From assembly GCA_005116745.1 (NCBI GenBank), contig SWDS01000002.1, positions 104,652 through 168,651 on the forward strand: DNA of 64,000 bases, given 5' to 3'. The notes beneath the pieces were generated by a model. The model was not told the origin of the DNA. It saw nothing but the letters and a program-made list of their open reading frames with translations, and did not search any database. This stretch comes from Nitrospira sp. GTDB lineage: Bacteria; Nitrospirota; Nitrospiria; Nitrospirales; Nitrospiraceae. The position numbers were made by a program, and so were the translations under genes. This document shows positions 1-64,000 of the stretch, one piece after another (within the stretch, counting starts at the first letter, position 1; each line of letters opens with the position of its first letter).

Positions 1-912
1 GCTGGCATAGCGGCGGTCGTGACCTGGACGATCGTTCACAATGGTGATTAAAGACCGGTAGCTGGTCAGGGATAAGTGGCCTGTCGCCGGTGGAGCAAGT
101 TCATCCAGAATGTCGCAGAGGGTCTGAACGACCACGAGGTTAGTTTGTTCATTCGCCCCACCGACGTTATAGGTTTCACCCACACGTCCTGCTTCGAGCA
201 CCCGACGGATGGCACTGCAGTGGTCTTTGACATAGAGCCAGTCACGGACTTGTTGGCCGTCACCGTAAAGAGGCAACGATTTTCCGGCCAGCGCATTGTG
301 GATGACCAGCGGGATGAGTTTTTCGGGGAAGTGGTACGGCCCGTAGTTATTGGAGCAATTGGTCGTGAGCACTGGCAGGCCGTAGGTGTGGTGGTACGCA
401 CGCACGAGGTGATCACTGGCAGCTTTGCTGGCCGAATAGGGACTATTGGGTTCGTAGCGATTCATTTCGCTAAACGCCGGGTCATCCTTGCCGAGAGAAC
501 CGTAGACCTCATCGGTGGAGACGTGCAGAAAACGGAACCGTTGCCGGGACTCACTCTCCAGCCCATCCCAATAGGCACGTACGGAGTCCAATAAGTGAAA
601 GGTGCCAACGATGTTGGTCTGGATGAAATCCCCAGGGCCCTGGATGGAGCGATCCACATGGCTTTCGGCGGCACAATTGATGATGGCCCGAGGCCGGTGC
701 TCCTGTAACAGTCGGTCGACAAGTGCCGTGTCCCCGATATCACCTCGCATAAAGATATACCGCGCATCTCCTTCCACACTGACAAGATTCTCCAGATTGC
801 CAGCGTAGGTGAGCTTATCAAGATTGATGACGAGCTCATCATGCTGTGCCAGCCAGTCGAGAACGAAGTTGGCGCCGATAAATCCGGCTCCGCCGGTGAC
901 CAGGATACTCAT
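1..912 (-). CDS. rfbB: dTDP-glucose 4,6-dehydratase, C-terminus cut by window edge
   Basis: Converts dTDP-glucose to dTDP-4-keto-6-deoxyglucose, the committed step of dTDP-rhamnose and related 6-deoxysugars, in the cytoplasm. The frame is open from the ATG at 912 to base 1 (304 codons). It begins [17 protein letters not shown], the Rossmann glycine motif. STDEVYG carries the Thr-Asp-Glu catalytic set, YSASKAASD gives the Tyr-x3-Lys pair, and the visible end reads [10 protein letters not shown], which normally lies about 50 residues before the end of RfbB. It is therefore near complete but lacks its stop here. It follows the CapD-type gene by 69 bp and is the last gene of the leftward cluster inside the window; rfbA, rfbC and rfbD may follow outside it. 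Confidence 0.95.
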
Positions 913-981
913 GTTCCTCTTGTGAGCTTATGCGCCGCAATCGGACGAGGCGTGAATGACATCGATAAATGGTTTCGGCAC

Positions 982-2880
982 CTATCGGGACACCTGTTGA
1001 GGTGAAACCGATTCAAAGCTTGGCACAAGCCGTTTGAGATCATGGAGCAGCGTCCCTTCATCACACTTCGGAAGATTGGCCTGCAACGACTCTAACCAGT
1101 CATCCAGCTCGCCTGTGGAGATGGATGCGCCTCCGGCTCGATGAATTTTTGGATGGGTCGTCCGTTCGACGTGCACGCTGTCCTCAAATAGTTCTTCGTA
1201 CAACTTCTCTCCCGGCCGCAGACCAGTAAACACGATCTGAATATCCTTGTCCGGAACTAGGCCGGCCAGCACAATCATATTTCTCGCCAGATCGACGACT
1301 TTGATTTGTTCCCCCATATCAAGAACGAACACCTCTCCACCCTGCCCCATCACACTCGCCTGCAGCACCAACTGCACCGCCTCCGGAATGGTCATGAAAA
1401 ATCGCTTGATCTCTGGATGAGTCACGGTCACCGGACCGCCCTTACGGATTTGTTCAGAAAACAGCGGCACCACACTCCCGTTGCTACCCAATACATTGCC
1501 GAACCGCACAACCGTAAACTTGGTCAAGCCTGTTCGCTGAAACTCCTGCATCACATGCTCGGCAATCCGCTTGGTCGCTCCCATAACGCTCGATGGATTC
1601 ACGGCCTTATCGGTGGATATCAAGACGAATCGATCCACACCTGCTTTCAGAGCAGCTTCAGCGACCACACGAGTCCCGAGAACATTGTTGCGAATCGCTT
1701 CCTTCGGATTCAGCTCCATCAGTGGAACATGCTTGTGTGCCGCGGCATGAAACACGATATCCGGTCCGGCCTGTTGGAACACCTCCGACACGCGGTCGGG
1801 AACCGTGACATCTCCGATAACCGGGAGGATCTTCACGGCTGGGAACGCTGCCTTCAACTCCAGCATGAGCGAATGAAGCGCATTTTCATACCGTTCGAAC
1901 AAGACGAGTGACTGGGGATTGTACTGCGCGATCTGCCGGCACAATTCCGATCCGATCGAACCTCCCGCTCCAGTGACGAGCAACGTCTTCCCGGATATGA
2001 GAGGGTATAGTTCTTGGCGATCTGTCTGGATCGGCTCACGCTGCAGCAAATCTTCCAGACTCATCGGCCTCACGTGCTGCAGAGAGACGGGGTCACCGAG
2101 TATTTGTTTGACATCGGGTAACGTCTTGATCGGCACTGAACAGCCTTCTGACGCAGCAAGAATCTTTTGCTTCACGGTTGTGGAACCGGAAGGAATGGCC
2201 ACGATGATCTCGTCGACCTTCAGCCGTTCAGCGGCCTTCTTGATATCCGAAATGACTCCCACAACAGGAATCCCATGAATGTTCATCTTGCGCTTGATCG
2301 GATCATCGTCGACGAACCCCACCGGGCAGCAGCGATAATTCGCATCGTACAGCATGTCCCGGACTAACAGCTCACCCGCATGTCCTGCGCCGACGATCAA
2401 CACCCGGCGCGCGCCCGGATCAAATATCTGAAGCCACTCCCGGAACCCCCGCACAGCCAATCGGATCCCTGCTAAATACAGCGCCGTCAACAGCCCCGTC
2501 AGGATGATCAAGGATCGAGGATACTGCGTCACGCCGCCAAGTTGATGGATCACCCCATAAAACACCGCGGAGCTGCTCAATGCGGCTAGTAGAATTCTCC
2601 AGAGATCGCGAAGATCGACATATCTCCAGAGCCCGCGCTGAATCCCAAACAACCACAAACCGGTACCATACATCAGCAGCACGGCAGGCATAAAATCCCA
2701 CATGATCCTCCGATACTCGGGAGGGGCATCCGCATCGAATCGCAGCGCAAAGGCAGTCAGGTTCGCTGCGAAAATCAATAAGAGTTCCACGCCAATAACG
2801 AGAATCGACCGGTACCTGAGTACCCGATCTCCAAATCGTCTCGTGAGGGAATGGAAGAGTTTCGTGGCTGACTGTTTCAT
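982..2880 (-). CDS. WbpM/PglF/CapD-type UDP-GlcNAc 4,6-dehydratase, membrane-anchored
   Basis: Long-form nucleotide-sugar dehydratase (632 aa). Residues about 25-130 hold four hydrophobic segments. A Rossmann domain follows (VLIVGAGHAGELLV, about residue 160), then the catalytic SDR domain starting LLVTGAGGSIGSELC near residue 300. STDKAVNPSSVMGATKR shows the family feature of Met replacing the usual catalytic Tyr (Ser-Met-Lys). The family converts UDP-GlcNAc to UDP-4-keto-6-deoxy-HexNAc for FucNAc, QuiNAc or bacillosamine. With the WbpV-like epimerase and WbpL-like transferase upstream it would complete a WbpM-WbpV-WbpL set. It starts by a 4-bp ATGA overlap with the preceding gene. Confidence 0.93.
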   Translation of the reverse strand: MKQSATKLFHSLTRRFGDRVLRYRSILVIGVELLLIFAANLTAFALRFDADAPPEYRRIMWDFMPAVLLMYGTGLWLFGIQRGLWRYVDLRDLWRILLAALSSSAVFYGVIHQLGGVTQYPRSLIILTGLLTALYLAGIRLAVRGFREWLQIFDPGARRVLIVGAGHAGELLVRDMLYDANYRCCPVGFVDDDPIKRKMNIHGIPVVGVISDIKKAAERLKVDEIIVAIPSGSTTVKQKILAASEGCSVPIKTLPDVKQILGDPVSLQHVRPMSLEDLLQREPIQTDRQELYPLISGKTLLVTGAGGSIGSELCRQIAQYNPQSLVLFERYENALHSLMLELKAAFPAVKILPVIGDVTVPDRVSEVFQQAGPDIVFHAAAHKHVPLMELNPKEAIRNNVLGTRVVAEAALKAGVDRFVLISTDKAVNPSSVMGATKRIAEHVMQEFQRTGLTKFTVVRFGNVLGSNGSVVPLFSEQIRKGGPVTVTHPEIKRFFMTIPEAVQLVLQASVMGQGGEVFVLDMGEQIKVVDLARNMIVLAGLVPDKDIQIVFTGLRPGEKLYEELFEDSVHVERTTHPKIHRAGGASISTGELDDWLESLQANLPKCDEGTLLHDLKRLVPSFESVSPQQVSR

Positions 2881-4034
2881 ACGCTGGTTGGTACTCCGGC
2901 GTTGATCTCCCGCTCCCGGAGCATGGCTTCAACGGCCTCGATGACCCGATGCACAGACATTCGCTGGAGACAGTCACTCAAACTGTTGACGTGGCGATTG
3001 CAGCCTTCAGCAAGGCACGGCACACAATCGCCTTCTCCTTGAAGCAGAAACACATTCCCCTGTCGCTGAGATCCCTGCTTGCGCCATGGACCGTGCGCTG
3101 TTGCCGGGAAGTCCTTTGGCCAGGGTCCCCACTTCACCGGATTTGACGGTCCGAACAGCACCACGGCCGGCACACCGACCGCAGCTGCCATATGACTGAC
3201 AGCCGTATCCGTCCCAACATAAAGGACCGCTCGGCTGAGGAGATAGCCGAGCGCTGGTAACGTCAGAAGACCGACGAGATTGACCGCATCAGGCAACCCG
3301 TGGAGGACCTGTTCACAATACCTCTGCTCGGCTGATTCCATGCCTGTCACAACCACCGCCATCCCCTGGTCGATCAACCACCGCCCAAGCGCCACCCACC
3401 CCTCGGCGGTCCAGGTCTTATAGGCAAACTTGGGCGAGACATGGAACACCGCGTATCGCTGAGAAGCGCGTATTCGAGAAAACAGGCGATGAACGGATTC
3501 TTCGTGCCCGTGGGTCCAACTCACGACAGGTGTTCCAAAGGGTTTGATCTGCAACGGCGCAAGTAACCGGAGATTCATGGCGACGGTATGGGTATGGAGA
3601 TTGTCAAAAGGAACCCATTCATGGAGCAGCCTTCGTTTCCACCACGATTTCCTATCGTCCAATAGCGTGCCCATACGATATCGTCCCGCGGCCCAGGCAT
3701 GAAACGTCGGACGGTCACCAGCCAAGACCGACAGGGCGAGGTCGTATCGACGCCAGAGAGAACGAAGCAGTGCCAGATGAGGGCCAATCGGCGGACGTTC
3801 AGCAATCACCAAAGTTCGGTGGACGTCGGGATTCGCAGCCACCACATCCTGTGTTCCTTCAAACACGAGCATGTCGATGGTGGCCTCGGGATACGCACGC
3901 TTGAGGGATCGCACGACCGGCGTCGCCAACAGGACATCTCCGATCCGACGCGTACACACAACCAGCACGCTTCGTATATCCCGCTTCATCTCATAACCAG
4001 CACTCTCATCACAGAGCACCTCGTCGGTCGACAT
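2877..4034 (-). CDS. Glycosyltransferase family 9 (heptosyltransferase-like)
   Basis: GT-B enzyme related to WaaC/WaaF, 385 aa. The N-terminal domain begins near residue 17 with RSVLVVCTRRIGDVLLATPV. The C-terminal nucleotide-binding half shows YVGTDTAVSHMAAAVGVPAVVLFGPS, the usual family 9 signature (D-T-x-x-x-H then FGPS). Near the C-terminus two Cys residues (CVPCLAEGC) match the Cys-rich tail seen in many family members. The ATG at 4034 overlaps the preceding stop by one base (TGATG), favouring coupled translation; MKRDIRSV 15 codons later is an alternative start. The substrate is unknown; a heptose or other core sugar is likely. Confidence 0.88.
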   Translation of the reverse strand: MSTDEVLCDESAGYEMKRDIRSVLVVCTRRIGDVLLATPVVRSLKRAYPEATIDMLVFEGTQDVVAANPDVHRTLVIAERPPIGPHLALLRSLWRRYDLALSVLAGDRPTFHAWAAGRYRMGTLLDDRKSWWKRRLLHEWVPFDNLHTHTVAMNLRLLAPLQIKPFGTPVVSWTHGHEESVHRLFSRIRASQRYAVFHVSPKFAYKTWTAEGWVALGRWLIDQGMAVVVTGMESAEQRYCEQVLHGLPDAVNLVGLLTLPALGYLLSRAVLYVGTDTAVSHMAAAVGVPAVVLFGPSNPVKWGPWPKDFPATAHGPWRKQGSQRQGNVFLLQGEGDCVPCLAEGCNRHVNSLSDCLQRMSVHRVIEAVEAMLREREINAGVPTSV

Positions 4035-4849
4035 CAGAGACCACCACCCTGATCTAGGCCAATGGTGGCTCTCACGGTTGTCGACCGCAAAAGATCCTCC
4101 AACCGCTTCTGATTAGCTGGTAGTTTCATGCGATCCTGCTCGGGATGCCATAAATGAAACGCCGTCGAGGCGAAGCGCGCGCTCTTATGCTTCACTCCGG
4201 CATGGAGCAGTCGAATGACCAAGTCGGAATCCTCTAACCCCCACCCTTCGTACGATTCGTCCAATCCATTCACACGAATGAGGTCGGCCCGCCAAGCAGA
4301 AAAGTTGCACGTCTTGATGCCTTCCCAACGATCCGGCGTCCATTTTCGAAACGGACCATCGGGCAGTTGTATCAGCGGAAGTACGCGATTGACTTCGCGC
4401 CGAAACCAGGACTGTATCCAATCGACTCCTCTCCACGCATGAATCGGCAGCCGCTGGTTCAGGACACGGCTCGTCAACCCAGCCGAGAGCAACACACGAT
4501 TCGATCCGAGGAAGTACCCTGGCTCAGCCAGTTGCTTATGGACACGCACGAAATGGCGCGAAGGGACACAGTCACCATCTGTGAACACCACATAGTCGGC
4601 GTCCGTCGATGCGACGGCGCGATTGCGGATGGCGGCGGCGCGAAATCCACGGTCTTCGTGCCAGACATGGGTCAGCGGGAATGGTGCGCGCCGCACAAAC
4701 TGCCGCACGACCTCAGCGGTCTCCTCGTTCGATCCGTCATCTGCAACCACAAGCCCAAACGCTTGATCGCTTTGGCCACAGTAGCCTTCCAATACAACCG
4801 CCAGCGCATCAGGACGATTGTATGTCGTCACGATCACCGTTGTTTTCAT
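4034..4849 (-). CDS. Glycosyltransferase family 2
   Basis: GT-A enzyme of 271 aa. It begins MKTTVIVTTYNRPDALAVVL, followed by the acceptor-side LVVADDGSNEETAEVV and a DxD-type motif in YVVFTDGDCVPSRHF. The C-terminal half carries GWGLEDSDLVIRLLHAG, typical of the galactosyltransferase-like extension (GWGxED). I chose the ATG at 4849, which overlaps the upstream stop as ATGA; a GTG at 4903 would add 18 poorly conserved residues that overlap the upstream gene. It is probably a cytoplasmic core or O-unit transferase. Confidence 0.88.
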   Translation of the reverse strand: MKTTVIVTTYNRPDALAVVLEGYCGQSDQAFGLVVADDGSNEETAEVVRQFVRRAPFPLTHVWHEDRGFRAAAIRNRAVASTDADYVVFTDGDCVPSRHFVRVHKQLAEPGYFLGSNRVLLSAGLTSRVLNQRLPIHAWRGVDWIQSWFRREVNRVLPLIQLPDGPFRKWTPDRWEGIKTCNFSAWRADLIRVNGLDESYEGWGLEDSDLVIRLLHAGVKHKSARFASTAFHLWHPEQDRMKLPANQKRLEDLLRSTTVRATIGLDQGGGL

Positions 4850-5646
4850 TTCGACGGTGAATTGCTGCGGCGGTGAAGAGGCGCCTGTTTTGGAAGCGCC
4901 CACATCTCTTGTTGTTCAAACCGTTTAGCGTACCGATAAAACGTTCCCTCGAAATTTCCAAAGGCAATGACAAACCCAGGCCAGCCGTCCAAAAACCCTC
5001 GCTTTGCGACGTAATGCTTGAGGAACGACCAAATACCATGTAACAACGCGGTAGCCATCGACACTCGTTGGTCGGCGAGTTTCAGAACCCCAAGCGACGA
5101 ATACCGGTTGGCCTTCTTCACGACCTCCTCGAAGTCCCTGAACGGAATTTGCCAAATCGCATGTTCCAGTCGTCCAACCGGCTTGGCAGTCAGTAATTCG
5201 TACCCCTCGTGGACGGGAGACTCCACGTATTTCATCGACCCTTTCCTGAACAATTGAGGTTGGCGGAAATTTGGATACCAGCCAGAATGCTTGATCCAGC
5301 GACCCATGAAATAATTCCGCCTCGGCACAAGATAGGCGTCGTGCGCGGGAGTTCCGGAAAGGATCATAAGGACTTCATCACGAACGTCCGGTGTGCACTG
5401 TTCGTCCGTATCAAGACTAAAAATCCATTCATGTGTACAGGATTTGATGGCTTGATTTCGAAGATGGCCAAATCCATGAAACGGAACCTGGACAACGCGG
5501 GCTCCCAAGTCCTGTGCAATCCGCGCCGTCTCGTCGGTACTGGCAGAATCGGCCACGATGATTTCGTCGGCCCAGAGTACGCTGTTAATCGTATCGGAGA
5601 TTTTCTTCGCCTCATTGTAGGCGATGATATAAACCGAAATGCTCAT
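4846..5646 (-). CDS. Glycosyltransferase family 2, WaaE/KdtX-like
   Basis: 266 aa GT-A protein starting MSISVYIIAYNEAKKISDTI. ADEIIVADSASTDETARIA and WIFSLDTDEQC (DxD-like metal site) follow. The ordering and the segment NYFMGRWIKHSGWYPNFRQPQL match the WaaE/KdtX beta-1,4-glucosyltransferase-like branch that decorates the LPS inner core; the exact sugar is unproven. It has 4-bp overlaps on both sides (with the ligase upstream and the GT2 downstream), so this run of genes is a tightly coupled operon. Confidence 0.88.
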   Translation of the reverse strand: MSISVYIIAYNEAKKISDTINSVLWADEIIVADSASTDETARIAQDLGARVVQVPFHGFGHLRNQAIKSCTHEWIFSLDTDEQCTPDVRDEVLMILSGTPAHDAYLVPRRNYFMGRWIKHSGWYPNFRQPQLFRKGSMKYVESPVHEGYELLTAKPVGRLEHAIWQIPFRDFEEVVKKANRYSSLGVLKLADQRVSMATALLHGIWSFLKHYVAKRGFLDGWPGFVIAFGNFEGTFYRYAKRFEQQEMWALPKQAPLHRRSNSPSK

Positions 5647-6965
5647 GTCCTGGCATCCAGTTGCGGATCAGTCCCAGAATACATGAGACCGGAAAACAAG
5701 CAGTAAAACAGTTTCTCGGTGTGGTCATTGAGCGCGGGTTGGAAAAGACAGCCGATCGCGATGGTGACCACCAACCCTCTGGCAAGCAGTCCATAGGTCG
5801 CATCGCCGGCAAAGGACGCCAATCTCCATTGCTGGGCAAAAAGCCAGAACAGCAGGCCGAGCCCGACGATGCCGACTTGCACCATGACCAGGAGATATTG
5901 ATTGTGCGGATGAGTTGGGACAGGTAGGCCAAGTTTTTGCACATGTAGAGCGTAGGCTTGTGTAAACCCCCCGGTACCGACGCCCATCAGAGGATGATCC
6001 TGAATGATCTCGACGGTGTAATGAAAAAATTCCATTCGCTCGGTCACCCCATCGTACGTAGCCGTCTGGGGATTCCATTGCGCGACACCGGTAGCAACAA
6101 GGTCAACCCGATCATGGAACGATGTCGAGACCTGATAGGCAGCCGAAAATGTCACACAGATGGCGACGACCGCCGCCACCATACCTCGCCACCCGAAATA
6201 CATATGAAAGGCCACCATAGCAAGCCCGGCCAACACCACATACCCCGTACGGCCTTGCACCATTAATACAACATTACCCGCAGCCAGGCATGACGCCCCC
6301 ACCCACGTCCATCGTACCCATCGGCGCGTGGACTTCCAGGCCAAGACCCCGAACAATAGCACACCGTATGCCATGAGTATGTTATGGGTAGTATGCTTTT
6401 TAAATACACACGGGTTAGAAGGTTCACAGACGGGATGGTAATTGTCGGGAATACAGGGGATGGATGGATCACAAGGAATCTGCTTTTTTAATAGACACGG
6501 GTTGAAAGGATCACAATTAATGAGCCCACCGGTTGGAAGAATCCCCACGTTCAAAGCAAAGGACATCAGCAACGTGACCACTAATGAGGCCGCCAAGGCC
6601 AGGACCGCGCGACGACGCTCTTGAACATCAATCGCCATCGAAACCAATAGCGGAATGAGTAGGAGATCAGCATACTTTTTCACCGCAAGCATTCTTTCCC
6701 CTAGCGAACCCATTCCCCATAGAGTTCCCACAAGCAACCAGCCAAAGAGTAACAAGGCGCTCAACCCCACGGGGTTAGAAATAACTCGACGACCTCGTTC
6801 CCGCCAATTTCCACTGACACCCCAGCAGGCGACAAGTAAGATAACAAGAATACCGTCCGCCACAACCCATATAGGAATAGTGAATCCCAAAGCCGTGGTC
6901 GCCCAACCTGCCGCTCGTCTCGCTTCTCTTTGCAAGCGATTAAGGCCCCAACTCATTTCTTGCAT
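5643..6965 (-). CDS. waaL: O-antigen ligase/polymerase family (WaaL/Wzy_C) with triple CX5C insert
   Basis: Integral membrane protein of 440 aa with about ten hydrophobic segments, related to the Wzy_C family that joins or polymerises O-antigen on undecaprenyl carrier at the periplasmic face. The conserved large-loop region includes MGVGTGGFTQAYALHVQ and PTHPHNQYLLVMVQVG, the usual H-N-x-x-L ligase signature. Residues 151-186 hold three consecutive C-[DE]-P-x-x-P-C motifs (six Cys as three CX5C pairs), predicted between membrane segments. ATG at 6965 or 6956 could be the start; neither has a strong ribosome site. It could be Wzy rather than WaaL. Confidence 0.85.
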   Translation of the reverse strand: MQEMSWGLNRLQREARRAAGWATTALGFTIPIWVVADGILVILLVACWGVSGNWRERGRRVISNPVGLSALLLFGWLLVGTLWGMGSLGERMLAVKKYADLLLIPLLVSMAIDVQERRRAVLALAASLVVTLLMSFALNVGILPTGGLINCDPFNPCLLKKQIPCDPSIPCIPDNYHPVCEPSNPCVFKKHTTHNILMAYGVLLFGVLAWKSTRRWVRWTWVGASCLAAGNVVLMVQGRTGYVVLAGLAMVAFHMYFGWRGMVAAVVAICVTFSAAYQVSTSFHDRVDLVATGVAQWNPQTATYDGVTERMEFFHYTVEIIQDHPLMGVGTGGFTQAYALHVQKLGLPVPTHPHNQYLLVMVQVGIVGLGLLFWLFAQQWRLASFAGDATYGLLARGLVVTIAIGCLFQPALNDHTEKLFYCLFSGLMYSGTDPQLDART

Positions 6966-7024
6966 GCGAGGATGATCACAGATATTCGAAATAATTGGAT
7001 ACCGTGGCGTTCGGGAAGAATCGA

Positions 7025-8185
7025 CTACACTTTGACGATGCCCGCTGCAGAGTCTTGTGGCGCTACAACCGACACAGAAGTGCTGGAACCGGATGCAGCA
7101 AGACTGTGAGCCGTTCCGGAAGCGGTTCGTCGTTGTTCAAATGTATGCACCAGCCTCCCGAGAACGAGAAAGACACCCACCCACACGCCAAGAATCACGA
7201 GCCTCCAGCTGTCCGTCGAGTGATGATACAGAACGGCCAGTCCTCCGCACAGAATCATGACTCCATACTCTGTAAGCACGGTCCGACGATGGGTCCATCC
7301 GCTCAAAACCAACCGTTGATAATAGTGTTCACGGTGAGCTTGCCAAATCTTTTTGCGACGGAGCACCCGCCGGATCAACGTGATCGTTGCATCCACGATG
7401 AACGGGGAGAAGATCATGATCGGGACCCATAGCTCGAATATTCCGTCCCGAACACCAAGGATCATCAATGTCCCCGCCAAGAATCCGACCGTGATGCTCC
7501 CTGCATCGCCCATGAAGATACGCGCGGGAGGGAAATTATGAGTGAGAAATCCCAGAGCGGCCATTGCCACGAACACGGCGATGATGAGCATGACCGGGAA
7601 GTGGGCTTGCCACCCAAAATATGCGAGAAATCCAAACCCAAAAAACGTCATTCCGCCCGCAAAGCCGTCCATACCATCCATGAAGTTATAGAGGTTCGCC
7701 ATCCACAGGAGGACGAGGACGCTCACCGGAATGGTGGCTATTCCAAGCAGGATGTTCGGTCCCCCCGGTATTGGGATGGACGATAAGGTTAAGCCCACAC
7801 CCCCGATAATGATGAACGCGGAGACGGCCTGGACACCCAATCGGAGCACGGCGGGAAGACCGATACAGTCATCGATGAAGGACACGACAAAAATGAAAAG
7901 CATTGACACCACGATCCAGAGACTCCCTGAAGCCACACCTTTCGGTAACACAGCTTTCGAGGGTTGGGTAATCGCCAACACACTGGCAGCCAGAATGAGA
8001 CTGATCACCACACTGCCGATGACGGCTAACCCGCCCGTCTGGGGAGTCGGCATGGAATGCAATGTTCGTTCGTTGGGATGAGCAAGGATGGAGAGCAATG
8101 ATCCTGGCAAACATAACCGGTTGGTGAACCACCAGGCCAGTACAAATGCAAAGACTCCTGGGAAGGCGATCATCATGATCGACAT
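7025..8185 (-). CDS. Undecaprenyl-phosphate sugar-1-phosphate transferase (WecA/WbpL/MraY family)
   Basis: Polytopic 386 aa membrane enzyme that starts lipid-linked O-unit assembly by moving a HexNAc-1-phosphate from UDP to undecaprenyl phosphate. SFIDDCIGLPAVLRLGVQ carries the Asp-Asp motif; NLYNFMDGMDGFAGG and ARIFMGDAGSITVGFLAG are the family's conserved cytosolic loops. ARIFMGDAGS is followed by FIVDATITLIRRVLRRKKIWQAHREHYYQRL, which has the HxxHxYQRL-type end typical of WbpL/WecA rather than MraY. The WbpV-like epimerase upstream and WbpM-like dehydratase downstream suggest UDP-FucNAc or a relative as substrate. Confidence 0.9.
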   Translation of the reverse strand: MSIMMIAFPGVFAFVLAWWFTNRLCLPGSLLSILAHPNERTLHSMPTPQTGGLAVIGSVVISLILAASVLAITQPSKAVLPKGVASGSLWIVVSMLFIFVVSFIDDCIGLPAVLRLGVQAVSAFIIIGGVGLTLSSIPIPGGPNILLGIATIPVSVLVLLWMANLYNFMDGMDGFAGGMTFFGFGFLAYFGWQAHFPVMLIIAVFVAMAALGFLTHNFPPARIFMGDAGSITVGFLAGTLMILGVRDGIFELWVPIMIFSPFIVDATITLIRRVLRRKKIWQAHREHYYQRLVLSGWTHRRTVLTEYGVMILCGGLAVLYHHSTDSWRLVILGVWVGVFLVLGRLVHTFEQRRTASGTAHSLAASGSSTSVSVVAPQDSAAGIVKV

Positions 8186-8444
8186 GTTGACAGTGCGGCC
8201 TTGTTAGGTTGCAACGCTAAAAAAAGTCCTGCCTCTACACCAGAAGAGACCTCGCTGGCTTGGGCAAGCTCTATGACTCATTTTGACATTGAAATCAAGA
8301 CGCACGAGCCTTCGAACCTGGATATGCCGAGGGTGTCACTCGGTCTACTCGGACGTAGGCGACACAAGAATCCAGCCGATGAGATCGTCTCAACAGCCCG
8401 GACGCCCACATCACCCGCGCCTACGGCGAGGTGTCGCCGAAGAC

Positions 8445-9452
8445 TCAACAGGGTCTCCGGCTGTCAAGCCGAGGGGCTCCACGATAAAACGCGATCAGAT
8501 CAGGGACCGCTTGCTCGAAAGAATACGCGGCTTGATATCCTAATTCATGCGTGATGGCCGCTGAGCTGTACCAGGCACAGCCGATGAGCTTGGTCAATTG
8601 CTGTGTCGTCAAAGGAGCAGGGCTCCCACTGATAGCCTGGAGCACATCGCCGCATCGCGCGCCGCTTTTGAGCATCCAGAGCGGCACGCGCCATTGCGGA
8701 GGCGCCTTCCCTAGTCCGGCCCGCAACCAGTCGTAAAGGTCGGTCACGCGATATGGCTCGGAATCGGCAACGACGTACGCCGCCCGCTGAAAGCATGGCG
8801 CGCGAAGACACAGCAATACGGCCCGTACGAAATTCTCGACGTGTAAGAGGCTCCGGACCGCCGAGAGACGAGGCAAAATCGGAAACCGCCCATGATCGAT
8901 CGCCTCGATCATCCGATACAGGTTGCCTTTCTTTGTCGCACCATAGATCATCGGAAGACGAAGCGAGACAGCAGTGAGACCATGTCGCACTGCATACTCC
9001 GAGACAAGTTGCTCCGCCAGCCATTTTGACCGGCCGTAGGCGGTCTTGGGATGGGGAGCCTGTGTTTCATCAACACACTCCCTCGTCTCTTCACCGAAGA
9101 CTTTGACCGAACTGGCAAACACGATACGATTGACCCCGGACCTCACGGCTGCATCCAGGATGTGTTTCGTCCCGTCGACATTGACGGCTTCATAGTCCTG
9201 CTCTTCTCCTGAATCATCGAGCGCATGGACCTTGGCCGCCAGATGCACGATGGCTCCGCAGCCATCCGCTATATCCTGCACACTCGTCGCATCGCGGATG
9301 TCGGCGACCACCGTCTCGACATTTCCCAATTGTGAGATGGGATGCTGCGAATCATGAAGAACAACCCGCACGTGATGGCCTAAACGACAGAGCTTTTCGA
9401 CGAGCGATGCTCCCAGAAACCCTGCAGCACCTGTTACCAGCACTTTGCTCAT
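8445..9452 (-). CDS. NAD-dependent epimerase/reductase, WbpV/FnlC-like
   Basis: Extended SDR enzyme of 335 aa. MSKVLVTGAAGFLGASLV is the nucleotide-binding motif, VFASSVKVFGE supplies the Ser, and TAYGRSKWLAEQ the Tyr-x3-Lys pair. The IVHLAAKVHALDD segment is characteristic of the WbpV/FnlC subgroup, which reduces or epimerises UDP-4-keto-6-deoxy-HexNAc. That fits the WbpM-like and WbpL-like genes of this cluster, a known trio for FucNAc synthesis and transfer. It starts by a 4-bp overlap (ATGA) with the upstream glycosyltransferase. The 259 bp between its stop and the next gene hold nothing recognisable. Confidence 0.87.
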   Translation of the reverse strand: MSKVLVTGAAGFLGASLVEKLCRLGHHVRVVLHDSQHPISQLGNVETVVADIRDATSVQDIADGCGAIVHLAAKVHALDDSGEEQDYEAVNVDGTKHILDAAVRSGVNRIVFASSVKVFGEETRECVDETQAPHPKTAYGRSKWLAEQLVSEYAVRHGLTAVSLRLPMIYGATKKGNLYRMIEAIDHGRFPILPRLSAVRSLLHVENFVRAVLLCLRAPCFQRAAYVVADSEPYRVTDLYDWLRAGLGKAPPQWRVPLWMLKSGARCGDVLQAISGSPAPLTTQQLTKLIGCAWYSSAAITHELGYQAAYSFEQAVPDLIAFYRGAPRLDSRRPC

Positions 9453-10606
9453 GCATATCCATGAGAACGATCTATCGCCGAGGCCGTCACCATGTCACGG
9501 TAGAGGCCTAGTACCTGTTCTGTGATCCGTGGGCTAGACCATTCCGCCAGAACACGGGTCCGACTTCGCTGTCCCATAACTTCTCGCAACGCCTGGTCGG
9601 ATAGCAGTTCCTCCATGGCCGCCGCCAACGCCGTAGAATCCTTCGAGGCAACCAGCAACCCATTAAACCGATCCCGTACGATCTCCCGACAACCGGGAAC
9701 ATCCGTGGCCACTATGGCCTTGCCACAGGCTGCCGCTTCCAACAACACTTTGGGAAGCCCCTCTCGATACGACGGCAGCACGACGAGCATGGCCGCTGCA
9801 TAGACAGCCGGCATATCCTCTCGATGTCCCCACCACTCAACCACCCCTTCCTGCACCCACTCCTTCAGGCAGATTTCCGGAATAGCCGCTGGGTTATGTT
9901 CATCCCGTCGACCGACGAGAATGAACCGAACATGAACGCCTTTTTGCTTCAGCTGTCTGGCGGCTTCTACGAATTCTCCGACGCCTTTGTCCCAGAGCAT
10001 GCGTCCCGGCAGCACAACAACCGGAATACCGGATGTCTGCGGCTGCATGGAATAAGCCGCAATATCGATGCCTGAACCGGCAATAACCCTCATTTGAGAT
10101 GCAGGGACCACCCCCTCTCCGACGAGCCGATCCTGATCATCTTGATTTTGGACCAGTACGACGGAATGGCTCAAACGGAGTACGGATCTGAATGCCGTCT
10201 TCACGCACCAACGCAACAGCCCGTTCCGTTCATCCATAAAAGCATACCCAAGACCGGCGAATGCGTTGATGACGGACGGGACTCTGGTACACCACGCCGC
10301 CAGAGATCCGTACAAAATCGGCTTCATGGCCACATGGTGGACCACATCGGGTCTGACGCGCCGGTACAGCCACACGAGCGAGGCGATGGCCATCACCTCG
10401 CGAAACGGATTGCGGCTCCGACGGACCATCTCCAACGGTTCGAGCTGAAACCCTTCGCCTCGAATTCGTTCTCCGTGATCGGTCACACGAGTCGCCACAA
10501 TGACCTCGTAGCCCGCTTCCCGTGCCGCTCGCGCCAGGTCGAGACGATGAGACCAGAAATACCAGTCTTCAGTGATGAGATACAGAAGGCGCGGATGATT
10601 TGCCAT
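9449..10606 (-). CDS. Glycosyltransferase family 4 (PglA-like)
   Basis: GT-B enzyme of 385 aa. The N-terminal half starts RLLYLITEDWYFWSHRLDLA and contains RPDVVHHVAMKPILYGSLA, a signature seen in PglA/WbpT-like transferases that add a second sugar to the lipid-linked primer. The C-terminal half has VVLPGRMLWDKGVGEFVEAA and LVVLPSYREGLPKVLLEAAA, the E-x7-E donor-binding motif of family 4. The ATG at 10606 lies 38 bp inside the 3' end of the asnB-type gene, so translation is probably coupled. Donor and acceptor are unknown. Confidence 0.9.
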   Translation of the reverse strand: MANHPRLLYLITEDWYFWSHRLDLARAAREAGYEVIVATRVTDHGERIRGEGFQLEPLEMVRRSRNPFREVMAIASLVWLYRRVRPDVVHHVAMKPILYGSLAAWCTRVPSVINAFAGLGYAFMDERNGLLRWCVKTAFRSVLRLSHSVVLVQNQDDQDRLVGEGVVPASQMRVIAGSGIDIAAYSMQPQTSGIPVVVLPGRMLWDKGVGEFVEAARQLKQKGVHVRFILVGRRDEHNPAAIPEICLKEWVQEGVVEWWGHREDMPAVYAAAMLVVLPSYREGLPKVLLEAAACGKAIVATDVPGCREIVRDRFNGLLVASKDSTALAAAMEELLSDQALREVMGQRSRTRVLAEWSSPRITEQVLGLYRDMVTASAIDRSHGYA

Positions 10607-12536
10607 GAGCGCTCAACCAAGCCTGAAACATCAGCACATTCCAGAGCCAATACTGCCAATTGCGCCGACCTGAGAGGTGCTCCTGCCATTTCTTCCTGAT
10701 TGGAGCAGGATTAAAATACCCTTCATGCCGGAGCCGCGATTCATCTAACAGCGCTTCGGCCCAATCCCTCAAGCTGCCTCTGAGCCAGGAGTCCAACGGA
10801 ATGCCAAACCCCATCTTGGGCCGTTCAACCAAGTGCTTTGGAACATAGCGATACAATACCTGGCGAAGCAGCCATTTCCCCTGGCTTTCTGTCCTGATCT
10901 TCATCGAAAGCGGAAGACTCCAGGCAAACTCCACGACGCGATGGTCCAGCAGGGGCATACGTGTTTCTAGGCTGATCGCCATGGCAGCTCGATCCAGCTT
11001 AGGCAAAATGTCATCCGTCAGATACCCCACCAAGTCGTGGAACATCATCTGTTCGCTGAAATCCTGCTTTGCGATCTGTCTTGCTTGGTCGTCAGCCCAT
11101 ATAGGTGCTTCATGAGAACCGATGACCAAGGAAACGGGCTCTCGCTGCAGCGACACGAGCTGCCGATACAATTCCGCCTGACTATTCGAATCCAAAACTG
11201 CGGCAAGTTTATGAACCTTTTCCCCGAGAGTCGACAGGTGGAGGGAAGCTGGAAGCCCCATCTTCAATATTCTGCCGATCCTATCCCACTGCTCAGGCGA
11301 CAGGACCGTCAGCACATATGCCGCCATCGCTCTCATGGAGACAGGTACTCGCTCAACTCGACGCCAGATCGAGCTTCCCCACGAATACCGATTGTATCCC
11401 CCAAATAACTCATCACCTCCATCCCCGGAAAGCGCGACCATAACCTGTTGCTTAGCCAATCTCGCGACAAGATGGGTTGGAATGGCGGACGAATCGCCGA
11501 ATGGTTCGTCATATATCGACGGCAGGAACGGAATCACCGCCAAGGCGTCGGCTGGACTCACATAGAATTCGGTATGGTCTGTTCGCAGATATTCAGCGAC
11601 AGCCTTCGCGCCGGGCGCTTCATTGTAGTCATCTTCACCGAAACCTAGCGTGAAGGTCTTGACAGGACGGGATGAGTGCGCCTGCATAAGTGCCACGACG
11701 GTGGAGGAGTCGATACCACCTGAGAGAAACGCACCGAGAGGTACATCGGCTATCATTTGTCTCTTGACGGCACCACTCAATAACCGGTTTAGCTCATCCT
11801 CGGCCATGCTATCGGTCCAATCGGATCGACGGGTCTGTTTCGCAACCGCCGCCGCAGACCAATAGGGTGTGGGTTCCGGCCAGTATCCGGGCACGCAGGT
11901 GGAAGCGATCGTCGCATAGGTTCCAGGTAAGAGTTTTCGAATCCCAGTGTAAATCGAGTATGGTAACGGCACATAGGCATAGCGCATGAACAAGGCCAAG
12001 GCCTCCCGATCAATTTCACCGCGCCAGTCTGGGTAGGCTTCCAACGCTTTCAGCTCCGAGGCAAAGAGGAACGTCCCGTTGGACCACCCATAGTAGAGCG
12101 GCTTCTCTCCGATTCGGTCACGAGCCAGGATCAGGCGTCGCTCGCCACGATCCCAGAGAGCCAAAGCAAACATCCCCGCAGCGGCCTGAAGCGTTTTTTC
12201 CACACCCCAGGTTTCAAAGGCCGCCAACAGCGTCTCAGTATCAGAATGCCCGCGCCACGATAGGCCCGCAAGTTGCCCCCGGAGTTCCAGATGATTATAG
12301 ATTTCACCGTTGAATGCGATCACATATCGACCGGAAGCTGATTCCATGGGTTGATGACCGGCAGAAGACAGATCCAGGATCGACAGGCGGGCATGGCCAA
12401 GAGCAAGTCCGTAGTCGGAATCGCACCATACTCCTGAATTGTCAGGACCTCGATAACCAATCCTCTTGACCATTCCTGAAACAATATGGCTATACGCAGT
12501 GCCCCGATAGGACATCATTCCGGCAATGCCACACAT
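10569..12536 (-). CDS. asnB: Asparagine synthetase-type glutamine amidotransferase
   Basis: The start at 12536 gives MCGIAGMMS, placing Cys2 as the N-terminal nucleophile; a TTG at 12551 is less likely. Residues 1-200 form the class II glutaminase domain (RLSILDLSSAGHQPM, YNHLELR). The C-terminal ATP-pyrophosphatase domain follows (VPLGAFLSGGIDSSTVVALM, the SGGxDS P-loop; VALSGDGGDELFGGY). Total 655 aa, normal for AsnB. Inside polysaccharide clusters such proteins (WbpS-like) often amidate a sugar carboxylate rather than aspartate; with no uronate dehydrogenase visible nearby, that role is inference. Confidence 0.93.
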   Translation of the reverse strand: MCGIAGMMSYRGTAYSHIVSGMVKRIGYRGPDNSGVWCDSDYGLALGHARLSILDLSSAGHQPMESASGRYVIAFNGEIYNHLELRGQLAGLSWRGHSDTETLLAAFETWGVEKTLQAAAGMFALALWDRGERRLILARDRIGEKPLYYGWSNGTFLFASELKALEAYPDWRGEIDREALALFMRYAYVPLPYSIYTGIRKLLPGTYATIASTCVPGYWPEPTPYWSAAAVAKQTRRSDWTDSMAEDELNRLLSGAVKRQMIADVPLGAFLSGGIDSSTVVALMQAHSSRPVKTFTLGFGEDDYNEAPGAKAVAEYLRTDHTEFYVSPADALAVIPFLPSIYDEPFGDSSAIPTHLVARLAKQQVMVALSGDGGDELFGGYNRYSWGSSIWRRVERVPVSMRAMAAYVLTVLSPEQWDRIGRILKMGLPASLHLSTLGEKVHKLAAVLDSNSQAELYRQLVSLQREPVSLVIGSHEAPIWADDQARQIAKQDFSEQMMFHDLVGYLTDDILPKLDRAAMAISLETRMPLLDHRVVEFAWSLPLSMKIRTESQGKWLLRQVLYRYVPKHLVERPKMGFGIPLDSWLRGSLRDWAEALLDESRLRHEGYFNPAPIRKKWQEHLSGRRNWQYWLWNVLMFQAWLSAHGKSSAPSVSHH

Positions 12537-12560
12537 CAGTGTACCGAACAAACTGAATAG

Positions 12561-13451
12561 TCAGGTATGCGTGAGTATTGTCTGTTCATGAGCCAACCCC
12601 GCCCACACCGATTGCCACTGGTCTCTCTCTGCTTGACCAACAGACCCCCAGGACCTGTGAGATCCGCTCCCAACCGTGCGACCCAACTGAAGGACCACGT
12701 CTCTTGCAAAAGCGGCGCTATGCACACCCACACCCATCATCGCCCACCGTAATGAGGAGCAGTCATGCACCCTAGCAAGAAGCCGACGGCAATAGTTGAG
12801 CCGACCACGGCCCAGCTTTGCAGCTTTGATTTCAGCCATGCGATAGCCCAAGAGCACTTCCTCCAACGCGGCAAAACGACTGTGGGCAAAGCATTGCAGC
12901 AGGAGTGCTTGATCTTCACACCGACTATCTTGATCAGAATAGGGATGTGCGAGAAACCAGGCCCGCTTGCCCATCCATGTCGGATGGGCAAGCGGAAATC
13001 CCCACCATGGCCTACGGCAAACAGTCTCATGTGAGCTTGCCGTTGGGTAACAGCTGAGGATCTCGCCTTCTCCCTTGAAAATCACAGCGCCGGTCCCCAG
13101 CAGATCAATGTCCCGATGCGCTTCAAGAAACCGCACCTGTCGTTCAAGCCGCCAAGGATACGACACGTCATCGGCATCCATCCGGGCAACATACTGTCCT
13201 TTCGCCAGACGCATACATTGATTCAACCGCGACGCCAGGCCCATATTCCCGGATGGTTCCTGAATAAATCGGACTCGGGGATCCTTCACCCACATCACAC
13301 GTTCCGCCGTCCGATCGGTCGAGCCATCGTCGACAACGATCAGTTCCCAGTCTTGATACGTTTGGGCAAGAATCGACCGCAACGCAAGGTCGATAGTCCC
13401 CGACGCGTTGTACGCCGACATCACCACTGTAACCAGAGGGCTCGCATTCAT
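12561..13451 (-). CDS. Glycosyltransferase family 2
   Basis: 296 aa GT-A protein beginning PLVTVVMSAYNASGTIDLAL, with LIVVDDGSTDRTAERV and the DxD motif in YVARMDADDVSYPWRLERQ, all in the order expected for family 2. The C-terminal third is less conserved and has no clear membrane anchor. It lies just upstream of asnB (24 bp) and downstream of the CgeB-like gene, from which it is separated by a copy of the dispersed repeat. Sugar specificity cannot be read from the sequence. Confidence 0.9.
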   Translation of the reverse strand: MNASPLVTVVMSAYNASGTIDLALRSILAQTYQDWELIVVDDGSTDRTAERVMWVKDPRVRFIQEPSGNMGLASRLNQCMRLAKGQYVARMDADDVSYPWRLERQVRFLEAHRDIDLLGTGAVIFKGEGEILSCYPTASSHETVCRRPWWGFPLAHPTWMGKRAWFLAHPYSDQDSRCEDQALLLQCFAHSRFAALEEVLLGYRMAEIKAAKLGRGRLNYCRRLLARVHDCSSLRWAMMGVGVHSAAFARDVVLQLGRTVGSGSHRSWGSVGQAERDQWQSVWAGLAHEQTILTHT

Positions 13452-13483
13452 TTATAGTGGATAGTCGACAAATGGCGTTGATG

Positions 13484-13606
13484 CTGGATGTTCAAAAAGG
13501 TCTTCCAGCGAGGCCGCAGTGAGCGAAAGGCCGAGACGTACGTGGTTGGTACGTTGATGTCTTGAGCGATACGAGAACAAAGCCGGAGAGCTGTTTCAAC
13601 ATCCTG
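13484..13606. repeat. Dispersed repeat with inverted ends, copy 1
   Basis: A 123-bp element related to 33054-33200. Its ends are imperfect inverted copies: CTGGATGTTCAAAAAG on the left and, read on the minus strand, CAGGATGTTGAAACAG on the right. The internal block AGGCCGCAGTGAGCGAAA is identical in both copies. The right end begins immediately after the TAA stop of the CgeB-like gene (stop at 13607-13609). It could fold into a long imperfect hairpin in the transcript. No transposase is inside, so it resembles a MITE or REP-like element. Confidence 0.85.
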
Positions 13607-14821
13607 TTAACTTTCCCTGTAAAACATCCGACCAGGCCAGCCGGCGGCGCTGTAGGTCCAGGCTCCCCGCAAGCGCCAGGACAACTCGAAGGCCAGCCGA
13701 CGCGCGGCACGAGCACCCCGTCGTTTCCCCCAGATCAACGCAGCGCATGAAACACATAGAGTCCTGAGCCATGCTAACCATGGGCCAGTCTTGTGCCGAC
13801 TGGCAACTCGTTCAAAAGTCGGCCAATCGATGGATCGGATGGGTCGCTGAGTAGCCTGTTGCGCCAGTTTCTCGAACAACTCCTCAAATCGCCGGTCATA
13901 TGTATGCTCCGTGCTGACTCGTTCGAATCCTCGGTGTGCAATGACATCTCGTTGTTCAGGATTAGCCAGAAAATAATTAATGCGCTCGGCAAGTTCATCC
14001 AGACCATCGAATACGATGATTTCCTCACCGATGCGAAAATACTCTTCAAGGTACTGAGCGGGTTCAGTGAGCAGGCAACCACCTGCACCTGGTACTTCGA
14101 ATACGCGCGCCTTGATTTGACGGCTTCGGTACGGCAACAGACCACGAAATTGGATACCCGAGTCTCCGAAGTTCAGGGTGAGCATAGACTCACGGTAGAT
14201 ACGCAGAAGATCCGTTGCAGAGACTGGCCCTGTGGGCCAACCGTGACCGAAGCACTCGACCTGGATGCCTCTGGCACGTAGGCTTTCGATCCACTTCCTT
14301 CTGTTGCCATACGCACTGCCCACGAACGTCACAGGGTGCGTACACTGTCGAGCTGGCAACGGCTCAACCAACGTGTCACGGCTTGCCCCCCACTGAGTCA
14401 GGACAAAGTTGTCTAACCCATTGTAATGGGCTTTCTCGACTGCCTTCGGATAGGTGGTCGCATAGCAGTCGAGATGCGGGGCCACGAAGCGCGAAAACTG
14501 TTCATATTTCCAGGAATCATCCGTGCCCCAATTGACGATCACAACGGACCCGTTAGCCCGAACAAGGTCCAACGTCTCCCGCCACAACTCGTAACTCAGG
14601 AGTACACAAAAGATTACGTCCGGTTGTTCCTGATCGACTCGGCGTAGAAATGCTCGATTCAATTCCGCAAAGTCACAATAGGCGGAACGATCCCAGGAAT
14701 CAAAAAACGACACGTCATGCCCCAATGCCCGAAATGCAGGCAGGAAATTTGCGTACTCGTACCCATCCCCACGGAGAGGATCACCATAGTTGTGCCGGCC
14801 AAAGACACAGAAAATGCGCAT
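13607..14821 (-). CDS. CgeB-like glycosyltransferase
   Basis: 404 aa. The N-terminal domain starts MRIFCVFGRHNYGDPLRGDG and contains PDVIFCVLLSYELWRETL, resembling the DUF3880/CgeB N-terminal half. The C-terminal half has RVFEVPGAGGCLLTEPAQYL and IIVFDGLDELAERINYFLANPE, the signature of the CgeB/Glyco_trans_1_2 family, a GT-B fold. The ATG at 14821 is preferred over an adjacent TTG. Its stop codon directly abuts the repeat at 13484-13606, but the end reads through a normal-looking basic tail, so truncation by the repeat is not evident. Donor sugar unknown. Confidence 0.86.
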   Translation of the reverse strand: MRIFCVFGRHNYGDPLRGDGYEYANFLPAFRALGHDVSFFDSWDRSAYCDFAELNRAFLRRVDQEQPDVIFCVLLSYELWRETLDLVRANGSVVIVNWGTDDSWKYEQFSRFVAPHLDCYATTYPKAVEKAHYNGLDNFVLTQWGASRDTLVEPLPARQCTHPVTFVGSAYGNRRKWIESLRARGIQVECFGHGWPTGPVSATDLLRIYRESMLTLNFGDSGIQFRGLLPYRSRQIKARVFEVPGAGGCLLTEPAQYLEEYFRIGEEIIVFDGLDELAERINYFLANPEQRDVIAHRGFERVSTEHTYDRRFEELFEKLAQQATQRPIRSIDWPTFERVASRHKTGPWLAWLRTLCVSCAALIWGKRRGARAARRLAFELSWRLRGAWTYSAAGWPGRMFYRES

Positions 14822-14953
14822 CAATGGAATGTTCTCTTGCGTGATCGGGAAAGATATATAAACCCTTCACCGAGACATACTTCGAAAAGGGCACATTCAT
14901 TGCCTTCACAAGCTCTACGGCAAATCCGTATCGAATACCGGCTCACAAAGACA

Positions 14954-15703
14954 TTATGCCTTTGTGGAAGCACGCTTACAGGTCTGGAGTAATTTCCGAC
15001 TTGCCCATGCATGGCGATCGACAGCAATCGTATTGATATAGGTATCTGCATAAATCAAATAATCATTCTGCTGCAAAAGGCTCTGCAGTTCGCTGATTTT
15101 CTCCTCGCCTCCATCTTCCGTATAGGTCAGCGTCTCAACACAGAACACCTTCGGCCTAAACCGCTCGAAATCAAAACCTTTCAGTATCGATAGATCCATC
15201 CCTTCTACATCAATCGACACAAAATCTGGCACCGACTCGAAGTACCCCTCAAGAACTTGGTTGACTGTTTTCATCTCCACCGGAATCACACGCTCAATCT
15301 GTTCTGTACCATAAGCCTGATACCGCTCGGCCTCCTCACGGGAAAAGGTATTGAGCGTTGACGTGGTCATCAGGAAAAGATCAGCCGTGCCAGGCACACT
15401 TCCAATGCCCACCGGCAAGCAGATATCACGGGGGCGAACTTGCTTGAATGCCCTCAGGGCATTCGGGTCCGGTTCAACGCACACACCACGACCACCCTGC
15501 CTATAGAAATAGTATGTGTTGCTGAGGTATCGAGGATGATGTGCGCCAATATCAAGATAGGACACTTTACCGACATCGAGCACGGCCAATACATAATCGA
15601 CGATGAGATCCTCCCCACACTGAGCGTATGAGACCCTTTCAGATCCGATTGCCCAATTGGCCAAATGACTGAGCCGCCGCCTCAGTCTACTAACTAGCCC
15701 CAT
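14954..15703 (-). CDS. FkbM family methyltransferase
   Basis: 249 aa SAM-dependent methyltransferase. YAQCGEDLIVDYVL followed by SYLDIGAHHPRYLSNTYYFY is the characteristic FkbM entry; GRGVCVEPDPNALRAF provides the ribose-binding acidic residue and FVSIDVEGMDLSILKGFD the catalytic-side motif. FkbM enzymes O-methylate small molecules and sugars; in O-antigen clusters they often cap or decorate chains. It is separated by about 130 bp from the methyltransferase gene upstream and from the CgeB-like gene downstream. No membrane segment is seen. Confidence 0.92.
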   Translation of the reverse strand: MGLVSRLRRRLSHLANWAIGSERVSYAQCGEDLIVDYVLAVLDVGKVSYLDIGAHHPRYLSNTYYFYRQGGRGVCVEPDPNALRAFKQVRPRDICLPVGIGSVPGTADLFLMTTSTLNTFSREEAERYQAYGTEQIERVIPVEMKTVNQVLEGYFESVPDFVSIDVEGMDLSILKGFDFERFRPKVFCVETLTYTEDGGEEKISELQSLLQQNDYLIYADTYINTIAVDRHAWASRKLLQTCKRASTKA

Positions 15704-15833
15704 AGCTCCCGTTCCTTATATTCATGGACCGTTTCTCCATAGCTCGGCGATCTGGAAGAGATGGACAGGGTGCAGGAGAACCACAACATCTCACAATCAT
15801 ATTCAGCCCTATTCCCAAAGACACCGAACACTT

Positions 15834-16589
15834 TCACAGTGAACAGGCCGTAGTAGCCCGCCGCGCCGTCACATGGTAGCCAACCGTAAAACGCCTCTCG
15901 CGGTCGAACCTATCAAGCCATTTGCATAACACAGGGACGATTAAGCCAAGGACAGGAACCAGCACGACCCACATCGGAAGCCAGAGCAGCCGAATCCCAA
16001 CCGGAAGGCTCGTACTCCACGGACTAGTCGCTTGAATAAACCGTAATGATTCCTGTCCGAAAAATCGAAATGATCCTTCGTTCGGCTCAACGGTGATTTC
16101 CTCAAATCCAGCCGCCTTCAGAAAGCGCTCGTACCACCAGGGTGTATAGCCACCGTAATAATGGTAGGGCTCTTGATGAATTCCTGATCCGAGCGGCGCG
16201 GTGAGAATGAGCGTTCCTCCTGGCTGAAGAATCCTTGCCACTTCACAGACCACTCGGATGGGCTCAGGATGATGCTCGAGCACCTCCGTACAAAGCACCA
16301 CCCCAAAGCTGCCATCAGGGACTGGAATGGCCGTCACATCCGATACGAAATCAAGTGCTCCATAACCGCCATGTCGAAGCTGCTCGCCCCGCAAAGGCGC
16401 GAGGTCTTGGGTACGATAGTCGCAGTGTGCGAACAGCTCACGATACGGGCAGGACCCGGCGCCGACATCCAGCACGCTGGTCCCATTCGGCACCAACGAC
16501 GCCTGTAGCGCTATCCATCGATCGCGCCGTACGACGTTATAGGCAAACAGCTCGCTCTGAGCCAGCCAGGCTCGTAGCCCCCTACTCAC
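15834..16589 (-). CDS. Class I SAM-dependent methyltransferase
   Basis: 251 aa. Motif I is TSVLDVGAGSCPYRELFA, then VLCTEVLEHHPEPIRVVCEV and LQPGGTLILTAPLGSG, typical of the Methyltransf_11 family. The segment HQEPYHYYGGYTPWWYERFL near residue 155 is common in methyltransferases of polysaccharide loci. A hydrophobic stretch near residues 198-220 (WLPMWVVLVPVLGLIVPVL) suggests membrane association, which is uncommon for this fold. It starts with a GTG lying 8 bp inside the end of the upstream methyltransferase gene, so the two are probably co-translated. Substrate unknown. Confidence 0.87.
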   Translation of the reverse strand: MSRGLRAWLAQSELFAYNVVRRDRWIALQASLVPNGTSVLDVGAGSCPYRELFAHCDYRTQDLAPLRGEQLRHGGYGALDFVSDVTAIPVPDGSFGVVLCTEVLEHHPEPIRVVCEVARILQPGGTLILTAPLGSGIHQEPYHYYGGYTPWWYERFLKAAGFEEITVEPNEGSFRFFGQESLRFIQATSPWSTSLPVGIRLLWLPMWVVLVPVLGLIVPVLCKWLDRFDRERRFTVGYHVTARRATTACSL

Positions 16590-17346
16590 GTGCCTTCACA
16601 AATTCAAAAAGACCGCACCCATACTCTAGATTGGCGGCCGCTTCCGGCGAAATCTCCTCGTTCAACCGTCCGGCATCGTCAACGAGAGAAAAAGCCTTGA
16701 GCTGGAGTTCTTGAAAGAAATCTCTGACCGTGCTCGGCGAAAACACTCGATGCGCATTGAAACACACCCGCTCACGTCCAACCGGCACCGAGAGGAAGAG
16801 CCTCCCACTCGGTTTCAATACCCGCTGTAGCTCCGTGGCTGCCAGCCGGCTCCCCTCAGGGTTGATGGGGTCACCGTATCGACCAAGTCCCACATGCTCA
16901 AGGACATGAAGACAGGACAATGACGTGATGCTTCCGGCACGAAAGGGCAACTGAATAATATCTCCACCCAGCGGGAGGAAGTTCGAAAGGTGAACGCGGA
17001 GCGGCCGATAATCGACAAAAATGGTTTTTGTGGTCGCGCTTAATACATTGATCATCATCACGCTCGAACCGATGTCGACATGAAAGGGAGGCATCACGTC
17101 GTGCAGGCGCCGCGCAAGCCATGCAGCTTGAAAAAAATAATGTGGATCGAACGGCGTGTCCACGACACGATCGGCAAGACATGGGTACGAATCGCGGAAC
17201 GAGATTTGTTGTGTCGCGGCCCTCTTATTATAGGTGTTCCATTCCACAAAATAGCGAGGCAATGCGCCAATGCTGGTAAAGAGGTGAGGACCAAGAAACG
17301 CCGCGCCCCACCGAACGATTGCACTGTTGCGGAAATGATGTCTCAC
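16582..17346 (-). CDS. DUF268-type methyltransferase-like protein
   Basis: 254 aa, start GTG at 17346 (no in-frame ATG is available before an upstream stop). FHVDIGSSVMMINVLSATT is a variant motif I, followed by VDYRPLRVHLSNFLPLGGDI and SLSCLHVLEHVGLGRYGDPI, the pattern of DUF268 proteins found with LPS genes. LKPSGRLFLSVPVGRERVCF is the conserved late strand. The function of DUF268 is not established; a SAM-binding sugar methyltransferase is the reasonable inference. It overlaps the next methyltransferase by 8 bp. Confidence 0.82.
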   Translation of the reverse strand: MRHHFRNSAIVRWGAAFLGPHLFTSIGALPRYFVEWNTYNKRAATQQISFRDSYPCLADRVVDTPFDPHYFFQAAWLARRLHDVMPPFHVDIGSSVMMINVLSATTKTIFVDYRPLRVHLSNFLPLGGDIIQLPFRAGSITSLSCLHVLEHVGLGRYGDPINPEGSRLAATELQRVLKPSGRLFLSVPVGRERVCFNAHRVFSPSTVRDFFQELQLKAFSLVDDAGRLNEEISPEAAANLEYGCGLFEFVKARE

Positions 17347-17415
17347 GAAGACGATAGGGAAACGATCATCATTGATAGAAGCAGCTCAAGAACAGCGGTG
17401 AGCGATAGAAATCCA

Positions 17416-18441
17416 CTAGTGGCACACTCGATCGGTGATACTCCAGTATTCAAAAACATCATGAGGAAATGGCCTTTCCCGCTCAAACCTCTGTGCCATG
17501 GCAGAATAGCTCACAAGGTCTCTCAAATAGAGCGACTTCCAGTCATCGACGCACTGTTGCATCCTACTCACCCAATCATGATCCAGAATATCCAACTGGG
17601 TACAACATGAGGCGATACGAGAGGCATCTTGTGTACCCAATGAGATCGTGGCTCTCCCCGTTTGAAGCCCGGCAGCGATCCGCATCAGTGACAACCATTG
17701 CCATCCTTCCCGCTGTGGAATATTGACGATCACTTTCCCTGATCGATTGATGGCGTTGCGGCGATTCCTTGAAATAAATTGCCGAGGACAGGCCACCGAT
17801 AAGCCTTCCTTCTCCAACAATGCAAGCAATTTAGTCCGATATTCCGTCATGGCCCCTGTAAACACAAGATCGTGAACGGTATCAGACGCCTTACCAACCG
17901 CTTCGCATGGACCATCCCCAAGGGCGGGGAACGGGATCGTGCGCACATCTAGACCAGGCAACATAACCGATATGTTTCGCAATTCAGGCAAGTCGCCTAA
18001 GACAAAGAAACACCGTAGATAGGGCAAGCACTCCATGAGATGCCTGATCCGCTTCAAGATCGTAGCCGAATGCATATAATCGTTCTGACTACCAAGCGGG
18101 GCACCATGGAAATAGATCTGGCCATGTTGGAAATCCAAATGCTCGGTCATGATCACTGCGACTCGTTTCCGTGATGATCGGCAAAAATCCAGTAATACAT
18201 CTCTACTCTTTTCGGTGGGAAAACCTTCAATGACGACATTCAGAGACGACCGGCGTGGCTGTCTGCCTACGGAAACCGGATAGCCGTGCTGTCGGAAAGC
18301 AGTGACCGCAAAGCTCACCTGGTCACCAATCCCGTACAATTGATGATTGTAGACCCAACAATGGATGGAGGGCTTCTTCAGCGGGTGCCTCGTCTCGCCG
18401 CTTCGATAGAATCGACGGGATTTCCCCAATCTTGGAGCCAC
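17416..18441 (-). CDS. Putative glycosyltransferase, family not recognised
   Basis: 341 aa protein with weak GT-B character: an N-terminal half with VYNHQLYGIGDQVSFAVTAF, a central SDTVHDLVFTGAMTEYRTKL that resembles the start of a second Rossmann domain, and FISRNRRNAINRSGKVIVNI near residue 225, like CgeB-type proteins. I do not recognise a defined family. The only usable upstream start is a GTG at 18441, which makes the gene overlap the preceding one by 64 bp; no ATG exists before residue 95, so the true start may differ. Position between a GT and methyltransferases suggests glycan assembly. Confidence 0.6.
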   Translation of the reverse strand: MAPRLGKSRRFYRSGETRHPLKKPSIHCWVYNHQLYGIGDQVSFAVTAFRQHGYPVSVGRQPRRSSLNVVIEGFPTEKSRDVLLDFCRSSRKRVAVIMTEHLDFQHGQIYFHGAPLGSQNDYMHSATILKRIRHLMECLPYLRCFFVLGDLPELRNISVMLPGLDVRTIPFPALGDGPCEAVGKASDTVHDLVFTGAMTEYRTKLLALLEKEGLSVACPRQFISRNRRNAINRSGKVIVNIPQREGWQWLSLMRIAAGLQTGRATISLGTQDASRIASCCTQLDILDHDWVSRMQQCVDDWKSLYLRDLVSYSAMAQRFERERPFPHDVFEYWSITDRVCH

Positions 18442-20609
18442 GCCGCCTCGGCAGTGAGTGTACTCAGAATTTTGCGCTGAACCTCTTCAAGCGAGAGACC
18501 TGAGAAAGAGGGGATAGATCGTTTTGAGAGCAATTGTGCTTGTGCAAATTCGCCTTCGCTTTGCAAGATGGCATAGAATTCCTTGCCTTGACGGACTATG
18601 TTGAAATTATGAAAACCCTTCAAAACGACCTGGGCCGGTTCAGCGTCTTCTTCGCAGGCGAACAACTTCAACGCCGGAACACTTGCGGCAATACTTCGGA
18701 GCACCTCACTGACAGAATCCCCACGATGACATGAGGAATAGCCACCAGCCTCGGCCTTCTCCGGAGAAAAATCCCCTTCTCGCTGGAGAATGGCATAGTA
18801 TCGATCACGATGACGAATAATGTTGTATCCGGTTACTCCCTGACGAACGAGCTCGATCTCGGGTACTGCCTGAGGCCTGAAAAACCTGAGCCCTCCATGC
18901 CGACGATACACCGCTAGAACTTGGGCGGCATACTGGTACAAGGCCGGAAATGGCCTGAGCATTTTTGAAATCCATTGAACCAACTTGCGCCGTACTCCTT
19001 CGCGTCGCCCTCCGAGCGGGTGAAGGTATGTTCCTTCCAGTTCTTCCAAGGTATTGGCGTACATCCCAGGCGGAGCGCCATTTTTACAGTACTGGGCTAA
19101 TACCGACCAGTCATTCAGCTCGATGCGAGGATTTCCATACGTCTGAATCATGGCGCCGCTCAATTCCCACACCATGCCGAACTCCGTCTTAATTCGCAAC
19201 ATCGGCTGTGGAGGGCTTTCAAACACTCGTGCCCAGCCATGATTCTGAATCGTACAATCGCTCAAGGACAATTTCAGATTGTCGGAAGCAACTTCTGTTA
19301 GGTCAGACGTTCCTCTGAATTTCGTGTAGAGATCAGAAACCGAGCCCCAGAAGTTCTCGGCAAAACTCTGCCCTAAAAACTGCGTTTGCGCATGGACGAT
19401 AGTGCGCCTGTGCATGTCCCAATATGCGTCATGATCTTCAAGAAGCCGGCATATGCGGGTGGTCAGTTGCTCCACAAGAAAACGATCAAGCTCCGGCCTT
19501 CGATAATAGTGGTCGACCAAAATGCCTGTTAGCGCGTCTTTCTGCCAGACCTCATTTCGCACGCCGCGCAGAACAATCCCATTTTCCTCATCATGAACGA
19601 ATACCGAGGTCCCCACAGTGTCAGTCACGATTGGAAGCGCTCCCGCCCTCATGGCCTCCATAATTGAGACAGAATGCAGAGCCACACTGGGGAGCATGAG
19701 AAAATGCGCGCCGGCCATTAAAGACTGTATTTCATGGCTGGTCAGATAGCCTTGATCCCAGACGATACTTCGGCCAATCTCACCTTTGACCCAGGAGACA
19801 TCAACGCCATATTCGCGCAATTCGACATCGCCGGGCATTGTACTACGAAGCATCAGAAGGCCGTCTCGACCACTAGCTACAATCTCCTTCCAGAACCGCA
19901 AGACAAGGTGCCCGCCCCGACGAAAGAAATTCGCTGAATTCTGGTTGGCAGAGTTGATAAACAAGAATCGCGGCCTGGAAAGCGATGGTTTTTGCTCTGC
20001 TTCGTGCATAGAGAACGCATTGGCACTTAACCCCATCTTCGAGGAGAACAATTTCCTGTCGATGGTTGAGTCTGACAAAAACGAGCTCAGCGCATGAAGC
20101 GTGTCCGGCACATGGGAAAAAATTCCGAGACACAGAGGACTCGCAAAGATGCTTCGATAATGCTCCTTGAGTTCTTCATGGTTTTCAACATTGCCACTTC
20201 CTTGCTGAGCAAACGGGAACAGAACTGGCGCAAACGACTCGCAGTGAAAGACAAATGGTCGTTTGAGGGAGGGAAATGGAGCGGTATGATGAAATTCCAG
20301 GTCCCCCTTGAGAGCGGTTGTCAGAACGTGATCAGGGGGCCAGAAATACTCTTGATATCTCTTTGCAATAGAACTTCCATCACCTCGATCGTGACGATGC
20401 GCTTCCCACTTTGCTCTCTCTACCACAGTCCTGCGCACAGAAGAATCATCCCGGAACTTGCGATAGAGCTTGACGTTATCCCAGGCGGAAATTTTGATAT
20501 TCTCCGAAACATGATCGAACAATGCCCGATAGATCGGATGAAATCCATCCAATGGAATGTAGTGGCTAAGACTCCAAGGAATCGAGACGTTTAAGAGAGG
20601 ACTGGGCAT
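18378..20609 (-). CDS. Glycosyltransferase (GT-B) with two C-terminal YNIV/YYAI modules
   Basis: 743 aa. The central part is a family 4/1-type GT-B domain: PRFLFINSANQNSANFFRRG opens it and MLPSVALHSVSIMEAMRAGA, then LPIVTDTVGTSVFV, give the E-x7-type donor-binding region (residues about 310-345). The N-terminal 200 residues are unfamiliar. The C-terminus holds two copies of a short module: residues about 583-646 (GYNIIRHRDRYYAILQREG) and about 658-718 (NFNIVRQGKEFYAILQSEG). The same module recurs in the radical SAM protein (21605-25087) and the GT2 (25785-27056). Its role is unknown; by analogy with appended modules it may bind a glycan or a partner. Confidence 0.8.
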   Translation of the reverse strand: MPSPLLNVSIPWSLSHYIPLDGFHPIYRALFDHVSENIKISAWDNVKLYRKFRDDSSVRRTVVERAKWEAHRHDRGDGSSIAKRYQEYFWPPDHVLTTALKGDLEFHHTAPFPSLKRPFVFHCESFAPVLFPFAQQGSGNVENHEELKEHYRSIFASPLCLGIFSHVPDTLHALSSFLSDSTIDRKLFSSKMGLSANAFSMHEAEQKPSLSRPRFLFINSANQNSANFFRRGGHLVLRFWKEIVASGRDGLLMLRSTMPGDVELREYGVDVSWVKGEIGRSIVWDQGYLTSHEIQSLMAGAHFLMLPSVALHSVSIMEAMRAGALPIVTDTVGTSVFVHDEENGIVLRGVRNEVWQKDALTGILVDHYYRRPELDRFLVEQLTTRICRLLEDHDAYWDMHRRTIVHAQTQFLGQSFAENFWGSVSDLYTKFRGTSDLTEVASDNLKLSLSDCTIQNHGWARVFESPPQPMLRIKTEFGMVWELSGAMIQTYGNPRIELNDWSVLAQYCKNGAPPGMYANTLEELEGTYLHPLGGRREGVRRKLVQWISKMLRPFPALYQYAAQVLAVYRRHGGLRFFRPQAVPEIELVRQGVTGYNIIRHRDRYYAILQREGDFSPEKAEAGGYSSCHRGDSVSEVLRSIAASVPALKLFACEEDAEPAQVVLKGFHNFNIVRQGKEFYAILQSEGEFAQAQLLSKRSIPSFSGLSLEEVQRKILSTLTAEAAWLQDWGNPVDSIEAARRGTR

Positions 20610-20735
20610 TTTATGTTATGTCGCCGGTTCATTGGCCAAGAGATGTGCCAGACTGCACAACCAGCTTCGGCCGTACACTAAGAAACTAGTCGTTCTTTTC
20701 GCCGCCACACCCCAGGCTCTTCCAGATGTGGTGCG

Positions 20736-21608
20736 TTAGTGCACGGCCAAAAGTGGTTGGGGATACTCTTGAGTATATGCAAATGAGAGGTGGCGCCCAT
20801 CACGATTGAAGAAGAACCCGTTAGGACCACCCGGCGGATGTGACAGCAGAACCAGTACCATGCTGACCACCGCGTAAGGGCTTTCCGTCGATCCCTGATT
20901 CATTTCAGTACGGGCTTCGCCGGGCACCAACACGTTGATCTGAACATCCTTGCTCGGATACCTCAACACACATTCGGCCGCAAGAGATGCCCCCAGCGTA
21001 TTTAGAGCTGACTTACTGACATTATACGAGCCGAAACCCGGCGTCGATGCCCAGCCCGCAAAAGAGGACAGAAAGAGAATCCGAAAACCGTCGCCATGAT
21101 CTAAGAGTGGCATGGCCGCCTTACAGGTCAACCACTGCCCTGTCACGTTCGTTGTCAGGAGATTCGTCCAAGCGGCTGCACTCTGACCAGTGAGTGGGAA
21201 TGCAGTCTCTCCTGATTGAGGAAGGGCGGCGCTGTTCACCAACCCATAGAGGCTAGGGGTAACGAGCTGGATATTTCTCACCGCACGGGCAAGATCGTCC
21301 TCCGATCTAATATCCACCGGAACAGCGATACAGCGCCTGACATCGATACCAAGCGCTGCGCCCTCGTCCACCGCTTCACGTAATTTCTCGATTCGTCGCC
21401 CTGAAATAAAGACCCGAGCTCCTGCAGCAGCAAGCGCCAGTGCAATACATCGTCCATACCCAGTGCCCGCGCCCGTTATCCAAAAATCTCTTCCCTTAAG
21501 CCGCTCCCATCTCGCTTGCGGCAAGCCGAAACGATGTTCCCGCCAAGAAGCCGGATGGACGTTTTGCAAAATGCCTGGCGTTATAATGCTTTTCTGGAAC
21601 AACCTCAT
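20736..21608 (-). CDS. Short-chain dehydrogenase/reductase
   Basis: 290 aa classical SDR. DFWITGAGTGYGRCIALALA is the NAD(P)-binding TGxxxGxG motif; GLVNSAALPQSG replaces the usual NNAG with NSAA; ILFLSSFAGW supplies the catalytic Ser and YNVSKSALNTL the Tyr-x3-Lys pair. An N-terminal extension of about 35 residues precedes the fold. It starts by a 4-bp overlap with the upstream radical SAM gene, which ties it to that protein. The substrate, probably a sugar or lipid intermediate, cannot be read from sequence. Confidence 0.88.
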   Translation of the reverse strand: MRLFQKSIITPGILQNVHPASWREHRFGLPQARWERLKGRDFWITGAGTGYGRCIALALAAAGARVFISGRRIEKLREAVDEGAALGIDVRRCIAVPVDIRSEDDLARAVRNIQLVTPSLYGLVNSAALPQSGETAFPLTGQSAAAWTNLLTTNVTGQWLTCKAAMPLLDHGDGFRILFLSSFAGWASTPGFGSYNVSKSALNTLGASLAAECVLRYPSKDVQINVLVPGEARTEMNQGSTESPYAVVSMVLVLLSHPPGGPNGFFFNRDGRHLSFAYTQEYPQPLLAVH

Positions 21609-24600
21609 ACTTCAACGGCACTACACGACCTGTTATTGTTTTGGCCTAGCGCCAGGATTTCATTTTCAACGGCGTCACGGGATACGTCGCGGATGACCCC
21701 CGGCATCTCAATGACGTCGATCTCGGTCAGATCAATAGAACCTAACGCATGCGGCATACCATAGATCCAACCTTCATAGGAAATGACGTCATAGCCTTCC
21801 TCCGGCATGGCACGAAGTAAAACAGGCGATTTCGTAAACCCGGACGCGCGGGAGCGACCGTCAGTTGTGGCGACAGGAATCTCCCCCGCTTCCCCTCTGA
21901 TTTTCCGAATCATCCCGTCAACTTCAGCAATGGCTTCTCCGACCAGCATGCCGGGAATCGACGCGAGCAAGCCGGAATCCCATTCCACATAGGCCCCATG
22001 AGGCACCCCGTAGAACAGGCCGTCAAATTTCACGAGGTTGTAATTGCCGATGGTCCACAACAATTCCGGTTGAGCATTCTTAGTCGCGACGGAGAGGATA
22101 GCGAAATCTTCTCCATGTACCGGCACTCCGGACGTCGTCTTGGTACCGGTGCCCCGTCCGGTCACAAGGCGTATGATGCGCTTCAGCGGCTCTTTGACAT
22201 AGGCGACAGCTACCGCGTGCGGGAGCAGACGGGCAAGTTGCAGATCACTCAGGTACCCTCCGGTTCCGCTGTTAAAACGTTCCTGACGGATGAGACGCCG
22301 AAGCTCCTCTTCAAATGATGGAGGCAGTAGCTCGGCCATCTGACGCCATACACTAACATTGCGTTTGCTTTCTCCCGTGCTCTTGGATTTTCTTTCGATC
22401 GATGATCTCCGACCAAACGGATTTTTTAAGGCTTCCTGATCCACGGCAATATACATCTTGCCGAATTGCAGGATGCGAGGTTTGCTGGGGATCGTCGCGG
22501 ATTCAGACATGTCGCCCACGCTATCCACTCGCATATAGGATCCGGACGCGCGCTGCTTCTTTTGATCATCGTAATGACCGCGTGAATTCGCCCATCGACC
22601 ACTCTCTTCAATAACCGCGACAAGCTCCTCTTCGGTTGGATACCGTAGAATTCCCGCGATTGCGTCCGACTCAGGGCTTGTCACGTCAACACTGCTCAGT
22701 GCGGCGGGAACGCCATAGTACCAGCCGTTGTAGAAAAGGATCACATGCGTGTCCATTTTACGCACCATGCGGGGCGATTCTCCCACGATCCCGAATAACG
22801 GAGGCTCCGCCAACGGTTTGTCGGCATCCAACGTTTGAGTATCTTGCGCAGGGTACATAGGAAGTGCTTTTGCTGGACGCGCCGGGGTTTCCTCAGCGAG
22901 AGGCGACCGCTGGCTGGCAACTTCAAGCGCCCGCTCCTCTTCCGTAGGACTCAGGATATTTCCGGAATCTTTACCCCCCGCCACTTCAAATTCTCCGGCG
23001 CTGATTGCGTCGCCATTCGCTGAACCAGTTCGCGCTTTGTCGCGATTGAATTTGACGTCCTCAATTACCCGATGGGCCCAAGCTCCCACATTAAATCCCG
23101 CATCGTAGAGGGCAAGGACGATACGCTCAAACCGCTCTTTTCTTACCTGAGCGTCGATGTACGGATCGGTGCTGTGCCACTGGTCTGCGGGAAGGGCTCT
23201 CGGATACTTCTCGTACATTATTTCCTGAGGTTCCTTCAACACAATGTTGTGGGAAGCCGGATCAATCCAGTAAACGCTGCCGTTCACCAAGATCAGCGGG
23301 TTGATGTTCGCCAGCCGACCGATGTACTTACGATTCTTGAGAATGAGATCAATCCCCTCTTCCACGTCTTGATCCGTTTCTCCCGGAACGCCGATGACCC
23401 AGTTAACCTCGGTAAAGATCCCCACCTCCCAGCAGTCCTTTAGGTTCTGGGTGATCATGTCAGTCGTGTATCCCTTCATCTGCAGCCGTAACGTGCGCTC
23501 TGAAAAAGCGTCGATCCCGAAACGAAGCGCGACAAAATTGGCCTCCCGCAGCTTCTCGAAGAAGGCCCGGTTTTGCTTCCTGTTGACGCGGAGCTGGCCG
23601 GTGAGTTTTACCTTCCGATGAAGACCACGACGAATAATCTCATCACAAATCTCCATGACTCGCTCGGGCATACCGCCAAGGTCGCTCTCGTTAAACATGA
23701 ACAGATGGCAGCCCTGTCCGACCAACCACTCCAGTTCATCCACAAAGTTTTCCTTGGTACGAATGCGCCAGTAGAACCGTTCGGCGCAGAACGTACAGCG
23801 CGACCAGCGACAACCCCGGCTTGCGATAATGGGCGTCAATTGGTAGTCATTGAAGTTTCTGTACACGCTCAGGTCGCACCACTCATACTTGGGGAATTCG
23901 ATCTGATCGAGGTTATGAATCATCGGCGCCGGAATATAAGAATATTCGGGCGTATCGAAACGGGACAGTACACCCGGCTGATTGAACGGCCGCTCACCCC
24001 CGGCCAATGCCTCTAACAGCGGACCCGCCGTGAGGTCTGCTTCGCCGATGCACATGTAGTCGCATTCCGGAAATGCGCGAAGGCCGACATCCGCGTTGTA
24101 GCAACTGAACCCGCCCACCACAATCATGATATCGGGTAACTGGGCCCTGACGCCGAGCGCAACCGCCCGCGCCGCCGCCTCATTGCATCCTTGGATCGAA
24201 AGCCCGAGTACTTTTGGCCGCGCTGCAACCAAAGCCGCGATCGTCTCGTCGATGACCGGTCTGAAGAACTCCAATACTTCGTTGCGCCCGGTTGGACCGG
24301 AAGCCCCTCCCCCTGTTGCAGTCCACAGGTCGTAGTGCTCCGCCTGCCAAGGATCCTCCGGCAAAGCCAAATCACCAGGAAGCGTGATGCAGCCACCCAT
24401 GTCAAAGAGCCGGTGAACATGAAACCGATGGTAGGAGATAATGTCGAGATCGACGATCTGAAAGGACACCGCAGTCTTCTTCAGGGCATTGTTCAAATAT
24501 CCCAATCCATTGGGCATCAAGGACAGGTTACGTGAGGGGCAGTCGACAATAGCCACGTCCAGATCCTTCCTGAACTGGACCTCTGGGAGTTCGATCGGAT

Positions 24601-25087
24601 AAATATTGCGTGGTAACGGCGTCCATCCGCGGGCCGGGATGACGTCGGGCGCAATCTCCGCCAAAACCGTGAGATCGACTATAGTGACCGATTGAGGCAA
24701 CTGCTTCGTCATCTGCATGCGTGATAACGCCAACGTTTCGCAGAGGAACGCTGTTTGCGTTTCGACGGGCAACGCCCCAAGCTTGATACTGGCTAAGCCA
24801 TGCAGCTGGTGCATCTCCGAAAGATTTTCGTACAACACAACGCCGATAATCCGAGCATTGAGACTAGGGACATGCTGCAAGAGATAATCTATAAACCTCT
24901 TCGAACCAACCAGGGTCAGGCCTGGCAATGTCATAAGATGCGCTCCAAGCGCACGCAAACACGCCACATCATCTGACCCATTGTCGAAGGCGAAGCATTG
25001 GTGAGGACTGAACGTGACACGTGCCCCCTCAACCTTAGCAGTTGCATGGCCTTTCTTAAGAGTCAAAACGACGGCTGTATCGGTCAT
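21605..25087 (-). CDS. B12-binding radical SAM protein with C-terminal repeated modules
   Basis: 1160 aa from the ATG at 25087, which has GAGG six bases upstream. Residues about 175-380 look like a cobalamin-binding domain (VLGLSIQGCNEAAARAVALG, IMIVVGGFSCYNAD). The radical SAM core follows with the Cys-x3-Cys-x2-Cys cluster motif in RGCRWSRCTFCAERFYW near residue 425. The last ~400 residues are not part of that fold; they contain copies of the module at 22604-22777, 21892-22072 and 21614-21829, and a degenerate piece near 22430-22490. Such proteins often do methyl transfer or carbon rearrangement; the substrate is unknown. It is likely co-translated with the SDR gene. Confidence 0.87.
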   Translation of the reverse strand: MTDTAVVLTLKKGHATAKVEGARVTFSPHQCFAFDNGSDDVACLRALGAHLMTLPGLTLVGSKRFIDYLLQHVPSLNARIIGVVLYENLSEMHQLHGLASIKLGALPVETQTAFLCETLALSRMQMTKQLPQSVTIVDLTVLAEIAPDVIPARGWTPLPRNIYPIELPEVQFRKDLDVAIVDCPSRNLSLMPNGLGYLNNALKKTAVSFQIVDLDIISYHRFHVHRLFDMGGCITLPGDLALPEDPWQAEHYDLWTATGGGASGPTGRNEVLEFFRPVIDETIAALVAARPKVLGLSIQGCNEAAARAVALGVRAQLPDIMIVVGGFSCYNADVGLRAFPECDYMCIGEADLTAGPLLEALAGGERPFNQPGVLSRFDTPEYSYIPAPMIHNLDQIEFPKYEWCDLSVYRNFNDYQLTPIIASRGCRWSRCTFCAERFYWRIRTKENFVDELEWLVGQGCHLFMFNESDLGGMPERVMEICDEIIRRGLHRKVKLTGQLRVNRKQNRAFFEKLREANFVALRFGIDAFSERTLRLQMKGYTTDMITQNLKDCWEVGIFTEVNWVIGVPGETDQDVEEGIDLILKNRKYIGRLANINPLILVNGSVYWIDPASHNIVLKEPQEIMYEKYPRALPADQWHSTDPYIDAQVRKERFERIVLALYDAGFNVGAWAHRVIEDVKFNRDKARTGSANGDAISAGEFEVAGGKDSGNILSPTEEERALEVASQRSPLAEETPARPAKALPMYPAQDTQTLDADKPLAEPPLFGIVGESPRMVRKMDTHVILFYNGWYYGVPAALSSVDVTSPESDAIAGILRYPTEEELVAVIEESGRWANSRGHYDDQKKQRASGSYMRVDSVGDMSESATIPSKPRILQFGKMYIAVDQEALKNPFGRRSSIERKSKSTGESKRNVSVWRQMAELLPPSFEEELRRLIRQERFNSGTGGYLSDLQLARLLPHAVAVAYVKEPLKRIIRLVTGRGTGTKTTSGVPVHGEDFAILSVATKNAQPELLWTIGNYNLVKFDGLFYGVPHGAYVEWDSGLLASIPGMLVGEAIAEVDGMIRKIRGEAGEIPVATTDGRSRASGFTKSPVLLRAMPEEGYDVISYEGWIYGMPHALGSIDLTEIDVIEMPGVIRDVSRDAVENEILALGQNNNRSCSAVEV

Positions 25088-25290
25088 CACTTACCTCACA
25101 TCAAAGTTAAAGAATCGATGCTTCAACACGACCCGGCCCTGCGCACGATTTATCCCTTCCAGCGGTAAACGATGGAAGCGAGCGAGTACATACAACATGC
25201 GTACGGATGCTCCCTCAAATAACTTTCAGCCTGTTCCCATTCGAGTCATCATCAACTTTTATCGTCATCCACTGAAGCGTCACAGCCAAA

Positions 25291-25752
25291 TCATCGCCCT
25301 ACAGGCTGAGTTGCATATTTGGGAAGAGATCGCACTTCATCGATAGTGGCGATCAATCGTGCTCCGTCCCACCCGCTGTTGGCGTCGCACAACGCCGCCA
25401 GCTCATCCGGTATCGAATTTTTGTTGATCGCGGGCATGGCGATAATGGGCTTATTGTGTCTCTTTGCCATTTCAACTTCCATATCAACCCAAACTCGGGC
25501 GCTCCGAATCTCATACACCCCGGCAAGCAGCACAACAACATGCACGGGAATAATCTGGCTTTCCAGAGAAGTTCGAATAAATCGGCCTCCTGCTTCCGTA
25601 TTCGGACTTATTGCTGGATCATGCCACGGCAAGCTGAAGTTCCGCCAAAGAAGCCCCGGTATCTTGTCCATCAGTTCGGTAAATTTCGTCCAATCCTCAT
25701 GAAAACGCCAGGCATGAGTAATAAAGAGGTCATAAGTTTTTGAATTCCCCAT
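25291..25752 (-). CDS. TIR-like ThsB/DUF1863 domain protein
   Basis: 153 aa, a single domain. It opens KTYDLFITHAWRFHEDWTKF, then LWRNFSLPWHDPAISPNT and VHVVVLLAGVYEIRSARVWV, and ends with PIIAMPAINKNSIPDELAAL. That is the pattern of the TIR-like DUF1863 (ThsB) family, whose characterised members are Thoeris anti-phage sensors making a cyclic ADP-ribose-type signal for ThsA. No ThsA (SIR2/SLOG) gene is near, so the role here is open. It lies between two module-bearing polysaccharide proteins: 32 bp from the GT2 stop upstream and about 200 bp before the radical SAM gene. Confidence 0.82.
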   Translation of the reverse strand: MGNSKTYDLFITHAWRFHEDWTKFTELMDKIPGLLWRNFSLPWHDPAISPNTEAGGRFIRTSLESQIIPVHVVVLLAGVYEIRSARVWVDMEVEMAKRHNKPIIAMPAINKNSIPDELAALCDANSGWDGARLIATIDEVRSLPKYATQPVGR

Positions 25753-25784
25753 GATGAGCGTTCCCGAATCGATCTCTACCTGGT

Positions 25785-27056
25785 CTAACCCCTAGATGCC
25801 ACGTGGACTTTTTCTAGAATCACTTCGTAGTTGCTGGCAACCAGTAGATCCGGGTGAACTCTTCCTTCGTCCGTCGACAGATCAAGATGGCCAATACTCT
25901 TTGGCACAGCAAAATACTCATCTTTGAATTTTACGAGGTTGTACCTCTTTACAGAGCACAGGAGCGTCGGAGCGTCTGCCGGCACTTCATAATTGATTCG
26001 ACGTGGAAGGATGCGATCTTGATACATAGCGCGAAGTCTTCCTGCGACGCGTGGTCCTAGCAACGAAACAATACCTTTGCGAAATGGAATCCAGATTCGA
26101 TCTCCAAGATACTGCCCGATGATTTCTTTCGCCAGTGATAGCCATAACGACCACACCGCCCAAGGTGAATAGCCGCTTTGCTCAGTTAAGTCGGCATACC
26201 GAGTTTCAAGCTCAGAACCGATGCGCCGATTCCGCATCCGCAAAGCCCAGATATCGTGATTTTCACGAAGCGGTTGAAATCGGCCTGTGGAAAACGCTTC
26301 CACAGCCGTCAGCGCGTGGCCATTAATATGTGGGTACGCCTTTTCCAGCAGCTGTTTCAGGGAAGCCCGCTGGCCATTTGTGCCAATTGGGTCCGGATGA
26401 GCGAAGTGCCACAGCGCCACAGCCTCATCATGCCACACTTCCTGCCAACCGGCATTGATCAGGCGCCACCCCAAATCATAAGGCCCACATAGATAGCCTC
26501 GATAACTGGGATGTTCATCAAAACCTCCGAATCGGATCGCGTCGGCTCGACGCACTGTCATACAGGCACCCTCATTGACAATGAGAGGCCACCATTGCCA
26601 GCGCTCGCTATCCTTGAGTGTCTCAGCGTCGGTCAGTCCTTCGGGATAGAGGAGAGACGTGCGCCATTCATAGTGCATAAGCACCAGTGGAACAGCCGAT
26701 CCCCCGGACTCTATTTGAAATGAACGAAATACGGAACGCACGAAATCAGGCGGAAACACCGCATCGCTATCGCACACACAGATCAGCTCACCACGCGCAT
26801 GCAACAAGCCGACGTTATAACCGACATGTTTGTGATAGATACCCTGTTGGTTGCACGTGATGACGACATCTGCCTTCTTCAACACTTCGTCGACGACGCG
26901 GTCATAGACTTCCACCCATATCAGCTCATACTTATCTTTCGGCACATCTTGTTGTAGCAGCCAATCCAGAGTGGTGAACCTCTCGCGACATCCCCAATCT
27001 AATAGAATGATGGATAGGCGGGGAGAGGAAGGCGATACGCTTTTGTGAACAATCAT
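25785..27056 (-). CDS. Glycosyltransferase family 2 with C-terminal YNLV module
   Basis: 423 aa from the ATG at 27056 (AGGA ten bases upstream); a TTG at 27128 would add 24 residues without a ribosome site. The GT-A domain has RLSIILLDWGCRERFTTLDW, ICVCDSDAVFPPDFVRSVF (DxD) and RGYLCGPYDLGWRLINAGWQ, the galactosyltransferase-like G-W-x-x-x-D segment. The final ~60 residues (25788-25970; APTLLCSVKRYNLVKF then DEYFAVPKSIGHLDL) are a copy of the module found in the two downstream proteins. It follows the Wzt gene by about 250 bp. Specificity unknown. Confidence 0.85.
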   Translation of the reverse strand: MIVHKSVSPSSPRLSIILLDWGCRERFTTLDWLLQQDVPKDKYELIWVEVYDRVVDEVLKKADVVITCNQQGIYHKHVGYNVGLLHARGELICVCDSDAVFPPDFVRSVFRSFQIESGGSAVPLVLMHYEWRTSLLYPEGLTDAETLKDSERWQWWPLIVNEGACMTVRRADAIRFGGFDEHPSYRGYLCGPYDLGWRLINAGWQEVWHDEAVALWHFAHPDPIGTNGQRASLKQLLEKAYPHINGHALTAVEAFSTGRFQPLRENHDIWALRMRNRRIGSELETRYADLTEQSGYSPWAVWSLWLSLAKEIIGQYLGDRIWIPFRKGIVSLLGPRVAGRLRAMYQDRILPRRINYEVPADAPTLLCSVKRYNLVKFKDEYFAVPKSIGHLDLSTDEGRVHPDLLVASNYEVILEKVHVASRG

Positions 27057-27302
27057 CGAAATAATATCCTGAGAAGGTCTGTTTAACGAACACAATAATT
27101 GAGGCGTAGAATCATCTACTTCGCTCAATTGCTAGAACTAGAATGGAGAGCAACACGATTCCCAGCGACTTTCGCACTGGGCTTGAAAGCGCATGAATAC
27201 GACACCGCATAATGAGCTTGAGAAGTTCACTTCAATGCGCTCAGCCTCTATCGAACATTCGAATGGCGCATAATTGCTTCTTCAAAAGTCTTGCTCGTGA
27301 GA

Positions 27303-28637
27303 TCAAGATCGCGAATAAAACTGCTCCTCAAGGACCTCGAAGTTCGTCGCAAGATCGACAAGACCGTCAAATGGTCGGTCGCGGTCCAAGCACACCAAGC
27401 AGTGCGCAATCGATCGGCGAACATCCAATACACATCCGCCCCGTGTGCCATCTACCTGCATCACACCAAGATCAAGAAAATAATCTCCAGGACTTATGCT
27501 AAGAACGAACGCAAATTTAAAGACTCGTGCCTCTCCGCCAGAGATTGGCTTTAATTGCTCTCCCATAATGATTGTATTTGTGGCATAGACATATATTCCC
27601 TCCACCGTCTTGATGCAAAATCCAACTGCGGGCTCCTGTACATCTCTAAAGAATGCCGCCTTCACATAAATATTGAGCATGGATCGGAAAGAGACATCAA
27701 CGACATCCCACAAGCCTTCACATTGGAGTGCATAATCTACGATCTTAGCGTCGCCGTTGCCAAATCGCGTCTCGGTCTTATTGTAGCTTTTCCGGCCATG
27801 ACAAACATCCGCCATCGAGTGAGTACTTGCCATTTCCGAAACCATCCTATTTGCTCCACCTATCTCTTCTCTTATCGTTATGCTATGTGAGCCTTCCGAC
27901 AAGCTATTCCTGCCAAAGAGCAGCTCGTGATACTTATCGACAATCAACCCAGGCTCCCCGGTTGCTATCATCTTTCCCTGATCAAGCAAAACCGCCTGCT
28001 GCGCATAAGTTGTGATCAACGCCATACTGTGAGTAACGAACAAGATCGTGATACCTCGCTCGCGCAAGGCCGACAAATGCTCATAACACTTATGTTGAAA
28101 CTTCGCATCTCCTACTGCCAATGCCTCATCAATTATCAGAACATCAGGGTCTACGTGAATCGTGGCTGCAAACGCAGCCCGCACAAACATCCCCGATGAA
28201 TATGTTTTGACGGGCTGATCGAAAAACTCCCCGATGTCGGCAAACGCTTGAATGTGCGGCATGCGCTCGATCATCTCATCACGAGAGATTCCGAGTAATG
28301 CGCCATTCAGCATCACATTGTCACGTCCTGTGAAGTCGGGATTGAACCCAGCGCCGAGCTCGAGCAATGCCGCGACTCTCCCATTCACAACCACGCTGCC
28401 GTTTGTAGGTTGGACTATTCCCGCAATGATCTGAAGAAGGGTGGATTTTCCTGATCCGTTTCGTCCGATAATTCCGATGGTCTTCCCCTTGGGGATATCA
28501 ATGCTGACCTCATTGAGAGCCAAAAACTCTCGGTGATACCGTTTCCGGAATGGATGGAACGTCTCGAAAAGTCGCTCCTGTGGAGAAGCGAAGAGTCTGA
28601 ATTTCTTGGATACATTCCTAACTGAAATTGCAATCAT
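27303..28637 (-). CDS. wzt: ABC transporter ATP-binding protein, Wzt (O-antigen export)
   Basis: 444 aa. Walker A is GIIGRNGSGKSTLLQIIAG, the signature region YSSGMFVRAAFAATIHVDPD and Walker B VLIIDEALAVGDAKFQHKC. Residues about 250-444 form an additional domain (VGFCIKTVEGIYVYATNTII), like the Wzt C-terminal carbohydrate-binding domain that recognises the chain end. With the permease gene immediately upstream (18 bp) it makes a Wzm/Wzt exporter that moves complete undecaprenyl-linked polysaccharide across the inner membrane. Confidence 0.95.
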   Translation of the reverse strand: MIAISVRNVSKKFRLFASPQERLFETFHPFRKRYHREFLALNEVSIDIPKGKTIGIIGRNGSGKSTLLQIIAGIVQPTNGSVVVNGRVAALLELGAGFNPDFTGRDNVMLNGALLGISRDEMIERMPHIQAFADIGEFFDQPVKTYSSGMFVRAAFAATIHVDPDVLIIDEALAVGDAKFQHKCYEHLSALRERGITILFVTHSMALITTYAQQAVLLDQGKMIATGEPGLIVDKYHELLFGRNSLSEGSHSITIREEIGGANRMVSEMASTHSMADVCHGRKSYNKTETRFGNGDAKIVDYALQCEGLWDVVDVSFRSMLNIYVKAAFFRDVQEPAVGFCIKTVEGIYVYATNTIIMGEQLKPISGGEARVFKFAFVLSISPGDYFLDLGVMQVDGTRGGCVLDVRRSIAHCLVCLDRDRPFDGLVDLATNFEVLEEQFYSRS

Positions 28638-28655
28638 CTGATGATGTAGGCGGCG

Positions 28656-29450
28656 CTACATTACGTCGGCGAATTGCGGCTTGAGTCGACCGAACACGTA
28701 GGCGCCCGTTAGAAGAAAAAGGAGTGCAACGCTCCAAAAGTACAAAGTCTGGCCAATGTCTGGAAACTGATGGGAGACCAACACACCACGATACCCCTGA
28801 ATAATATAGTCGAGAGGGTTATACCGCAATATCGGTTGGTACTGTTCTGGCAGATTATCAGGTGACCAGACGATGGGGGTCGCCCAAAACAAGAGGTTCA
28901 ACCCAATACCAAGCCCATGGGAGATGTCCCTATAGAATACTTGGATAGCTGACAGAAACCAGCCTAACCCTACGACGAGGACACAGGTGCAGAAAACAAA
29001 GTAGAGCATCAAGAGCATAGAGAGATGAAACGTGACGTGATAGTACGCCAACATCCCGGCCAAGAGGACCGTGAAGACTCCGTGAGGGACTAGACTTGCC
29101 GTCAAATGGACTATTGCGAGAACTTCTGAGGGAAAGACGGTCTTCTTGATAAAATGTGCGTTCCGGACGACGGAATCCGTGATCAATGTCAGCGATTCAT
29201 TGAAAAACAGCCATGGCACAAAGCCAGAGACAAACCAAAGAATGAATGGTGTATTACCCGGCCCCTGTGACCGAAATCCGATGGCAAAGACGAAATAGAA
29301 TATGAATATGACGGCTACCGGGTGTGCAAAAGTCCATAGAATCCCAGCAAGTGTCCCCGCATACCTACTCTGCAAATCTCGAGTTGCCAGGGCCAGAATC
29401 ATGGTCTGGTGGCGATACAGATTGCGAAACAGCTGAAGAATCAGCGCCAC
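28656..29450 (-). CDS. wzm: ABC-2 type transporter permease, Wzm
   Basis: 264 aa membrane protein with six predicted hydrophobic helices. It begins MALILQLFRNLYRHQTMILA and contains RDLQSRYAGTLAGILWTFAH, the N-terminal amphipathic signature of Wzm/TagG/KpsM permeases; TPIVWSPDNLPEQYQPILRY and NPLDYIIQGYRGVLV near the C-terminus are equally typical. The start is a GTG at 29450. It partners the adjacent Wzt ATPase in exporting a lipid-linked glycan. Confidence 0.93.
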   Translation of the reverse strand: MALILQLFRNLYRHQTMILALATRDLQSRYAGTLAGILWTFAHPVAVIFIFYFVFAIGFRSQGPGNTPFILWFVSGFVPWLFFNESLTLITDSVVRNAHFIKKTVFPSEVLAIVHLTASLVPHGVFTVLLAGMLAYYHVTFHLSMLLMLYFVFCTCVLVVGLGWFLSAIQVFYRDISHGLGIGLNLLFWATPIVWSPDNLPEQYQPILRYNPLDYIIQGYRGVLVSHQFPDIGQTLYFWSVALLFLLTGAYVFGRLKPQFADVM

Positions 29451-29536
29451 CTGTTGCCCGCTGTAAAGTGAACTTGCATTCTATTGAGGCGACTGATCAA
29501 CACACCTTCCTGCAATCTATAAGCATGCATCGCGCC

Positions 29537-30475
29537 TTACACATTCCCATATCGCGTGTTCTTGATCATCGTGTAGCCCTTGATCAAGTCGCTGATTCCC
29601 GCATCAAGCGAGTACATCGTTTTGAATCCGGCGGCTTCGATTTTGGCGTTGGACACAATATAGTTCCGTTGATCCGGGTCCTTGCCGACCGGAGCATCGA
29701 GGAACACAAAGTCCGAAACCTGTTCCTGAATGTGTTCGCACAACTCGCGCTTCGACACGTTGGCATCGGACAGGCCGACGTTGTAGATCTGGCCTTTCAT
29801 CTTGTCGAAATGCTCGATGGCATGCTGGAACACACGCGACACATCGCGCACATGCACGTAATTGCGCTTGAAGGAACTTTCGAACAAGACTACGAATCGA
29901 TCATGGACGGCCCGGTACGTGAAATCGTTCACGAGCAGATCGATCCGCATGCGCGGCGACATTCCAAACACCGTGGCCAGGCGAAAACTGATCGCGTTTC
30001 CTCGCTGCATCAGCTCCTTCTCGATGCCCACTTTTTCCTTTGCATAGAGGGAAATTGGATTGAGCGGTGACTCTTCTGTACAGAAGTTATTTTTATCCCC
30101 GGTGCCATAGGCGCTGTTGGTGGTCGGCATCAACACCATCTGCTGCTTCGACAGCAGCTTCAGCATCAGAACTATGGCGTCATGGTTGACGGTGGTCGCA
30201 CCCACCGGATCCTGGCTGCACATCGGCGCCCCCACCAGCGCGGCCAACGGAATCACAATATCGGCCTTCTTGATCAACGGTGCCATGACACTTTCGATCC
30301 GAATATCGCCTCTCACGACCGAAAAGTTGGGATGATGGCACATATGGTTGAGGCTGGACTGCTTGTACATGAAGCTGTCCAACACCGTCACCTTGTGGCC
30401 GAGCTGAAGAAGATCTGGGACCATGGTAGAGCCAAGATAACCCGCGCCGCCCGTGACAAGGATGTTGAAATTCAT
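29537..30475 (-). CDS. NAD-dependent sugar epimerase/dehydratase
   Basis: 312 aa extended [23 protein letters not shown] is the Rossmann motif, PTTNSAYGTGD carries the catalytic Thr/Ser and YAKEKVGIEKEL the Tyr-x3-Lys. The ATG at 30475 is chosen because AAAGGA lies seven bases upstream; an ATG at 30505 would add ten residues without such a site. It lies directly downstream of the HddC-like nucleotidyltransferase, so it probably acts on the nucleotide sugar (perhaps GDP-heptose or a derivative) made by that enzyme. Reaction not determinable. Confidence 0.87.
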   Translation of the reverse strand: MNFNILVTGGAGYLGSTMVPDLLQLGHKVTVLDSFMYKQSSLNHMCHHPNFSVVRGDIRIESVMAPLIKKADIVIPLAALVGAPMCSQDPVGATTVNHDAIVLMLKLLSKQQMVLMPTTNSAYGTGDKNNFCTEESPLNPISLYAKEKVGIEKELMQRGNAISFRLATVFGMSPRMRIDLLVNDFTYRAVHDRFVVLFESSFKRNYVHVRDVSRVFQHAIEHFDKMKGQIYNVGLSDANVSKRELCEHIQEQVSDFVFLDAPVGKDPDQRNYIVSNAKIEAAGFKTMYSLDAGISDLIKGYTMIKNTRYGNV

Positions 30476-30517
30476 AGATGTGTCCTTTTCTGTTGATTGA
30501 GCCATGATCGCACAAAC

Positions 30518-31219
30518 CTAGCCAGCTAGCAGGGTGGCGGCTCGATGATAGTCGTCAGGCACACCGATGTCGATAAACGTGCCCGCGAACTCGATCCCAA
30601 ACAACCGCTGCCCTGCCGCGAGTGCGCCTGGAAACAGGTCGTTTTCTAAGGACAGCTTTTCACCGAAAGTCCGAGCCCCGGACAATACGCGTGGGTGCAC
30701 CCAATAGACTCCCCCGTTGGCAAGACGAGCCCCTTGCTCTACGCCCGATTTCAGCGACGTAATCCGTCCCTCAGACGACAGCTCGATGCCCATGTACCGC
30801 CCCTGCTCACTCGTTCTAAACAAGGACAAGCCCCAGTCTGCGTCATGTTCCAGGGCATAGGCATTCAATACACTCCAGTCCACCCCGAAGTAGGTGTCTC
30901 CATTCAGAAGCAAAAATGGCTCTCGAAGGCCAGTTTTCTCTGCGGCAAGCAGAAACGCACCGCCAGTACCCAATGGCTGTTCCTCAATAGCGTATTCCAG
31001 GTCCACACCTTTGTATCGAGCCCCAAAATGCGCCGTGATGGCTTCATGTCGGTACCCGACGGACAACACGAATCGGCTCACCCCCTGGCTGATCCAATAA
31101 TCGAGTTGATATTCAAGAAATGGGCGTCCGCTGATCGGAGCCATGGGCTTCGGAAGGTCGGGCACGGCGCTGCGCAACCTGGTCCCGAGCCCGCCGGCAA
31201 GAATCACGGCCGAGGGCAT
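30518..31219 (-). CDS. Sugar-1-phosphate nucleotidyltransferase, HddC-like
   Basis: 233 aa. It opens MPSAVILAGGLGTRLRSAV, then DLPKPMAPISGRPFLEYQL, the nucleotide-binding loop and lysine signature of NTP_transferase enzymes; LLLNGDTYFGVDWSVL is the metal-binding region. Length and the PKPMAPISGRPFLEY form match HddC (D-glycero-alpha-D-manno-heptose-1-phosphate guanylyltransferase) more than the longer RfbA or ManC types. An HddA-like kinase gene sits 3.7 kb upstream at 34881-35882, supporting a GDP-heptose pathway. Seven bases separate it from the ColD-like gene. Confidence 0.85.
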   Translation of the reverse strand: MPSAVILAGGLGTRLRSAVPDLPKPMAPISGRPFLEYQLDYWISQGVSRFVLSVGYRHEAITAHFGARYKGVDLEYAIEEQPLGTGGAFLLAAEKTGLREPFLLLNGDTYFGVDWSVLNAYALEHDADWGLSLFRTSEQGRYMGIELSSEGRITSLKSGVEQGARLANGGVYWVHPRVLSGARTFGEKLSLENDLFPGALAAGQRLFGIEFAGTFIDIGVPDDYHRAATLLAG

Positions 31220-31226
31220 GACGGTC

Positions 31227-32396
31227 TCACGCGGAGTTTAGCACCTTGCACAACTCATCAATCTCCTCATCGCGCAGATCTGGATAGTTCCCGATGTAGA
31301 AACCGTAAAAGTGAACGCGCTCGGTTTCCGGAAACTGCAGATGGTGATCTTTCGGCACAACGCCTTTGAGATACGGCTGGCGAATTTGATTGCCTCCGCC
31401 CGCGCTCCCACGCCGAAACTCGATGCCCGCCTCGCGCATCACTCTCATGAGTCGCTCGACCAATGCGTTGTCCGGACGTGTCAGGATGAGATTAAACGCG
31501 TAATTACTTGACCCTTCTACCTTGAAATCGGTGCGGTATCGATCGGAATCAAGCTGCCGCAGAAACCGTAGGAGGTTTTCCGTCCGACGCTTCACGTTAC
31601 GATCCAGACGCTTCAGTTGGCTTCGACCCAGGATACCGCCGATCTCTGTATTCCTGGTGTTATAGGCCGGGAATGCAAAAATGAAGTCAGGATTCAATTC
31701 AGGATTGGCGGATCGGTAGGCCGCTTGGACCGCCGGATCATTGGCTTCGCGGACCATACCATGAGACCGCAACATGCGAACCTGCTGATAGACCTCCTGA
31801 TCATTCGTGCAGATCATCCCCCCCTCAATCGTGCTCATGTGGTGCGCGTAGTAGAAGGAGAAATTCGAGATCCACCCAAAACTTCCCAACCTTCTGCCAT
31901 GATGCGTGGCCCCGTGCGACTCGCACACGTCCTCAATCAGTGGAACACGCCGCTGCTGCAACTCGTTCAATAGCCGGTCCTCCAGCCCATCGAAGCCTTG
32001 CACGTGAGTCAGGAAGACTGCACGGGTCCGTTCCGTGATCGCGGCGCAAATCTTGTCCGGATCCATCCCCAGGGTTCGAGGATCGATATCGACGAAGACC
32101 GGCGTGAACCCATTCTGCAAGACCGACGCGATATCGGACACCCAGGCTAAAGGCGGAACGATCACCTCTCCACCTTCTGGATGGCGGATCTTCAGAATGG
32201 CCATTGTCAAGAGATTCGCCGACGCTCCGGAATTGACAAAGACGCTGTGCGCCACTCCCAACCAGGCCGACCATTCAGCCTCAAAGGCTCGCACATTCGA
32301 ACCGTGCGTCAGGATCGGATCTTCCTGCTTGAGATGCTCGATCACTGCATCCAGATCTTCACGAAGTATATTATTGCGCATCAACGGATATTTCAT
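31227..32396 (-). CDS. DegT/DnrJ family PLP enzyme, ColD-like with His in place of Lys
   Basis: 389 aa from the ATG at 32396. NSGASANLLTMAIL, PPLAWVSDIASVLQNGFTPV and IEDVCESHGATHHGRRLGSF (Asp156 for the pyridine nitrogen) give the aminotransferase fold. At the Schiff-base site the sequence is FYYAHHMSTIEGGMI: His185/His186 stand where aminotransferases have Lys. This substitution is known in ColD (GDP-4-keto-6-deoxymannose 3-dehydratase) and the RfbH/E1 group, which remove the C3 hydroxyl instead of transaminating. A 3-deoxygenating role is therefore the better call. It is followed by an HddC-like gene and preceded by a split TPP enzyme. Confidence 0.87.
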   Translation of the reverse strand: MKYPLMRNNILREDLDAVIEHLKQEDPILTHGSNVRAFEAEWSAWLGVAHSVFVNSGASANLLTMAILKIRHPEGGEVIVPPLAWVSDIASVLQNGFTPVFVDIDPRTLGMDPDKICAAITERTRAVFLTHVQGFDGLEDRLLNELQQRRVPLIEDVCESHGATHHGRRLGSFGWISNFSFYYAHHMSTIEGGMICTNDQEVYQQVRMLRSHGMVREANDPAVQAAYRSANPELNPDFIFAFPAYNTRNTEIGGILGRSQLKRLDRNVKRRTENLLRFLRQLDSDRYRTDFKVEGSSNYAFNLILTRPDNALVERLMRVMREAGIEFRRGSAGGGNQIRQPYLKGVVPKDHHLQFPETERVHFYGFYIGNYPDLRDEEIDELCKVLNSA

Positions 32397-32461
32397 AGAC
32401 ACCTATTCACATCCCACGGAAGCACTCGATACAGATTTCACCCCTCTGCAACCAGACGCCG

Positions 32462-32998
32462 CTATTTCTCGTTGTAATAATCTCCATACTCGACAATGAC
32501 GGTGCTGCGTCCATCGTCACGCAGCAGCGCCCACTCATAAGCCGGAAAGACATCTTTGGGTTCTTCCAGCCGAATAACTTCGATCGTACTGCACATCATG
32601 CGGATCGCCTCGGTAAAGTCACCCACATGCTGATGCTGCGGGTGGAGCGGACGCTGGGCCCCGATTCCCGTCCGGATTATGGCTTTAGTTCTGTACCCAC
32701 CGTTGGACATGACCTGAATCTTGTCCAAGTGATTGACCAATTGATTGATGGCTAAGAGGAGGAAATTCCATCGCGGGAAAATGCTCACGGGAACGAGCCC
32801 ACTCAGGGCCAAACCGATGGTCATTCCCATCTGCATCTCCTCGGCGACCGGAAGCTCGATCAAACGATCAGAGGGTACCTCCTTGAGCGTGTTGCTCATC
32901 GCCGTTCCAGCAACAGACACCGCTTGTCCGAGAAAAACCGTCCGCGAGTCCTGAGCCAGGAAATTCATCGACCGCTGAAGTTCATCAAAATATTTCAT
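32462..32998 (-). CDS. Transketolase/E1-beta-like TPP enzyme subunit (pyrimidine domain)
   Basis: 178 aa corresponding to the pyrimidine-binding domain of E1-beta/transketolase-type enzymes. TVFLGQAVSVAGTAMSNTL is at the start, LIELPVAEEMQMGMTIGLAL carries the Glu that activates TPP, and AQRPLHPQHQHVGDFTEAIR is a conserved loop. It lacks the C-terminal transketolase domain of full-length E1-beta. The companion subunit is the next gene upstream, 202 bp away, with the dispersed repeat between them. Together they form a small two-subunit TPP enzyme, probably acting on a keto-sugar in this cluster. Confidence 0.84.
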   Translation of the reverse strand: MKYFDELQRSMNFLAQDSRTVFLGQAVSVAGTAMSNTLKEVPSDRLIELPVAEEMQMGMTIGLALSGLVPVSIFPRWNFLLLAINQLVNHLDKIQVMSNGGYRTKAIIRTGIGAQRPLHPQHQHVGDFTEAIRMMCSTIEVIRLEEPKDVFPAYEWALLRDDGRSTVIVEYGDYYNEK

Positions 32999-33053
32999 GT
33001 CTCACCTTAGAAGGCTGTTGAAAATCTTTTTGGTAGTCGCAAATCATGGCGTA

Positions 33054-33200
33054 CAGGATGTTCAAAAAGGCCGGCCAGCAAGGCCGCAGTGAGCGAAAAG
33101 GCGAACGTACGCTCGGTACATTGAGCCTCTGAGCCCGCATCGCCGACTTTGCGAGGCGTGCGATGCGAGAACGAAGCTGGAGGACTTTTTCAACATCCTG
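33054..33200. repeat. Dispersed repeat with inverted ends, copy 2
   Basis: A 147-bp element. The left end CAGGATGTTCAAAAAG and the right end (minus strand) CAGGATGTTGAAAAAG match at 15 of 16 bases as inverted repeats. It shares AGGCCGCAGTGAGCGAAA and the GCGAGAACGAAGC-type right arm with copy 1 (13484-13606). Its right end begins directly after the TAG stop of the E1-alpha-like gene (33201-33203), the same arrangement as in copy 1. It lies between two genes that should be co-transcribed, so it may shape transcript ends or stability. A further short partial match (AAGGCTGTTGAAAAT...) lies at about 33009-33033. Confidence 0.87.
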
Positions 33201-33800
33201 CTAGAACTGGACTCGCACACCGGCGCCGGCATGCGGATACTTCGTTTCATAACGGTAGTAGCTGATGTACTCGTCGGCTGCATCTTCAAAACTCAGGCGA
33301 GGCTGATTCCAAGCCTCTCTGGTATCGGTACAGACTGATTTTGCGTTGTCCTCAATAATGAAGTGGATCGGCAAGTGATGGTTTCGGCTGTACTTGATCG
33401 CCTCGTGCGCAATCCCTGTCTCGGCTGTCATATCGCCCATGAAGCAGTAGACTTTGGCATCCTCTCCACGCCGCTGAATCGACATTGCTGCGCCGACGGC
33501 GATCGGCAAGACACCGCCGACAATGGCCGAGGAGAACACACGCTGCTCGGGGAAGCAGAGGGAAATGGACCGGCCGGCCACGATCTCATCTCGGACAGAA
33601 TCTTTCGGGACCCCCTTCAACAAGCACTGATAATGCGAGCGCCACGAGCAAAATACCCAGTCCTGAGTGCGAATATTGCGAAAGACTCGGATCATCGCCT
33701 CTTCATTTCCAAAATACAGATGAATAGGCGCACGAATCTTTCCTGCATTGAACAACGTGGCAATCTCTTCTTCAAATTCGATTAACTCGTCTTTTGTCAT
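33201..33800 (-). CDS. E1-alpha-like TPP enzyme subunit (TPP-binding domain)
   Basis: 199 aa. The region YCFMGDMTAETGIAHEAIKY with IIEDNAKSVCTD gives the GDG-x(25-30)-N type TPP/Mg motif (here GDM...EDN), and WVFCSWRSHYQCLLKGVPKD is typical of E1-alpha dehydrogenases. It is shorter than a full E1-alpha (about 320 aa), but the end PHAGAGVRVQF looks like a natural terminus. It pairs with the 178 aa pyrimidine-domain protein downstream. Family members decarboxylate a 2-oxo acid and transfer the 2-carbon unit; with a ColD-like enzyme next door a sugar acceptor is plausible, as in yersiniose-type branched sugars. That is inference. Confidence 0.83.
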   Translation of the reverse strand: MTKDELIEFEEEIATLFNAGKIRAPIHLYFGNEEAMIRVFRNIRTQDWVFCSWRSHYQCLLKGVPKDSVRDEIVAGRSISLCFPEQRVFSSAIVGGVLPIAVGAAMSIQRRGEDAKVYCFMGDMTAETGIAHEAIKYSRNHHLPIHFIIEDNAKSVCTDTREAWNQPRLSFEDAADEYISYYRYETKYPHAGAGVRVQF

Positions 33801-33900
33801 CTCCCCATCCTTCGCATGCTGCGCATCGATGCGCAGACCGTTAGTGCCGTATCTCCGACCATCTCACCGCGCAACGGGCCAGACGACAATGCCCATTCGT

Positions 33901-34875
33901 TTATCTACGGACCTCCGGCATGGATCCGGTCGCCGTCTCAACCTGCCTCACATACCATCGGTAGGTCTCCGCCAAGCCCTCGGCAAGCCCAATGTGGGGC
34001 TTCCATCCCAGCGACTGGATTCGCGTGCTATCAAGTAGTTTCCGAGGAGCGCCGTCGGGTTTTGTCAGATCCCATTCAAGTTCGCCTCGATAGCCGGCGA
34101 CGTGGGCTATCATCTCCGCCAATTCCTTAATTGAGACATCCTGTCCCACTCCAATGTTAAGAGGAAGCTCGACGGCAAGTTCGTCTTGGCTCATGAGATG
34201 CACACAAGCATCAGCGATATCGTCTGCATGGATGAATTCCCGTCTCGGTGAGCCGCTTCCCCATAAAGCGACCGATTCGGCCCCACTCACCTTGGCCTGA
34301 TGAAAGCGTGCCATCAGCGCGGACAAGACATGCGCTGATTTCGGGTCAAAATTGTCGTGCGGCCCATAGGCACTATTCGGGATCACCGGAATGAAGCGGG
34401 TTGCATGGTCTTGCTTGTTATACGCCAAACACAGATACGTCCCTGCGAGCTTAGAAATCGCGTACGGCAGGCTCGTCGGTTCAGGCTTGCCCGATAAGAG
34501 TGCATGTTCAGCCATCGGCTGGGAGCATTCTCTGGGATACATACAGGAAGAACCGAAAAGAATCAGCCGCTGCACGCCGACCCGACGTGCAGCCATCAGC
34601 ACATTGAGCTGAATGGCGATATTCTCATCCATGAAATCAGCGGGACATGTCTGATTTTCCATTATTCCGCCAACTCGTCCGGCAGCGAGAATCACATACT
34701 CCGGATGGACCTCCTCGAAGAACTCAGAAACCTGCCCGGCATCCCGCAGATCCACTTCACTGCGCTGCCTCGTGATCGGAGTGCGATGCCCATCCCGCTC
34801 CAACCGCCGGACGACTGCCGATCCGATGAGACCGGCGTGGCCTGCGACATAAATGGTGGCATCATGCGATATCAT
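33901..34875 (-). CDS. GDP-L-fucose synthase-like epimerase/reductase
   Basis: 324 aa extended SDR of the Fcl/WcaG group. It opens TIYVAGHAGLIGSAVVRRL, LILFGSSCMYPRECSQP has the catalytic Ser plus the Cys of Fcl, SLPYAISKLAGTYLC the Tyr-x3-Lys, and NSAYGPHDNFDPKSAHV the late conserved segment including the catalytic His. Fcl epimerises and reduces GDP-4-keto-6-deoxymannose. No gmd (4,6-dehydratase) is in the window, and relatives act on GDP-heptose in 6-deoxyheptose pathways, so the substrate may be GDP-4-keto-heptose-like. It lies five bases after the HddA-like gene. Confidence 0.88.
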   Translation of the reverse strand: MISHDATIYVAGHAGLIGSAVVRRLERDGHRTPITRQRSEVDLRDAGQVSEFFEEVHPEYVILAAGRVGGIMENQTCPADFMDENIAIQLNVLMAARRVGVQRLILFGSSCMYPRECSQPMAEHALLSGKPEPTSLPYAISKLAGTYLCLAYNKQDHATRFIPVIPNSAYGPHDNFDPKSAHVLSALMARFHQAKVSGAESVALWGSGSPRREFIHADDIADACVHLMSQDELAVELPLNIGVGQDVSIKELAEMIAHVAGYRGELEWDLTKPDGAPRKLLDSTRIQSLGWKPHIGLAEGLAETYRWYVRQVETATGSMPEVRR

Positions 34876-34880
34876 CGCGT

Positions 34881-35882
34881 TCAGAAAAGCCCTTGAGGTT
34901 GGTACAGCACGACACGGCTGCCCGTGTTTTCAAACCGAAACGGGACATGCACCAGATGCTTCAACCGATCATGAACTTTTGCCTGCAATTCAGGTTTCAC
35001 AAACAACAGCAAGAATCCTCCCCCACCAGCGCCAAGGATCTTTCCGCCCACAGCACCCACTCGCATCGCCTCCTCATACAGATGGTCGATTTCAGGCGTG
35101 GAGACCCTGTCGGAAAGGCTGCGTTTACAGAGCCAGCTCTGATGAAGTAACCTGCCGACCTCCTCGATCGGTATCCTGGGGTTCTGAAGGATCATGATGG
35201 CTTCATCGACCATCTCCTTCATGCGATGGAGCTCTGCCTCTCGATTCTTGAAGTTGTCGATCTTTGATTTGGCGACCTCCGACGCGATTCGTGAGAATCC
35301 GGTAAAACACAGCATCAGATGTGATTGAAACTCATGCAACCGGTCCTTCGCCAGGATAATAGGTGAGACCTGGAAGGTATCGTTCCGCTTGAAGTCGATT
35401 CGATTGAACCCTCCGAATGCAGCCGAAATCTGATCCTGTGACCCGACATTCTCCTTGATGATGTGCTGTTCCATATTGATCGCTTGGGCGGCAAGCTCGT
35501 CTTTCGGAATGTATCTGCCCCGCAAGGCTGTTAACGCATGAATCAAGCCAACCGTAAACGACGAACTGGAGCCAAGGCCTGATCGCGCAGGTAAATCGCC
35601 GTCGTGATGAATCTCAAGCCCCTGATCGTCGCACCCTGCCCATGCAAGAATGGCCCGGACGGCCGGGTGCTTGATCTCCTCCACACGACGCACATTCTCG
35701 ATAATCGAATAGACGATGCGGTGCTTGTGCTCGAAGAAAGGCGGGAGATACCGGCAGCTGATATGGCAATATTTATCGATCGAGGTCGCCAACACAACTC
35801 CGCCATGCTCCTGATACCAAGCCGGATAGTCGGTGCCGCCGCCGAAAAATGAAATGCGGAAGGGTGTCCTTGTAATGATCAT
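34881..35882 (-). CDS. GHMP kinase, HddA-like heptose-7-phosphate kinase
   Basis: 333 aa. It opens MIITRTPFRISFFGGGTDYP, the sugar-binding first strand, and PARSGLGSSSSFTVGLIHAL is the GHMP phosphate-binding loop; ILGAGGGGFLLLFVKPELQA is the C-terminal motif 3. The opening and length match D-glycero-alpha-D-manno-heptose 7-phosphate kinase (HddA), first step of GDP-heptose activation together with HddC. It is directly followed by the Fcl-like reductase and preceded by the radical SAM gene. GmhA, which makes its substrate, is not visible in the window. Confidence 0.86.
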   Translation of the reverse strand: MIITRTPFRISFFGGGTDYPAWYQEHGGVVLATSIDKYCHISCRYLPPFFEHKHRIVYSIIENVRRVEEIKHPAVRAILAWAGCDDQGLEIHHDGDLPARSGLGSSSSFTVGLIHALTALRGRYIPKDELAAQAINMEQHIIKENVGSQDQISAAFGGFNRIDFKRNDTFQVSPIILAKDRLHEFQSHLMLCFTGFSRIASEVAKSKIDNFKNREAELHRMKEMVDEAIMILQNPRIPIEEVGRLLHQSWLCKRSLSDRVSTPEIDHLYEEAMRVGAVGGKILGAGGGGFLLLFVKPELQAKVHDRLKHLVHVPFRFENTGSRVVLYQPQGLF

Positions 35883-35930
35883 GCTGGAAGATCCTGCGTT
35901 TTCCCCTTACGCCTAGGCATAGAGTTCGAA

Positions 35931-37487
35931 TTAATCACCGAGTAATTTTCGATGCAACCGGACCTTGGCCATGGCTTCGACGTTTGCCCGCTCGTTCTCT
36001 CCAAACTTCGTTTCAACCAATTTCAGGTACGCGGGATTCGAAAAGTACTGTTGCCATGCCTCATCCCGAAACTTCAGCACCTCCGTTGCCGTGACATGTT
36101 TTGTCGGAAGAGGCTGACTATCGTACGACAGGAAGGCGTACCCGCTATAGCTCTCCGGCAGCTTCCACCCTTGGTCTTTGGCCATGTGGTACATCGGACT
36201 TCCCGGCAAGGCTTGACAGGGATACATATTGGCCATTTCAGTGTTCAGTTCAAGCGCTAGATCCAATGTCTCCCTCATCGTCTCCAGCGTATCGTCAGGA
36301 AATCCAAAAATATAGTTACTGATGACGTTCATCCCCTCAGCCCGCACTTTATCGCACACCGCCCGGATATTGACTTCTTGGAAAGATCCCTTCGAGACCT
36401 CTTGCCGCACCGTTTGGTTGCCGGCTTCGATGCCAAGCGCCAGCCAATTGATGCCGGCTCGCCTAAACAGGTCGATATATTCGTGGCGTACCGTATCGAC
36501 TCTGGCGTAGGCCCACATCCGCAAAGCCAAATTGCGTTGGATAATGTCCTGCAACAGAGGCTCGTAGTACTTCCGATTCAAGAAGAACATTTCGTCGCTG
36601 ATGCGGATGGTTTCCACCCCCATCTCCGCCAGCTTCTCCAGCTCTCCGGCAATGAGCTTCGCGCTCCAGAAACGCATGCCACGGGACTGCGCCGCATCAA
36701 CTGAACTGCCATTATCGACACGATTGATGATGTTGATCATGCAGAAATCACAGGCAAACGTGCATCCCAAGGATGTGTAGATCGCTGCGAAGGGCGTACG
36801 CTTCTCATGATCGAACTCAGCATGCCAAAAATGCGCCCGATACAAATCCAGCGGACGCGTCCGGTATGGCAGAAGATCCCACGCGTAACCCGGCATATCG
36901 ATGTCCATTCGATCTTGCGGAACGACTGCTTGCGGCTCATTCAAGATCGGTCGACGCGTTTCCCTGGGATCGCCTGTCTTATATCCAATCCCCTTCACGG
37001 CCTCCAGCCCGGAACGGAGGTCAGTGCGCAGAAGATTGTGCAGCGCATACACACCTTCGTTCAGGAGCACGAAATCGACGAACGGAAGCTGCAGGACATC
37101 CATCGGCAAGGCACTGGTGTGAGACCCTACGAAACAGACAGAGAGATTCGGATGCTGTTGTTTGACTTCGCTGGCAAGCGCACTAGCCCCGATCATGCCA
37201 GTCGTTCCGGAATTGGGATTTTGTCCGTACACCACGAACACGATCAGGCGAGGGTTCGCACTCTGAATCTGACTCACGGCATCGGACAACGATAACTTTT
37301 CGGCGTCACAATCCAGAATCGCCACGCCGAAGCCCTTCGCTCGACATGACTGAGCAAGCAATAGTGCCCATGTCGGAGGTTCAATTGCCGAATAGGTCTT
37401 CGCCAATCCTTGATACGCTTGCAACGACGAATCGGCGTTGACGAAGAGCACATCCAGCCTTTTAGAAGGCATGCGTGATGTGGCCAT
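35931..37487 (-). CDS. B12-binding radical SAM protein
   Basis: 518 aa from the ATG at 37487 (a GTG directly precedes it). The N-terminal domain (DVLFVNADSSLQAYQGLAKT; LRVGSHTSALPMDVL-like strand near residue 120) resembles a cobalamin-binding fold. The radical SAM cluster motif is YTSLGCTFACDFCMINIINR near residues 240-247 (Cys-x3-Cys-x2-Cys). INWLALGIEAGNQTVRQEV and NVISNYIFGFPDDTLETMRE are standard core strands. Relatives include BchE-like methyltransferases and cyclases in polysaccharide loci; the substrate is unknown. It precedes the HddA-like gene by about 50 bp. Confidence 0.85.
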   Translation of the reverse strand: MATSRMPSKRLDVLFVNADSSLQAYQGLAKTYSAIEPPTWALLLAQSCRAKGFGVAILDCDAEKLSLSDAVSQIQSANPRLIVFVVYGQNPNSGTTGMIGASALASEVKQQHPNLSVCFVGSHTSALPMDVLQLPFVDFVLLNEGVYALHNLLRTDLRSGLEAVKGIGYKTGDPRETRRPILNEPQAVVPQDRMDIDMPGYAWDLLPYRTRPLDLYRAHFWHAEFDHEKRTPFAAIYTSLGCTFACDFCMINIINRVDNGSSVDAAQSRGMRFWSAKLIAGELEKLAEMGVETIRISDEMFFLNRKYYEPLLQDIIQRNLALRMWAYARVDTVRHEYIDLFRRAGINWLALGIEAGNQTVRQEVSKGSFQEVNIRAVCDKVRAEGMNVISNYIFGFPDDTLETMRETLDLALELNTEMANMYPCQALPGSPMYHMAKDQGWKLPESYSGYAFLSYDSQPLPTKHVTATEVLKFRDEAWQQYFSNPAYLKLVETKFGENERANVEAMAKVRLHRKLLGD

Positions 37488-37614
37488 CACTCTCTCTACC
37501 TCTCCTCGATTTGTAATGGGATATTTTCCACGAGAACGGCCTGTTCATCATGCTAGGCCCACTAAATAACTGCAATTATAAAAAACACGAGCTAAAAAGT
37601 CACCGTGGCCCGCT

Positions 37615-38550
37615 TCAACTGAACATTCGTGCGCTGAGCTTTGCCACCAGAGTATAGGGGTCTATTCGGAGCAGACGGGAACGGAGTAACCGATGCCGCC
37701 ACATCTTCCTCCTCAGCGAAGGGAGGTCCTGCGGGTGAATCTGCCCAACTACCTGTGCCTTGCCATCTCGAAATCGATGAATCGTACTTCCTCTTAAGAT
37801 GCTCTTGCCGTACGCTTTTACAGCTTTACGATAGGCGACTTGTCCAGGCTTCTCCACATCGCTCAAACGCTGACTGCGCTGATCGTGGTGCAAACGACCG
37901 AAATTTGCAACCACCGGAATAAAATATGGGCTATACCCCTGTGTGAAAAATCTGTACATGAAACCGAGATGCGGGCAGGTTCGAAACCAATCGCTCGATT
38001 GCCTGTCCGGAAACCACGTCTTAAGCACTTCACTCCGCACACAATAGTTGCCTTCCGGTAACGGAAATCCGCTTGCCAGCCAAAACGCCAGAGAGTCTTG
38101 CTTCTGTGGAGGTGGATCTGCAAAAAAATCCTGAAAGCAGACATTCAGCAGATCTCCGTCCTCGGACATGGTTTGAGCAAACCCCCATACCAGTGAGACC
38201 TCCTTATCCTCTTCCAGAATCTCGACGCATTTTCGGAACCAATTCAGATCGAGAAAACCATCCGAGACGCAGCACTGAATGATGTATTGACCTCTCGCCA
38301 TGGCCAAAGCCTTTTGATAGGCCTCCACGACGTGCTCATCCCGCTCCGAGATCCAGCGGACGTGGGGAAATTCTTTGAGAATCTCTACCGTCCCATCTGA
38401 TGATCCTCCATCAACAACAATGTGCTCAATGCTTCGAAAAGTCTGTGCCGCCACACTTTCGATCGTTTGCCGGAGAAAATGTCCATGATTGAGGGACGGG
38501 GTCACAATCGAGAGCACTGGTTGCGCGACATCGATAAGATCTTCACTCAT
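37615..38550 (-). CDS. Glycosyltransferase family 2
   Basis: 311 aa. LSIVTPSLNHGHFLRQTIES, HIVVDGGSSDGTVEILKEF and YIIQCCVSDGFLDLNWFRKC mark a GT-A enzyme of the type often called Glyco_tranf_2_5 (SLN-G-F-L-x-T-I start). The usual DxD is replaced by a Cys-Cys-Val-Ser-Asp segment, so the metal site is atypical. No membrane helix is evident. It is the first glycosyltransferase after the Wzx-type flippase in reading direction and probably adds a sugar to a lipid-linked unit. Confidence 0.87.
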   Translation of the reverse strand: MSEDLIDVAQPVLSIVTPSLNHGHFLRQTIESVAAQTFRSIEHIVVDGGSSDGTVEILKEFPHVRWISERDEHVVEAYQKALAMARGQYIIQCCVSDGFLDLNWFRKCVEILEEDKEVSLVWGFAQTMSEDGDLLNVCFQDFFADPPPQKQDSLAFWLASGFPLPEGNYCVRSEVLKTWFPDRQSSDWFRTCPHLGFMYRFFTQGYSPYFIPVVANFGRLHHDQRSQRLSDVEKPGQVAYRKAVKAYGKSILRGSTIHRFRDGKAQVVGQIHPQDLPSLRRKMWRHRLLRSRLLRIDPYTLVAKLSARMFS

Positions 38551-38655
38551 CTTTAGTCTGCATGATCAGATGGACGAACAGGGCATAGATAGCCCTCGGC
38601 TCGAAGGAAATCTAATGTCACAGGCGGAACGCATTCGGCTTTAAGGGCGCTCTCA

Positions 38656-40143
38656 TTAAGGACCAGCCCTGATTTCATCACAGATTCCACTCACCTCAGG
38701 GCGAACTTGACGAATCCATTCCTTCGCCATGACATATTGCAGAAACACCATGGCGAGCCCAGAGATGACCAGCGCGATTATGGCCTTGCCTTCAGATAAC
38801 TCCCCAAATCCGGCACCCATCGCACGTCCCAGGAGACACAATGGAACAGCTAATGCTGCCGCATACAGGATTCGCCGAACCGGCCATATCACCGGCAAAG
38901 CGCGACGACTGATGGGAATCACCGCAGTCAATGCAGCCCCTGCAGCCGCTAGAAGCGCCAACGCCGTTCCCATCAGAGGCTCAGAGGGAGCGAGAAGGTA
39001 GACGAGCGTAGGCGCGACGAACGCACCGATCACGAAAGGTACGATGTTGACGGTCATATCGACTTTTGCCAACCCAAGCTGGTGAAGCGTCGAGGAGATG
39101 GCTCTAAACGTTTCCGTTAATGCGGGCCAGATAAGAATCGAGGCGATTACTTGAAACTGCTCCCCCAAGAGGAGCTTCACCAGAAATGCTGCGTTCCCGA
39201 TGAGGAATGCACCAAACAGAATGACAGCAGGAATGTAGGCCGCCGCATAGGCATTCCATACCTGCGCGATCCCCTCCCTGTCTTGCCCCTTGAGGGCTCG
39301 AAACAATGTCGGACTGTAAAACTCGTTGAAGAGGTTTTCAAACGTCTGCATGGGGACTGAGCAGATCATATACCCTGCTGCAAATAGTCCAACAGTCGCA
39401 ATGTCGGCAACCCAGCTAAGCACAAACCGATAACTTTGTGTCTGAATCCAGAAAAACAGAAACGCGATCGCCTGCGGCCCCACGAACATGGATATCGTCT
39501 TCCAATCGAATGGGAGGACATCCAGCGGCTGAGATGTACTCACCGAAACAACCTCTCTGGCGTACCGATCTAACAGCACATAAGAAAGAGACGAAAGAAG
39601 AAATCCGCAGAAGATTCCGAGCAGCCATATCTCAGGACTTGCATCCTGTTTCGACCACCATAATGCGAGAAGGAGCCCTCCCCACGCCGCGATGTTCATG
39701 AACAGAGCATAGAGAAATCGATGCCCTATGAGATTCAGCCCAGAACTCCCCATCGTATGAAGCGAAAAACCCACCGTATAGAGCACGACTAAGCCTGCAA
39801 CCCAGACTGGAGCCATTCCTGAAACTACCATCAGCTGCGTCTGAATCGCCCACACAACTGAACCACAGGCCAGAGCAACAGCGAGGATAATAAGCAGATA
39901 GGATCCCAGCCTTTGACTTAATACTCCAGCATCCATCCACTCCAGACATCCACGACCGATATAGGCCGTCATGGGCATTAACAAAGCAGACGTTCCGAGA
40001 ATGGCAAGGCTCATCAGCTGGTTCATGCTTCCAACCTCACCGGGCGACAACACCGTCGTTGCGGTCTTGATGGTGATAAGCCCAGCGAGGACTTGGAGCG
40101 CTCGTCCAAGACCAAGAATGATGATGTCACGAAAGGGTGTCAT
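38656..40143 (-). CDS. Polysaccharide flippase, Wzx/MATE-like
   Basis: 495 aa with about twelve to fourteen hydrophobic helices and few charged loops. It opens MTPFRDIIILGLGRALQVLA, with a short cytosolic N-terminus typical of Wzx/PST proteins, and has LGIFCGFLLSSLSYVLLDRY and FWIQTQSYRFVLSWVADIAT in later helices. It flips undecaprenyl-linked O-units. Coexistence of this flippase with a Wzm/Wzt ABC exporter in one cluster implies two chain-export routes or a mosaic locus. It is separated from the NUDIX gene by 12 bp. Confidence 0.86.
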   Translation of the reverse strand: MTPFRDIIILGLGRALQVLAGLITIKTATTVLSPGEVGSMNQLMSLAILGTSALLMPMTAYIGRGCLEWMDAGVLSQRLGSYLLIILAVALACGSVVWAIQTQLMVVSGMAPVWVAGLVVLYTVGFSLHTMGSSGLNLIGHRFLYALFMNIAAWGGLLLALWWSKQDASPEIWLLGIFCGFLLSSLSYVLLDRYAREVVSVSTSQPLDVLPFDWKTISMFVGPQAIAFLFFWIQTQSYRFVLSWVADIATVGLFAAGYMICSVPMQTFENLFNEFYSPTLFRALKGQDREGIAQVWNAYAAAYIPAVILFGAFLIGNAAFLVKLLLGEQFQVIASILIWPALTETFRAISSTLHQLGLAKVDMTVNIVPFVIGAFVAPTLVYLLAPSEPLMGTALALLAAAGAALTAVIPISRRALPVIWPVRRILYAAALAVPLCLLGRAMGAGFGELSEGKAIIALVISGLAMVFLQYVMAKEWIRQVRPEVSGICDEIRAGP

Positions 40144-40155
40144 GATGCGGCTATC

Positions 40156-40632
40156 CTAGCGCAGAACTCCACATCGCCCTTCGAATGCGTCAGCAAGGGG
40201 TTGCCGCGCCGGAGGCACAATCTGTTCCGGCAATTGAGATGGGGAGAAAAACCGTACCTCTTCACTCTCGTGACTACATACGATTCGTCCGGACAACACT
40301 CGCGCACCAACGACGACATCGACCAACTGAACCACATCCCCATTGTCCGGATAGGTCACGATGCGACCAGCAGGGTCTGAATACACACCGATCAGATGCG
40401 TGACCTCCACAGTGAGGCCGGTCTCTTCCAGCACCTCGCGTACGGCTGCGTCAATCAGAGACTCACCCGGCTCGACCTTTCCTCCAGGCAATCCCCACCA
40501 TCCGCAATCGCGACGCTTTTCCAACAGTATGGCTTCTTCTGGCCCTCGAACGACCACTCCGACTCCCACGCGCACCCGCATCCCCTCCACAACGGTGTTC
40601 CCGTACATTGCGCAAATCTCGAACTGGTTCAT
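40156..40632 (-). CDS. NUDIX hydrolase
   Basis: 158 aa with a complete NUDIX box, GGKVEPGESLIDAAVREV followed by LEETGL (G-x5-E-x7-REUxEExGU). ILLEKRRDCGWWGLPGGKV precedes it. The family cleaves nucleoside diphosphates linked to other moieties; in a glycan cluster it may act on nucleotide sugars or on oxidised nucleotides. It stands between the antiterminator and the flippase. No substrate-specific residues are recognisable. The ATG at 40632 is taken; another ATG lies eight codons in. Confidence 0.88.
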   Translation of the reverse strand: MNQFEICAMYGNTVVEGMRVRVGVGVVVRGPEEAILLEKRRDCGWWGLPGGKVEPGESLIDAAVREVLEETGLTVEVTHLIGVYSDPAGRIVTYPDNGDVVQLVDVVVGARVLSGRIVCSHESEEVRFFSPSQLPEQIVPPARQPLADAFEGRCGVLR

Positions 40633-40754
40633 ACAGACGGTCCCAACATCATGCTCTTTAAAATTTGACCGAGCTGATCAGGCTCTTTATAGCAGCCGAC
40701 GGAATGGATTACTTGATTGTAGGAAAGAGAGCGTCCAGCTCGACTACAGGCTTC

Positions 40755-41291
40755 TCACACCGGCACCACATCATTCACATCGATTTCGACTGCCGCCGCT
40801 TGTTGAATCAGGTGCACTCCGATCACTAAACGGTGTCGCTTCTCTTTTCGCATCAGAATTCCGAGAACCCCCTGCAGGGGGCCACGAACGACTTCCACCT
40901 TCATGCCTTCATGGAGATAGGGATGTGGATCGTACGGGAGGACGCTCGTCATGAGACGGCGGAGTGCATCAATTTCCTGCTCCGGGATCGCTTCAGGACG
41001 ACTTCCGCTGCCAACAATTTCGACAACACCTGTCGTCTGTTGCACCGGTGCCTTCTCCTGTTGAGAAAACCGCACGAAACAGTAGCCGGAAAACAGCGGG
41101 ATCTCGATTTCCTTCTTTCGATCCTTCCACTGGCTCAGCCGTTTGACCGTCGGAAGCAACGGCTCGATTCCTTGTTTGTCCAACTGATCCCGCACCAGTT
41201 TTTCGTGACGAGACTTAGTCCGTAGGGCATACCAGTGCAGGCTGCTGGTTTGACTGGGCTCCTTGTCCCTATTGACGTTGTCATCGGACAC
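40755..41291 (-). CDS. NusG/UpxY-type transcription antiterminator
   Basis: 178 aa NusG paralogue of the RfaH/UpxY kind. The N-terminal NGN domain contains HWYALRTKSRHEKLVRDQL; the C-terminal KOW part is VEVVRGPLQGVLGILMRKEK. Such proteins load on RNA polymerase in long surface-polysaccharide operons and let it read through terminators. A GTG start at 41291 is supported by GAGAGG eight bases upstream. No canonical ops/JUMPstart motif (GGCGGTAG) was seen nearby. The neighbouring regulator and the long unidirectional run downstream fit control of the O-antigen genes. Confidence 0.9.
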   Translation of the reverse strand: MSDDNVNRDKEPSQTSSLHWYALRTKSRHEKLVRDQLDKQGIEPLLPTVKRLSQWKDRKKEIEIPLFSGYCFVRFSQQEKAPVQQTTGVVEIVGSGSRPEAIPEQEIDALRRLMTSVLPYDPHPYLHEGMKVEVVRGPLQGVLGILMRKEKRHRLVIGVHLIQQAAAVEIDVNDVVPV

Positions 41292-41341
41292 AGCTTCGCC
41301 CTCTCACTTACAGTACATAGAAAACGGTCGCCTAACAGCGC

Positions 41342-41929
41342 TTACATCGTAGGAGTCAGCGCGATGACCTTGCTATCCGGAACCTGACACTGTCCGAGTG
41401 TTGTACGGTGTCCCGCCGTTTGGTCAAAATCCGCCAGCAACACCACATCGAACTCCCATCCGCTCAACGCCTCCGGCTGACAAACCGGATAGGACAAGAA
41501 CGACTCCTGCTGGGTATCATCTACAAATCCAACCAAAGTCATATGCATTTCTCGGAGCGACAGATAGGCCATCTCAGCAAGTTCACCGGTTCCATAGATG
41601 ACGACGCGTTTCGTTCCGTTGTTGGCTGCCTGAGACAGCGTTTCTCGTAGCCGCGCGCGCATATCACGGTAATGAGACAGGGAATACTCCATATAGAGGT
41701 AGGCCAGTCTGGATTTCTCGGCAAACCCTTGCGGAGTCAGCACATACCGAGCTCGGTGTGAGGGAATCGTCGTGATCTTGATATACCCCTTCCGCGCCAA
41801 TCGCTTGAGATAGAGATTGGTCAGCCCCAGAGCGACTCCTAGCTTAGTCGAGAGAGACCGCTGTGTGACCGCACCATCACGCTCCACCTCAGCCAGCAAG
41901 AGAAGATCTCGTTGCCCTTGGAAATTCAT
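41342..41929 (-). CDS. Winged-helix regulator with nucleotide-binding-like C-terminal domain
   Basis: 195 aa from the ATG at 41929; a longer frame up to 42022 is open but lacks conservation. Residues about 5-75 form a MarR/winged-helix fold (GAVTQRSLSTKLGVALGLTN and LYLKRLARKGYIKITTIP). The C-terminal part, RVVIYGTGELAEMAYLSLRE and LVGFVDDTQQESFL, looks like the Rossmann nucleotide or acyl-binding domain of PglD and CapD proteins. A fused sensor for a nucleotide sugar is possible but unproven. A GGAGG lies 16 bp before the ATG. It directly precedes the antiterminator gene. Confidence 0.8.
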   Translation of the reverse strand: MNFQGQRDLLLLAEVERDGAVTQRSLSTKLGVALGLTNLYLKRLARKGYIKITTIPSHRARYVLTPQGFAEKSRLAYLYMEYSLSHYRDMRARLRETLSQAANNGTKRVVIYGTGELAEMAYLSLREMHMTLVGFVDDTQQESFLSYPVCQPEALSGWEFDVVLLADFDQTAGHRTTLGQCQVPDSKVIALTPTM

Positions 41930-41960
41930 AGAGTTAGCGTTCCATCCTCCAACGTTCAGG

Positions 41961-41989
41961 ATATGAACATAGAAGCGCAGTTGAGTCAA
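41961..41989 (-). promoter_or_regulatory. Possible sigma70-type promoter before the regulator gene
   Basis: On the minus strand TTGACT (41984-41989) is followed after 17 bases by TCATAT (41961-41966). The -35 box is good, the -10 box weak (3 of 6). It would start transcription about 25 bases before the regulator's ATG at 41929 and would mark the head of the variable O-antigen operon, separating it from the core genes upstream. Confidence 0.3.
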
Positions 41990-42034
41990 GAGCGACACCT
42001 TGCAACAACTCTTCCACCCCACCGATGGACCGGC

Positions 42035-43060
42035 TTATAGATGAAGTACGGTAAGCGCTGACGGGGCCTCTGAAACTTTGGAGACGACGGACGTGACAGT
42101 TGCAACCGTGAATCGATCAAGGCAATCCCAATAGGGACAGACCTCGCCGATACATTTATCGCACGTAGGAACATCAGGGCGCAGCAAGACTCCCGCCCCA
42201 AGCGGTTTCCACCGCACCGGCAAATTGTTTCGTCGAGGATCAAACAAGGTCACCGTGGGAGTACCTAGAGCTGCCGCCAGATGAGCCGGTCCTGTCGCTC
42301 CTGAGACGACGACATGCGCACCGGCGATTACCGACATCAGTTCTCGCAGCGACAGGTTCCCCATAAGATCTACTACCCCTGAGGGAAACGCCGTAGGCAA
42401 CGACAGACCTTTCCCAAACTCTCTTCGTTCCTGATCGCTGCCGGTCAGCACCACGCCATATCCTCTGTCTGTCAATGTCGAGACCAGGTCACGATACTGC
42501 TCCAGCCGCCAGCGACGTGCGGAAACTCCTCCTGGGTGGACCACGACGCGAGGTCTCGGCAATCCCGACCACCGAGATGCCCCGGCTGCTCGTTCGGCCT
42601 CGGTTAGAGTCAGCACTGGTTGGCTTACAGGCTGAGGAGGCAACCCCAACCCCTGGATCATATCGACGTTGTACTCTGATTCGTGCTTTGCAAACTCGCT
42701 GCGATGTTCATAGATACGGCGATTGGCTAATAGGCTATACCACCGGTAACCAGTGGCCACGCGAATTGGGACACCAGCCACCCACGCGGCCCACATCAGA
42801 CGGCGAAACGGCTTCAAAAAAATAGCTGCCTCAACTCCCTGCGAAAAGGCGTGACGGAGTTCCTTCCATGGATCTGTAAAGCAAATTGTCCTCACATAGT
42901 CCACGTCGGGATGCCGATCAAGAAGGGGCGCGACGGTAGGGCTGGTGAGAAACCCGATCCTAACCCCAGGCAGAAGCCGCCTGAGTTGGGTTGCCACGGG
43001 AAGAGAGAGCAAGACGTCGCCGATGCCATCCGGGCGAACGATCAGGACATTCATCGACAT
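42035..43060 (-). CDS. Glycosyltransferase family 9 (heptosyltransferase-like)
   Basis: 341 aa. NVLIVRPDGIGDVLLSLPVA is the N-terminal family 9 motif; VVVHPGGVSARRWRLEQYRD opens the donor domain and VVSGATGPAHLAAALGTPTV, then TLFDPR, gives the family signature. A Cys-rich segment (VPTCDKCIGEVCPYWDCLD) near the C-terminus is common in this family. The start ATG (43060) lies 10 bp inside the end of the upstream family 9 gene; a second ATG (43054) is possible. It is likely a core heptosyl- or related transferase. Confidence 0.9.
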   Translation of the reverse strand: MSMNVLIVRPDGIGDVLLSLPVATQLRRLLPGVRIGFLTSPTVAPLLDRHPDVDYVRTICFTDPWKELRHAFSQGVEAAIFLKPFRRLMWAAWVAGVPIRVATGYRWYSLLANRRIYEHRSEFAKHESEYNVDMIQGLGLPPQPVSQPVLTLTEAERAAGASRWSGLPRPRVVVHPGGVSARRWRLEQYRDLVSTLTDRGYGVVLTGSDQERREFGKGLSLPTAFPSGVVDLMGNLSLRELMSVIAGAHVVVSGATGPAHLAAALGTPTVTLFDPRRNNLPVRWKPLGAGVLLRPDVPTCDKCIGEVCPYWDCLDRFTVATVTSVVSKVSEAPSALTVLHL

Positions 43061-44124
43061 GGTACGTGAGCCGTCAATAAGGGCCGTATCACATCAACCA
43101 CTTGAGTAGGCTGAATGAGATGAAGGCATTCCAATTCAGGATCGTGTCGGCAGATACGACTGAAACAGGGTCTACAGGGGACTCGCCCGATCAGCACCTG
43201 ATGACCTGTCCCATACGGGCCGGTCCGCACCGCACTGGTCGGTCCAAACATCGCAATCACCGGAATCCCAAGTGCCGCAGCAATGTGCATTGGCCCAGAA
43301 TCATTCGTGATCATAGCGGTCGCGGTCGAAAGCAGTGCCGGCAAGCACCCCAAGGGGATATCACCGCACAGGTCGATGAACGGAGACTTCGTCAAGACTT
43401 TCAACTTCTTCGTAAATGCACGCTCTTCGGAGCCGCCTATCATCACGAGCGGATCACGACGTGCCTCGTACAGCTGATCTACAACGGCAGCGAAGGACTC
43501 GAGCGGCCAGCGCTTTGTCGGCCAGCGCGCTCCAATATTTACGGCAACCCACGGCTTGTCTAGTGTGAGGCCTCGCCGTTGACAAATCTCTCGAACGGTC
43601 GCCATGTCCTCCTCTCGTAGCCTAAACCCAAATCGTGCTTTGTCCGGCAGAAATCCCCCCAACGCCGTGACAACGGAAAGATAGCGATCGACCGCATGGA
43701 TATCGGGATCGGTAACCGGGACAGAGTCGGTGTAGAACCAGGGACTTCCTTCCCTTCCATTCGCGAAGCCAATACGCGCCGGCGCACCACTGAGCCACGC
43801 CAAAATACCACTGCGAAACAGCCCTTGCAGATCGATGGCGAGGTCGAACCGCTGTACGCGCAATGCCCGACTTTCCCTGATCCAACTTCCCACCGTCATA
43901 TCAACCGGCCAGACACGGTCAACCCCCTCTGCCCGTTCAACAAGGTCAGCCCACTGGCGCTTCACTATCCACGTGAGATGTGATCTCGGCCATTGTGCTT
44001 TGATCGCCGAGACGACTGGCAATGCATGCACGATATCGCCGAGAGAACTGGGCTTGATCAACAGGATGCGGGCATTGTTCAACACCGATGAGAAGCGACT
44101 ATTGAGAGGGTTGATAGATGACAC
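43051..44124 (-). CDS. waaC: Lipopolysaccharide heptosyltransferase I-like (WaaC)
   Basis: 357 aa family 9 enzyme. ARILLIKPSSLGDIVHALPV is the WaaC/WaaF opening, and FDLAIDLQGLFRSGILAWLS with RIGFANGREGSPWFYTD is closer to WaaC than WaaF. The donor half has MITNDSGPMHIAAALGIPVI and AMFGPTSAVRTGPYG. It would add the first heptose to Kdo in the inner core. The start is a GTG at 44124 with AAGG about eight bases upstream. The assignment as heptosyltransferase I rather than a paralogue is from motif form only. Confidence 0.85.
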   Translation of the reverse strand: MSSINPLNSRFSSVLNNARILLIKPSSLGDIVHALPVVSAIKAQWPRSHLTWIVKRQWADLVERAEGVDRVWPVDMTVGSWIRESRALRVQRFDLAIDLQGLFRSGILAWLSGAPARIGFANGREGSPWFYTDSVPVTDPDIHAVDRYLSVVTALGGFLPDKARFGFRLREEDMATVREICQRRGLTLDKPWVAVNIGARWPTKRWPLESFAAVVDQLYEARRDPLVMIGGSEERAFTKKLKVLTKSPFIDLCGDIPLGCLPALLSTATAMITNDSGPMHIAAALGIPVIAMFGPTSAVRTGPYGTGHQVLIGRVPCRPCFSRICRHDPELECLHLIQPTQVVDVIRPLLTAHVPCR

Positions 44125-44211
44125 CGGAGGACCTTCCAGCGAACCCTGCGCGTCAATACCTAAAAATGACGCAAGACCACGCGTGATGATCCTTGCATCG
44201 TCCGAATCCGT

Positions 44212-45213
44212 TCATCCGCGTCCCACGGAATGGGAGCGAAGCTGAGGCGAATAGAGGGTGTCGAGCAATGCCTTACCGCTCTTTGCGTCCGCCGTTTCAC
44301 GCCTCTCTTCAAATGATCGGCAGAGGCGCTGCCAAGCCCGCAGGTACGGCACAGGCGTCAAGTGGCGTCGCACATTGCTATGCTGATGCACGATCCTCGA
44401 GATCCATTCGCAATTCCCGGGGATCGAGGCGTCGTAACGATCTTGGACCAGCGGCTCCATGCGCGACAGAAACATCGTAATATTCCCACCATCGCGAGAG
44501 ATCAGATGCTTGGTCTCGAACAACCCGTGTTTCTTGGCCAATCGGCGTAATGACACCACATTGAAGTTATAGAGATGGGCTTCATGGAATGTGCTGCTGG
44601 GAGCCTGACAGGTTGCCTCGACATTGGGAACCTCCACAACAAGCGTGCCGTCCGGTTTCAGCCAGGATCGGAGCAGGGCTAGAATGGAACCCGGATCTTC
44701 CGTATGTTCGAGTACGTGCCAGATCGTCACCACATCGAACGATTCGGGTGGAAACACGGCATCTTGCACGAACCCGACCTGAACTGTGAGCCCATATTCC
44801 TGTATGGAATAGTCGGCATACCCTCTATTCGGTTCAATCCCGCTCACACCATGTCCCAACGATTGAAGCAGATAGGCGAACTCTCCTCCCCCGGTACCAA
44901 CATCGAGAACAGCGTTCCGACTCGACAACAATGGCTCGATCTTTTCGAATCGCGACAAGGCCACATGGCCCGCGCGTAAGACGTGTTTGGGCTTCGGGTG
45001 GTAAGTGTGTTTGTAGGAGAGGCGGTACTCCTCCTCATAAAACTGCCTGGCGTCATGCGGGCGTGGGTCCGACCACACAAGCCCGCAGGCCTGACAAATG
45101 ACCGTCCGCAATGGCTTCCCACTTCGACTCTTATTCGACAGAGTCGACACCTGGGTGCCACCACACAGGTTACATGGAACGGAACACACGTTCACAGGTT
45201 GGTTCGCTGCCAT
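44212..45213 (-). CDS. SAM-dependent methyltransferase with N-terminal zinc-ribbon
   Basis: 333 aa. Residues about 15-45 hold a four-Cys zinc-binding pattern (CNLCGG ... ICQACGLVWSDPRP) typical of the Methyltransf_23 proteins with an N-terminal ribbon. The catalytic domain has NAVLDVGTGGGEFAYLLQSL and VVTIWHVLEHTEDPGSILAL with LKPDGTLVVEVPNVEA. Position between waaC-like and waaF-like genes suggests modification of a core sugar, or an unrelated nucleotide sugar. Substrate unknown. Confidence 0.88.
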   Translation of the reverse strand: MAANQPVNVCSVPCNLCGGTQVSTLSNKSRSGKPLRTVICQACGLVWSDPRPHDARQFYEEEYRLSYKHTYHPKPKHVLRAGHVALSRFEKIEPLLSSRNAVLDVGTGGGEFAYLLQSLGHGVSGIEPNRGYADYSIQEYGLTVQVGFVQDAVFPPESFDVVTIWHVLEHTEDPGSILALLRSWLKPDGTLVVEVPNVEATCQAPSSTFHEAHLYNFNVVSLRRLAKKHGLFETKHLISRDGGNITMFLSRMEPLVQDRYDASIPGNCEWISRIVHQHSNVRRHLTPVPYLRAWQRLCRSFEERRETADAKSGKALLDTLYSPQLRSHSVGRG

Positions 45214-45330
45214 CGTTTTCTCTCGCTGCGCAACACAGCCGACTCCCTTGCCCGTCGTCTGCTACCGATATAACTTACGCTGGCTCTCCACCCAACACAA
45301 GACCGGGCCGAACGCCGCCGCTCCACTCCA

Positions 45331-47025
45331 TCACATATGTGCGACCTGCCGCCCGCGAATCTGTACGGACGCCCTGCTTGCATCGGAGAGCAGCCAGTCC
45401 GCAGCGTCCGCCAGCGAGGATGCCACCCAAGCTGGAGCTGGTCCTGAGGCTTTGAGTCTTTCTGCGTCCTGCGGAGACACGACACCCGTCGTCACTAAGA
45501 TACTGCGCACCCCGACCCGCTGTGCCAATTCGATGTCTCGACTGTGATCGCCGATCAGATAAGAGTGATCGAGGGTCACCCCGCATTCTCGCACCGCTTG
45601 GTCAATCATCCCACGGTTCGGTTTTCGACATTCGCACCCGTCGTCAGGATGGTGAGGACAGAAATAGATCGCGTCGAGTGTCACACCCGCGCCATCGAGC
45701 AGACGCTTCAGTTTCATGTGCACGGCATCGAGATCCTTGCGCGACAAGAGTCCTCGCGCGATTCCCGATTGATTGGTGACGACGATCAATCGGGCACCAG
45801 CCCGCTTCAGACGCGCGAGCGCCTCGGACACCCCAGGGAACAACTCAAACTGATCGGGAGACTTGATATAGCCGGAATCAGGATTGAGCGTTCCGTCTCG
45901 ATCGAGAAAGATGGTGTAGCCGGACAGAATGTTCGTCTGGTCTGTGTTGTCTGGACGAGAGAGACCAGATACACGAGACAAACCGCTCAGCTGTTGCACG
46001 GCCACTTCATACACCCGGTCAACGGGGATGCGCGTCATGCAGCGGTGATCAATCGGGCATTCCCTAAGGAGGCAAGGCGCACAGTCGACGGTTTCCCGCA
46101 CAATCGACCGGTCTTGCCCATAGGGTGCGGTGGTCTGTGAATCCGTAGGACCAAACACCGCCACGACCGGCACACCGCACGCCGCAGCGATATGCATCGG
46201 CCCTGTATCGTTGGTAATGAGTAGGCGGCATCGCTTGACCACCGCCATCAACTCACGAATGGTCGTGGCACCCGACAGCACCACTGATCGCCCATTGATT
46301 CGAGCGGCGATGTCCTTTCCCAAGGACTCCTCTCCCCGTGCCCCCAGAATGACCACGACCACCTGTGCATTCTCGTCCTGCCCTATGCGTTCCGCAAGTC
46401 GCTGCGCGACTTCAGCGAATCTCTCAGGTAACCAACGCTTTGCACTTCCGTAGGTCGACCCTGGATTAATGCCAATCACGATATCTGACAAGCCGACCTC
46501 GGCCCCAGCGAGCCTGACATCCAACTGACGACTCTCGTCTGCTGTCACACATAGCGTCGGCGACGATGCAGCGCCAGACAGCCCTAAAGGCTTCAACAGG
46601 TTCCAATAGTACTCGACTTGATGGCCCCTACGACTCGGCACCGCAACAGGCGTAGTCAGAAAAAAGACTCGTCCATCAGTGGCATAGCCATATCGCTGCG
46701 GAATACCCGCAAGCCACGCGAGAAATGCTGCCTCGAAAGCGTTCTGAAAGAGCACTGCCAGATCGAAGCCATGCCGCCGCAACGTACCCGCCAGCAACCA
46801 TTTTCCAGAAAGTCCCGCATGAGGCCCCTTGTCATCGTACAGCACGACTCGACTCAGCTCTGGAGCCGCACTGAACAGTTCGGCGACGGCTCGTTTGGCA
46901 AGCATCGTGATCTCGGCTTCCGGGAACAGTGACCGCAGCCCATGAATAGCCGGCTCGCACATCACGGCATCACCGATCCAATTCGGCGCCCGCACCAATA
47001 TGTTCCGGGGCAGATCCTTACGCAC
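45331..47025 (-). CDS. waaF: WaaF heptosyltransferase fused to GmhB heptose-bisphosphate phosphatase
   Basis: 564 aa fusion. Residues 1-345: family 9 heptosyltransferase II (ILVRAPNWIGDAVMCEPAIH; LITNDTGPMHIAAACGVPVV; FGPTDSQTTAPYG). After a Ser-rich linker, residues 370-530 are a HAD phosphatase: YTIFLDRDGTLNPDSGYIKS (catalytic DxD), VVTNQSGIARGLL, the zinc loop CPHHPDDGCECRKP, and LIGDHSRDIELAQRVG. That loop is diagnostic of GmhB, which dephosphorylates heptose 1,7-bisphosphate. One protein would thus make a heptose precursor and add heptose to the core. A GTG start at 47025 has GGAG five bases upstream, 8 bp inside lpxK. Confidence 0.94.
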   Translation of the reverse strand: MRKDLPRNILVRAPNWIGDAVMCEPAIHGLRSLFPEAEITMLAKRAVAELFSAAPELSRVVLYDDKGPHAGLSGKWLLAGTLRRHGFDLAVLFQNAFEAAFLAWLAGIPQRYGYATDGRVFFLTTPVAVPSRRGHQVEYYWNLLKPLGLSGAASSPTLCVTADESRQLDVRLAGAEVGLSDIVIGINPGSTYGSAKRWLPERFAEVAQRLAERIGQDENAQVVVVILGARGEESLGKDIAARINGRSVVLSGATTIRELMAVVKRCRLLITNDTGPMHIAAACGVPVVAVFGPTDSQTTAPYGQDRSIVRETVDCAPCLLRECPIDHRCMTRIPVDRVYEVAVQQLSGLSRVSGLSRPDNTDQTNILSGYTIFLDRDGTLNPDSGYIKSPDQFELFPGVSEALARLKRAGARLIVVTNQSGIARGLLSRKDLDAVHMKLKRLLDGAGVTLDAIYFCPHHPDDGCECRKPNRGMIDQAVRECGVTLDHSYLIGDHSRDIELAQRVGVRSILVTTGVVSPQDAERLKASGPAPAWVASSLADAADWLLSDASRASVQIRGRQVAHM

Positions 47026-48109
47026 GAGCTCCCAACCGTTGTATCCCGTCGGATGACGGTCCCTCGATCAATCGCTGCAGCTGGTCTTTTCCGCGTACCA
47101 CTTCAGTCCCAAGCCGAAGCATCCACCAGGGGTCGCTGGGCTGGAGAAAGGGGGACAGTTTTCCACCATCCTTCTCAGTCGTCAAGACCATCTCACTCCC
47201 ATTGGCCTGCACAGTGGCACGGATCTGTCTGATCTCATCGTCACTGTAGCGATGATGATCCTCAAAGGCGGTTTCACCAAGGATCTCTATTCCAATCGAT
47301 TCAGCTGATCGGCGGAATGAGTGGCTATTTCCGATCCCGCTCACCAGCCAAGCCTTTTTCTTTCGGCCCCAGCCAACCGATTGTTGCCCCCCCGAAACAA
47401 CCGCCATAAAGGACTCCGGTCGAAACACAACTTCAATGGCGTCCTCAGATAGGCAGACAACCGCTCGCAATCGGCTGTGAATCTCTTCCACATCCTGACG
47501 TGAATCGGCGCGGGTAATCATGACGGCACTCGCTCGATCTAATCCAGTCAGTGGTTCCCGTAGCCGTCCCGCAGGAAGCAGCGCATCCAGTCCTGCAGCA
47601 TCGGTGGCATCCAGTAGCACCAGATCGACATCACGATGGAGCGACCGATGCTGAAAGCCATCATCGAGCACAATGCAGTCGACGGGATACCGTTCCAACA
47701 CCCACCGGCCAAGCGCAACTCGATCAGACCCCACGGCGACAATGGCACGTGGGCAACGCTGCGCCATGAGAAATGGCTCATCCCCGGCCTCCGCTGGACC
47801 GGCCAACATTCGTGATCCATCGGACACCAATAGATAGGACACCGTGCTCGTCCGTTTGTACCCGCGGCTCAAGATCGCCACCCGTTTCCCCTTGGCCACC
47901 AGCCATTCCGTCAGGAGAATGACGATCGGAGTTTTTCCCGTCCCCCCGACTGTCAGATTACCGACACTCACGACCCAACAGGGTAGCCGTGTGGTCGTGA
48001 GCCAACCCTGGCGGTAGCACCACAGCCGACACCGAATGATGAGGCCGTACAACCCAGCAACCCAGTACAGCCCTTTGCGAACTGGTTGTCCAGGAAGCAA
48101 AAACGCCAT
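47018..48109 (-). CDS. lpxK: Tetraacyldisaccharide 4'-kinase
   Basis: 363 aa inner-membrane kinase that adds the 4'-phosphate to lipid A disaccharide. SVGNLTVGGTGKTPIVILL is the LpxK Walker A; VAILSRGYKRTS and DCIVLDDGFQHRSLHRDVDL are the next family motifs. The ATG at 48109 is preferred: it sits one base after the waaA stop (TGACATG) and gives the usual MAFLLPGQPVRKGLYW start. A longer frame from 48298 would overlap waaA by 188 bp. Confidence 0.95.
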   Translation of the reverse strand: MAFLLPGQPVRKGLYWVAGLYGLIIRCRLWCYRQGWLTTTRLPCWVVSVGNLTVGGTGKTPIVILLTEWLVAKGKRVAILSRGYKRTSTVSYLLVSDGSRMLAGPAEAGDEPFLMAQRCPRAIVAVGSDRVALGRWVLERYPVDCIVLDDGFQHRSLHRDVDLVLLDATDAAGLDALLPAGRLREPLTGLDRASAVMITRADSRQDVEEIHSRLRAVVCLSEDAIEVVFRPESFMAVVSGGQQSVGWGRKKKAWLVSGIGNSHSFRRSAESIGIEILGETAFEDHHRYSDDEIRQIRATVQANGSEMVLTTEKDGGKLSPFLQPSDPWWMLRLGTEVVRGKDQLQRLIEGPSSDGIQRLGARA

Positions 48110-48110
48110 G

Positions 48111-49448
48111 TCAGTGTTTGGCCACAAGCGGTCCCGGCTCCGTTGCCACACACGAGTCGGAATACGACGGAGCCGCACGGAGGCAAGTCTCAATGAACTC
48201 CAGACTCCGTGTGAGCGCGCCTTGATTATCCAACACCACCTGTCTTGCAGCCTGCCCCATCCGATGTCGAGTGTCAGGCTGACCAAGCCATTCCTCAAGA
48301 GAGGTAACGAGGTCCTCCACTCCCATCACGCGGCGACCTCCTCCAGCCTCTGATAGAAGTGCCGCGACCTCGGCGCAATGATCCGTATGAGGCCCAAACA
48401 TGACGGGGATACCCCATGCAGCCGGTTCCAACAAATTGTGCCCCCCCACGGGAACCAGAGTTCCACCGACGAATGCCACGGCAGCGTCTCGATATGCGCG
48501 AGACAACTCTCCTCTCGTATCCAAAATGATCACGCGCGGGCCAGATTGCGTCCCCTGAATCCGACTCCTCCGCTGCACGGCAAATCCGGCTTCTCGCAGC
48601 ACGGCTTCGACTCGATCCGCTCGCTCGATATGGCGTGGCGCCAGCATCAACACGGTTGTGGGATAGGTCTTCACGATATGTCGGTAGGCCGACACCAGCA
48701 GTTCCTCTTCTCCAGCGTGCGTGCTACCCGCGAGCATCAATTGTTCATGCTCATCGAGCCCAAAGCTCTGACGGAGCGATTCATGCGAGCGAACGTCCGG
48801 GAGAGGCTGATCAAACTTGATATTACTAGTCACATGAACGCGTGACGGCTCAGCGCCTAACGCAACAATACGCTGTCGATCTCTATCAGATTGCATGAGA
48901 CAGAGTGTGAGCGTTTGAAGTATAGATCGATACAAAGAGCGAATCACGGGCAAGTCCTGACGGCCAAATGACCGCGACGACAACCGCCCGTTTACCAACA
49001 CCGAGGGCACATCCTGTGCTCGTAACGTCCACAATAAGTTCGGCCATAACTCCGTCTCGACAAACACATACAGCACCGGCCGCAGACTGCGGATCATCCG
49101 AGCCACAGCCCAGGGAAAGTCAAGCGGAGCATACCGGTGCTCGGCAATACCGCCTAAGCGCTGTTCTACCGCCTCTCGGCCGGTTTCAGTCACCGTCGTG
49201 ACAATATACCGACACTCAGGATGACGTTCGTGCAACGCCTTCACCAACGGCGTCGCGGCCACAACCTCACCGAGAGACACCGCGTGAATCCACACAAGCG
49301 GCGACGCTGTCGTGTGGCGATCGGAAGGATGAATGTGCCAACCCATCCGCTGAAAAAAACCAGGGCGGCAGCGGGGTTTGGCCAGCAGCACAGCAATAAT
49401 CACTGGGGCAGCAAGAAGAAGACCGATGTTATAGAGCAGCTTCCACAT
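48111..49448 (-). CDS. waaA: 3-deoxy-D-manno-octulosonic acid (Kdo) transferase
   Basis: 445 aa. The N-terminus MWKLLYNIGLLLAAPVIIAV is a membrane anchor; VWIHAVSLGEVVAATPLVKA is the Glu-containing Kdo transferase motif and VFVETELWPNLLWTLRAQDV the second family signature. GGHNLLEPAAWGIPVMFGPH near the C-terminus is also diagnostic. The enzyme adds Kdo from CMP-Kdo to lipid IVA at the inner membrane. The ATG at 49448 fits the family start; a TTG at 49475 would add nine residues. Confidence 0.95.
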   Translation of the reverse strand: MWKLLYNIGLLLAAPVIIAVLLAKPRCRPGFFQRMGWHIHPSDRHTTASPLVWIHAVSLGEVVAATPLVKALHERHPECRYIVTTVTETGREAVEQRLGGIAEHRYAPLDFPWAVARMIRSLRPVLYVFVETELWPNLLWTLRAQDVPSVLVNGRLSSRSFGRQDLPVIRSLYRSILQTLTLCLMQSDRDRQRIVALGAEPSRVHVTSNIKFDQPLPDVRSHESLRQSFGLDEHEQLMLAGSTHAGEEELLVSAYRHIVKTYPTTVLMLAPRHIERADRVEAVLREAGFAVQRRSRIQGTQSGPRVIILDTRGELSRAYRDAAVAFVGGTLVPVGGHNLLEPAAWGIPVMFGPHTDHCAEVAALLSEAGGGRRVMGVEDLVTSLEEWLGQPDTRHRMGQAARQVVLDNQGALTRSLEFIETCLRAAPSYSDSCVATEPGPLVAKH

Positions 49449-49568
49449 GAGAACGAAGTGAACCGTACGAGGCAAAAGGTGAGACGCCCTGTTTAATGCC
49501 TGCGCCTCTTACATCTCATGCCTTACCTTTTACACCCACATCATTTTCTGCCTGATCCGTCAACTGAT

Positions 49569-50192
49569 TCAACACGGTCTCAAGTTCCACCCGAGCTGTT
49601 TCGAGCGCCGCCTCATCGGCCTCACGTGAGACCCAGAGCGGACGTCCGTAGCAAAAGACACCGGTCGAAAACGGATAGGGGACCATGTAGAGGTCCCAGC
49701 TCGCAAAGAGTTTTTTTTTGAGCAGGCAAAGGCTATTGGCACGATCGGAAGTCCCGAGGCTTTCGCCAGCTGGATCACCCCCAGCTTGGCAACGTGACGC
49801 GGCCCTTTCGGGCCATCCGGCGTCACCGCAACATCTTGGCCGGATCGAGCTAATTTAATCAATGCGCGTAGGGCATTGGCCCCGCCGCGCGTACTGGATC
49901 CACGCACGGCCCCATGACCGAATCGAGTGATGATACGCGCAATAATCTCTCCATCCCCATGCTGGCTGATCAACACATGGGCACCCGGTCCTCGGTACCC
50001 GAACGGAATCATCAATTGCTGTGCATGCCAAAATGCGGTAATGGCGTGCCCTCCTTCACGATACAAGGCATCGACCGCTTCCTGTCCTCTCGTCTCGTAG
50101 CGCATCGTGCGGGCAATACCACGAATCAGTGCCGCTCCCACCGGAGGCAGCACAGAAAGCTTCAGCCATCTGACCAAAAACGATTTCTTCAT
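49569..50192 (-). CDS. DUF374-type lysophospholipid acyltransferase family protein, 3' end frameshifted
   Basis: Resembles the LPLAT-like DUF374 proteins found with lpxB/msbA/waaA; possibly a lipid A acyltransferase. ALIRGIARTMRYETRGQEAV, GHAITAFWHAQQLMIP (H-x4-Q region) and VTPDGPKGPRHVAKLGV are the expected order. From residue 158 the frame departs into unrelated residues. An A9 run (minus strand, 49711-49719) precedes the break: one extra A restores ...SKKKLFASWDLYMVPYPF, a normal DUF374 C-terminus, which runs on to a TGA at 49516. The intact protein would be about 225 aa; as written it is 207 aa. Confidence 0.85.
   Translation of the reverse strand: MKKSFLVRWLKLSVLPPVGAALIRGIARTMRYETRGQEAVDALYREGGHAITAFWHAQQLMIPFGYRGPGAHVLISQHGDGEIIARIITRFGHGAVRGSSTRGGANALRALIKLARSGQDVAVTPDGPKGPRHVAKLGVIQLAKASGLPIVPIAFACSKKNSLRAGTSTWSPIRFRPVSFATDVRSGSHVRPMRRRSKQLGWNLRPC
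49711..49719 (-). other. A9 homopolymer at the frameshift site
   Basis: Nine adenines (minus strand) separate the two reading frames of the DUF374 gene. With ten, the conserved C-terminus is read through. It could be a sequencing error, a phase-variable tract, or a site of transcriptional slippage; the sequence alone cannot tell. Confidence 0.85.
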
Positions 50193-50196
50193 AGAA

Positions 50197-51945
50197 TCAA
50201 TGCGCCAATTCTTCGGATTGAAACTGCAACGTGTGCAAACGGTGATAGCTTCCTCCCTGCCGAAGCAGATCCTCGTGCGAGCCTACTTCAACGATCGTCC
50301 CACCGTCCAAGACCACAATGCGATCCGCATTTTGAATGGTCGACAGCCGATGAGCAATCACCAACGTCGTTCGATTCTTCATTAAGTTCGTCAAGGCCAA
50401 CTGCACGATCCGTTCAGACTCCGTATCCAACGCCGACGTCGCTTCATCCAGGATCAGCAATGGCGGGTCGCGAAGCAGCGCGCGGGCGATGGCCAGGCGC
50501 TGGCGCTCGCCCCCCGAAAGCTTAAGCCCTCGTTCTCCGATGAGGGCATCATACCCGTCCGGGATCCGAAGAATGAAGTCATGCGCATAGGCCAGTTTGG
50601 CCGCCTGTTCAACCTCAGCCTGACTGGCCCCTGTTCGTCCAAAAGCAATGTTGTTCCGGATGGTATCATCGAACAGCACAATCTCTTGCGACACGATCCC
50701 GATATGAGCGCGTAATGACTGTAACTCGTACGAGTCAAGCGGAACACCGTCGATCACAATACGGCCTGTAGTCGGCTCATAGAACCGCGGCAACAAACTG
50801 ACTAACGTGGTCTTTCCACTTCCACTGCTCCCGACAAGCGCAATCACTTCCCCGGGCGTGATGGTGAGATCAACTTTGGTCAGCGCGGGAATCTTCTGGC
50901 CCTCATATCGCAAGGAGACACCCTGAAATTCAATGGCACGGTGGATTCCAGCCAACGGGACCATCCCCTGGGTCTGTGCCTGTTCCGTCTTCATGTCCAA
51001 CACATCAAAGACGCGTTCAGCCGCAGCCAGGGCTTGCTGGATCAGATTGTTGGCCCCAGACAACTTCCGCACTGGGGTATAGGCCAATAACATGGCAGCC
51101 ATGAACGAAAAAAACGCACCGGGCGTCATCGTCCCGTTGATGACGAGATAGCCGCCATACCAAATAATGACCGCAATACTGATCACGCCAATGACTTCCA
51201 TATGCGAATGGCCGATCGACCAGACCTGATTCGTTTTCAAGGTGGTGGCCAGAAAGGCCTGGTTTCGCGCTTGAAATCGCTCGGCTTCTGCGTCTTCACG
51301 ACCGAAGGCCTTCACGACCCTGATGCCGGCAAACGTTTCTTGGAGTGTTGACGACATATCGCCCATCTGGGCTTGTCCACTCGCCGCCAATTTCTTCAAC
51401 CGCTTCCCCACGCGAACCATCGTCAGCCCCGCAAGCGGAATCACGATCAGCGAGATGCCCGCCAATTTCCAGTCCTGATAGAGAATCACACCGACCATCG
51501 CCAGAAATGTCAGAACATTTTGAAACATGTCTTTGACGACACTTGACGCCGCATTCGCCATCAACCCAACATCGTTCACGATCCGCGACACCAAACGACC
51601 CGACGTGTTGGAGTCGTGAAATCCGATCGGCATGCGCATGAGCTGCTGAAACAACTCTTGTCGAATGTCTGCCACCACTCGATTCCCCACATACGCCATC
51701 AGGTACCCGACCCCATAGCTGAAGAGGGCCTTCACTGCCGCAACGGCCAATATCGCCAACGGCAAGACCATCAGCAACTGTTCATTTTTTTCGATGAAGA
51801 TCCCGTCGAGCACTGGACGTGCTAACCAGGCATACACCCCGGTCAAGATTGCCACCATCCCGGAGCAGGCGAACCCACCCAAAAACCTCGCCCGATACGG
51901 GCGGACATACCGCATGAGTCGCTTAAATCGTTCTAGGCCTGACAT
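50197..51945 (-). CDS. msbA: Lipid A export ABC transporter, permease/ATPase
   Basis: 582 aa half-transporter: six membrane helices (residues about 20-310) and an ATPase domain with EVIALVGSSGSGKTTLVSLL (Walker A), LSGGERQRLAIARALLRDPP (signature) and LLILDEATSALDTESERIV (Walker B). The length and genomic neighbourhood (lpxB, waaA, lpxK) identify it as MsbA, which flips core-lipid A across the inner membrane as a homodimer. It overlaps the lpxB 3' end by 13 bp and is followed four bases later by the DUF374 gene. Confidence 0.95.
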   Translation of the reverse strand: MSGLERFKRLMRYVRPYRARFLGGFACSGMVAILTGVYAWLARPVLDGIFIEKNEQLLMVLPLAILAVAAVKALFSYGVGYLMAYVGNRVVADIRQELFQQLMRMPIGFHDSNTSGRLVSRIVNDVGLMANAASSVVKDMFQNVLTFLAMVGVILYQDWKLAGISLIVIPLAGLTMVRVGKRLKKLAASGQAQMGDMSSTLQETFAGIRVVKAFGREDAEAERFQARNQAFLATTLKTNQVWSIGHSHMEVIGVISIAVIIWYGGYLVINGTMTPGAFFSFMAAMLLAYTPVRKLSGANNLIQQALAAAERVFDVLDMKTEQAQTQGMVPLAGIHRAIEFQGVSLRYEGQKIPALTKVDLTITPGEVIALVGSSGSGKTTLVSLLPRFYEPTTGRIVIDGVPLDSYELQSLRAHIGIVSQEIVLFDDTIRNNIAFGRTGASQAEVEQAAKLAYAHDFILRIPDGYDALIGERGLKLSGGERQRLAIARALLRDPPLLILDEATSALDTESERIVQLALTNLMKNRTTLVIAHRLSTIQNADRIVVLDGGTIVEVGSHEDLLRQGGSYHRLHTLQFQSEELAH

Positions 51946-53063
51946 GCCGTCAACACCAGTTCTGCCGCTCGAACAGACGCGCCTGGTTCACCCAACGCGT
52001 CTCGTACTTGTGCCAAGCTCCGCTTCATTTCTGCATAGGCTGCGGGATCTTCCAAGATCCGCAGCGCCTCCTCGTAAAGACGCTGACCGGTAGCCTCATC
52101 CTGCAACAACTCCGGCACGACGGATCGACCTGCCACCAAATTCACCAGTCCAATCCATTTGACCCGGAGAAAGAAACTCGCGATCCAATATTCCAATTCT
52201 GATGTTCGATAGATCAACACCATAGGCGTGCCCACGACGGCGGCTTGCAGCGTGGCTGTCCCCGACGCCACCAGCACCACATCGGATACGGCCATCACTT
52301 CACTGGCTTGTTCTTTGACCAGAGTGACAGGAACCGAACTGTGCCGCAAGAGTGGCTGCAGCAGATTATCCTGAATTGTGGAGGCCTGCGCCAAGATAAA
52401 CTTTGTTTTTGGCGCCTGGTGAGCCAATTGCTCTGCGGCCCTGATCAGGATCGGCAACAGAGCCTGTACCTCATGTACGCGACTCCCCGGCAACAAGCCA
52501 ATCACCCGCTCATCCTGAGCGAAGCCAAATCTGCTGCGCAGCGCCGTCCGATCGTAGGATCCTTCGACTGCATCCAGGATGGGATGGCCGACAAATGTGC
52601 AGCGCATACCCGCGCTGTCATAGAGAGGCTTTTCAAAAGGCAGAATGACCAACACCTGATCAACTCGTTTCTTGATCCAGTACATCCGCCAGGCCCCCCA
52701 GGCCCAAATCTGCGGCGCAACATAATAGAACACGCGCAACCCAGCGCCCTTGGCGAAGTAGGCGTACCGTAAGTTTAATCCGGGGTTATCGACAAAGATG
52801 ACCGCATCCCATGGTTCGGACCGAAACAACCGTCGCATGAAGAAAAACCGTCGCATGATCGCCACCAACACCAAGGGCCCGACCATCCCCATCACATCGA
52901 ACTGCCCCATCTTGCAGACCAATTGCACACCGGCCGCCTCCATCGCTGCCCCTCCGATCCCGGCAAGCGAGACCTGAGGGTCCTTGGCTCTGAGCGCCTT
53001 GGCCAGATTAGCTCCGTGGAGGTCGCCGGAGGCTTCACCAGTAATGATCAGGATACGCGGCAT
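51933..53063 (-). CDS. lpxB: Lipid A disaccharide synthase
   Basis: 376 aa GT-B (family 19) enzyme. It opens PRILIITGEASGDLHGANLA, the LpxB signature, then GIGGAAMEAAGVQLVCKMGQ and YYVAPQIWAWGAWRMYWIKK; VASGTATLQAAVVGTPMVLI is the donor-binding region. It joins UDP-2,3-diacylglucosamine to lipid X. It is transcribed upstream of msbA with a 13-bp overlap and 85 bp after the Gfo/Idh gene. Confidence 0.96.
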   Translation of the reverse strand: MPRILIITGEASGDLHGANLAKALRAKDPQVSLAGIGGAAMEAAGVQLVCKMGQFDVMGMVGPLVLVAIMRRFFFMRRLFRSEPWDAVIFVDNPGLNLRYAYFAKGAGLRVFYYVAPQIWAWGAWRMYWIKKRVDQVLVILPFEKPLYDSAGMRCTFVGHPILDAVEGSYDRTALRSRFGFAQDERVIGLLPGSRVHEVQALLPILIRAAEQLAHQAPKTKFILAQASTIQDNLLQPLLRHSSVPVTLVKEQASEVMAVSDVVLVASGTATLQAAVVGTPMVLIYRTSELEYWIASFFLRVKWIGLVNLVAGRSVVPELLQDEATGQRLYEEALRILEDPAAYAEMKRSLAQVRDALGEPGASVRAAELVLTACQA

Positions 53064-53148
53064 GACGATTTATTGGAGCACAGACAGTGACTGCGATTCG
53101 ATACACGCGGCTGAGAAGGCACGTGACGGTTGATCCGTGGAGATGGTC

Positions 53149-54096
53149 TCATGTCTTGTGAGGCAACGATACTCCCATTGCCGACAGCACGCGATGGGCC
53201 AGTTCCAGAGCCGCAACCCCGTCCTCGCCGGACACGATTGGGCGAGATTCCAAATGAATCGCGTGGAGAAACGATTCCAGCTGTAGTTTTAACGGCTCAC
53301 CGTCTCCGGCTTGTACCTCTTCAGCTGCCATCATAGGCTTTCCGCCAGATCCAAGCGATCGGCGTCCGATCACGCCCTGGCGAGACTGGAAATCAATCGA
53401 CACACACCCATCGCCTTGGAATACATGCCATTGTCGCGTTGCCTTTGGTGAGATTCGACTTGCGGTAAGGTTGACGACACACCCACTCCTAAACTGAACA
53501 CGTGCATTAGACACATCACTGGTCGAGGAAAGCATCGTCACTCCAGCCGCCCGCACATCTTCGACAGGGCCTGGATCGAAGGACAGCACCAAGTCAAGGT
53601 CGTGAATCATCACATCCAGAACGACATCAACGTCGGTGCCACGCCCGCTGTAGGTCCCCAGTCGATGGCACTCGAACAACACCGGTTTCCGAATATATGG
53701 CCGCATCAACTGCAGAATAGGATTGAAACGCTCACTATGCCCTACTTGCAGCGTACATCGATTGCGTGTTGCCAACTCCACCAGCTCCCGTGCCTCAACC
53801 GGCAGAACGGCGATCGGCTTCTCCACCAGTACATGTTTCCCGGCTTCAAGACAGGCTTTGGTCACGGAATAGTGACTGGATGTGGGGATGGCGATACTGA
53901 CGACCTCAACCTGCTTCAGGAAACCTGGCAGATCACTGAATACCTGTGCGCCATGCTTCTGGGCAATGACAGAGGCTCGCCCCTGGTCTTGGTCGATCAC
54001 GCCAACCAGTGTCGAATCTGGCAATGAGGCATAGAGGCGTGCATGGTGTTGACCGAGATGCCCGACCCCGATGACACCGGCACGGAGCTTGACCAT
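53149..54096 (-). CDS. Gfo/Idh/MocA family oxidoreductase
   Basis: 315 aa from the ATG at 54096, which has GAGG close upstream; a frame open to 54159 would add unconserved residues. RAGVIGVGHLGQHHARLYAS is the NAD-binding start, AGKHVLVEKPIAVLPVEARE the family's EKP motif, and VDVVLDVMIHDLDLVLSF the active-site His region. It lies between lpxI and lpxB. A gene of this kind in lipid A clusters may be GnnA-like (making 3-amino-3-deoxy UDP-GlcNAc, with GnnB), but no GnnB is seen; the function here is unassigned. Confidence 0.87.
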   Translation of the reverse strand: MVKLRAGVIGVGHLGQHHARLYASLPDSTLVGVIDQDQGRASVIAQKHGAQVFSDLPGFLKQVEVVSIAIPTSSHYSVTKACLEAGKHVLVEKPIAVLPVEARELVELATRNRCTLQVGHSERFNPILQLMRPYIRKPVLFECHRLGTYSGRGTDVDVVLDVMIHDLDLVLSFDPGPVEDVRAAGVTMLSSTSDVSNARVQFRSGCVVNLTASRISPKATRQWHVFQGDGCVSIDFQSRQGVIGRRSLGSGGKPMMAAEEVQAGDGEPLKLQLESFLHAIHLESRPIVSGEDGVAALELAHRVLSAMGVSLPHKT

Positions 54097-54200
54097 ACAC
54101 CTCGTGGACTGAATTGGGGAATTTCTTGATCGATTGATGTATTGAGTTTCTGAAATCAATCGATCAACAGATCTTCAGATTCCAAACCGTCTTCGTTGAC

Positions 54201-55055
54201 TCAGGCCGCTGGGCTCGGCTCCTCTTCACGAGCAAGGCCAACGACGGCGATGCCGGCTTCCTCCGCAGTGCGGAGGAGCACTTCTCGATCCAGCATCACG
54301 CATCGACCAGCCTCAACGGCCAGCACCGACGCCTTGACGGATTGCATGACCTCGATCGTCCTGGGACCCACGGCCGGCAGGTCAAACCGGAGATCCTGCT
54401 GCGGTTTGCTCCGCTTCACCACAACCGCACCATCCTTAGCCAGCTCGCCGCCACGCTTGATCGCTTCATCGGTCCCTTCGACCGCTTCGACTGCCACGAC
54501 GACACGGTCTTTAATCACAACGCATTGGCCGATGTCGAGGCGCCCCGTCTCTTTAGCCACGTCCCAGCCATAACGGATGTCCACCCACTCCTTCTTAGTT
54601 GGTTGACGCGACGTGAGCGTCCCTTCCTCAACCAAGATCCCTTCCAGACCGAACGTCGACTCGCAAATGGTGATGCCATCCTTCTCGAGTTCTGCAGCAA
54701 GTGCGCGTAGAATATCGTCATCCTTCCAGAGGGCCAATTTCGTGGCGAGCGCGAGCACTCGAAAATCAGGACGGGCATGGCTATAGACATGCGTTTTCTT
54801 GATGCCCCCCAGCATGACCACATTCCGGACGCCGTCGGCCTTGAACGCATTGATCAACTTGTTGAGCTGGCCAATCTTGACCCAATGGATCCGATCGACA
54901 TGCTGTTCGAGCTCCGGTTCAGTCTCGCCCTCATGAGCCACCGCATAGACTTGAAGGCCCATTTTGCGAGCGTTATCCGCAAAGATGATCGGAAATCGTC
55001 CGTTCCCGGCGATCACCCCGATTCGACCGTCTGCTATAGACATGGCCAAGGTCAT
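54201..55055 (-). CDS. lpxI: UDP-2,3-diacylglucosamine pyrophosphatase (LpxI)
   Basis: 284 aa. GRIGVIAGNGRFPIIFADNA opens the LpxI (DUF1009) family; GVRNVVMLGGIKKTHVYSHA, TICESTFGLEGILVEEGTLT and CVVIKDRVVVAVEAVEGTDE follow in canonical order, and LPAVGPRTIEVMQSVKA is near the end. LpxI releases UMP to give lipid X and replaces LpxH in many non-gamma bacteria. The ATG at 55055 (MTLAMSIADG) is chosen; 55043 is an alternative and a TTG at 55085 would overlap lpxA. It follows lpxA by 13 bp. Confidence 0.94.
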   Translation of the reverse strand: MTLAMSIADGRIGVIAGNGRFPIIFADNARKMGLQVYAVAHEGETEPELEQHVDRIHWVKIGQLNKLINAFKADGVRNVVMLGGIKKTHVYSHARPDFRVLALATKLALWKDDDILRALAAELEKDGITICESTFGLEGILVEEGTLTSRQPTKKEWVDIRYGWDVAKETGRLDIGQCVVIKDRVVVAVEAVEGTDEAIKRGGELAKDGAVVVKRSKPQQDLRFDLPAVGPRTIEVMQSVKASVLAVEAGRCVMLDREVLLRTAEEAGIAVVGLAREEEPSPAA

Positions 55056-55068
55056 AGTGGCTGAGAGC

Positions 55069-55887
55069 TCACACCGGTTGATCAAACTCGCGCTCTAGGT
55101 CATGGTTGACAGCCCTTGAGATGCCACGTTTGGTTCCCTCCATAAACGTGAGGACCTTGGCCACATCCGCCTGTCCTTTAAATTCCTTTTTTGCCAATCG
55201 TACCGCCTCGGCTGTCCGATGTCCCGATCGGAACAGCAAGTCAAATGCCTTCTTCAACAAAGCGATCCGGTCCACCGAGAAACCATGCCGTTGCAAACCG
55301 ACCGAATTGAGGCCGTACAGATGTGCGCGATACCCGCCGGCTGCAAATGCAAACGGAGGGATATCCTGGCCGATCGCACAACACCCTCCGATCATCACAT
55401 AGTCTCCGATACGCACAAACTGAAGAACACCGGTCAAGCCTCCGATAACCGCATGATCACCGATGGTAATATGTCCCGCCAGGCTTGCCGCATTCGCCAT
55501 AATGATATGGTCACCGAGCCGGCAATCATGCGCCACATGCACGTAGGCCATCAGAATGCCCTTGGATCCAAGAGAGGTCACGCCCCCTCCCTGGGTCGTT
55601 CCCCGATTGATCGTGACATATTCGCGGATGATGTTGTCATGGCCGATGACGACTTTAGTCGGTTCCCCTTTATAGCCAAGGTGCTGTGGAGGCCCTCCGA
55701 TCGAAGCAAACGGATGCACTTCATTCCGCTCCCCAATTTCCGTCCACCCATCGATAATCGCATGGGAAAGAAGTCGGCTCCCCTTTCCGATCACGACGTG
55801 CTCTCCCACAACGCAGAACGGCCCAATTTCCACGTTATGATCGAGGCTCGCCTTGGGATGAATGATCGCTGTTGGATGTATCTTCAC
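55069..55887 (-). CDS. lpxA: UDP-N-acetylglucosamine acyltransferase
   Basis: 272 aa left-handed beta-helix enzyme starting VKIHPTAIIHPKASLDHNVE with hexapeptide repeats; LMAYVHVAHDCRLGDHIIMA contains the catalytic His. It transfers the first fatty acyl chain to the 3-position of UDP-GlcNAc. The start is a GTG at 55887 with GGGGG five bases upstream; a TTG at 55911 would add eight residues and has no ribosome site. It is preceded by fabZ (113 bp) and followed by lpxI. Confidence 0.95.
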   Translation of the reverse strand: MKIHPTAIIHPKASLDHNVEIGPFCVVGEHVVIGKGSRLLSHAIIDGWTEIGERNEVHPFASIGGPPQHLGYKGEPTKVVIGHDNIIREYVTINRGTTQGGGVTSLGSKGILMAYVHVAHDCRLGDHIIMANAASLAGHITIGDHAVIGGLTGVLQFVRIGDYVMIGGCCAIGQDIPPFAFAAGGYRAHLYGLNSVGLQRHGFSVDRIALLKKAFDLLFRSGHRTAEAVRLAKKEFKGQADVAKVLTFMEGTKRGISRAVNHDLEREFDQPV

Positions 55888-56000
55888 GCATGCCCCCTTT
55901 ACTCGCGTCAAACCTCACCGGCCATTCGTCAACTGCCGGATCACTGCCTGGCCTACACGCCGACCGTACGCTTCAGGAATCGAGTACTCATCAAACCCGA

Positions 56001-56453
56001 TTATTTCGTGTCCGCCTTCTCCTCCATCACCATTGCCGTCATCACGGCGTCACAGACCATTTCATTGTCTACATAGGCCTTCCCTTGCATTTTCCAGAAT
56101 GGCGGACGCTTCTTGATGACCTCGATTTCAATACGCAGCTGATCGCCCGGGACCACCGGTCGTCTGAACTTGGCCTCCTCAATACCCGTTAGATACATAA
56201 TGGTCTTTCCGACTGTCCCTCCCGACTTGAAGACCAGCACGCCACCCACCTGGGCCATGGCTTCGACAATCAGCACCCCCGGCATCACCGGGCGGCCTGG
56301 AAAGTGTCCTTGAAAGAACGGCTCATTGATCGTCACGTTTTTGATGCCGACGATGCTTTTATGCGGTTCAAACTCTTTGACTCGATCCACCAGTAGGAAC
56401 GGATATCGGTGGGGAAGTAACGCCTGAATCTCAGCCTGTTCGACCGATGCCAT
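56001..56453 (-). CDS. fabZ: (3R)-hydroxyacyl-ACP dehydratase
   Basis: 150 aa hotdog-fold enzyme of fatty acid synthesis. IQALLPHRYPFLLVDRVKEF is the N-terminal signature and GHFPGRPVMPGVLIVEAMAQ holds the catalytic His and Glu. The ATG at 56453 follows AGGAGG by nine bases, one of the clearest ribosome sites in the window. It stands before lpxA, so it is coupled to lipid A assembly, balancing hydroxyacyl-ACP use. lpxD, often between skp and fabZ, is absent here. Confidence 0.96.
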   Translation of the reverse strand: MASVEQAEIQALLPHRYPFLLVDRVKEFEPHKSIVGIKNVTINEPFFQGHFPGRPVMPGVLIVEAMAQVGGVLVFKSGGTVGKTIMYLTGIEEAKFRRPVVPGDQLRIEIEVIKKRPPFWKMQGKAYVDNEMVCDAVMTAMVMEEKADTK

Positions 56454-56491
56454 GGGCTCTGCCTCCTCTCCATCCTGAATAGAACTACCGT

Positions 56492-57034
56492 CTAGGGATT
56501 CTGTCGATCAAATTCCTTGATGATCGAATCTGTCACATCTAGCGCTGGCTGATGATAGAGGACAATACGGATGAGCGCTTCATTGCCCTTATCGAGAATA
56601 GCCGTATATCCATCTTTCTGAGCCACCGCCTGCGCGGCGGCGGCGATTTTTTGCGCATATTCCACGACCATTTCGCGCTGCTTTTGTTGAACTTCACGAT
56701 TGAACTCTTGAAGCCGACGCTGAAACGCTTCCATCTTGCCGCGTAACTGCTCTTCTTTCTCTTGCCGTGCCTGGTCCGCAAGCTTGACGTTCGGATCTTG
56801 TAAGGACTGCTCCAAGTCCTTTAACTCTTGCTCATCGCCATGAATGATCTTTTGTCTGGTCATGGAGTATCCCTTCACCTCTTCCAAGGCCAGCTTCCCA
56901 GACTTGGTTCGCTCTATCACCATCTGCTGATCCATGACCCCGACCCGAAACACCTCGCCTGCATGGAGCGGCGCAACTCCCTGCACCAGTAATACCGCAA
57001 CGCCTAACCATGTCGCCCGCGCTACACCCATCAT
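56492..57034 (-). CDS. OmpH/Skp family periplasmic chaperone, copy 1
   Basis: 180 aa. The signal peptide (ATWLGVAVLLVQGVAPLHAG) likely ends at residue 25-26. A mature helical domain follows: FRVGVMDQQMVIERTKSGKL, then a Glu/Gln/Lys-rich coiled-coil span and GYTAILDKGNEALIRIVLYH, the Skp C-terminal strand. It would bind unfolded outer-membrane proteins on the way to BamA. ATG at 57034 (or 57031) follows GGGAGG by six bases. It lies 20 bp after copy 2. Confidence 0.9.
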   Translation of the reverse strand: MMGVARATWLGVAVLLVQGVAPLHAGEVFRVGVMDQQMVIERTKSGKLALEEVKGYSMTRQKIIHGDEQELKDLEQSLQDPNVKLADQARQEKEEQLRGKMEAFQRRLQEFNREVQQKQREMVVEYAQKIAAAAQAVAQKDGYTAILDKGNEALIRIVLYHQPALDVTDSIIKEFDRQNP

Positions 57035-57053
57035 AACCCACCTCCCTCAGAAA

Positions 57054-57632
57054 CTAAGGGTATTCTCTATTGAACTCTTCGATGACCTGGCCTGAAATGT
57101 CCAGACCTTCTTCATGATAGATCGTCGGCCCACCCCTACTCCTGTCGACAACAACCTGCAATCCAAGACGCTTGGCGACCTTCGCGACAACCGTTTCGCT
57201 CTTGTCACGAAATCCTTCCAGAACATCTTTTTGTTTTTCTTGGACTTCCCGATTCAATTCGGAAGCCTTTTGCTGGTACTCCTGCATGCGTCGGCGAAAC
57301 TGTTCCTCCCGCTCTCGTTTCGCGGTGGGGCTCAGAACGGAGGACTGTTTGACAAAGTCCTCTTCCATCCGCCGTAACTCCTTTTCCTCCATCTCCATCA
57401 ACGCCTGTCGATTTTTCGAAAAGCCGGCCAGGTTCTCCTTCACCTTCTTGCCCGCACTCGTCTCGCTGAGCAAGCGCTGTAAATTGATCACCGCCACCTT
57501 CCCGTCTATTTTTCCTCCACCTCCAGCGCATCCTCCACTCAGAGCCAGCATGACGGCGACCGCAGCCGACATTGCTGTCCATTCGATTCGTCCCGCCGCT
57601 CGCTTCCACCGATTCCCGTTCCAACGTACCAC
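57054..57632 (-). CDS. OmpH/Skp family periplasmic chaperone, copy 2
   Basis: 192 aa from the GTG at 57632, chosen because GGAG lies seven bases upstream and the stretch after it (VRWNGNRWKRAAGRIEWTAM) gives a basic signal-peptide start; an ATG at 57572 would drop that. The hydrophobic core (AAVAVMLALSGGC) ends in a Cys-containing, slightly atypical lipobox, so it may be a lipoprotein. The mature part has KVAVINLQRLLSETSAGKKV, a coiled-coil centre and LGLQVVVDRSRGGPTIYHEE. It is 14 bp after bamA. Paired skp genes suggest gene duplication. Confidence 0.88.
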   Translation of the reverse strand: MVRWNGNRWKRAAGRIEWTAMSAAVAVMLALSGGCAGGGGKIDGKVAVINLQRLLSETSAGKKVKENLAGFSKNRQALMEMEEKELRRMEEDFVKQSSVLSPTAKREREEQFRRRMQEYQQKASELNREVQEKQKDVLEGFRDKSETVVAKVAKRLGLQVVVDRSRGGPTIYHEEGLDISGQVIEEFNREYP

Positions 57633-57645
57633 GCGTAAACTCCGA

Positions 57646-59979
57646 CTAAAATAAGGTTCCGATCGTAAACTCGAACACGCCGGCTCGCTCACCGGTTCGC
57701 GCATCAAGATTAATCCCATAGGCCACTCGCAAGGGACCGAAGGGAGAGATCCACCGCCCTTCGAGACCCGCAGCGGGCCGCAAATTGATCGACAACGGTT
57801 CATCCTCCTCGAACCCTTTGCCATAATCGAAAAAGATCACCCCGTTCAATTTCGCCTCGGAAGAAATCGTGAAAATCAGTTCGGCATTGAAAATCAATTG
57901 CTTGGCGGCACCGAATGGAGCACGAGTCGTGGAAACGACAGGACCAGCTCGTCCGAACGCGAACCCGCGCATGGTGTTGATTCCGCCCACAAAAAATCGC
58001 TCACTGAGCGGAATCCGCGTCGTTCCACCAAGCGCTTGAACCTCTCCATAGCGAGCCCGCAGCGAAACCCTCATGTCGAACGGAAGCGGGGTCACCTTGA
58101 TGACATCCACGTGATACTTAATAAAGTTGTTGGTCCCACCCATATAGGGTGTTCCGATATCAAACCCTCCACCGATGCGCCAGCCAGATCTCGGATCAAG
58201 GTAATAGTCTCTGGTATCCCGAAACAGCGCAAATCGAAACCCCGTCGACGACTGTGTCCCCAACTGTTGACAGACGATGGGTACCAGCTCAGCCCCAGGT
58301 GTACAGATACCGAATTGAGGGTTCCTGAACGTGATTTGTTCTCCAAAGATGCTGACACTCCCCGTCACATATTCTGACAACCAACGGCCAAGTGTGACAT
58401 TTCCACCGGTTCGTTCTTCAAAATAGGAAAGATAGTTCGTCATACTGCGATACCCATCGACCTGCAGCGAGGTCAAGGAGTCATTCAAATAGGGATTGCG
58501 GAAGGTAATGGACCCGAGACTTCTTCGCTGGCCCAGTTGCCCTCGGATGCGACCCATATAGCCGTATCCACCCAAATTCCCTTGGGTAATATCGGCGATC
58601 GCCACCAGTCGATCCAGCGTACTGAACCCACCGCCGAGGCTGAACATCCCCGTCGGTTTTTCTTTCACTCGCACGTTCAGATCGACCTTGTCAGGTGCGA
58701 CTTGGGCGGGCAGGATTTCGACTGTCTCGAAGAAATTCAAGTTGTTCAATCGCTGAAAACTTCGCTTCAGAGAAGCGGTGTCGATCACATCCTGTTCGTC
58801 GACTCTGATTTCTCGACGGATGACGTTGTCTCGTGTTTTGTCATTCCCGTAGATATTGATCTGCCGGATCCGCATCATCTCCCCTTCTTTGATGCTGAAG
58901 ATGATGGTCACGGTCCGTTCTTCATTGTTTGGATTCACATTGGGCACGACTTCGGCGAATGAATACCCCTTACTCCCATACAAATCCGTAATTCGTGAGA
59001 TCTCATCTCGGATTTTGGCACGCTGAAAGATCTCACCATCCTTGATCCTCAATCCCACTCGAAGCTCAGGGTCTTCAAACACCGTGTATCCTCGAAACCC
59101 TATCTCAGCGATGGTGAAGGGCTCTCCTTCGGTAATGGGGTAACTGACCGTGAACCATTTTTTATCTTCAGTAAGCTCCACCGAGGGCTGGCCGACCCGA
59201 ACATTGAAATACCCTTTATTCAGGAGTACTTCCCGAATGCGCTCCACATCATTACCCACCTCCTCGTGTTTCAAGACGCCCGCGTCGGACACCATCGACG
59301 GCAGCTTGAACTTCGTGAAGAAGCCATACCAAGGGATCCATTCCCGCGTCGACATGACACTGAGCATCTCGGTCTTCGTCGCCGCACGCAGTCCTTCGAA
59401 TATCACCGTCTTGATCTTGGCTTTCTCCCCTTCCGTAATATGAAAGGTGAGACGCTTCCGATCCTCATCTAATGCCTCGATCACGGGAACGACCTGCGCA
59501 TTGTAATAGCCGTCATGCTGATAGACTCGCCGGATGGTCTCGGCGCTTTCCTTCACCTGTTGTTGATCAAGAAATGTCTGGCTCTTGATGGTCGTTTTTT
59601 CTTTCAACTTCTCCTCGGTCAACTGCTGGTTACCATCGAAAACGATCTCGGTGATGAACGGCTTCTCCTGCACAACAAAGGTCACCGCCATCCCCTCGGC
59701 CATCGATTCGGTTTCAACCTGCACATCCTCGAAAAATCCCGTATCGTATAAAATCTTCACCTGTCCACGCACATGGTCCGGCATATAGCGATCACCAGCT
59801 TTCAGCGTGAGTCGACCAGCAATCGCCGGCATTTCGATTCGTTTGGCTCCCCGAATATCAATCGAGGCGACCTTGAGTTCAGGAGTCTGAGCGAGTGCTT
59901 CGAGCACACTCCACAACACAGAAACAACCATGACCGCGACCACAAACGATCGAAGCCTGTAGACGGCATGCTCGGTCAC
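57646..59979 (-). CDS. bamA: Outer membrane protein assembly factor BamA
   Basis: 777 aa. A signal peptide (FVVAVMVVSVLWSVLEALAQ) is followed by five POTRA domains (residues about 35-430, with strands such as VASIDIRGAKRIEMPAIAGR and IGFRGYTVFEDPELRVGL) and a C-terminal beta barrel (RFFVGGINTMRGFAFGRAGP; the VRGF-like lid motif appears as MRGF) ending in FEFTIGTLF with terminal Phe. It inserts beta-barrel proteins into the outer membrane, including the LPS transporter. It starts with a GTG at 59979 after a 215-base leader. Confidence 0.95.
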   Translation of the reverse strand: MTEHAVYRLRSFVVAVMVVSVLWSVLEALAQTPELKVASIDIRGAKRIEMPAIAGRLTLKAGDRYMPDHVRGQVKILYDTGFFEDVQVETESMAEGMAVTFVVQEKPFITEIVFDGNQQLTEEKLKEKTTIKSQTFLDQQQVKESAETIRRVYQHDGYYNAQVVPVIEALDEDRKRLTFHITEGEKAKIKTVIFEGLRAATKTEMLSVMSTREWIPWYGFFTKFKLPSMVSDAGVLKHEEVGNDVERIREVLLNKGYFNVRVGQPSVELTEDKKWFTVSYPITEGEPFTIAEIGFRGYTVFEDPELRVGLRIKDGEIFQRAKIRDEISRITDLYGSKGYSFAEVVPNVNPNNEERTVTIIFSIKEGEMMRIRQINIYGNDKTRDNVIRREIRVDEQDVIDTASLKRSFQRLNNLNFFETVEILPAQVAPDKVDLNVRVKEKPTGMFSLGGGFSTLDRLVAIADITQGNLGGYGYMGRIRGQLGQRRSLGSITFRNPYLNDSLTSLQVDGYRSMTNYLSYFEERTGGNVTLGRWLSEYVTGSVSIFGEQITFRNPQFGICTPGAELVPIVCQQLGTQSSTGFRFALFRDTRDYYLDPRSGWRIGGGFDIGTPYMGGTNNFIKYHVDVIKVTPLPFDMRVSLRARYGEVQALGGTTRIPLSERFFVGGINTMRGFAFGRAGPVVSTTRAPFGAAKQLIFNAELIFTISSEAKLNGVIFFDYGKGFEEDEPLSINLRPAAGLEGRWISPFGPLRVAYGINLDARTGERAGVFEFTIGTLF

Positions 59980-60200
59980 CGATACGGATTCCTGTAACGA
60001 AGTATGGGGATGGATGATGCAGTTGAAACCATCACACAGGTCCTCTCCGTTATCGACCGTACGCCAACTTCCTATGAGTCAGTCTGTCCCGCTCCAGAGA
60101 ACGCGCTGAGCCACAGGAGGTGTTCTCGCCGGAAATCCGAAGCCAGACAGCTCTACCACGTGAGCAGCTCTCACGTCACCCGACCGCGCAAAACTTCCGG

Positions 60201-60229
60201 ATTATATTGAGGTCATCCTGCATTGTAAA
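60201..60229 (-). promoter_or_regulatory. Predicted sigma70 promoter for bamA operon
   Basis: On the minus strand TTTACA (60224-60229) and TATAAT (60201-60206) are separated by exactly 17 bases. The -10 is a perfect consensus match, the -35 matches five of six. Transcription would start near 60194, leaving a leader of about 215 bases before the bamA GTG. Confidence 0.75.
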
Positions 60230-60442
60230 GAAGCGTCCGCCCCTTCTGGTCGGACTCGACGTGCATATCTCTTTACTCCGCGCTAAATTCCGTAGCTCTC
60301 CGACAGATGATGCATCGATCCTCGCCGACGGTCATCGATGCAAAAAAGTCTGTGTGCGACACGCATCGTTCATGAATATCGCTCGTGTTCTCTCTCATGG
60401 AAACGACACCGTTGTGTTCGATGCGATGAGTTCGTCCGTTTC

Positions 60443-60471
60443 TTGACTTCACTCCCCCCATCACATACTAT
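60443..60471 (+). promoter_or_regulatory. Predicted sigma70 promoter for galU, leaderless position
   Basis: TTGACT (60443-60448) and TACTAT (60466-60471) are 17 bases apart, five of six matches each. The last base of the -10 box as -7 places +1 at 60478, the A of the galU ATG. No ribosome-binding site lies before the ATG (CTATCTTTTCATG), which agrees with a leaderless message. Confidence 0.7.
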
Positions 60472-60477
60472 CTTTTC

Positions 60478-61374
60478 ATGTCACGTCTGACGGTCAGAAA
60501 AGCAATCATTCCAGCCGCCGGTCTTGGGACGCGGTTCCTTCCTGCCACGAAGGCATCTCCCAAGGAGATGCTGCCGTTAGTCGACAAACCACTCATTCAA
60601 TATACGGTCGAAGAAGCGGTGGCTTCTGGGATTGAAGACATCATCGTGATTACCGGCCGTGGCAAACGCGCGATTGAAGATCACTTCGATCGTTCCGTCG
60701 AGTTGGAAGAAAATCTGAAAGGCACCGGCAAGAGTCAGGTGCTCCATCAAATCCGACAGATCTCGAACCTCGCGAACTTCTGTTACGTGCGGCAGTCCGA
60801 AGCCCTTGGCTTGGGACACGCCGTGTTGTGCGCGCAACACCTGATCGGCGACGAACCGTTCGCCGTCATTCTCGGGGATGAGATCATTGACGCCGATGTT
60901 CCAGGGCTTGCGCAGTTGATCCACATCTATAAAAAGCGCCATGGGGCAGTTCTCGGAGTACAGGAAGTTCCCAAGGCAGACGTCAGCCGATACGGCATCG
61001 TGACGCCCAAGCGCCTCGCTCGCGGTCTGCACCGGGTCGAAGATTTGGTTGAGAAGCCATCGCCGACCGATGCCCCCTCCACCCTCGCCGTAATCGGCCG
61101 GTATATCCTTCCTCCTGAAATTTTCCCGATCCTAAGAAAAACTCCTCCTGGAAAGAACGGAGAAATTCAGCTGACCGATGCGCTGAGGACCCTGGCAAGA
61201 AAATCTCCGATGTTTGCGCTTGAGATAGAGGGACAGCGCCATGATGCCGGGGACAAGTTGGGATTTTTAATCGCCACCGTTGAGTTTGGGTTGAAGAACC
61301 CGACATTGGGAGCAGAATTCCGCGACTATCTTTCGACCAGGATGCACACCGATTCGAGTAATCGTCGGGCATGA
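60478..61374 (+). CDS. galU: UTP--glucose-1-phosphate uridylyltransferase
   Basis: 298 aa. It starts RKAIIPAAGLGTRFLPATKA, then SPKEMLPLVDKPLIQYTVEE, the GalU nucleotide-binding loop; FAVILGDEIIDADVPGL carries the metal-binding Asp-x-Asp-like site. The enzyme makes UDP-glucose for LPS, trehalose or glycogen. It is transcribed away from bamA from the promoter at 60443-60471. Its stop overlaps (ATGA) a 70-codon open frame of low plausibility. Confidence 0.96.
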   Translation: MSRLTVRKAIIPAAGLGTRFLPATKASPKEMLPLVDKPLIQYTVEEAVASGIEDIIVITGRGKRAIEDHFDRSVELEENLKGTGKSQVLHQIRQISNLANFCYVRQSEALGLGHAVLCAQHLIGDEPFAVILGDEIIDADVPGLAQLIHIYKKRHGAVLGVQEVPKADVSRYGIVTPKRLARGLHRVEDLVEKPSPTDAPSTLAVIGRYILPPEIFPILRKTPPGKNGEIQLTDALRTLARKSPMFALEIEGQRHDAGDKLGFLIATVEFGLKNPTLGAEFRDYLSTRMHTDSSNRRA

Positions 61375-61583
61375 TTCCATCGGTCGTGGTGGTGACTCAG
61401 TCGCGAGACTCCCAGCAACGACTATTCTGCATCCAACGTGATCATTCGGATGGATTGTCGAACCCGGTGCGCGCTTCCATCGGATGGAACACTGAGACTC
61501 CTAAGGCGAGAGCGCATGTTGCCCAGGCGCGTGATGAGCACAGACAGACCCTGATTCGTTTAACCCGCCACCTCCATAGATAA
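61371..61583 (+). CDS. Possible small ORF after galU, doubtful
   Basis: 70 codons starting by an ATGA overlap with the galU stop and ending 15 bp before lon. The product (MIPSVVVVTQSRDSQQRLFC...) has no recognisable domain, no clear ribosome site of its own, and a composition typical of non-coding frames. The position would suit translational coupling, which is its only support. The rest of the galU-lon gap holds nothing recognisable. Confidence 0.2.
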   Translation: MIPSVVVVTQSRDSQQRLFCIQRDHSDGLSNPVRASIGWNTETPKARAHVAQARDEHRQTLIRLTRHLHR

Positions 61584-61598
61584 AGAACAGGCAGGCAC

Positions 61599-64000
61599 AT
61601 GACAGACCTAAACGAACAAGAAATTCAGTCTCCCCAAAACATTGAAGTGCCCACTCAACTCCCGCTGTTGCCCGTCCGAGATATCGTCGTCTTTCCGTAC
61701 ATGGTGCTTCCCCTGTTCGTCGGACGTGACATGTCGATTAAGGCCATCGAAGCGGCCCTTGCCGGCAATCGAATGATCTTCCTCGCGACGCAAAAAGCAC
61801 TCGACGTCGAGAATCCCGCGCAGAAAGATATCCACACCGTCGGCACCGTCGGCATCATTATGCGAATGCTGAAGCTGCCGGACGAACGCATCAAGATTTT
61901 GGTACAGGGCATCGCCAAAGCCAAGATCACGAAATACATTCAGACCGACCCCTACTACTCCGTTCGAATCGACAAGCTCGCTGATACGAAAACGACGGCC
62001 ACGCCCCTTGAGGCGGAAGCCGTCATGCGAACCGTGAAGGAGCAGATCGAACGGATCGTGAGTTTGGGGAAAATCCTGATCCCCGATGTCATGGTCGTCA
62101 TCGAAAACCTCGAAGAACCAGGCCGATTAGCCGACATGGTGGCTTCGAATCTCGGCCTCAAGGTCGATACCACTCAGGCCGTTTTGGAAATCTCCGATCC
62201 AATTCAACGCCTTCGCCAAGTGAGCGACATTCTCGGAAAGGAAATCGAAGTCCTCTCCATGCAGCACAAGATTCAAGCGCAAGCCAAAGGGGAGATGGAC
62301 AAGACCCAGCGGGAGTATTTCCTGCGTGAACAACTGAAAGCCATTCAGAAGGAGTTGGGCGAACTCGATGAACGGGCGGAAGAAGTCACGGAATTCCGCA
62401 AACGGATCAAAGACGCAAAGATGCCCGACAAGGTCTTGAAGGAAGCCGAAAAGCAGCTCAAGCGTCTCGAAAAAATGCACCCGGATACCGCCGAGTCCGC
62501 AACGGTGCGAACCTATTTGGAATGGATGGTCGAATTACCGTGGTCCAAGCGGTCGAAGGATAACCTCGACCTAAAGGCTGCCGCCAAAGTATTGAATGAC
62601 GACCACTACGACCTTGAGAAGGTCAAGGAACGAATCCTGGAATACCTGGCCGTCCGAAAGCTCAAAGAGAAAATGAAGGGCCCGATTCTCTGCTTCGTCG
62701 GCCCACCAGGGGTCGGGAAAACCTCGTTGGGAAAATCGATCGCCCGGGCACTGGGACGTGAGTTTGTTCGTATCAGCTTAGGCGGCGTACGGGATGAGGC
62801 TGAAATCCGCGGCCACCGCCGCACCTATGTCGGCGCATTACCCGGACGCATCATCCAAGGTCTGAAACAGGCAGGAACGAGTAATCCGGTGTTCATGCTC
62901 GACGAGGTCGACAAGGTCGGGATGGATTTCCGAGGGGACCCCTCGGCAGCCTTATTGGAAGTGCTCGACCCGGAACAGAACAATGCGTTTACCGACCACT
63001 ATCTCGGGGCTCCATTCGATCTGACCGAAGTGATGTTCATCACCACGGCGAATTTAATCGATCCCATCCTTCCCGCATTGCGTGATCGCATGGAAGTCAT
63101 CGAGATTCCCGGGTATACCGAGGAGGAGAAACTCGGCATCGCCCAGAAATACCTGATTCCTCGTCAACTCGAAGAGCACGGAATTACGAACAAACATGTC
63201 CGTCTGACGGAACCGGCCATTCGACAGATCATCTCGCATTACACCCGCGAAGCAGGCGTGCGGAATCTGGAACGTGAGATTGCCAGCGTGATGCGCAAGG
63301 TCGCAAAGAAAGTCGCCGAGGGCAAAGGTCAGGGATTTCCTATCGATCCATCGAATCTCAAAAAATACCTTGGTGTGTCGAAGTATGTGCCGGAAGCAGA
63401 GCTCGAAAAAGACGAAATCGGGGTGGTAACCGGCCTGGCCTGGACGGAAGCGGGCGGCGATGTGCTCTATATCGAGGCGACAGTGATGAAGGGGAAAGGC
63501 CAACTGACCCTTACCGGCCATCTGGGAGACGTGATGAAAGAGTCCGCGCAGGCGGCGCTCAGCTATGTCCGTTCACGGGAAAAAACGTTGAATCTCCACC
63601 CTGACATGTTCAGCAAACAAGACTTACATATTCATGTACCAGCCGGAGCCATCCCCAAGGACGGGCCATCGGCCGGCATCACGATGGCCACTGCGATCGC
63701 CTCGGCATTTTCCGGTACTCCTGCAAGGCGAGATTTGGCCATGACCGGAGAAATCACCCTGCGCGGCCGCGTCCTTCCAATCGGAGGACTCAAGGAAAAG
63801 ATTTTGGCGGCAAAACGGGCAAAACTCACCACCGTCATCCTTCCGCGTCGAAATAAAAAGGATCTGGAGGAAATCCCCAAGCATCTCCTCAAAGGCATTC
63901 ACTTGGCGTTCGTCGAAACCATGGACGACGTCATGAAGATCGCCCTCCGCCGACAAGCCAAGGCTTCACCGGCCTCTCGGAAGCCATCGACACCTCCGGC
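61599..64000 (+). CDS. lon: ATP-dependent Lon protease, C-terminus cut by window edge
   Basis: 800 codons visible, ending at the window edge. The N-terminal LON substrate domain ([20 protein letters not shown]) is followed by a coiled-coil region, the AAA+ domain with [20 protein letters not shown] (Walker A) and [20 protein letters not shown] (Walker B), and the protease domain with [20 protein letters not shown] (catalytic Ser about residue 691) and [16 protein letters not shown] (catalytic Lys about 732). Both catalytic residues are present, so it is active as encoded. The ATG follows AGGCAGG. It degrades misfolded and regulatory proteins in the cytoplasm. Confidence 0.97.

Follow-up and report, generated by a model that had tools for sequence, protein, structure and literature searches.

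Why should three enzymes of dissimilar chemistry, encoded in one gene cluster of a Nitrospira sp. genome, carry the same short appendage? A preliminary description of the window (the whole stretch of DNA analysed, 64,000 nucleotides) had reported six full copies and one degenerate copy of a ~60-residue module in a GT-B glycosyltransferase, a B12-binding radical SAM protein and a GT2 glycosyltransferase. Pfam searches of the window and of other carriers bore out its statement that unlike catalytic domains bear one appendage within one glycan cluster. The setting is an ABC-transporter-dependent O-polysaccharide locus, with a Wzm/Wzt pair and glycosyltransferases beside the module genes:

18378..20609 (-), GT-B glycosyltransferase with two C-terminal modules (Pfam Glyco_trans_1_4, E 5e-5, under the curated cut-off)
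21605..25090 (-), B12-binding radical SAM protein with three tail modules (Radical_SAM, E 1e-14; B12-binding, E 8e-6, under the curated cut-off)
25291..25752 (-), TIR-like protein (PF08937, E 2.5e-4, just past the cut-off)
25785..27128 (-), GT2 glycosyltransferase with one C-terminal module (Pfam Glycos_transf_2, E 1e-5)
27303..28637 (-), Wzt, the O-polysaccharide exporter ATPase (ABC_tran and Wzt_C)
28656..29450 (-), Wzm, the exporter membrane subunit (ABC2_membrane)
34881..35882 (-), GHMP kinase of the linked pathway considered below (Pfam)
35931..37490 (-), second B12-radical SAM protein, of the same linked pathway (Pfam)

The Wzt of this genome has no module by profile search. The copies in the three carriers were located using a profile of 46 module copies, all from other loci, and the bit scores below refer to that profile, which holds no window copies:

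18684..18854 (-), GT-B module copy 1, 22.4 bits
18465..18626 (-), GT-B module copy 2, the weakest, 16.4 bits
22598..22777 (-), B12/radical SAM protein module copy 1, 36.7 bits
21902..22075 (-), B12/radical SAM protein module copy 2, 39.4 bits
21647..21826 (-), B12/radical SAM protein module copy 3, 49.8 bits
25800..25973 (-), GT2 module copy, 56.1 bits, modelled with AlphaFold2
22430..22490 (-), possible decayed module in the interval between radical SAM protein copies 1 and 2, no profile match, within the tail alignment

All six full copies reported earlier were recovered at their positions with 16.4–56.1 bits, the top score among 25,420 shuffled window ORFs being 7.1 bits. Within the genome itself, a profile of the six window copies matched those six only (E up to 10). 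On the window copies alone the three-protein link is marginal: when each protein was left out in turn and only the remaining window copies served as the query, recovery of the GT-B reached 5.0 bits (protein E 0.36), that of the radical SAM copies 6.6 bits (E 0.17) and that of the GT2 19.1 bits (E 2e-5). The case for the link is carried by the wider family. The degenerate piece gave no profile match, but it lies inside an end-to-end alignment of the radical SAM tail with a Pseudanabaena module protein and therefore may be a decayed copy. The Pseudanabaena B12-radical SAM enzyme (51% identity) terminates ahead of the module start, and this free module protein, encoded by the next gene, is a homologue of the window tail (E 9e-19). 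Because enzyme and modules are split between two genes there, the modules probably serve the B12-radical SAM enzyme in trans also.

Scanned individually, 51 modules gave no significant match to Pfam (best, one member at E 0.0055) or NCBIfam (best, one member at E 0.02), and a profile search of PDB chain sequences gave no match (best E 0.87 over 12 residues), in keeping with the earlier remark that no named domain corresponds to the module. Among the Pfam families matched by these modules there was no CBM family, in a Pfam set that lacks some CBM families, and PqqD/RRE was absent from the ten families matched at E up to 1. One weak CBM_5_12 match (E 0.041, 13 residues) fell within a module of L074:3855-5339. 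A literature search of titles and abstract openings, with many subscription journals outside its scope, returned nothing on this domain. The modules apparently constitute a ~60-residue accessory domain family, undescribed so far.

The single module of the window GT2 was modelled by AlphaFold2 with a pLDDT of 91 and is predicted to fold independently; its C-terminal part is helical, as the preliminary description had proposed. A three-module model, built on an alignment of only 15 rows, reached a pLDDT of 88 and a pTM of 0.47, the low pTM being as for modules arranged like beads on a string. The conserved polar residues across 108 modules are N14 (89%) and D33 (81%), which could form a putative site. 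Foldseek over all PDB chains produced no convincing fold match (best E-value 1.3). The best structural neighbour in a further fold comparison was MMOD, the inhibitory subunit of methane monooxygenase (6d7k chain D; Z 4.4, rmsd 2.0, 47 residues); this Z falls in the common-arrangement range at 11% identity to the module, and we know of no functional link between the two. A resemblance to HicB can be seen by eye (a strand and a 'G-x-T/S-x-E-E-V' helix), and HicB-like 6u0i chain B compared with the module fold at Z 2.6. By profile-profile comparison the HicB-like antitoxin family (PF15919) was rejected as a relative, hhalign against six HicB-like proteins of the same genome giving a probability of 8.4% over 16 columns.

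A total of 96 module proteins were collected; a score filter left 92 of them, and 52 remained once redundancy was removed. At least six phyla carry the module, whose range takes in Nitrospirota, Nitrospinota, Planctomycetota, Cyanobacteria, Desulfobacterota and Azospirillum plasmids, with between one and 16 modules in a protein and tandem arrays whose length varies between relatives. The plasmid search yielded three records, all Azospirillum, the A. argentinense match spanning only ~30 residues; no relative was found in viral contigs, using three different alignments as queries, or in phage records at E up to 1.

Carrier classes were tallied by Pfam for 53 of the 96 proteins, each scanned singly. 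Glycosyltransferases, including GT2 and GT-B, accounted for 16/53, followed by radical SAM/SPASM proteins (7, plus one B12-radical SAM protein), methyltransferases (6), Wzt (3), sulfotransferases (3) and one acyltransferase, with single carriers of an APS kinase and an F5/8C domain, two mainly coiled-coil proteins (L064:5058-6092 and L133:7131-9554) and 12 carriers given no Pfam class. Epimerase, DegT, GHMP kinase, nucleotidyltransferase and transketolase families were found in none of the 53 carriers at the thresholds used. Among 130 module-free neighbours the same families numbered at least 6, 6, 3, 2 and 3, respectively, in a tally that covers 25 of 155 families and 130 of 202 module-free ORFs; the excluded loci were L059, L061, L063, L139, L141 and the Azospirillum loci L077 and L079, the last two because longest-ORF-first calling is poor at high GC. 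The carriers appear to act on, or to export, a surface polysaccharide linked to lipid, with O-antigen exported through Wzm/Wzt as the clearest case.

The module is placed between ABC_tran and Wzt_C in three Wzt proteins (L062, L065, L133), and Wzt proteins and glycosyltransferases without it are also present in the same loci. In the APS kinase fusion a donor-supply enzyme is joined to modules (the N-terminal part is sulfotransferase-like by eye), and in L064:6067-7872 a methyltransferase, modules and a stretch resembling a coiled coil are found together in one protein. Two Nitrospinae proteins of 147 and 158 aa comprise little beyond two modules, a build that would suit a lectin and an adaptor equally well. 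A C-terminal 'SSKFWKLR' motif that follows a coiled coil was considered as a general trait and discarded, as it occurs in only 2/52 non-redundant module proteins.

Unexpectedly, a pair of genes, for one GHMP kinase and one B12-radical SAM protein, recurs with the module. The kinase was present in 22/23 and the B12-radical SAM protein in 21/23 of the genomes with modules that were examined for the pair (13 genomes of the phylum plus G313-G318, G674, G1101, G1102 and G1123); module-bearing genomes outside this pair test include G004, G011, G020, G513 (one match, E 4e-4) and those of L081, L084 and L085. At least one of the pair lay within 15 kb of a module on the same contig in 16/23 genomes, and both did in 14/23. 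The exceptions were Magnetobacterium (G265/G319), which has no B12-radical SAM protein, and G674, which has neither gene; in G315 kinase and B12-radical SAM protein are on contigs other than that of the module. Three Azospirillum plasmid loci, found through the module alone, contain relatives of both genes. Across 295 genomes of the phylum, the B12-radical SAM protein occurred in 12/13 module-positive genomes versus 44/282 others (Fisher p 9e-9), the GHMP kinase in 13/13 versus 65/282 (p 1e-8) and both together in 12/13 versus 44/282, the comparison group being phylum genomes without the module and not O-antigen loci without it. Module-positive here means E <= 1e-5 (13 of the 33 phylum genomes with a match at E up to 0.1); the other 20, at E 0.002-0.1, were counted as negative. 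Within one genus the figures were 9/9 versus 13/31 (p 0.002), and shared ancestry in one genus accounts for part of the phylum-level association. Since 44 phylum genomes possess the pathway but no modules, making its sugar does not depend on them. A literature search on cobalamin-dependent radical SAM proteins with heptose and GDP found no paper.

Module relatedness was compared using 48 proteins and 104 modules, with enzyme classes hand-assigned from Pfam and similarity, and with the window and two genomes of its genus (L059, L067) under one genome label. Between genomes, modules borne by one enzyme class had a similarity of 0.319, reached by 0/2000 shuffles, whereas modules on different enzymes under one genome label had 0.259 versus 0.245 at random, reached by 114/2000. 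That modules group by enzyme class and not by genome argues against a strictly locus-specific ligand, which would not predict it. The earlier suggestion of a common ligand, acceptor or scaffold is possible, and it gains weight from the limitation of carriers to proteins that act on or export glycan and from the tie to one pathway.

The reading we prefer, while stopping just short of giving it even chances, is that the module handles glycan, much as a carbohydrate-binding domain would, its polysaccharide containing the sugar of the linked pathway. Each module would be a weak carbohydrate-binding element gripping the growing chain, and the bound sugar would probably be the unusual one from the GHMP kinase/B12-radical SAM pathway. 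The same grip on polymerases, chain modifiers and exporter could keep all of them on one chain, with 2 to 16 copies adding avidity or processivity. As the module in Wzt sits between the ATPase and a known carbohydrate-binding domain, it may add to cap recognition; recognition of the O-antigen cap by the Wzt carbohydrate-binding domain has been described (PMC9445017). The wider proposal, that polymerases, methyl-, sulfo- and acyltransferases, radical SAM enzymes and the exporter share a family of handles threading one unusual-sugar glycan, is possible and is put forward more cautiously. Counting against the glycan reading are the lack of a credible Pfam match of the module to a carbohydrate-binding family, the APS kinase carrier, the two-module proteins, the grouping of modules by enzyme class, the module-free pathway genomes and same-locus enzymes, the module-bearing genomes that lack one or both of the pair or have it on other contigs, and the part of the association owed to shared ancestry.

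The main rival is a docking scaffold, in which modules, by contact with one another or with a single partner protein, hold polymerases, modifiers, ruler and exporter in a membrane-side complex. Multiprotein complexes that assemble O-polysaccharide and contain a coiled-coil ruler have been described (PMC11231755), as has WbdD with its coiled coil (PMC3482155), and the two mainly coiled-coil-like module proteins, the free-standing two-module proteins, the modules on the APS kinase fusion and the tracking of enzyme class by module type would all suit such a complex. We consider it somewhat unlikely, given that up to 16 copies per enzyme would be odd for docking, that the triplet model (pTM 0.47) contains no confident module-module packing, and that the donor-sugar pathway recurs with no partner protein common to all loci; as the 30 window proteins were the sole queries in this recurrence comparison, a partner outside the window would escape it. 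Improbable, in our judgement, are ligand-free, divergent linker or structural repeats spread via duplication and recombination among neighbouring genes. Differing array lengths among relatives and the slight excess of same-genome likeness (0.259 versus 0.245, 114/2000 shuffles) are what such repeats would leave, yet the polar and glycine positions are well kept over six phyla, conservation is class-specific (0/2000 shuffles), and the carrier range is restricted and tied to a sugar pathway.

An RRE-like element, binding a peptide or protein carrier that is modified by the radical SAM and transferase enzymes, is the least probable and seems to us very doubtful. Radical SAM enzymes do make up 8/53 scanned carriers, and the window B12-radical SAM protein reaches 107 bits with the profile of the RiPP family rSAM_ocin_1, for which the cut-off is 282; against this, the neighbouring genes are of O-antigen type with a Wzm/Wzt exporter, a Pfam PqqD/RRE match was seen in 0/51 modules, and the order of the RRE fold is presumably unlike that predicted for the module. 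RRE domains are one recognition unit common to unlike enzymes of a RiPP cluster; the module differs in having no sequence match to them and in belonging to polysaccharide loci. CBMs are likewise small, repeated and attached to enzymes of differing catalysis, and most known examples occur on secreted enzymes of degradation, whereas the module rides biosynthetic enzymes and has no credible Pfam CBM match. The Wzt C-terminal domain (PF14524) is, like the module, a non-catalytic part of an O-antigen export protein, and binds polysaccharide (PMC9445017); it has ~140 residues and is found on Wzt, whereas the module has ~60 and no Pfam match, and lies next to Wzt_C within the same proteins. The WbdD-type ruler is, like the module, an accessory part of glycan polymerisation complexes, but is a coiled coil on the terminator, whereas the module is predicted to be compact and occurs on many glycan-acting classes.

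Should the module prove to bind the growing chain, it would provide a sequence marker for the handlers of one surface-polysaccharide class in six phyla, would explain how unlike enzymes stay on one substrate, and would make the co-ordination of polymerase, modifier and exporter in O-antigen biology testable with 60-residue proteins. As a common handle, it would be a glycan counterpart of the RRE domains in RiPP synthesis. Module loci also draw attention to a sugar pathway that recurs and uses B12-radical SAM chemistry. Lastly, the TIR-like gene adjoins the module-bearing B12-radical SAM gene in the window, and the same arrangement is seen in Planctomycetia and Pseudanabaena.

A module of about 60 residues is repeated in three neighbouring proteins of the window, whose host genome is a near-complete assembly of 3.86 Mb:

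18378-20609, GT-B protein
21605-25090, B12-binding radical SAM protein
25785-27128, GT2 protein

The repeat noticed in the preliminary description is real, although the window alone is hardly enough as proof. A profile built without any window copy recovered all six full copies reported there (16.4–56.1 bits; top score among 25,420 shuffled ORFs, 7.1 bits). This outside profile also bore out a common module in the three proteins, a cross-protein link that was marginal with the window copies alone; the seventh, degenerate piece gave no match to it. The window's own Wzt, the O-polysaccharide exporter ATPase, carries no module.

The module is a shared predicted bead, modelled singly with pLDDT 90.9 and pTM 0.75 (AlphaFold2, 51 sequences) as three successive strands, then a short helix and a short strand, with a helix at the C-terminus. 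In a three-module prediction (pLDDT 87.9, pTM 0.47) the single beads were well predicted but their mutual placement was not, for which the shallow 15-row alignment may be the cause. Foldseek searches with the module model gave best E values of 1.3 in PDB and 0.16 in viral models, and the best structural neighbour from a second aligner, MMOD (Z 4.4), was too weak for use. The most conserved positions among 108 modules, as shares of those having a residue at that position, were P4 (96%), G30 (91%), N14 (89%), I58 (88%), P26 (81%) and D33 (81%). As had been claimed, no named domain was found: the sequence had no significant match in Pfam, NCBIfam or PDB sequences, literature searches likewise returned no such domain, and within these libraries and that literature it appears undescribed. 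Judging from abstracts, the nearest functional settings are complexes for O-polysaccharide assembly that contain coiled-coil rulers (PMC11231755, PMC3482155) and Wzt_C, the carbohydrate-binding domain of Wzt (PMC9445017); the abstracts mention no repeat of this kind.

Iterated searches and reading of loci yielded 225 matched stretches, a few of them weak, in 96 proteins with 1 to 16 copies each, often spaced 62–64 residues apart within arrays. Nine modules occur in a 994-residue Magnetobacterium GT2 protein, twelve (counted with an earlier profile) in a protein at L084, from a related MAG, and sixteen in a row in a 1510-residue radical SAM/SPASM protein (L131:8362-12891) of a Nitrospinae MAG that has 39 module matches in total. 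Carriers include the genomes of Candidatus Magnetobacterium casense, Pseudanabaena frigida and a Spirulina MAG, further MAGs of Nitrospinae, Planctomycetia, Anaerohalosphaeraceae and Desulfobacteraceae, and plasmids of Azospirillum lipoferum, A. ramasamyi and A. argentinense. Distribution is patchy. Among near relatives 10 of 39 were positive (E <= 0.1), and in the window's phylum 13 of 295 genomes (E <= 1e-5); in draws from the phyla to which the cyanobacterial, planctomycete and desulfobacterial carriers belong, the counts were 2/292, 2/294 and 4/297 genomes (E <= 1e-3; carrier itself counted).

The module rides on chain-acting or chain-exporting proteins.

Pfam matches of single carriers (53 of the 96 module proteins scanned; some glycosyltransferase hits below the Pfam cut-off)
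Glycosyltransferases (GT2, GT-B or both): 16
Radical SAM/SPASM: 7
B12-radical SAM: 1
Methyltransferases: 6
Wzt: 3
Sulfotransferases: 3
Acyltransferase-3: 1
With APS kinase: 1
Mainly coiled coil by Pfam hits: 2
With F5/8C domain: 1
No match at the threshold used: 12

None of the 53 matched a donor-sugar enzyme family. Yet such enzymes abound close by: the 130 neighbours without a module include 6 epimerases, 6 DegT, 3 GHMP kinases, 2 nucleotidyltransferases and 3 transketolase-type proteins. They also include 3 GT2, 4 GT group 1 and 4 Wzt_C proteins; because these members lack it, the module is common but not required in the glycosyltransferase/Wzt group. In the three Wzt proteins it lies between the ATPase and Wzt_C. 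An Azospirillum plasmid protein (L077:16427-19045) joins a sulfotransferase-like N-terminus, assigned by eye, to two modules and an APS kinase, bringing donor supply and probable transfer together with modules on a single polypeptide. In three long glycosyltransferases, from Magnetobacterium, Nitrospinae and Planctomycetota, the modules are flanked by an N-terminal part and, on the C-terminal side, a GT-B domain (L061:7970-11098, L132:10375-13782, L133:11058-14141); only the first two have an N-terminal GT2 by Pfam.

The module also travels with one sugar pathway. When 30 window proteins were compared with the module loci, relatives of two recurred:

34881-35882, GHMP kinase
35931-37490, pathway B12-radical SAM protein, distinct from the module-bearing one

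Whole-genome searches found the latter in 13 and the kinase in 14 of 15 module-bearing genomes. In the 295-genome phylum draw both were present in 12 of 13 module-positive against 44 of 282 other genomes (p 9e-9), the controls being other genomes, not module-free O-antigen loci; within the window's genus, the pathway B12-radical SAM protein occurred in 9/9 module-positive against 13/31 (p 0.002). Across all 23 distinct module-bearing genomes tested, those outside the phylum having been reached via the module and not via the pathway, 21 had this protein and 22 the kinase. On the same contig and <=15 kb from a module, at least one of the two genes was found in 16 of the 23, and both in 14. Pathway genes lie on other contigs in four fragmented assemblies (G009, G050, G259, G1123) and on other, larger contigs in Magnetobacterium (kinase only) and genome G315; genome G674 has neither gene. 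The pathway occurs without the module; the module without the pathway is rare.

The window's sugar gene set (29537-37490) comprises two epimerases, a nucleotidyltransferase, a DegT aminotransferase, two transketolase-like pieces, the GHMP kinase and the B12-radical SAM gene, and parts of it are found again close to modules in Azospirillum, Pseudanabaena, Desulfobacterota and another Nitrospirota family. Presumably, this kinase and this nucleotidyltransferase (30518-31219) are similar to the GDP-heptose enzymes HddA and HddC. Two short, adjacent ORFs look like transketolase halves: 32462-32998 matches the pyrimidine-binding part, and 33201-33800, assigned by eye, has homologues at three other loci (L134, L138, L143).

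From the carrier range together with the pathway tie, we infer that the module may handle the glycan chain holding that pathway's sugar; weak binding, multiplied through module copies, would keep enzyme and chain together. We put glycan handling forward tentatively, at somewhat under even chances. The main rival, a docking scaffold with the modules as protein-docking elements, is less likely, and it accounts at least equally well for the carriers with coiled coils, the proteins of two modules and the module types that follow enzyme class.

The Pseudanabaena B12-radical SAM protein is 51% identical to the module-bearing window protein over residues 20–701, where it ends; it is followed by a gene for a free module protein (four module matches, one strong) similar to the window protein's tail (24%, E 9e-19). 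Enzyme and tail are joined in a single protein both in the window and at L141, from a Planctomycetia genome. Since they are fused there and split in Pseudanabaena, the tail probably belongs functionally to the B12-radical SAM enzyme, fused or not. A TIR-like gene follows the free module gene in Pseudanabaena and adjoins the fused genes. Such genes (PF08937, ThsB_TIR; window 25291-25752, L134:5536-5958, L141:13010-13453) sit in glycan loci, outside any evident defence island, and their place beside the B12-radical SAM/module genes is conserved across three phyla.

What the first reader, a model, noticed from the sequence alone, without database searches (positions are those of the whole stretch)
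49516..50192. A9 frameshift in a DUF374 acyltransferase of the lipid A cluster
One extra A in the A9 run restores a conserved C-terminus (FASWDLYMVPYPF and on) ending at 49516. The conserved codons after the break are intact, so the shift is recent, an assembly error, or compensated by slippage or phase variation. A switch in lipid A or phospholipid acylation would be of interest.
Basis: seen in the sequence. Interest (0 to 1): 0.6.

Follow-up and report, generated by a model that had tools for sequence, protein, structure and literature searches.

The report
Conserved slippage site in lipid-A acyltransferase
A gene for a lipid-A (outer membrane) enzyme looks broken by a missing letter in a run of nine A's, but the same "broken" run is kept at the same spot across most of the bacterial phylum Nitrospirota, so the cell most likely relies on a molecular slip at this run to make the working enzyme.

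Summary
The A9 run (49711-49719, minus strand) puts a PF04028/DUF374 (LpxJ-like) acyltransferase out of frame, and one added A restores the C-terminus.

The state is ancient and conserved. Of 158 Nitrospirota DUF374 loci read, 146 (about 40 genera, several class-level groups, closed genomes included) have A9 or A10 at the same codons, out of frame in the same direction; ten are in frame. Of 74 usable in-frame homologues from other phyla, none has the tract.

The TCA-AAA-AAA-AAA codons show zero synonymous changes on the tree, against a mean of 13 at other two-fold sites. This is the only A/T run of 9 or more inside a coding sequence in the genome.

The zero-frame product ends before the Trp-Asp pair whose equivalents are essential in Rickettsia LpxJ. 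No LpxL/LpxM gene (PF03279) was found in this genome.

Best explanation: programmed slippage, more likely by RNA polymerase (A9 to A10) than by -1 ribosomal frameshifting, yields the full-length enzyme. The kind of mechanism is known (Thermus dnaX, Citrobacter tssM). I found no earlier report of this gene, though supplements and subscription papers could not be searched. No transcript or protein evidence was available.

The parts
49569..50192 (-). Zero-frame ORF, 207 aa: N-terminal about 160 aa of the DUF374/LpxJ-like acyltransferase plus about 47 aa of out-of-frame tail
49711..49719 (-). A9 slippery tract, read TCA AAA AAA AAC in the zero frame and TCA AAA AAA AAA CTC after one added A or a -1 shift
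   Evidence: conserved in 146 of 158 loci; zero synonymous changes on the tree
49516..49710 (-). C-terminal part of the enzyme in the -1 frame (LFASWDLYMVPYPF...KGKA, stop TGA 49518-49516)
   Evidence: conserved in relatives
49693..49698 (-). Codons for the invariant Trp-Asp of the SWD motif, only reachable after the frame change
   Evidence: W165 and D166 invariant in 53 sequences; equivalents essential in R. typhi LpxJ (PMC6148475)
49679..49697 (-). Candidate hairpin GGGACC-TCTACAT-GGTCCC, 13 nt 3' of the tract; function uncertain
50197..51945 (-). msbA (upstream neighbour)
   Evidence: TIGR02203 above cut-off
48111..49448 (-). waaA/kdtA, Kdo transferase (downstream neighbour; likely ATG at 49448)
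   Evidence: PRK05749 family, E 2.8e-119; start codon read
51933..53063 (-). lpxB
   Evidence: TIGR00215 above cut-off
47018..48298 (-). lpxK
   Evidence: TIGR00682 above cut-off
55069..55911 (-). lpxA
   Evidence: TIGR01852 above cut-off
54201..55085 (-). lpxI-like UDP-2,3-diacylglucosamine diphosphatase
   Evidence: NF047836, E 3.9e-42, below its cut-off

Best explanation
The gene encodes an LpxJ-like (DUF374) acyltransferase whose full-length form is made only by programmed slippage at the A9 run. Most likely RNA polymerase slips on the run and makes a mixed pool of mRNAs. Those with ten A's (or seven) are translated into the full 225-residue (or 224-residue) enzyme. The templated nine-A mRNA gives a 207-residue product lacking the last beta strand, the C-terminal helix and the Trp-Asp motif, predicted to be inactive. 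The tract thus holds the amount of the only candidate late lipid-A acyltransferase found in this genome to a fixed fraction of its transcripts. Shown: the out-of-frame tract, its conservation, purifying selection on it, and loss of family-essential residues in the unslipped product. Inferred: that slippage happens in the cell, that it is transcriptional, the product ratio, and acylation of lipid A.
For: Conservation: 146 of 158 Nitrospirota loci have A9/A10 out of frame in the same direction, and an exact A9-N12-TGGGAY pattern occurs in 139 of 396 phylum genomes with none for the reversed control. Selection: AAA at all three Lys codons in every shifted row aligned, although AAG is 63% of Lys codons elsewhere in the f1 genes; 0 third-base changes on the tree against mean 13, minimum 5. 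Length is kept at 9 or more while the codon phase of the run differs (f10 and f13 start it on a codon boundary). Genome-wide there are 3 A/T runs of 9 or more, two being terminator-like tails, against about 42 expected. In-frame genes nested within shifted clades restore the same protein by other sequences (SQKTLF, SHKHVF, A10), so the fused protein is the functional one. Model pLDDT 94 with a PlsC/PatA/LpxM fold; the tract follows strand 150-157, ahead of strand 176-181 and helix 193-217. W172A and D173A abolish R. typhi LpxJ activity (PMC6148475). No PF03279 gene in this genome. Nine A's is the length at which many genomes select against slippage-prone runs, and a conserved run in homologues is read as purposeful slippage (PMC1088944).
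Against: No RNA or protein data. The zero frame contains A_AAA_AAA and A_AAA_AAC (A_AAA_AAG in some relatives), all possible -1 ribosomal heptamers. A hairpin 13 nt downstream has more pairs than random synonymous codons give, which would fit ribosomal frameshifting. The shift direction is the same in nearly all genomes, which PMC3711429 takes as a sign of ribosomal frameshifting (one MAG, L107, has the other direction). Lipid A acylation by this protein is untested.
Confidence: 0.72

Rival explanations
1. Programmed -1 ribosomal frameshifting: ribosomes slip back one base on A_AAA_AAA or A_AAA_AAC, helped by a downstream hairpin, making the same full-length protein.
For: Slippery heptamers are present in the zero frame. 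GGGAYC-N7-GGTCCC stems are complete in 70 of 97 f1 genes, against 34 expected with random synonymous codons, and in 18 of 41 when one gene per genus is taken, against 9; 5 of 74 in-frame outgroup genes. The direction of shift is conserved.
Against: In the window's family A8 and A9 lie outside the A1-A7 heptamer yet never change, including the free third base of the last Lys codon. The codon phase of the run varies while its length stays 9 or more. The spacer to the hairpin is 12-13 nt, the stem is incomplete in genus g14 and several f4 genera, and consensus folding finds no downstream stem shared by the f1 genera. A tRNA-Lys(CUU) exists beside tRNA-Lys(UUU), a situation linked to RNA-polymerase slippage in Thermus (PMC5009743).
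Confidence: 0.2
2. Assembly error or recent inactivating mutation in this one genome.
For: Homopolymers are error-prone and the genome is in 32 contigs.
Against: The same out-of-frame run in 146 of 158 loci, from independent and closed single-contig assemblies.
Confidence: 0.01
3. Phase variation: run length changes by replication slippage and turns the enzyme on and off in sub-populations.
For: Homopolymers of nine can mutate; one relative (G226) has an in-frame A10.
Against: If lengths drifted, in-frame and out-of-frame states would be mixed between species; instead the out-of-frame state is almost universal, and most in-frame exceptions broke up the run.
Confidence: 0.04
4. Split enzyme or a functional truncated protein: the two frames are translated separately, or the short product is the useful one.
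For: The zero-frame ORF upstream of the tract is intact in the shifted genes.
Against: 93 of 149 genes have no start codon in the -1 frame upstream of the tract, and the zero-frame stop lies 6 to 268 nt after the tract without a conserved place. The short product lacks residues essential in an LpxJ homologue (PMC6148475).
Confidence: 0.03

Closest known systems
Thermus thermophilus dnaX (transcriptional slippage on A9)
   Same: A cellular gene with a run of nine A's read by a slipping RNA polymerase, giving two products (PMC1088944, PMC5009743)
   Different: In dnaX the full-length protein is in the zero frame and both products work; here full length needs the slip and the short product is probably inactive
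Citrobacter rodentium tssM1 (A11 transcriptional frameshifting)
   Same: Interrupted ORF restored by added A's; long and short forms from one gene (PMC4256274)
   Different: Secretion gene with A11; here a core lipid-A biosynthesis gene, A9, conserved over much of a phylum
GeneTack cluster 'Tetraacyldisaccharide kinase /acyltransferase'
   Same: A frame transition involving an acyltransferase named together with the lipid-A kinase (PMC3711429)
   Different: The name points to a transition between an lpxK gene and an acyltransferase gene, with frameshifting and translational coupling both possible; not an internal A9 in DUF374. Its supplement could not be read
LpxJ / DUF374 late acyltransferases (Rickettsia, Helicobacter, Campylobacter)
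   Same: Same Pfam family, same conserved WH, D, PDGP and WD residues (PMC6148475)
   Different: Homologues examined outside Nitrospirota are single uninterrupted ORFs without the tract

Membership tests
Programmed transcriptional realignment (slippage) genes | A/T run of about 9 or more inside the coding sequence at the frame transition | tested here: met
   A9 here, A9 or A10 in 146 of 158 loci
Programmed transcriptional realignment (slippage) genes | Run conserved in homologues under purifying selection | tested here: met
   0 synonymous changes against mean 13 at other two-fold sites
Programmed transcriptional realignment (slippage) genes | mRNA of mixed run length | not testable with these tools
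   No reads or cDNA available
Programmed -1 ribosomal frameshifting genes | X_XXY_YYZ heptamer in the zero frame | tested here: met
   A_AAA_AAA and A_AAA_AAC within TCA AAA AAA AAC
Programmed -1 ribosomal frameshifting genes | Conserved stimulator (hairpin at short spacing or SD-like element) | tested here: inconclusive
   Hairpin enriched in f1 but 13 nt away and not universal; SD-like elements were not scanned for
DUF374 / LpxJ acyltransferase | PF04028 match | tested here: met
   E 5e-29, 100.1 bits against cut-off 26.8
DUF374 / LpxJ acyltransferase | WH, D, PDGP and WD residues essential in R. typhi LpxJ | tested here: met
   W55, H56, D80, D126, W165, D166 present and invariant in 53 sequences; W165 and D166 only in the slipped frame; correspondence to R. 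typhi numbering is by motif
DUF374 / LpxJ acyltransferase | LPLAT-type fold | tested here: met
   Model matches PlsC 5kym, PatA 5f2z, LpxM 5knk
DUF374 / LpxJ acyltransferase | Transfers an acyl chain to lipid A | not testable with these tools
   Inferred from family and cluster only

The most novel reading that the evidence does not exclude
A phylum-wide regulatory device: slippage at the A9/A10 run in LpxJ sets, and perhaps tunes with growth conditions (nucleotide pools, RNA-polymerase pausing), the ratio of active to inactive late acyltransferase and so the acylation of lipid A. Two layers, polymerase slippage and a hairpin-aided ribosomal shift, may act at one site.
Probability: 0.25. Interest if true: 0.8.

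Novelty: new member of a known kind. Interest (0 to 1): 0.62.

Why it matters
Nitrospirota include the main nitrite-oxidising and comammox bacteria (own knowledge). If right, the full-length product of their lipid-A late acyltransferase depends on slippage that is normally treated as an error, and automatic annotation would call the gene a pseudogene or truncated. Conservation of an out-of-frame homopolymer over much of a phylum in a core envelope gene is a strong natural case for programmed slippage outside mobile elements and secretion systems, and it can be tested by sequencing one cDNA.

Tried and rejected
Sequencing error or recent mutation: rejected by 146 of 158 loci. Split gene or internal start: no conserved start codon. 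Selected short C-terminal tail: zero-frame stop position not conserved. Conserved stimulator structure: consensus folding of 22 f1 genera found none downstream; a specific hairpin is enriched but not universal and 13 nt away, kept as a lead. Spread outside the phylum: among 80 genome-contig loci only Nitrospirota-labelled records and L233 (titled Deltaproteobacteria UBA1386) are shifted; L233's true affiliation was not resolved. Single origin: the deepest branches are unresolved, so one origin is likely but not shown. Literature: no paper found naming this gene or a Nitrospira slippage gene; supplements and most subscription papers could not be searched.

Full report
WHAT IS THERE. On the minus strand the gene starts at 50192 and runs GCC TGC TCA AAA AAA AAC TCT .. 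through an A9 run at 49719-49711. The zero frame ends at 49569 after 207 residues. The family C-terminus (LFASWDLYMVPYPF..) lies in the -1 frame and ends at 49516. The protein is PF04028 (DUF374; E 5e-29). The gene sits between msbA and waaA in a cluster with lpxA, an lpxI-like gene, lpxB, lpxK and a heptosyltransferase gene.

IT IS NOT AN ERROR. In the genus search, 75 of 79 genomes hold the gene. All 30 whose DNA came with that search have exactly A9. I read 158 loci across the phylum. 146 need the same one-A change. Ten are in frame: one in the window's genus (L033), the four of family-level group f3, G202, G226, two of group f12 and one of f26. One (L107) is shifted in the other direction. 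One (L019) has an upstream N and is ambiguous. Shifted genes occur in f1 (22 genus codes; 21 hold the gene), f2, f4, the class-level groups f5 and f6, and the more distant f9, f10, f13 and f20. Closed single-contig genomes show it too. A direct pattern search (A9, 12 bases, TGGGAY) found 139 of 396 phylum genomes, and no genome for the reversed control. Of 80 loci from across bacteria, 74 usable in-frame homologues lack the tract; the shifted ones are records titled Nitrospirae, Nitrospiria, Nitrospirales or Nitrospira, plus L233, titled Deltaproteobacteria UBA1386.

IT IS UNDER SELECTION. In the 94 aligned f1 genes the codons are TCA (89 of 94) and AAA, AAA, AAA (94 of 94); the 47 others also have AAA at all three Lys codons. 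Outside the tract, AAG is 361 of 569 Lys codons and TCA about 7% of Ser codons in the same f1 genes (counts with the tract taken out). On the tree, third bases of these four codons change 0 times, against a mean of 13 and a minimum of 5 at 13 other two-fold sites. The genome holds only three A/T runs of nine or more. Two are tails of terminator-like hairpins; the third is this one. Scaling the shuffled window (0.70 per 64 kb) gives about 42 expected. Homopolymer lengths mutate easily, so the near-absence of in-frame A10 suggests that the out-of-frame state itself is favoured. This last step is inference.

THE FULL-LENGTH PROTEIN IS THE FUNCTIONAL ONE. In-frame genes nested within shifted clades (L033, L118, L145, the f3 clade) restore the same protein by different sequences. 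The AlphaFold2 model of the full protein has mean pLDDT 94 and resembles PlsC, PatA and LpxM. It was read with two Lys instead of three, by a code allowed by the tool. The tract follows strand 150-157; strand 176-181, helix 193-217 and the invariant Trp-Asp come after it. Alanine changes of W172 or D173 abolish R. typhi LpxJ (PMC6148475); these correspond by motif and spacing to the Trp-Asp here (my mapping). So the 207-residue product should be inactive. No PF03279 (LpxL/LpxM) gene was found in this 99.96% complete genome, so this is its only candidate late acyltransferase among the families tested.

WHICH SLIP. For RNA polymerase: the run is always nine or more, its codon phase varies between groups, bases outside a ribosomal heptamer never change, nine is the length at which many bacteria avoid runs (PMC1088944), one relative has the opposite direction, and tRNA-Lys(CUU) exists beside tRNA-Lys(UUU) (compare PMC5009743). 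For the ribosome: heptamers exist, direction is nearly constant (a criterion of PMC3711429), and a GGGAYC-N7-GGTCCC hairpin 13 nt downstream has more pairs than random synonymous codons give (18 of 41 genera against 9). I put about 3 to 1 on RNA polymerase. Both give the same protein. The efficiency is unknown; known cases give about 20-25% (tssM, A11) to 50% (dnaX).

WHAT IS KNOWN. Programmed slippage is known in dnaX, IS elements, type III and type VI secretion genes (PMC1088944, PMC5009743, PMC4256274). I found no mention of DUF374/LpxJ or a Nitrospira enzyme as a slippage gene in the papers held. The nearest is a GeneTack cluster named for lpxK and an acyltransferase, which seems to be a different transition (PMC3711429). 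I file it as a new member of a known kind, unusual in breadth and in being a core envelope enzyme.

LIMITS. Deep branches of the tree are weak. Related sequences are not independent, so the synonymous tests were also made on a tree and the hairpin test also with one gene per genus. No RNA, protein or lipid data were available.

Noticed in passing
window 45331-47025 (-): One ORF holds both a heptosyltransferase II (residues 8-342) and a GmhB-type heptose bisphosphate phosphatase (371-547), an apparent fusion.
   Followed up: no
L107 (G194), tract at about 1207 of the gene-strand sequence: A10 followed by one T fewer than in the close relative L115: out of frame in the opposite direction to all others. 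Either a MAG error or a real case of changed slip direction.
   Followed up: partly
L233: A shifted A9 DUF374 gene in a record titled Deltaproteobacteria bacterium UBA1386: either a mislabelled Nitrospirota-like genome or a second lineage with the feature.
   Followed up: partly
L244 (G039) and L245 (G011): Two relatives of the same genus carry strong LpxL-like PF03279 genes (E 2e-59 and 9e-49) that the window's genome lacks.
   Followed up: no
window 49679-49697 (-): GGGACC-N7-GGTCCC hairpin 13 nt after the tract, enriched beyond random synonymous codon choice in the family; purpose unclear.
   Followed up: partly
whole genome G000: Only three A/T runs of nine or more in 3.86 Mb, two of them terminator-like tails (L242, L243), a strong depletion.
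   Followed up: yes
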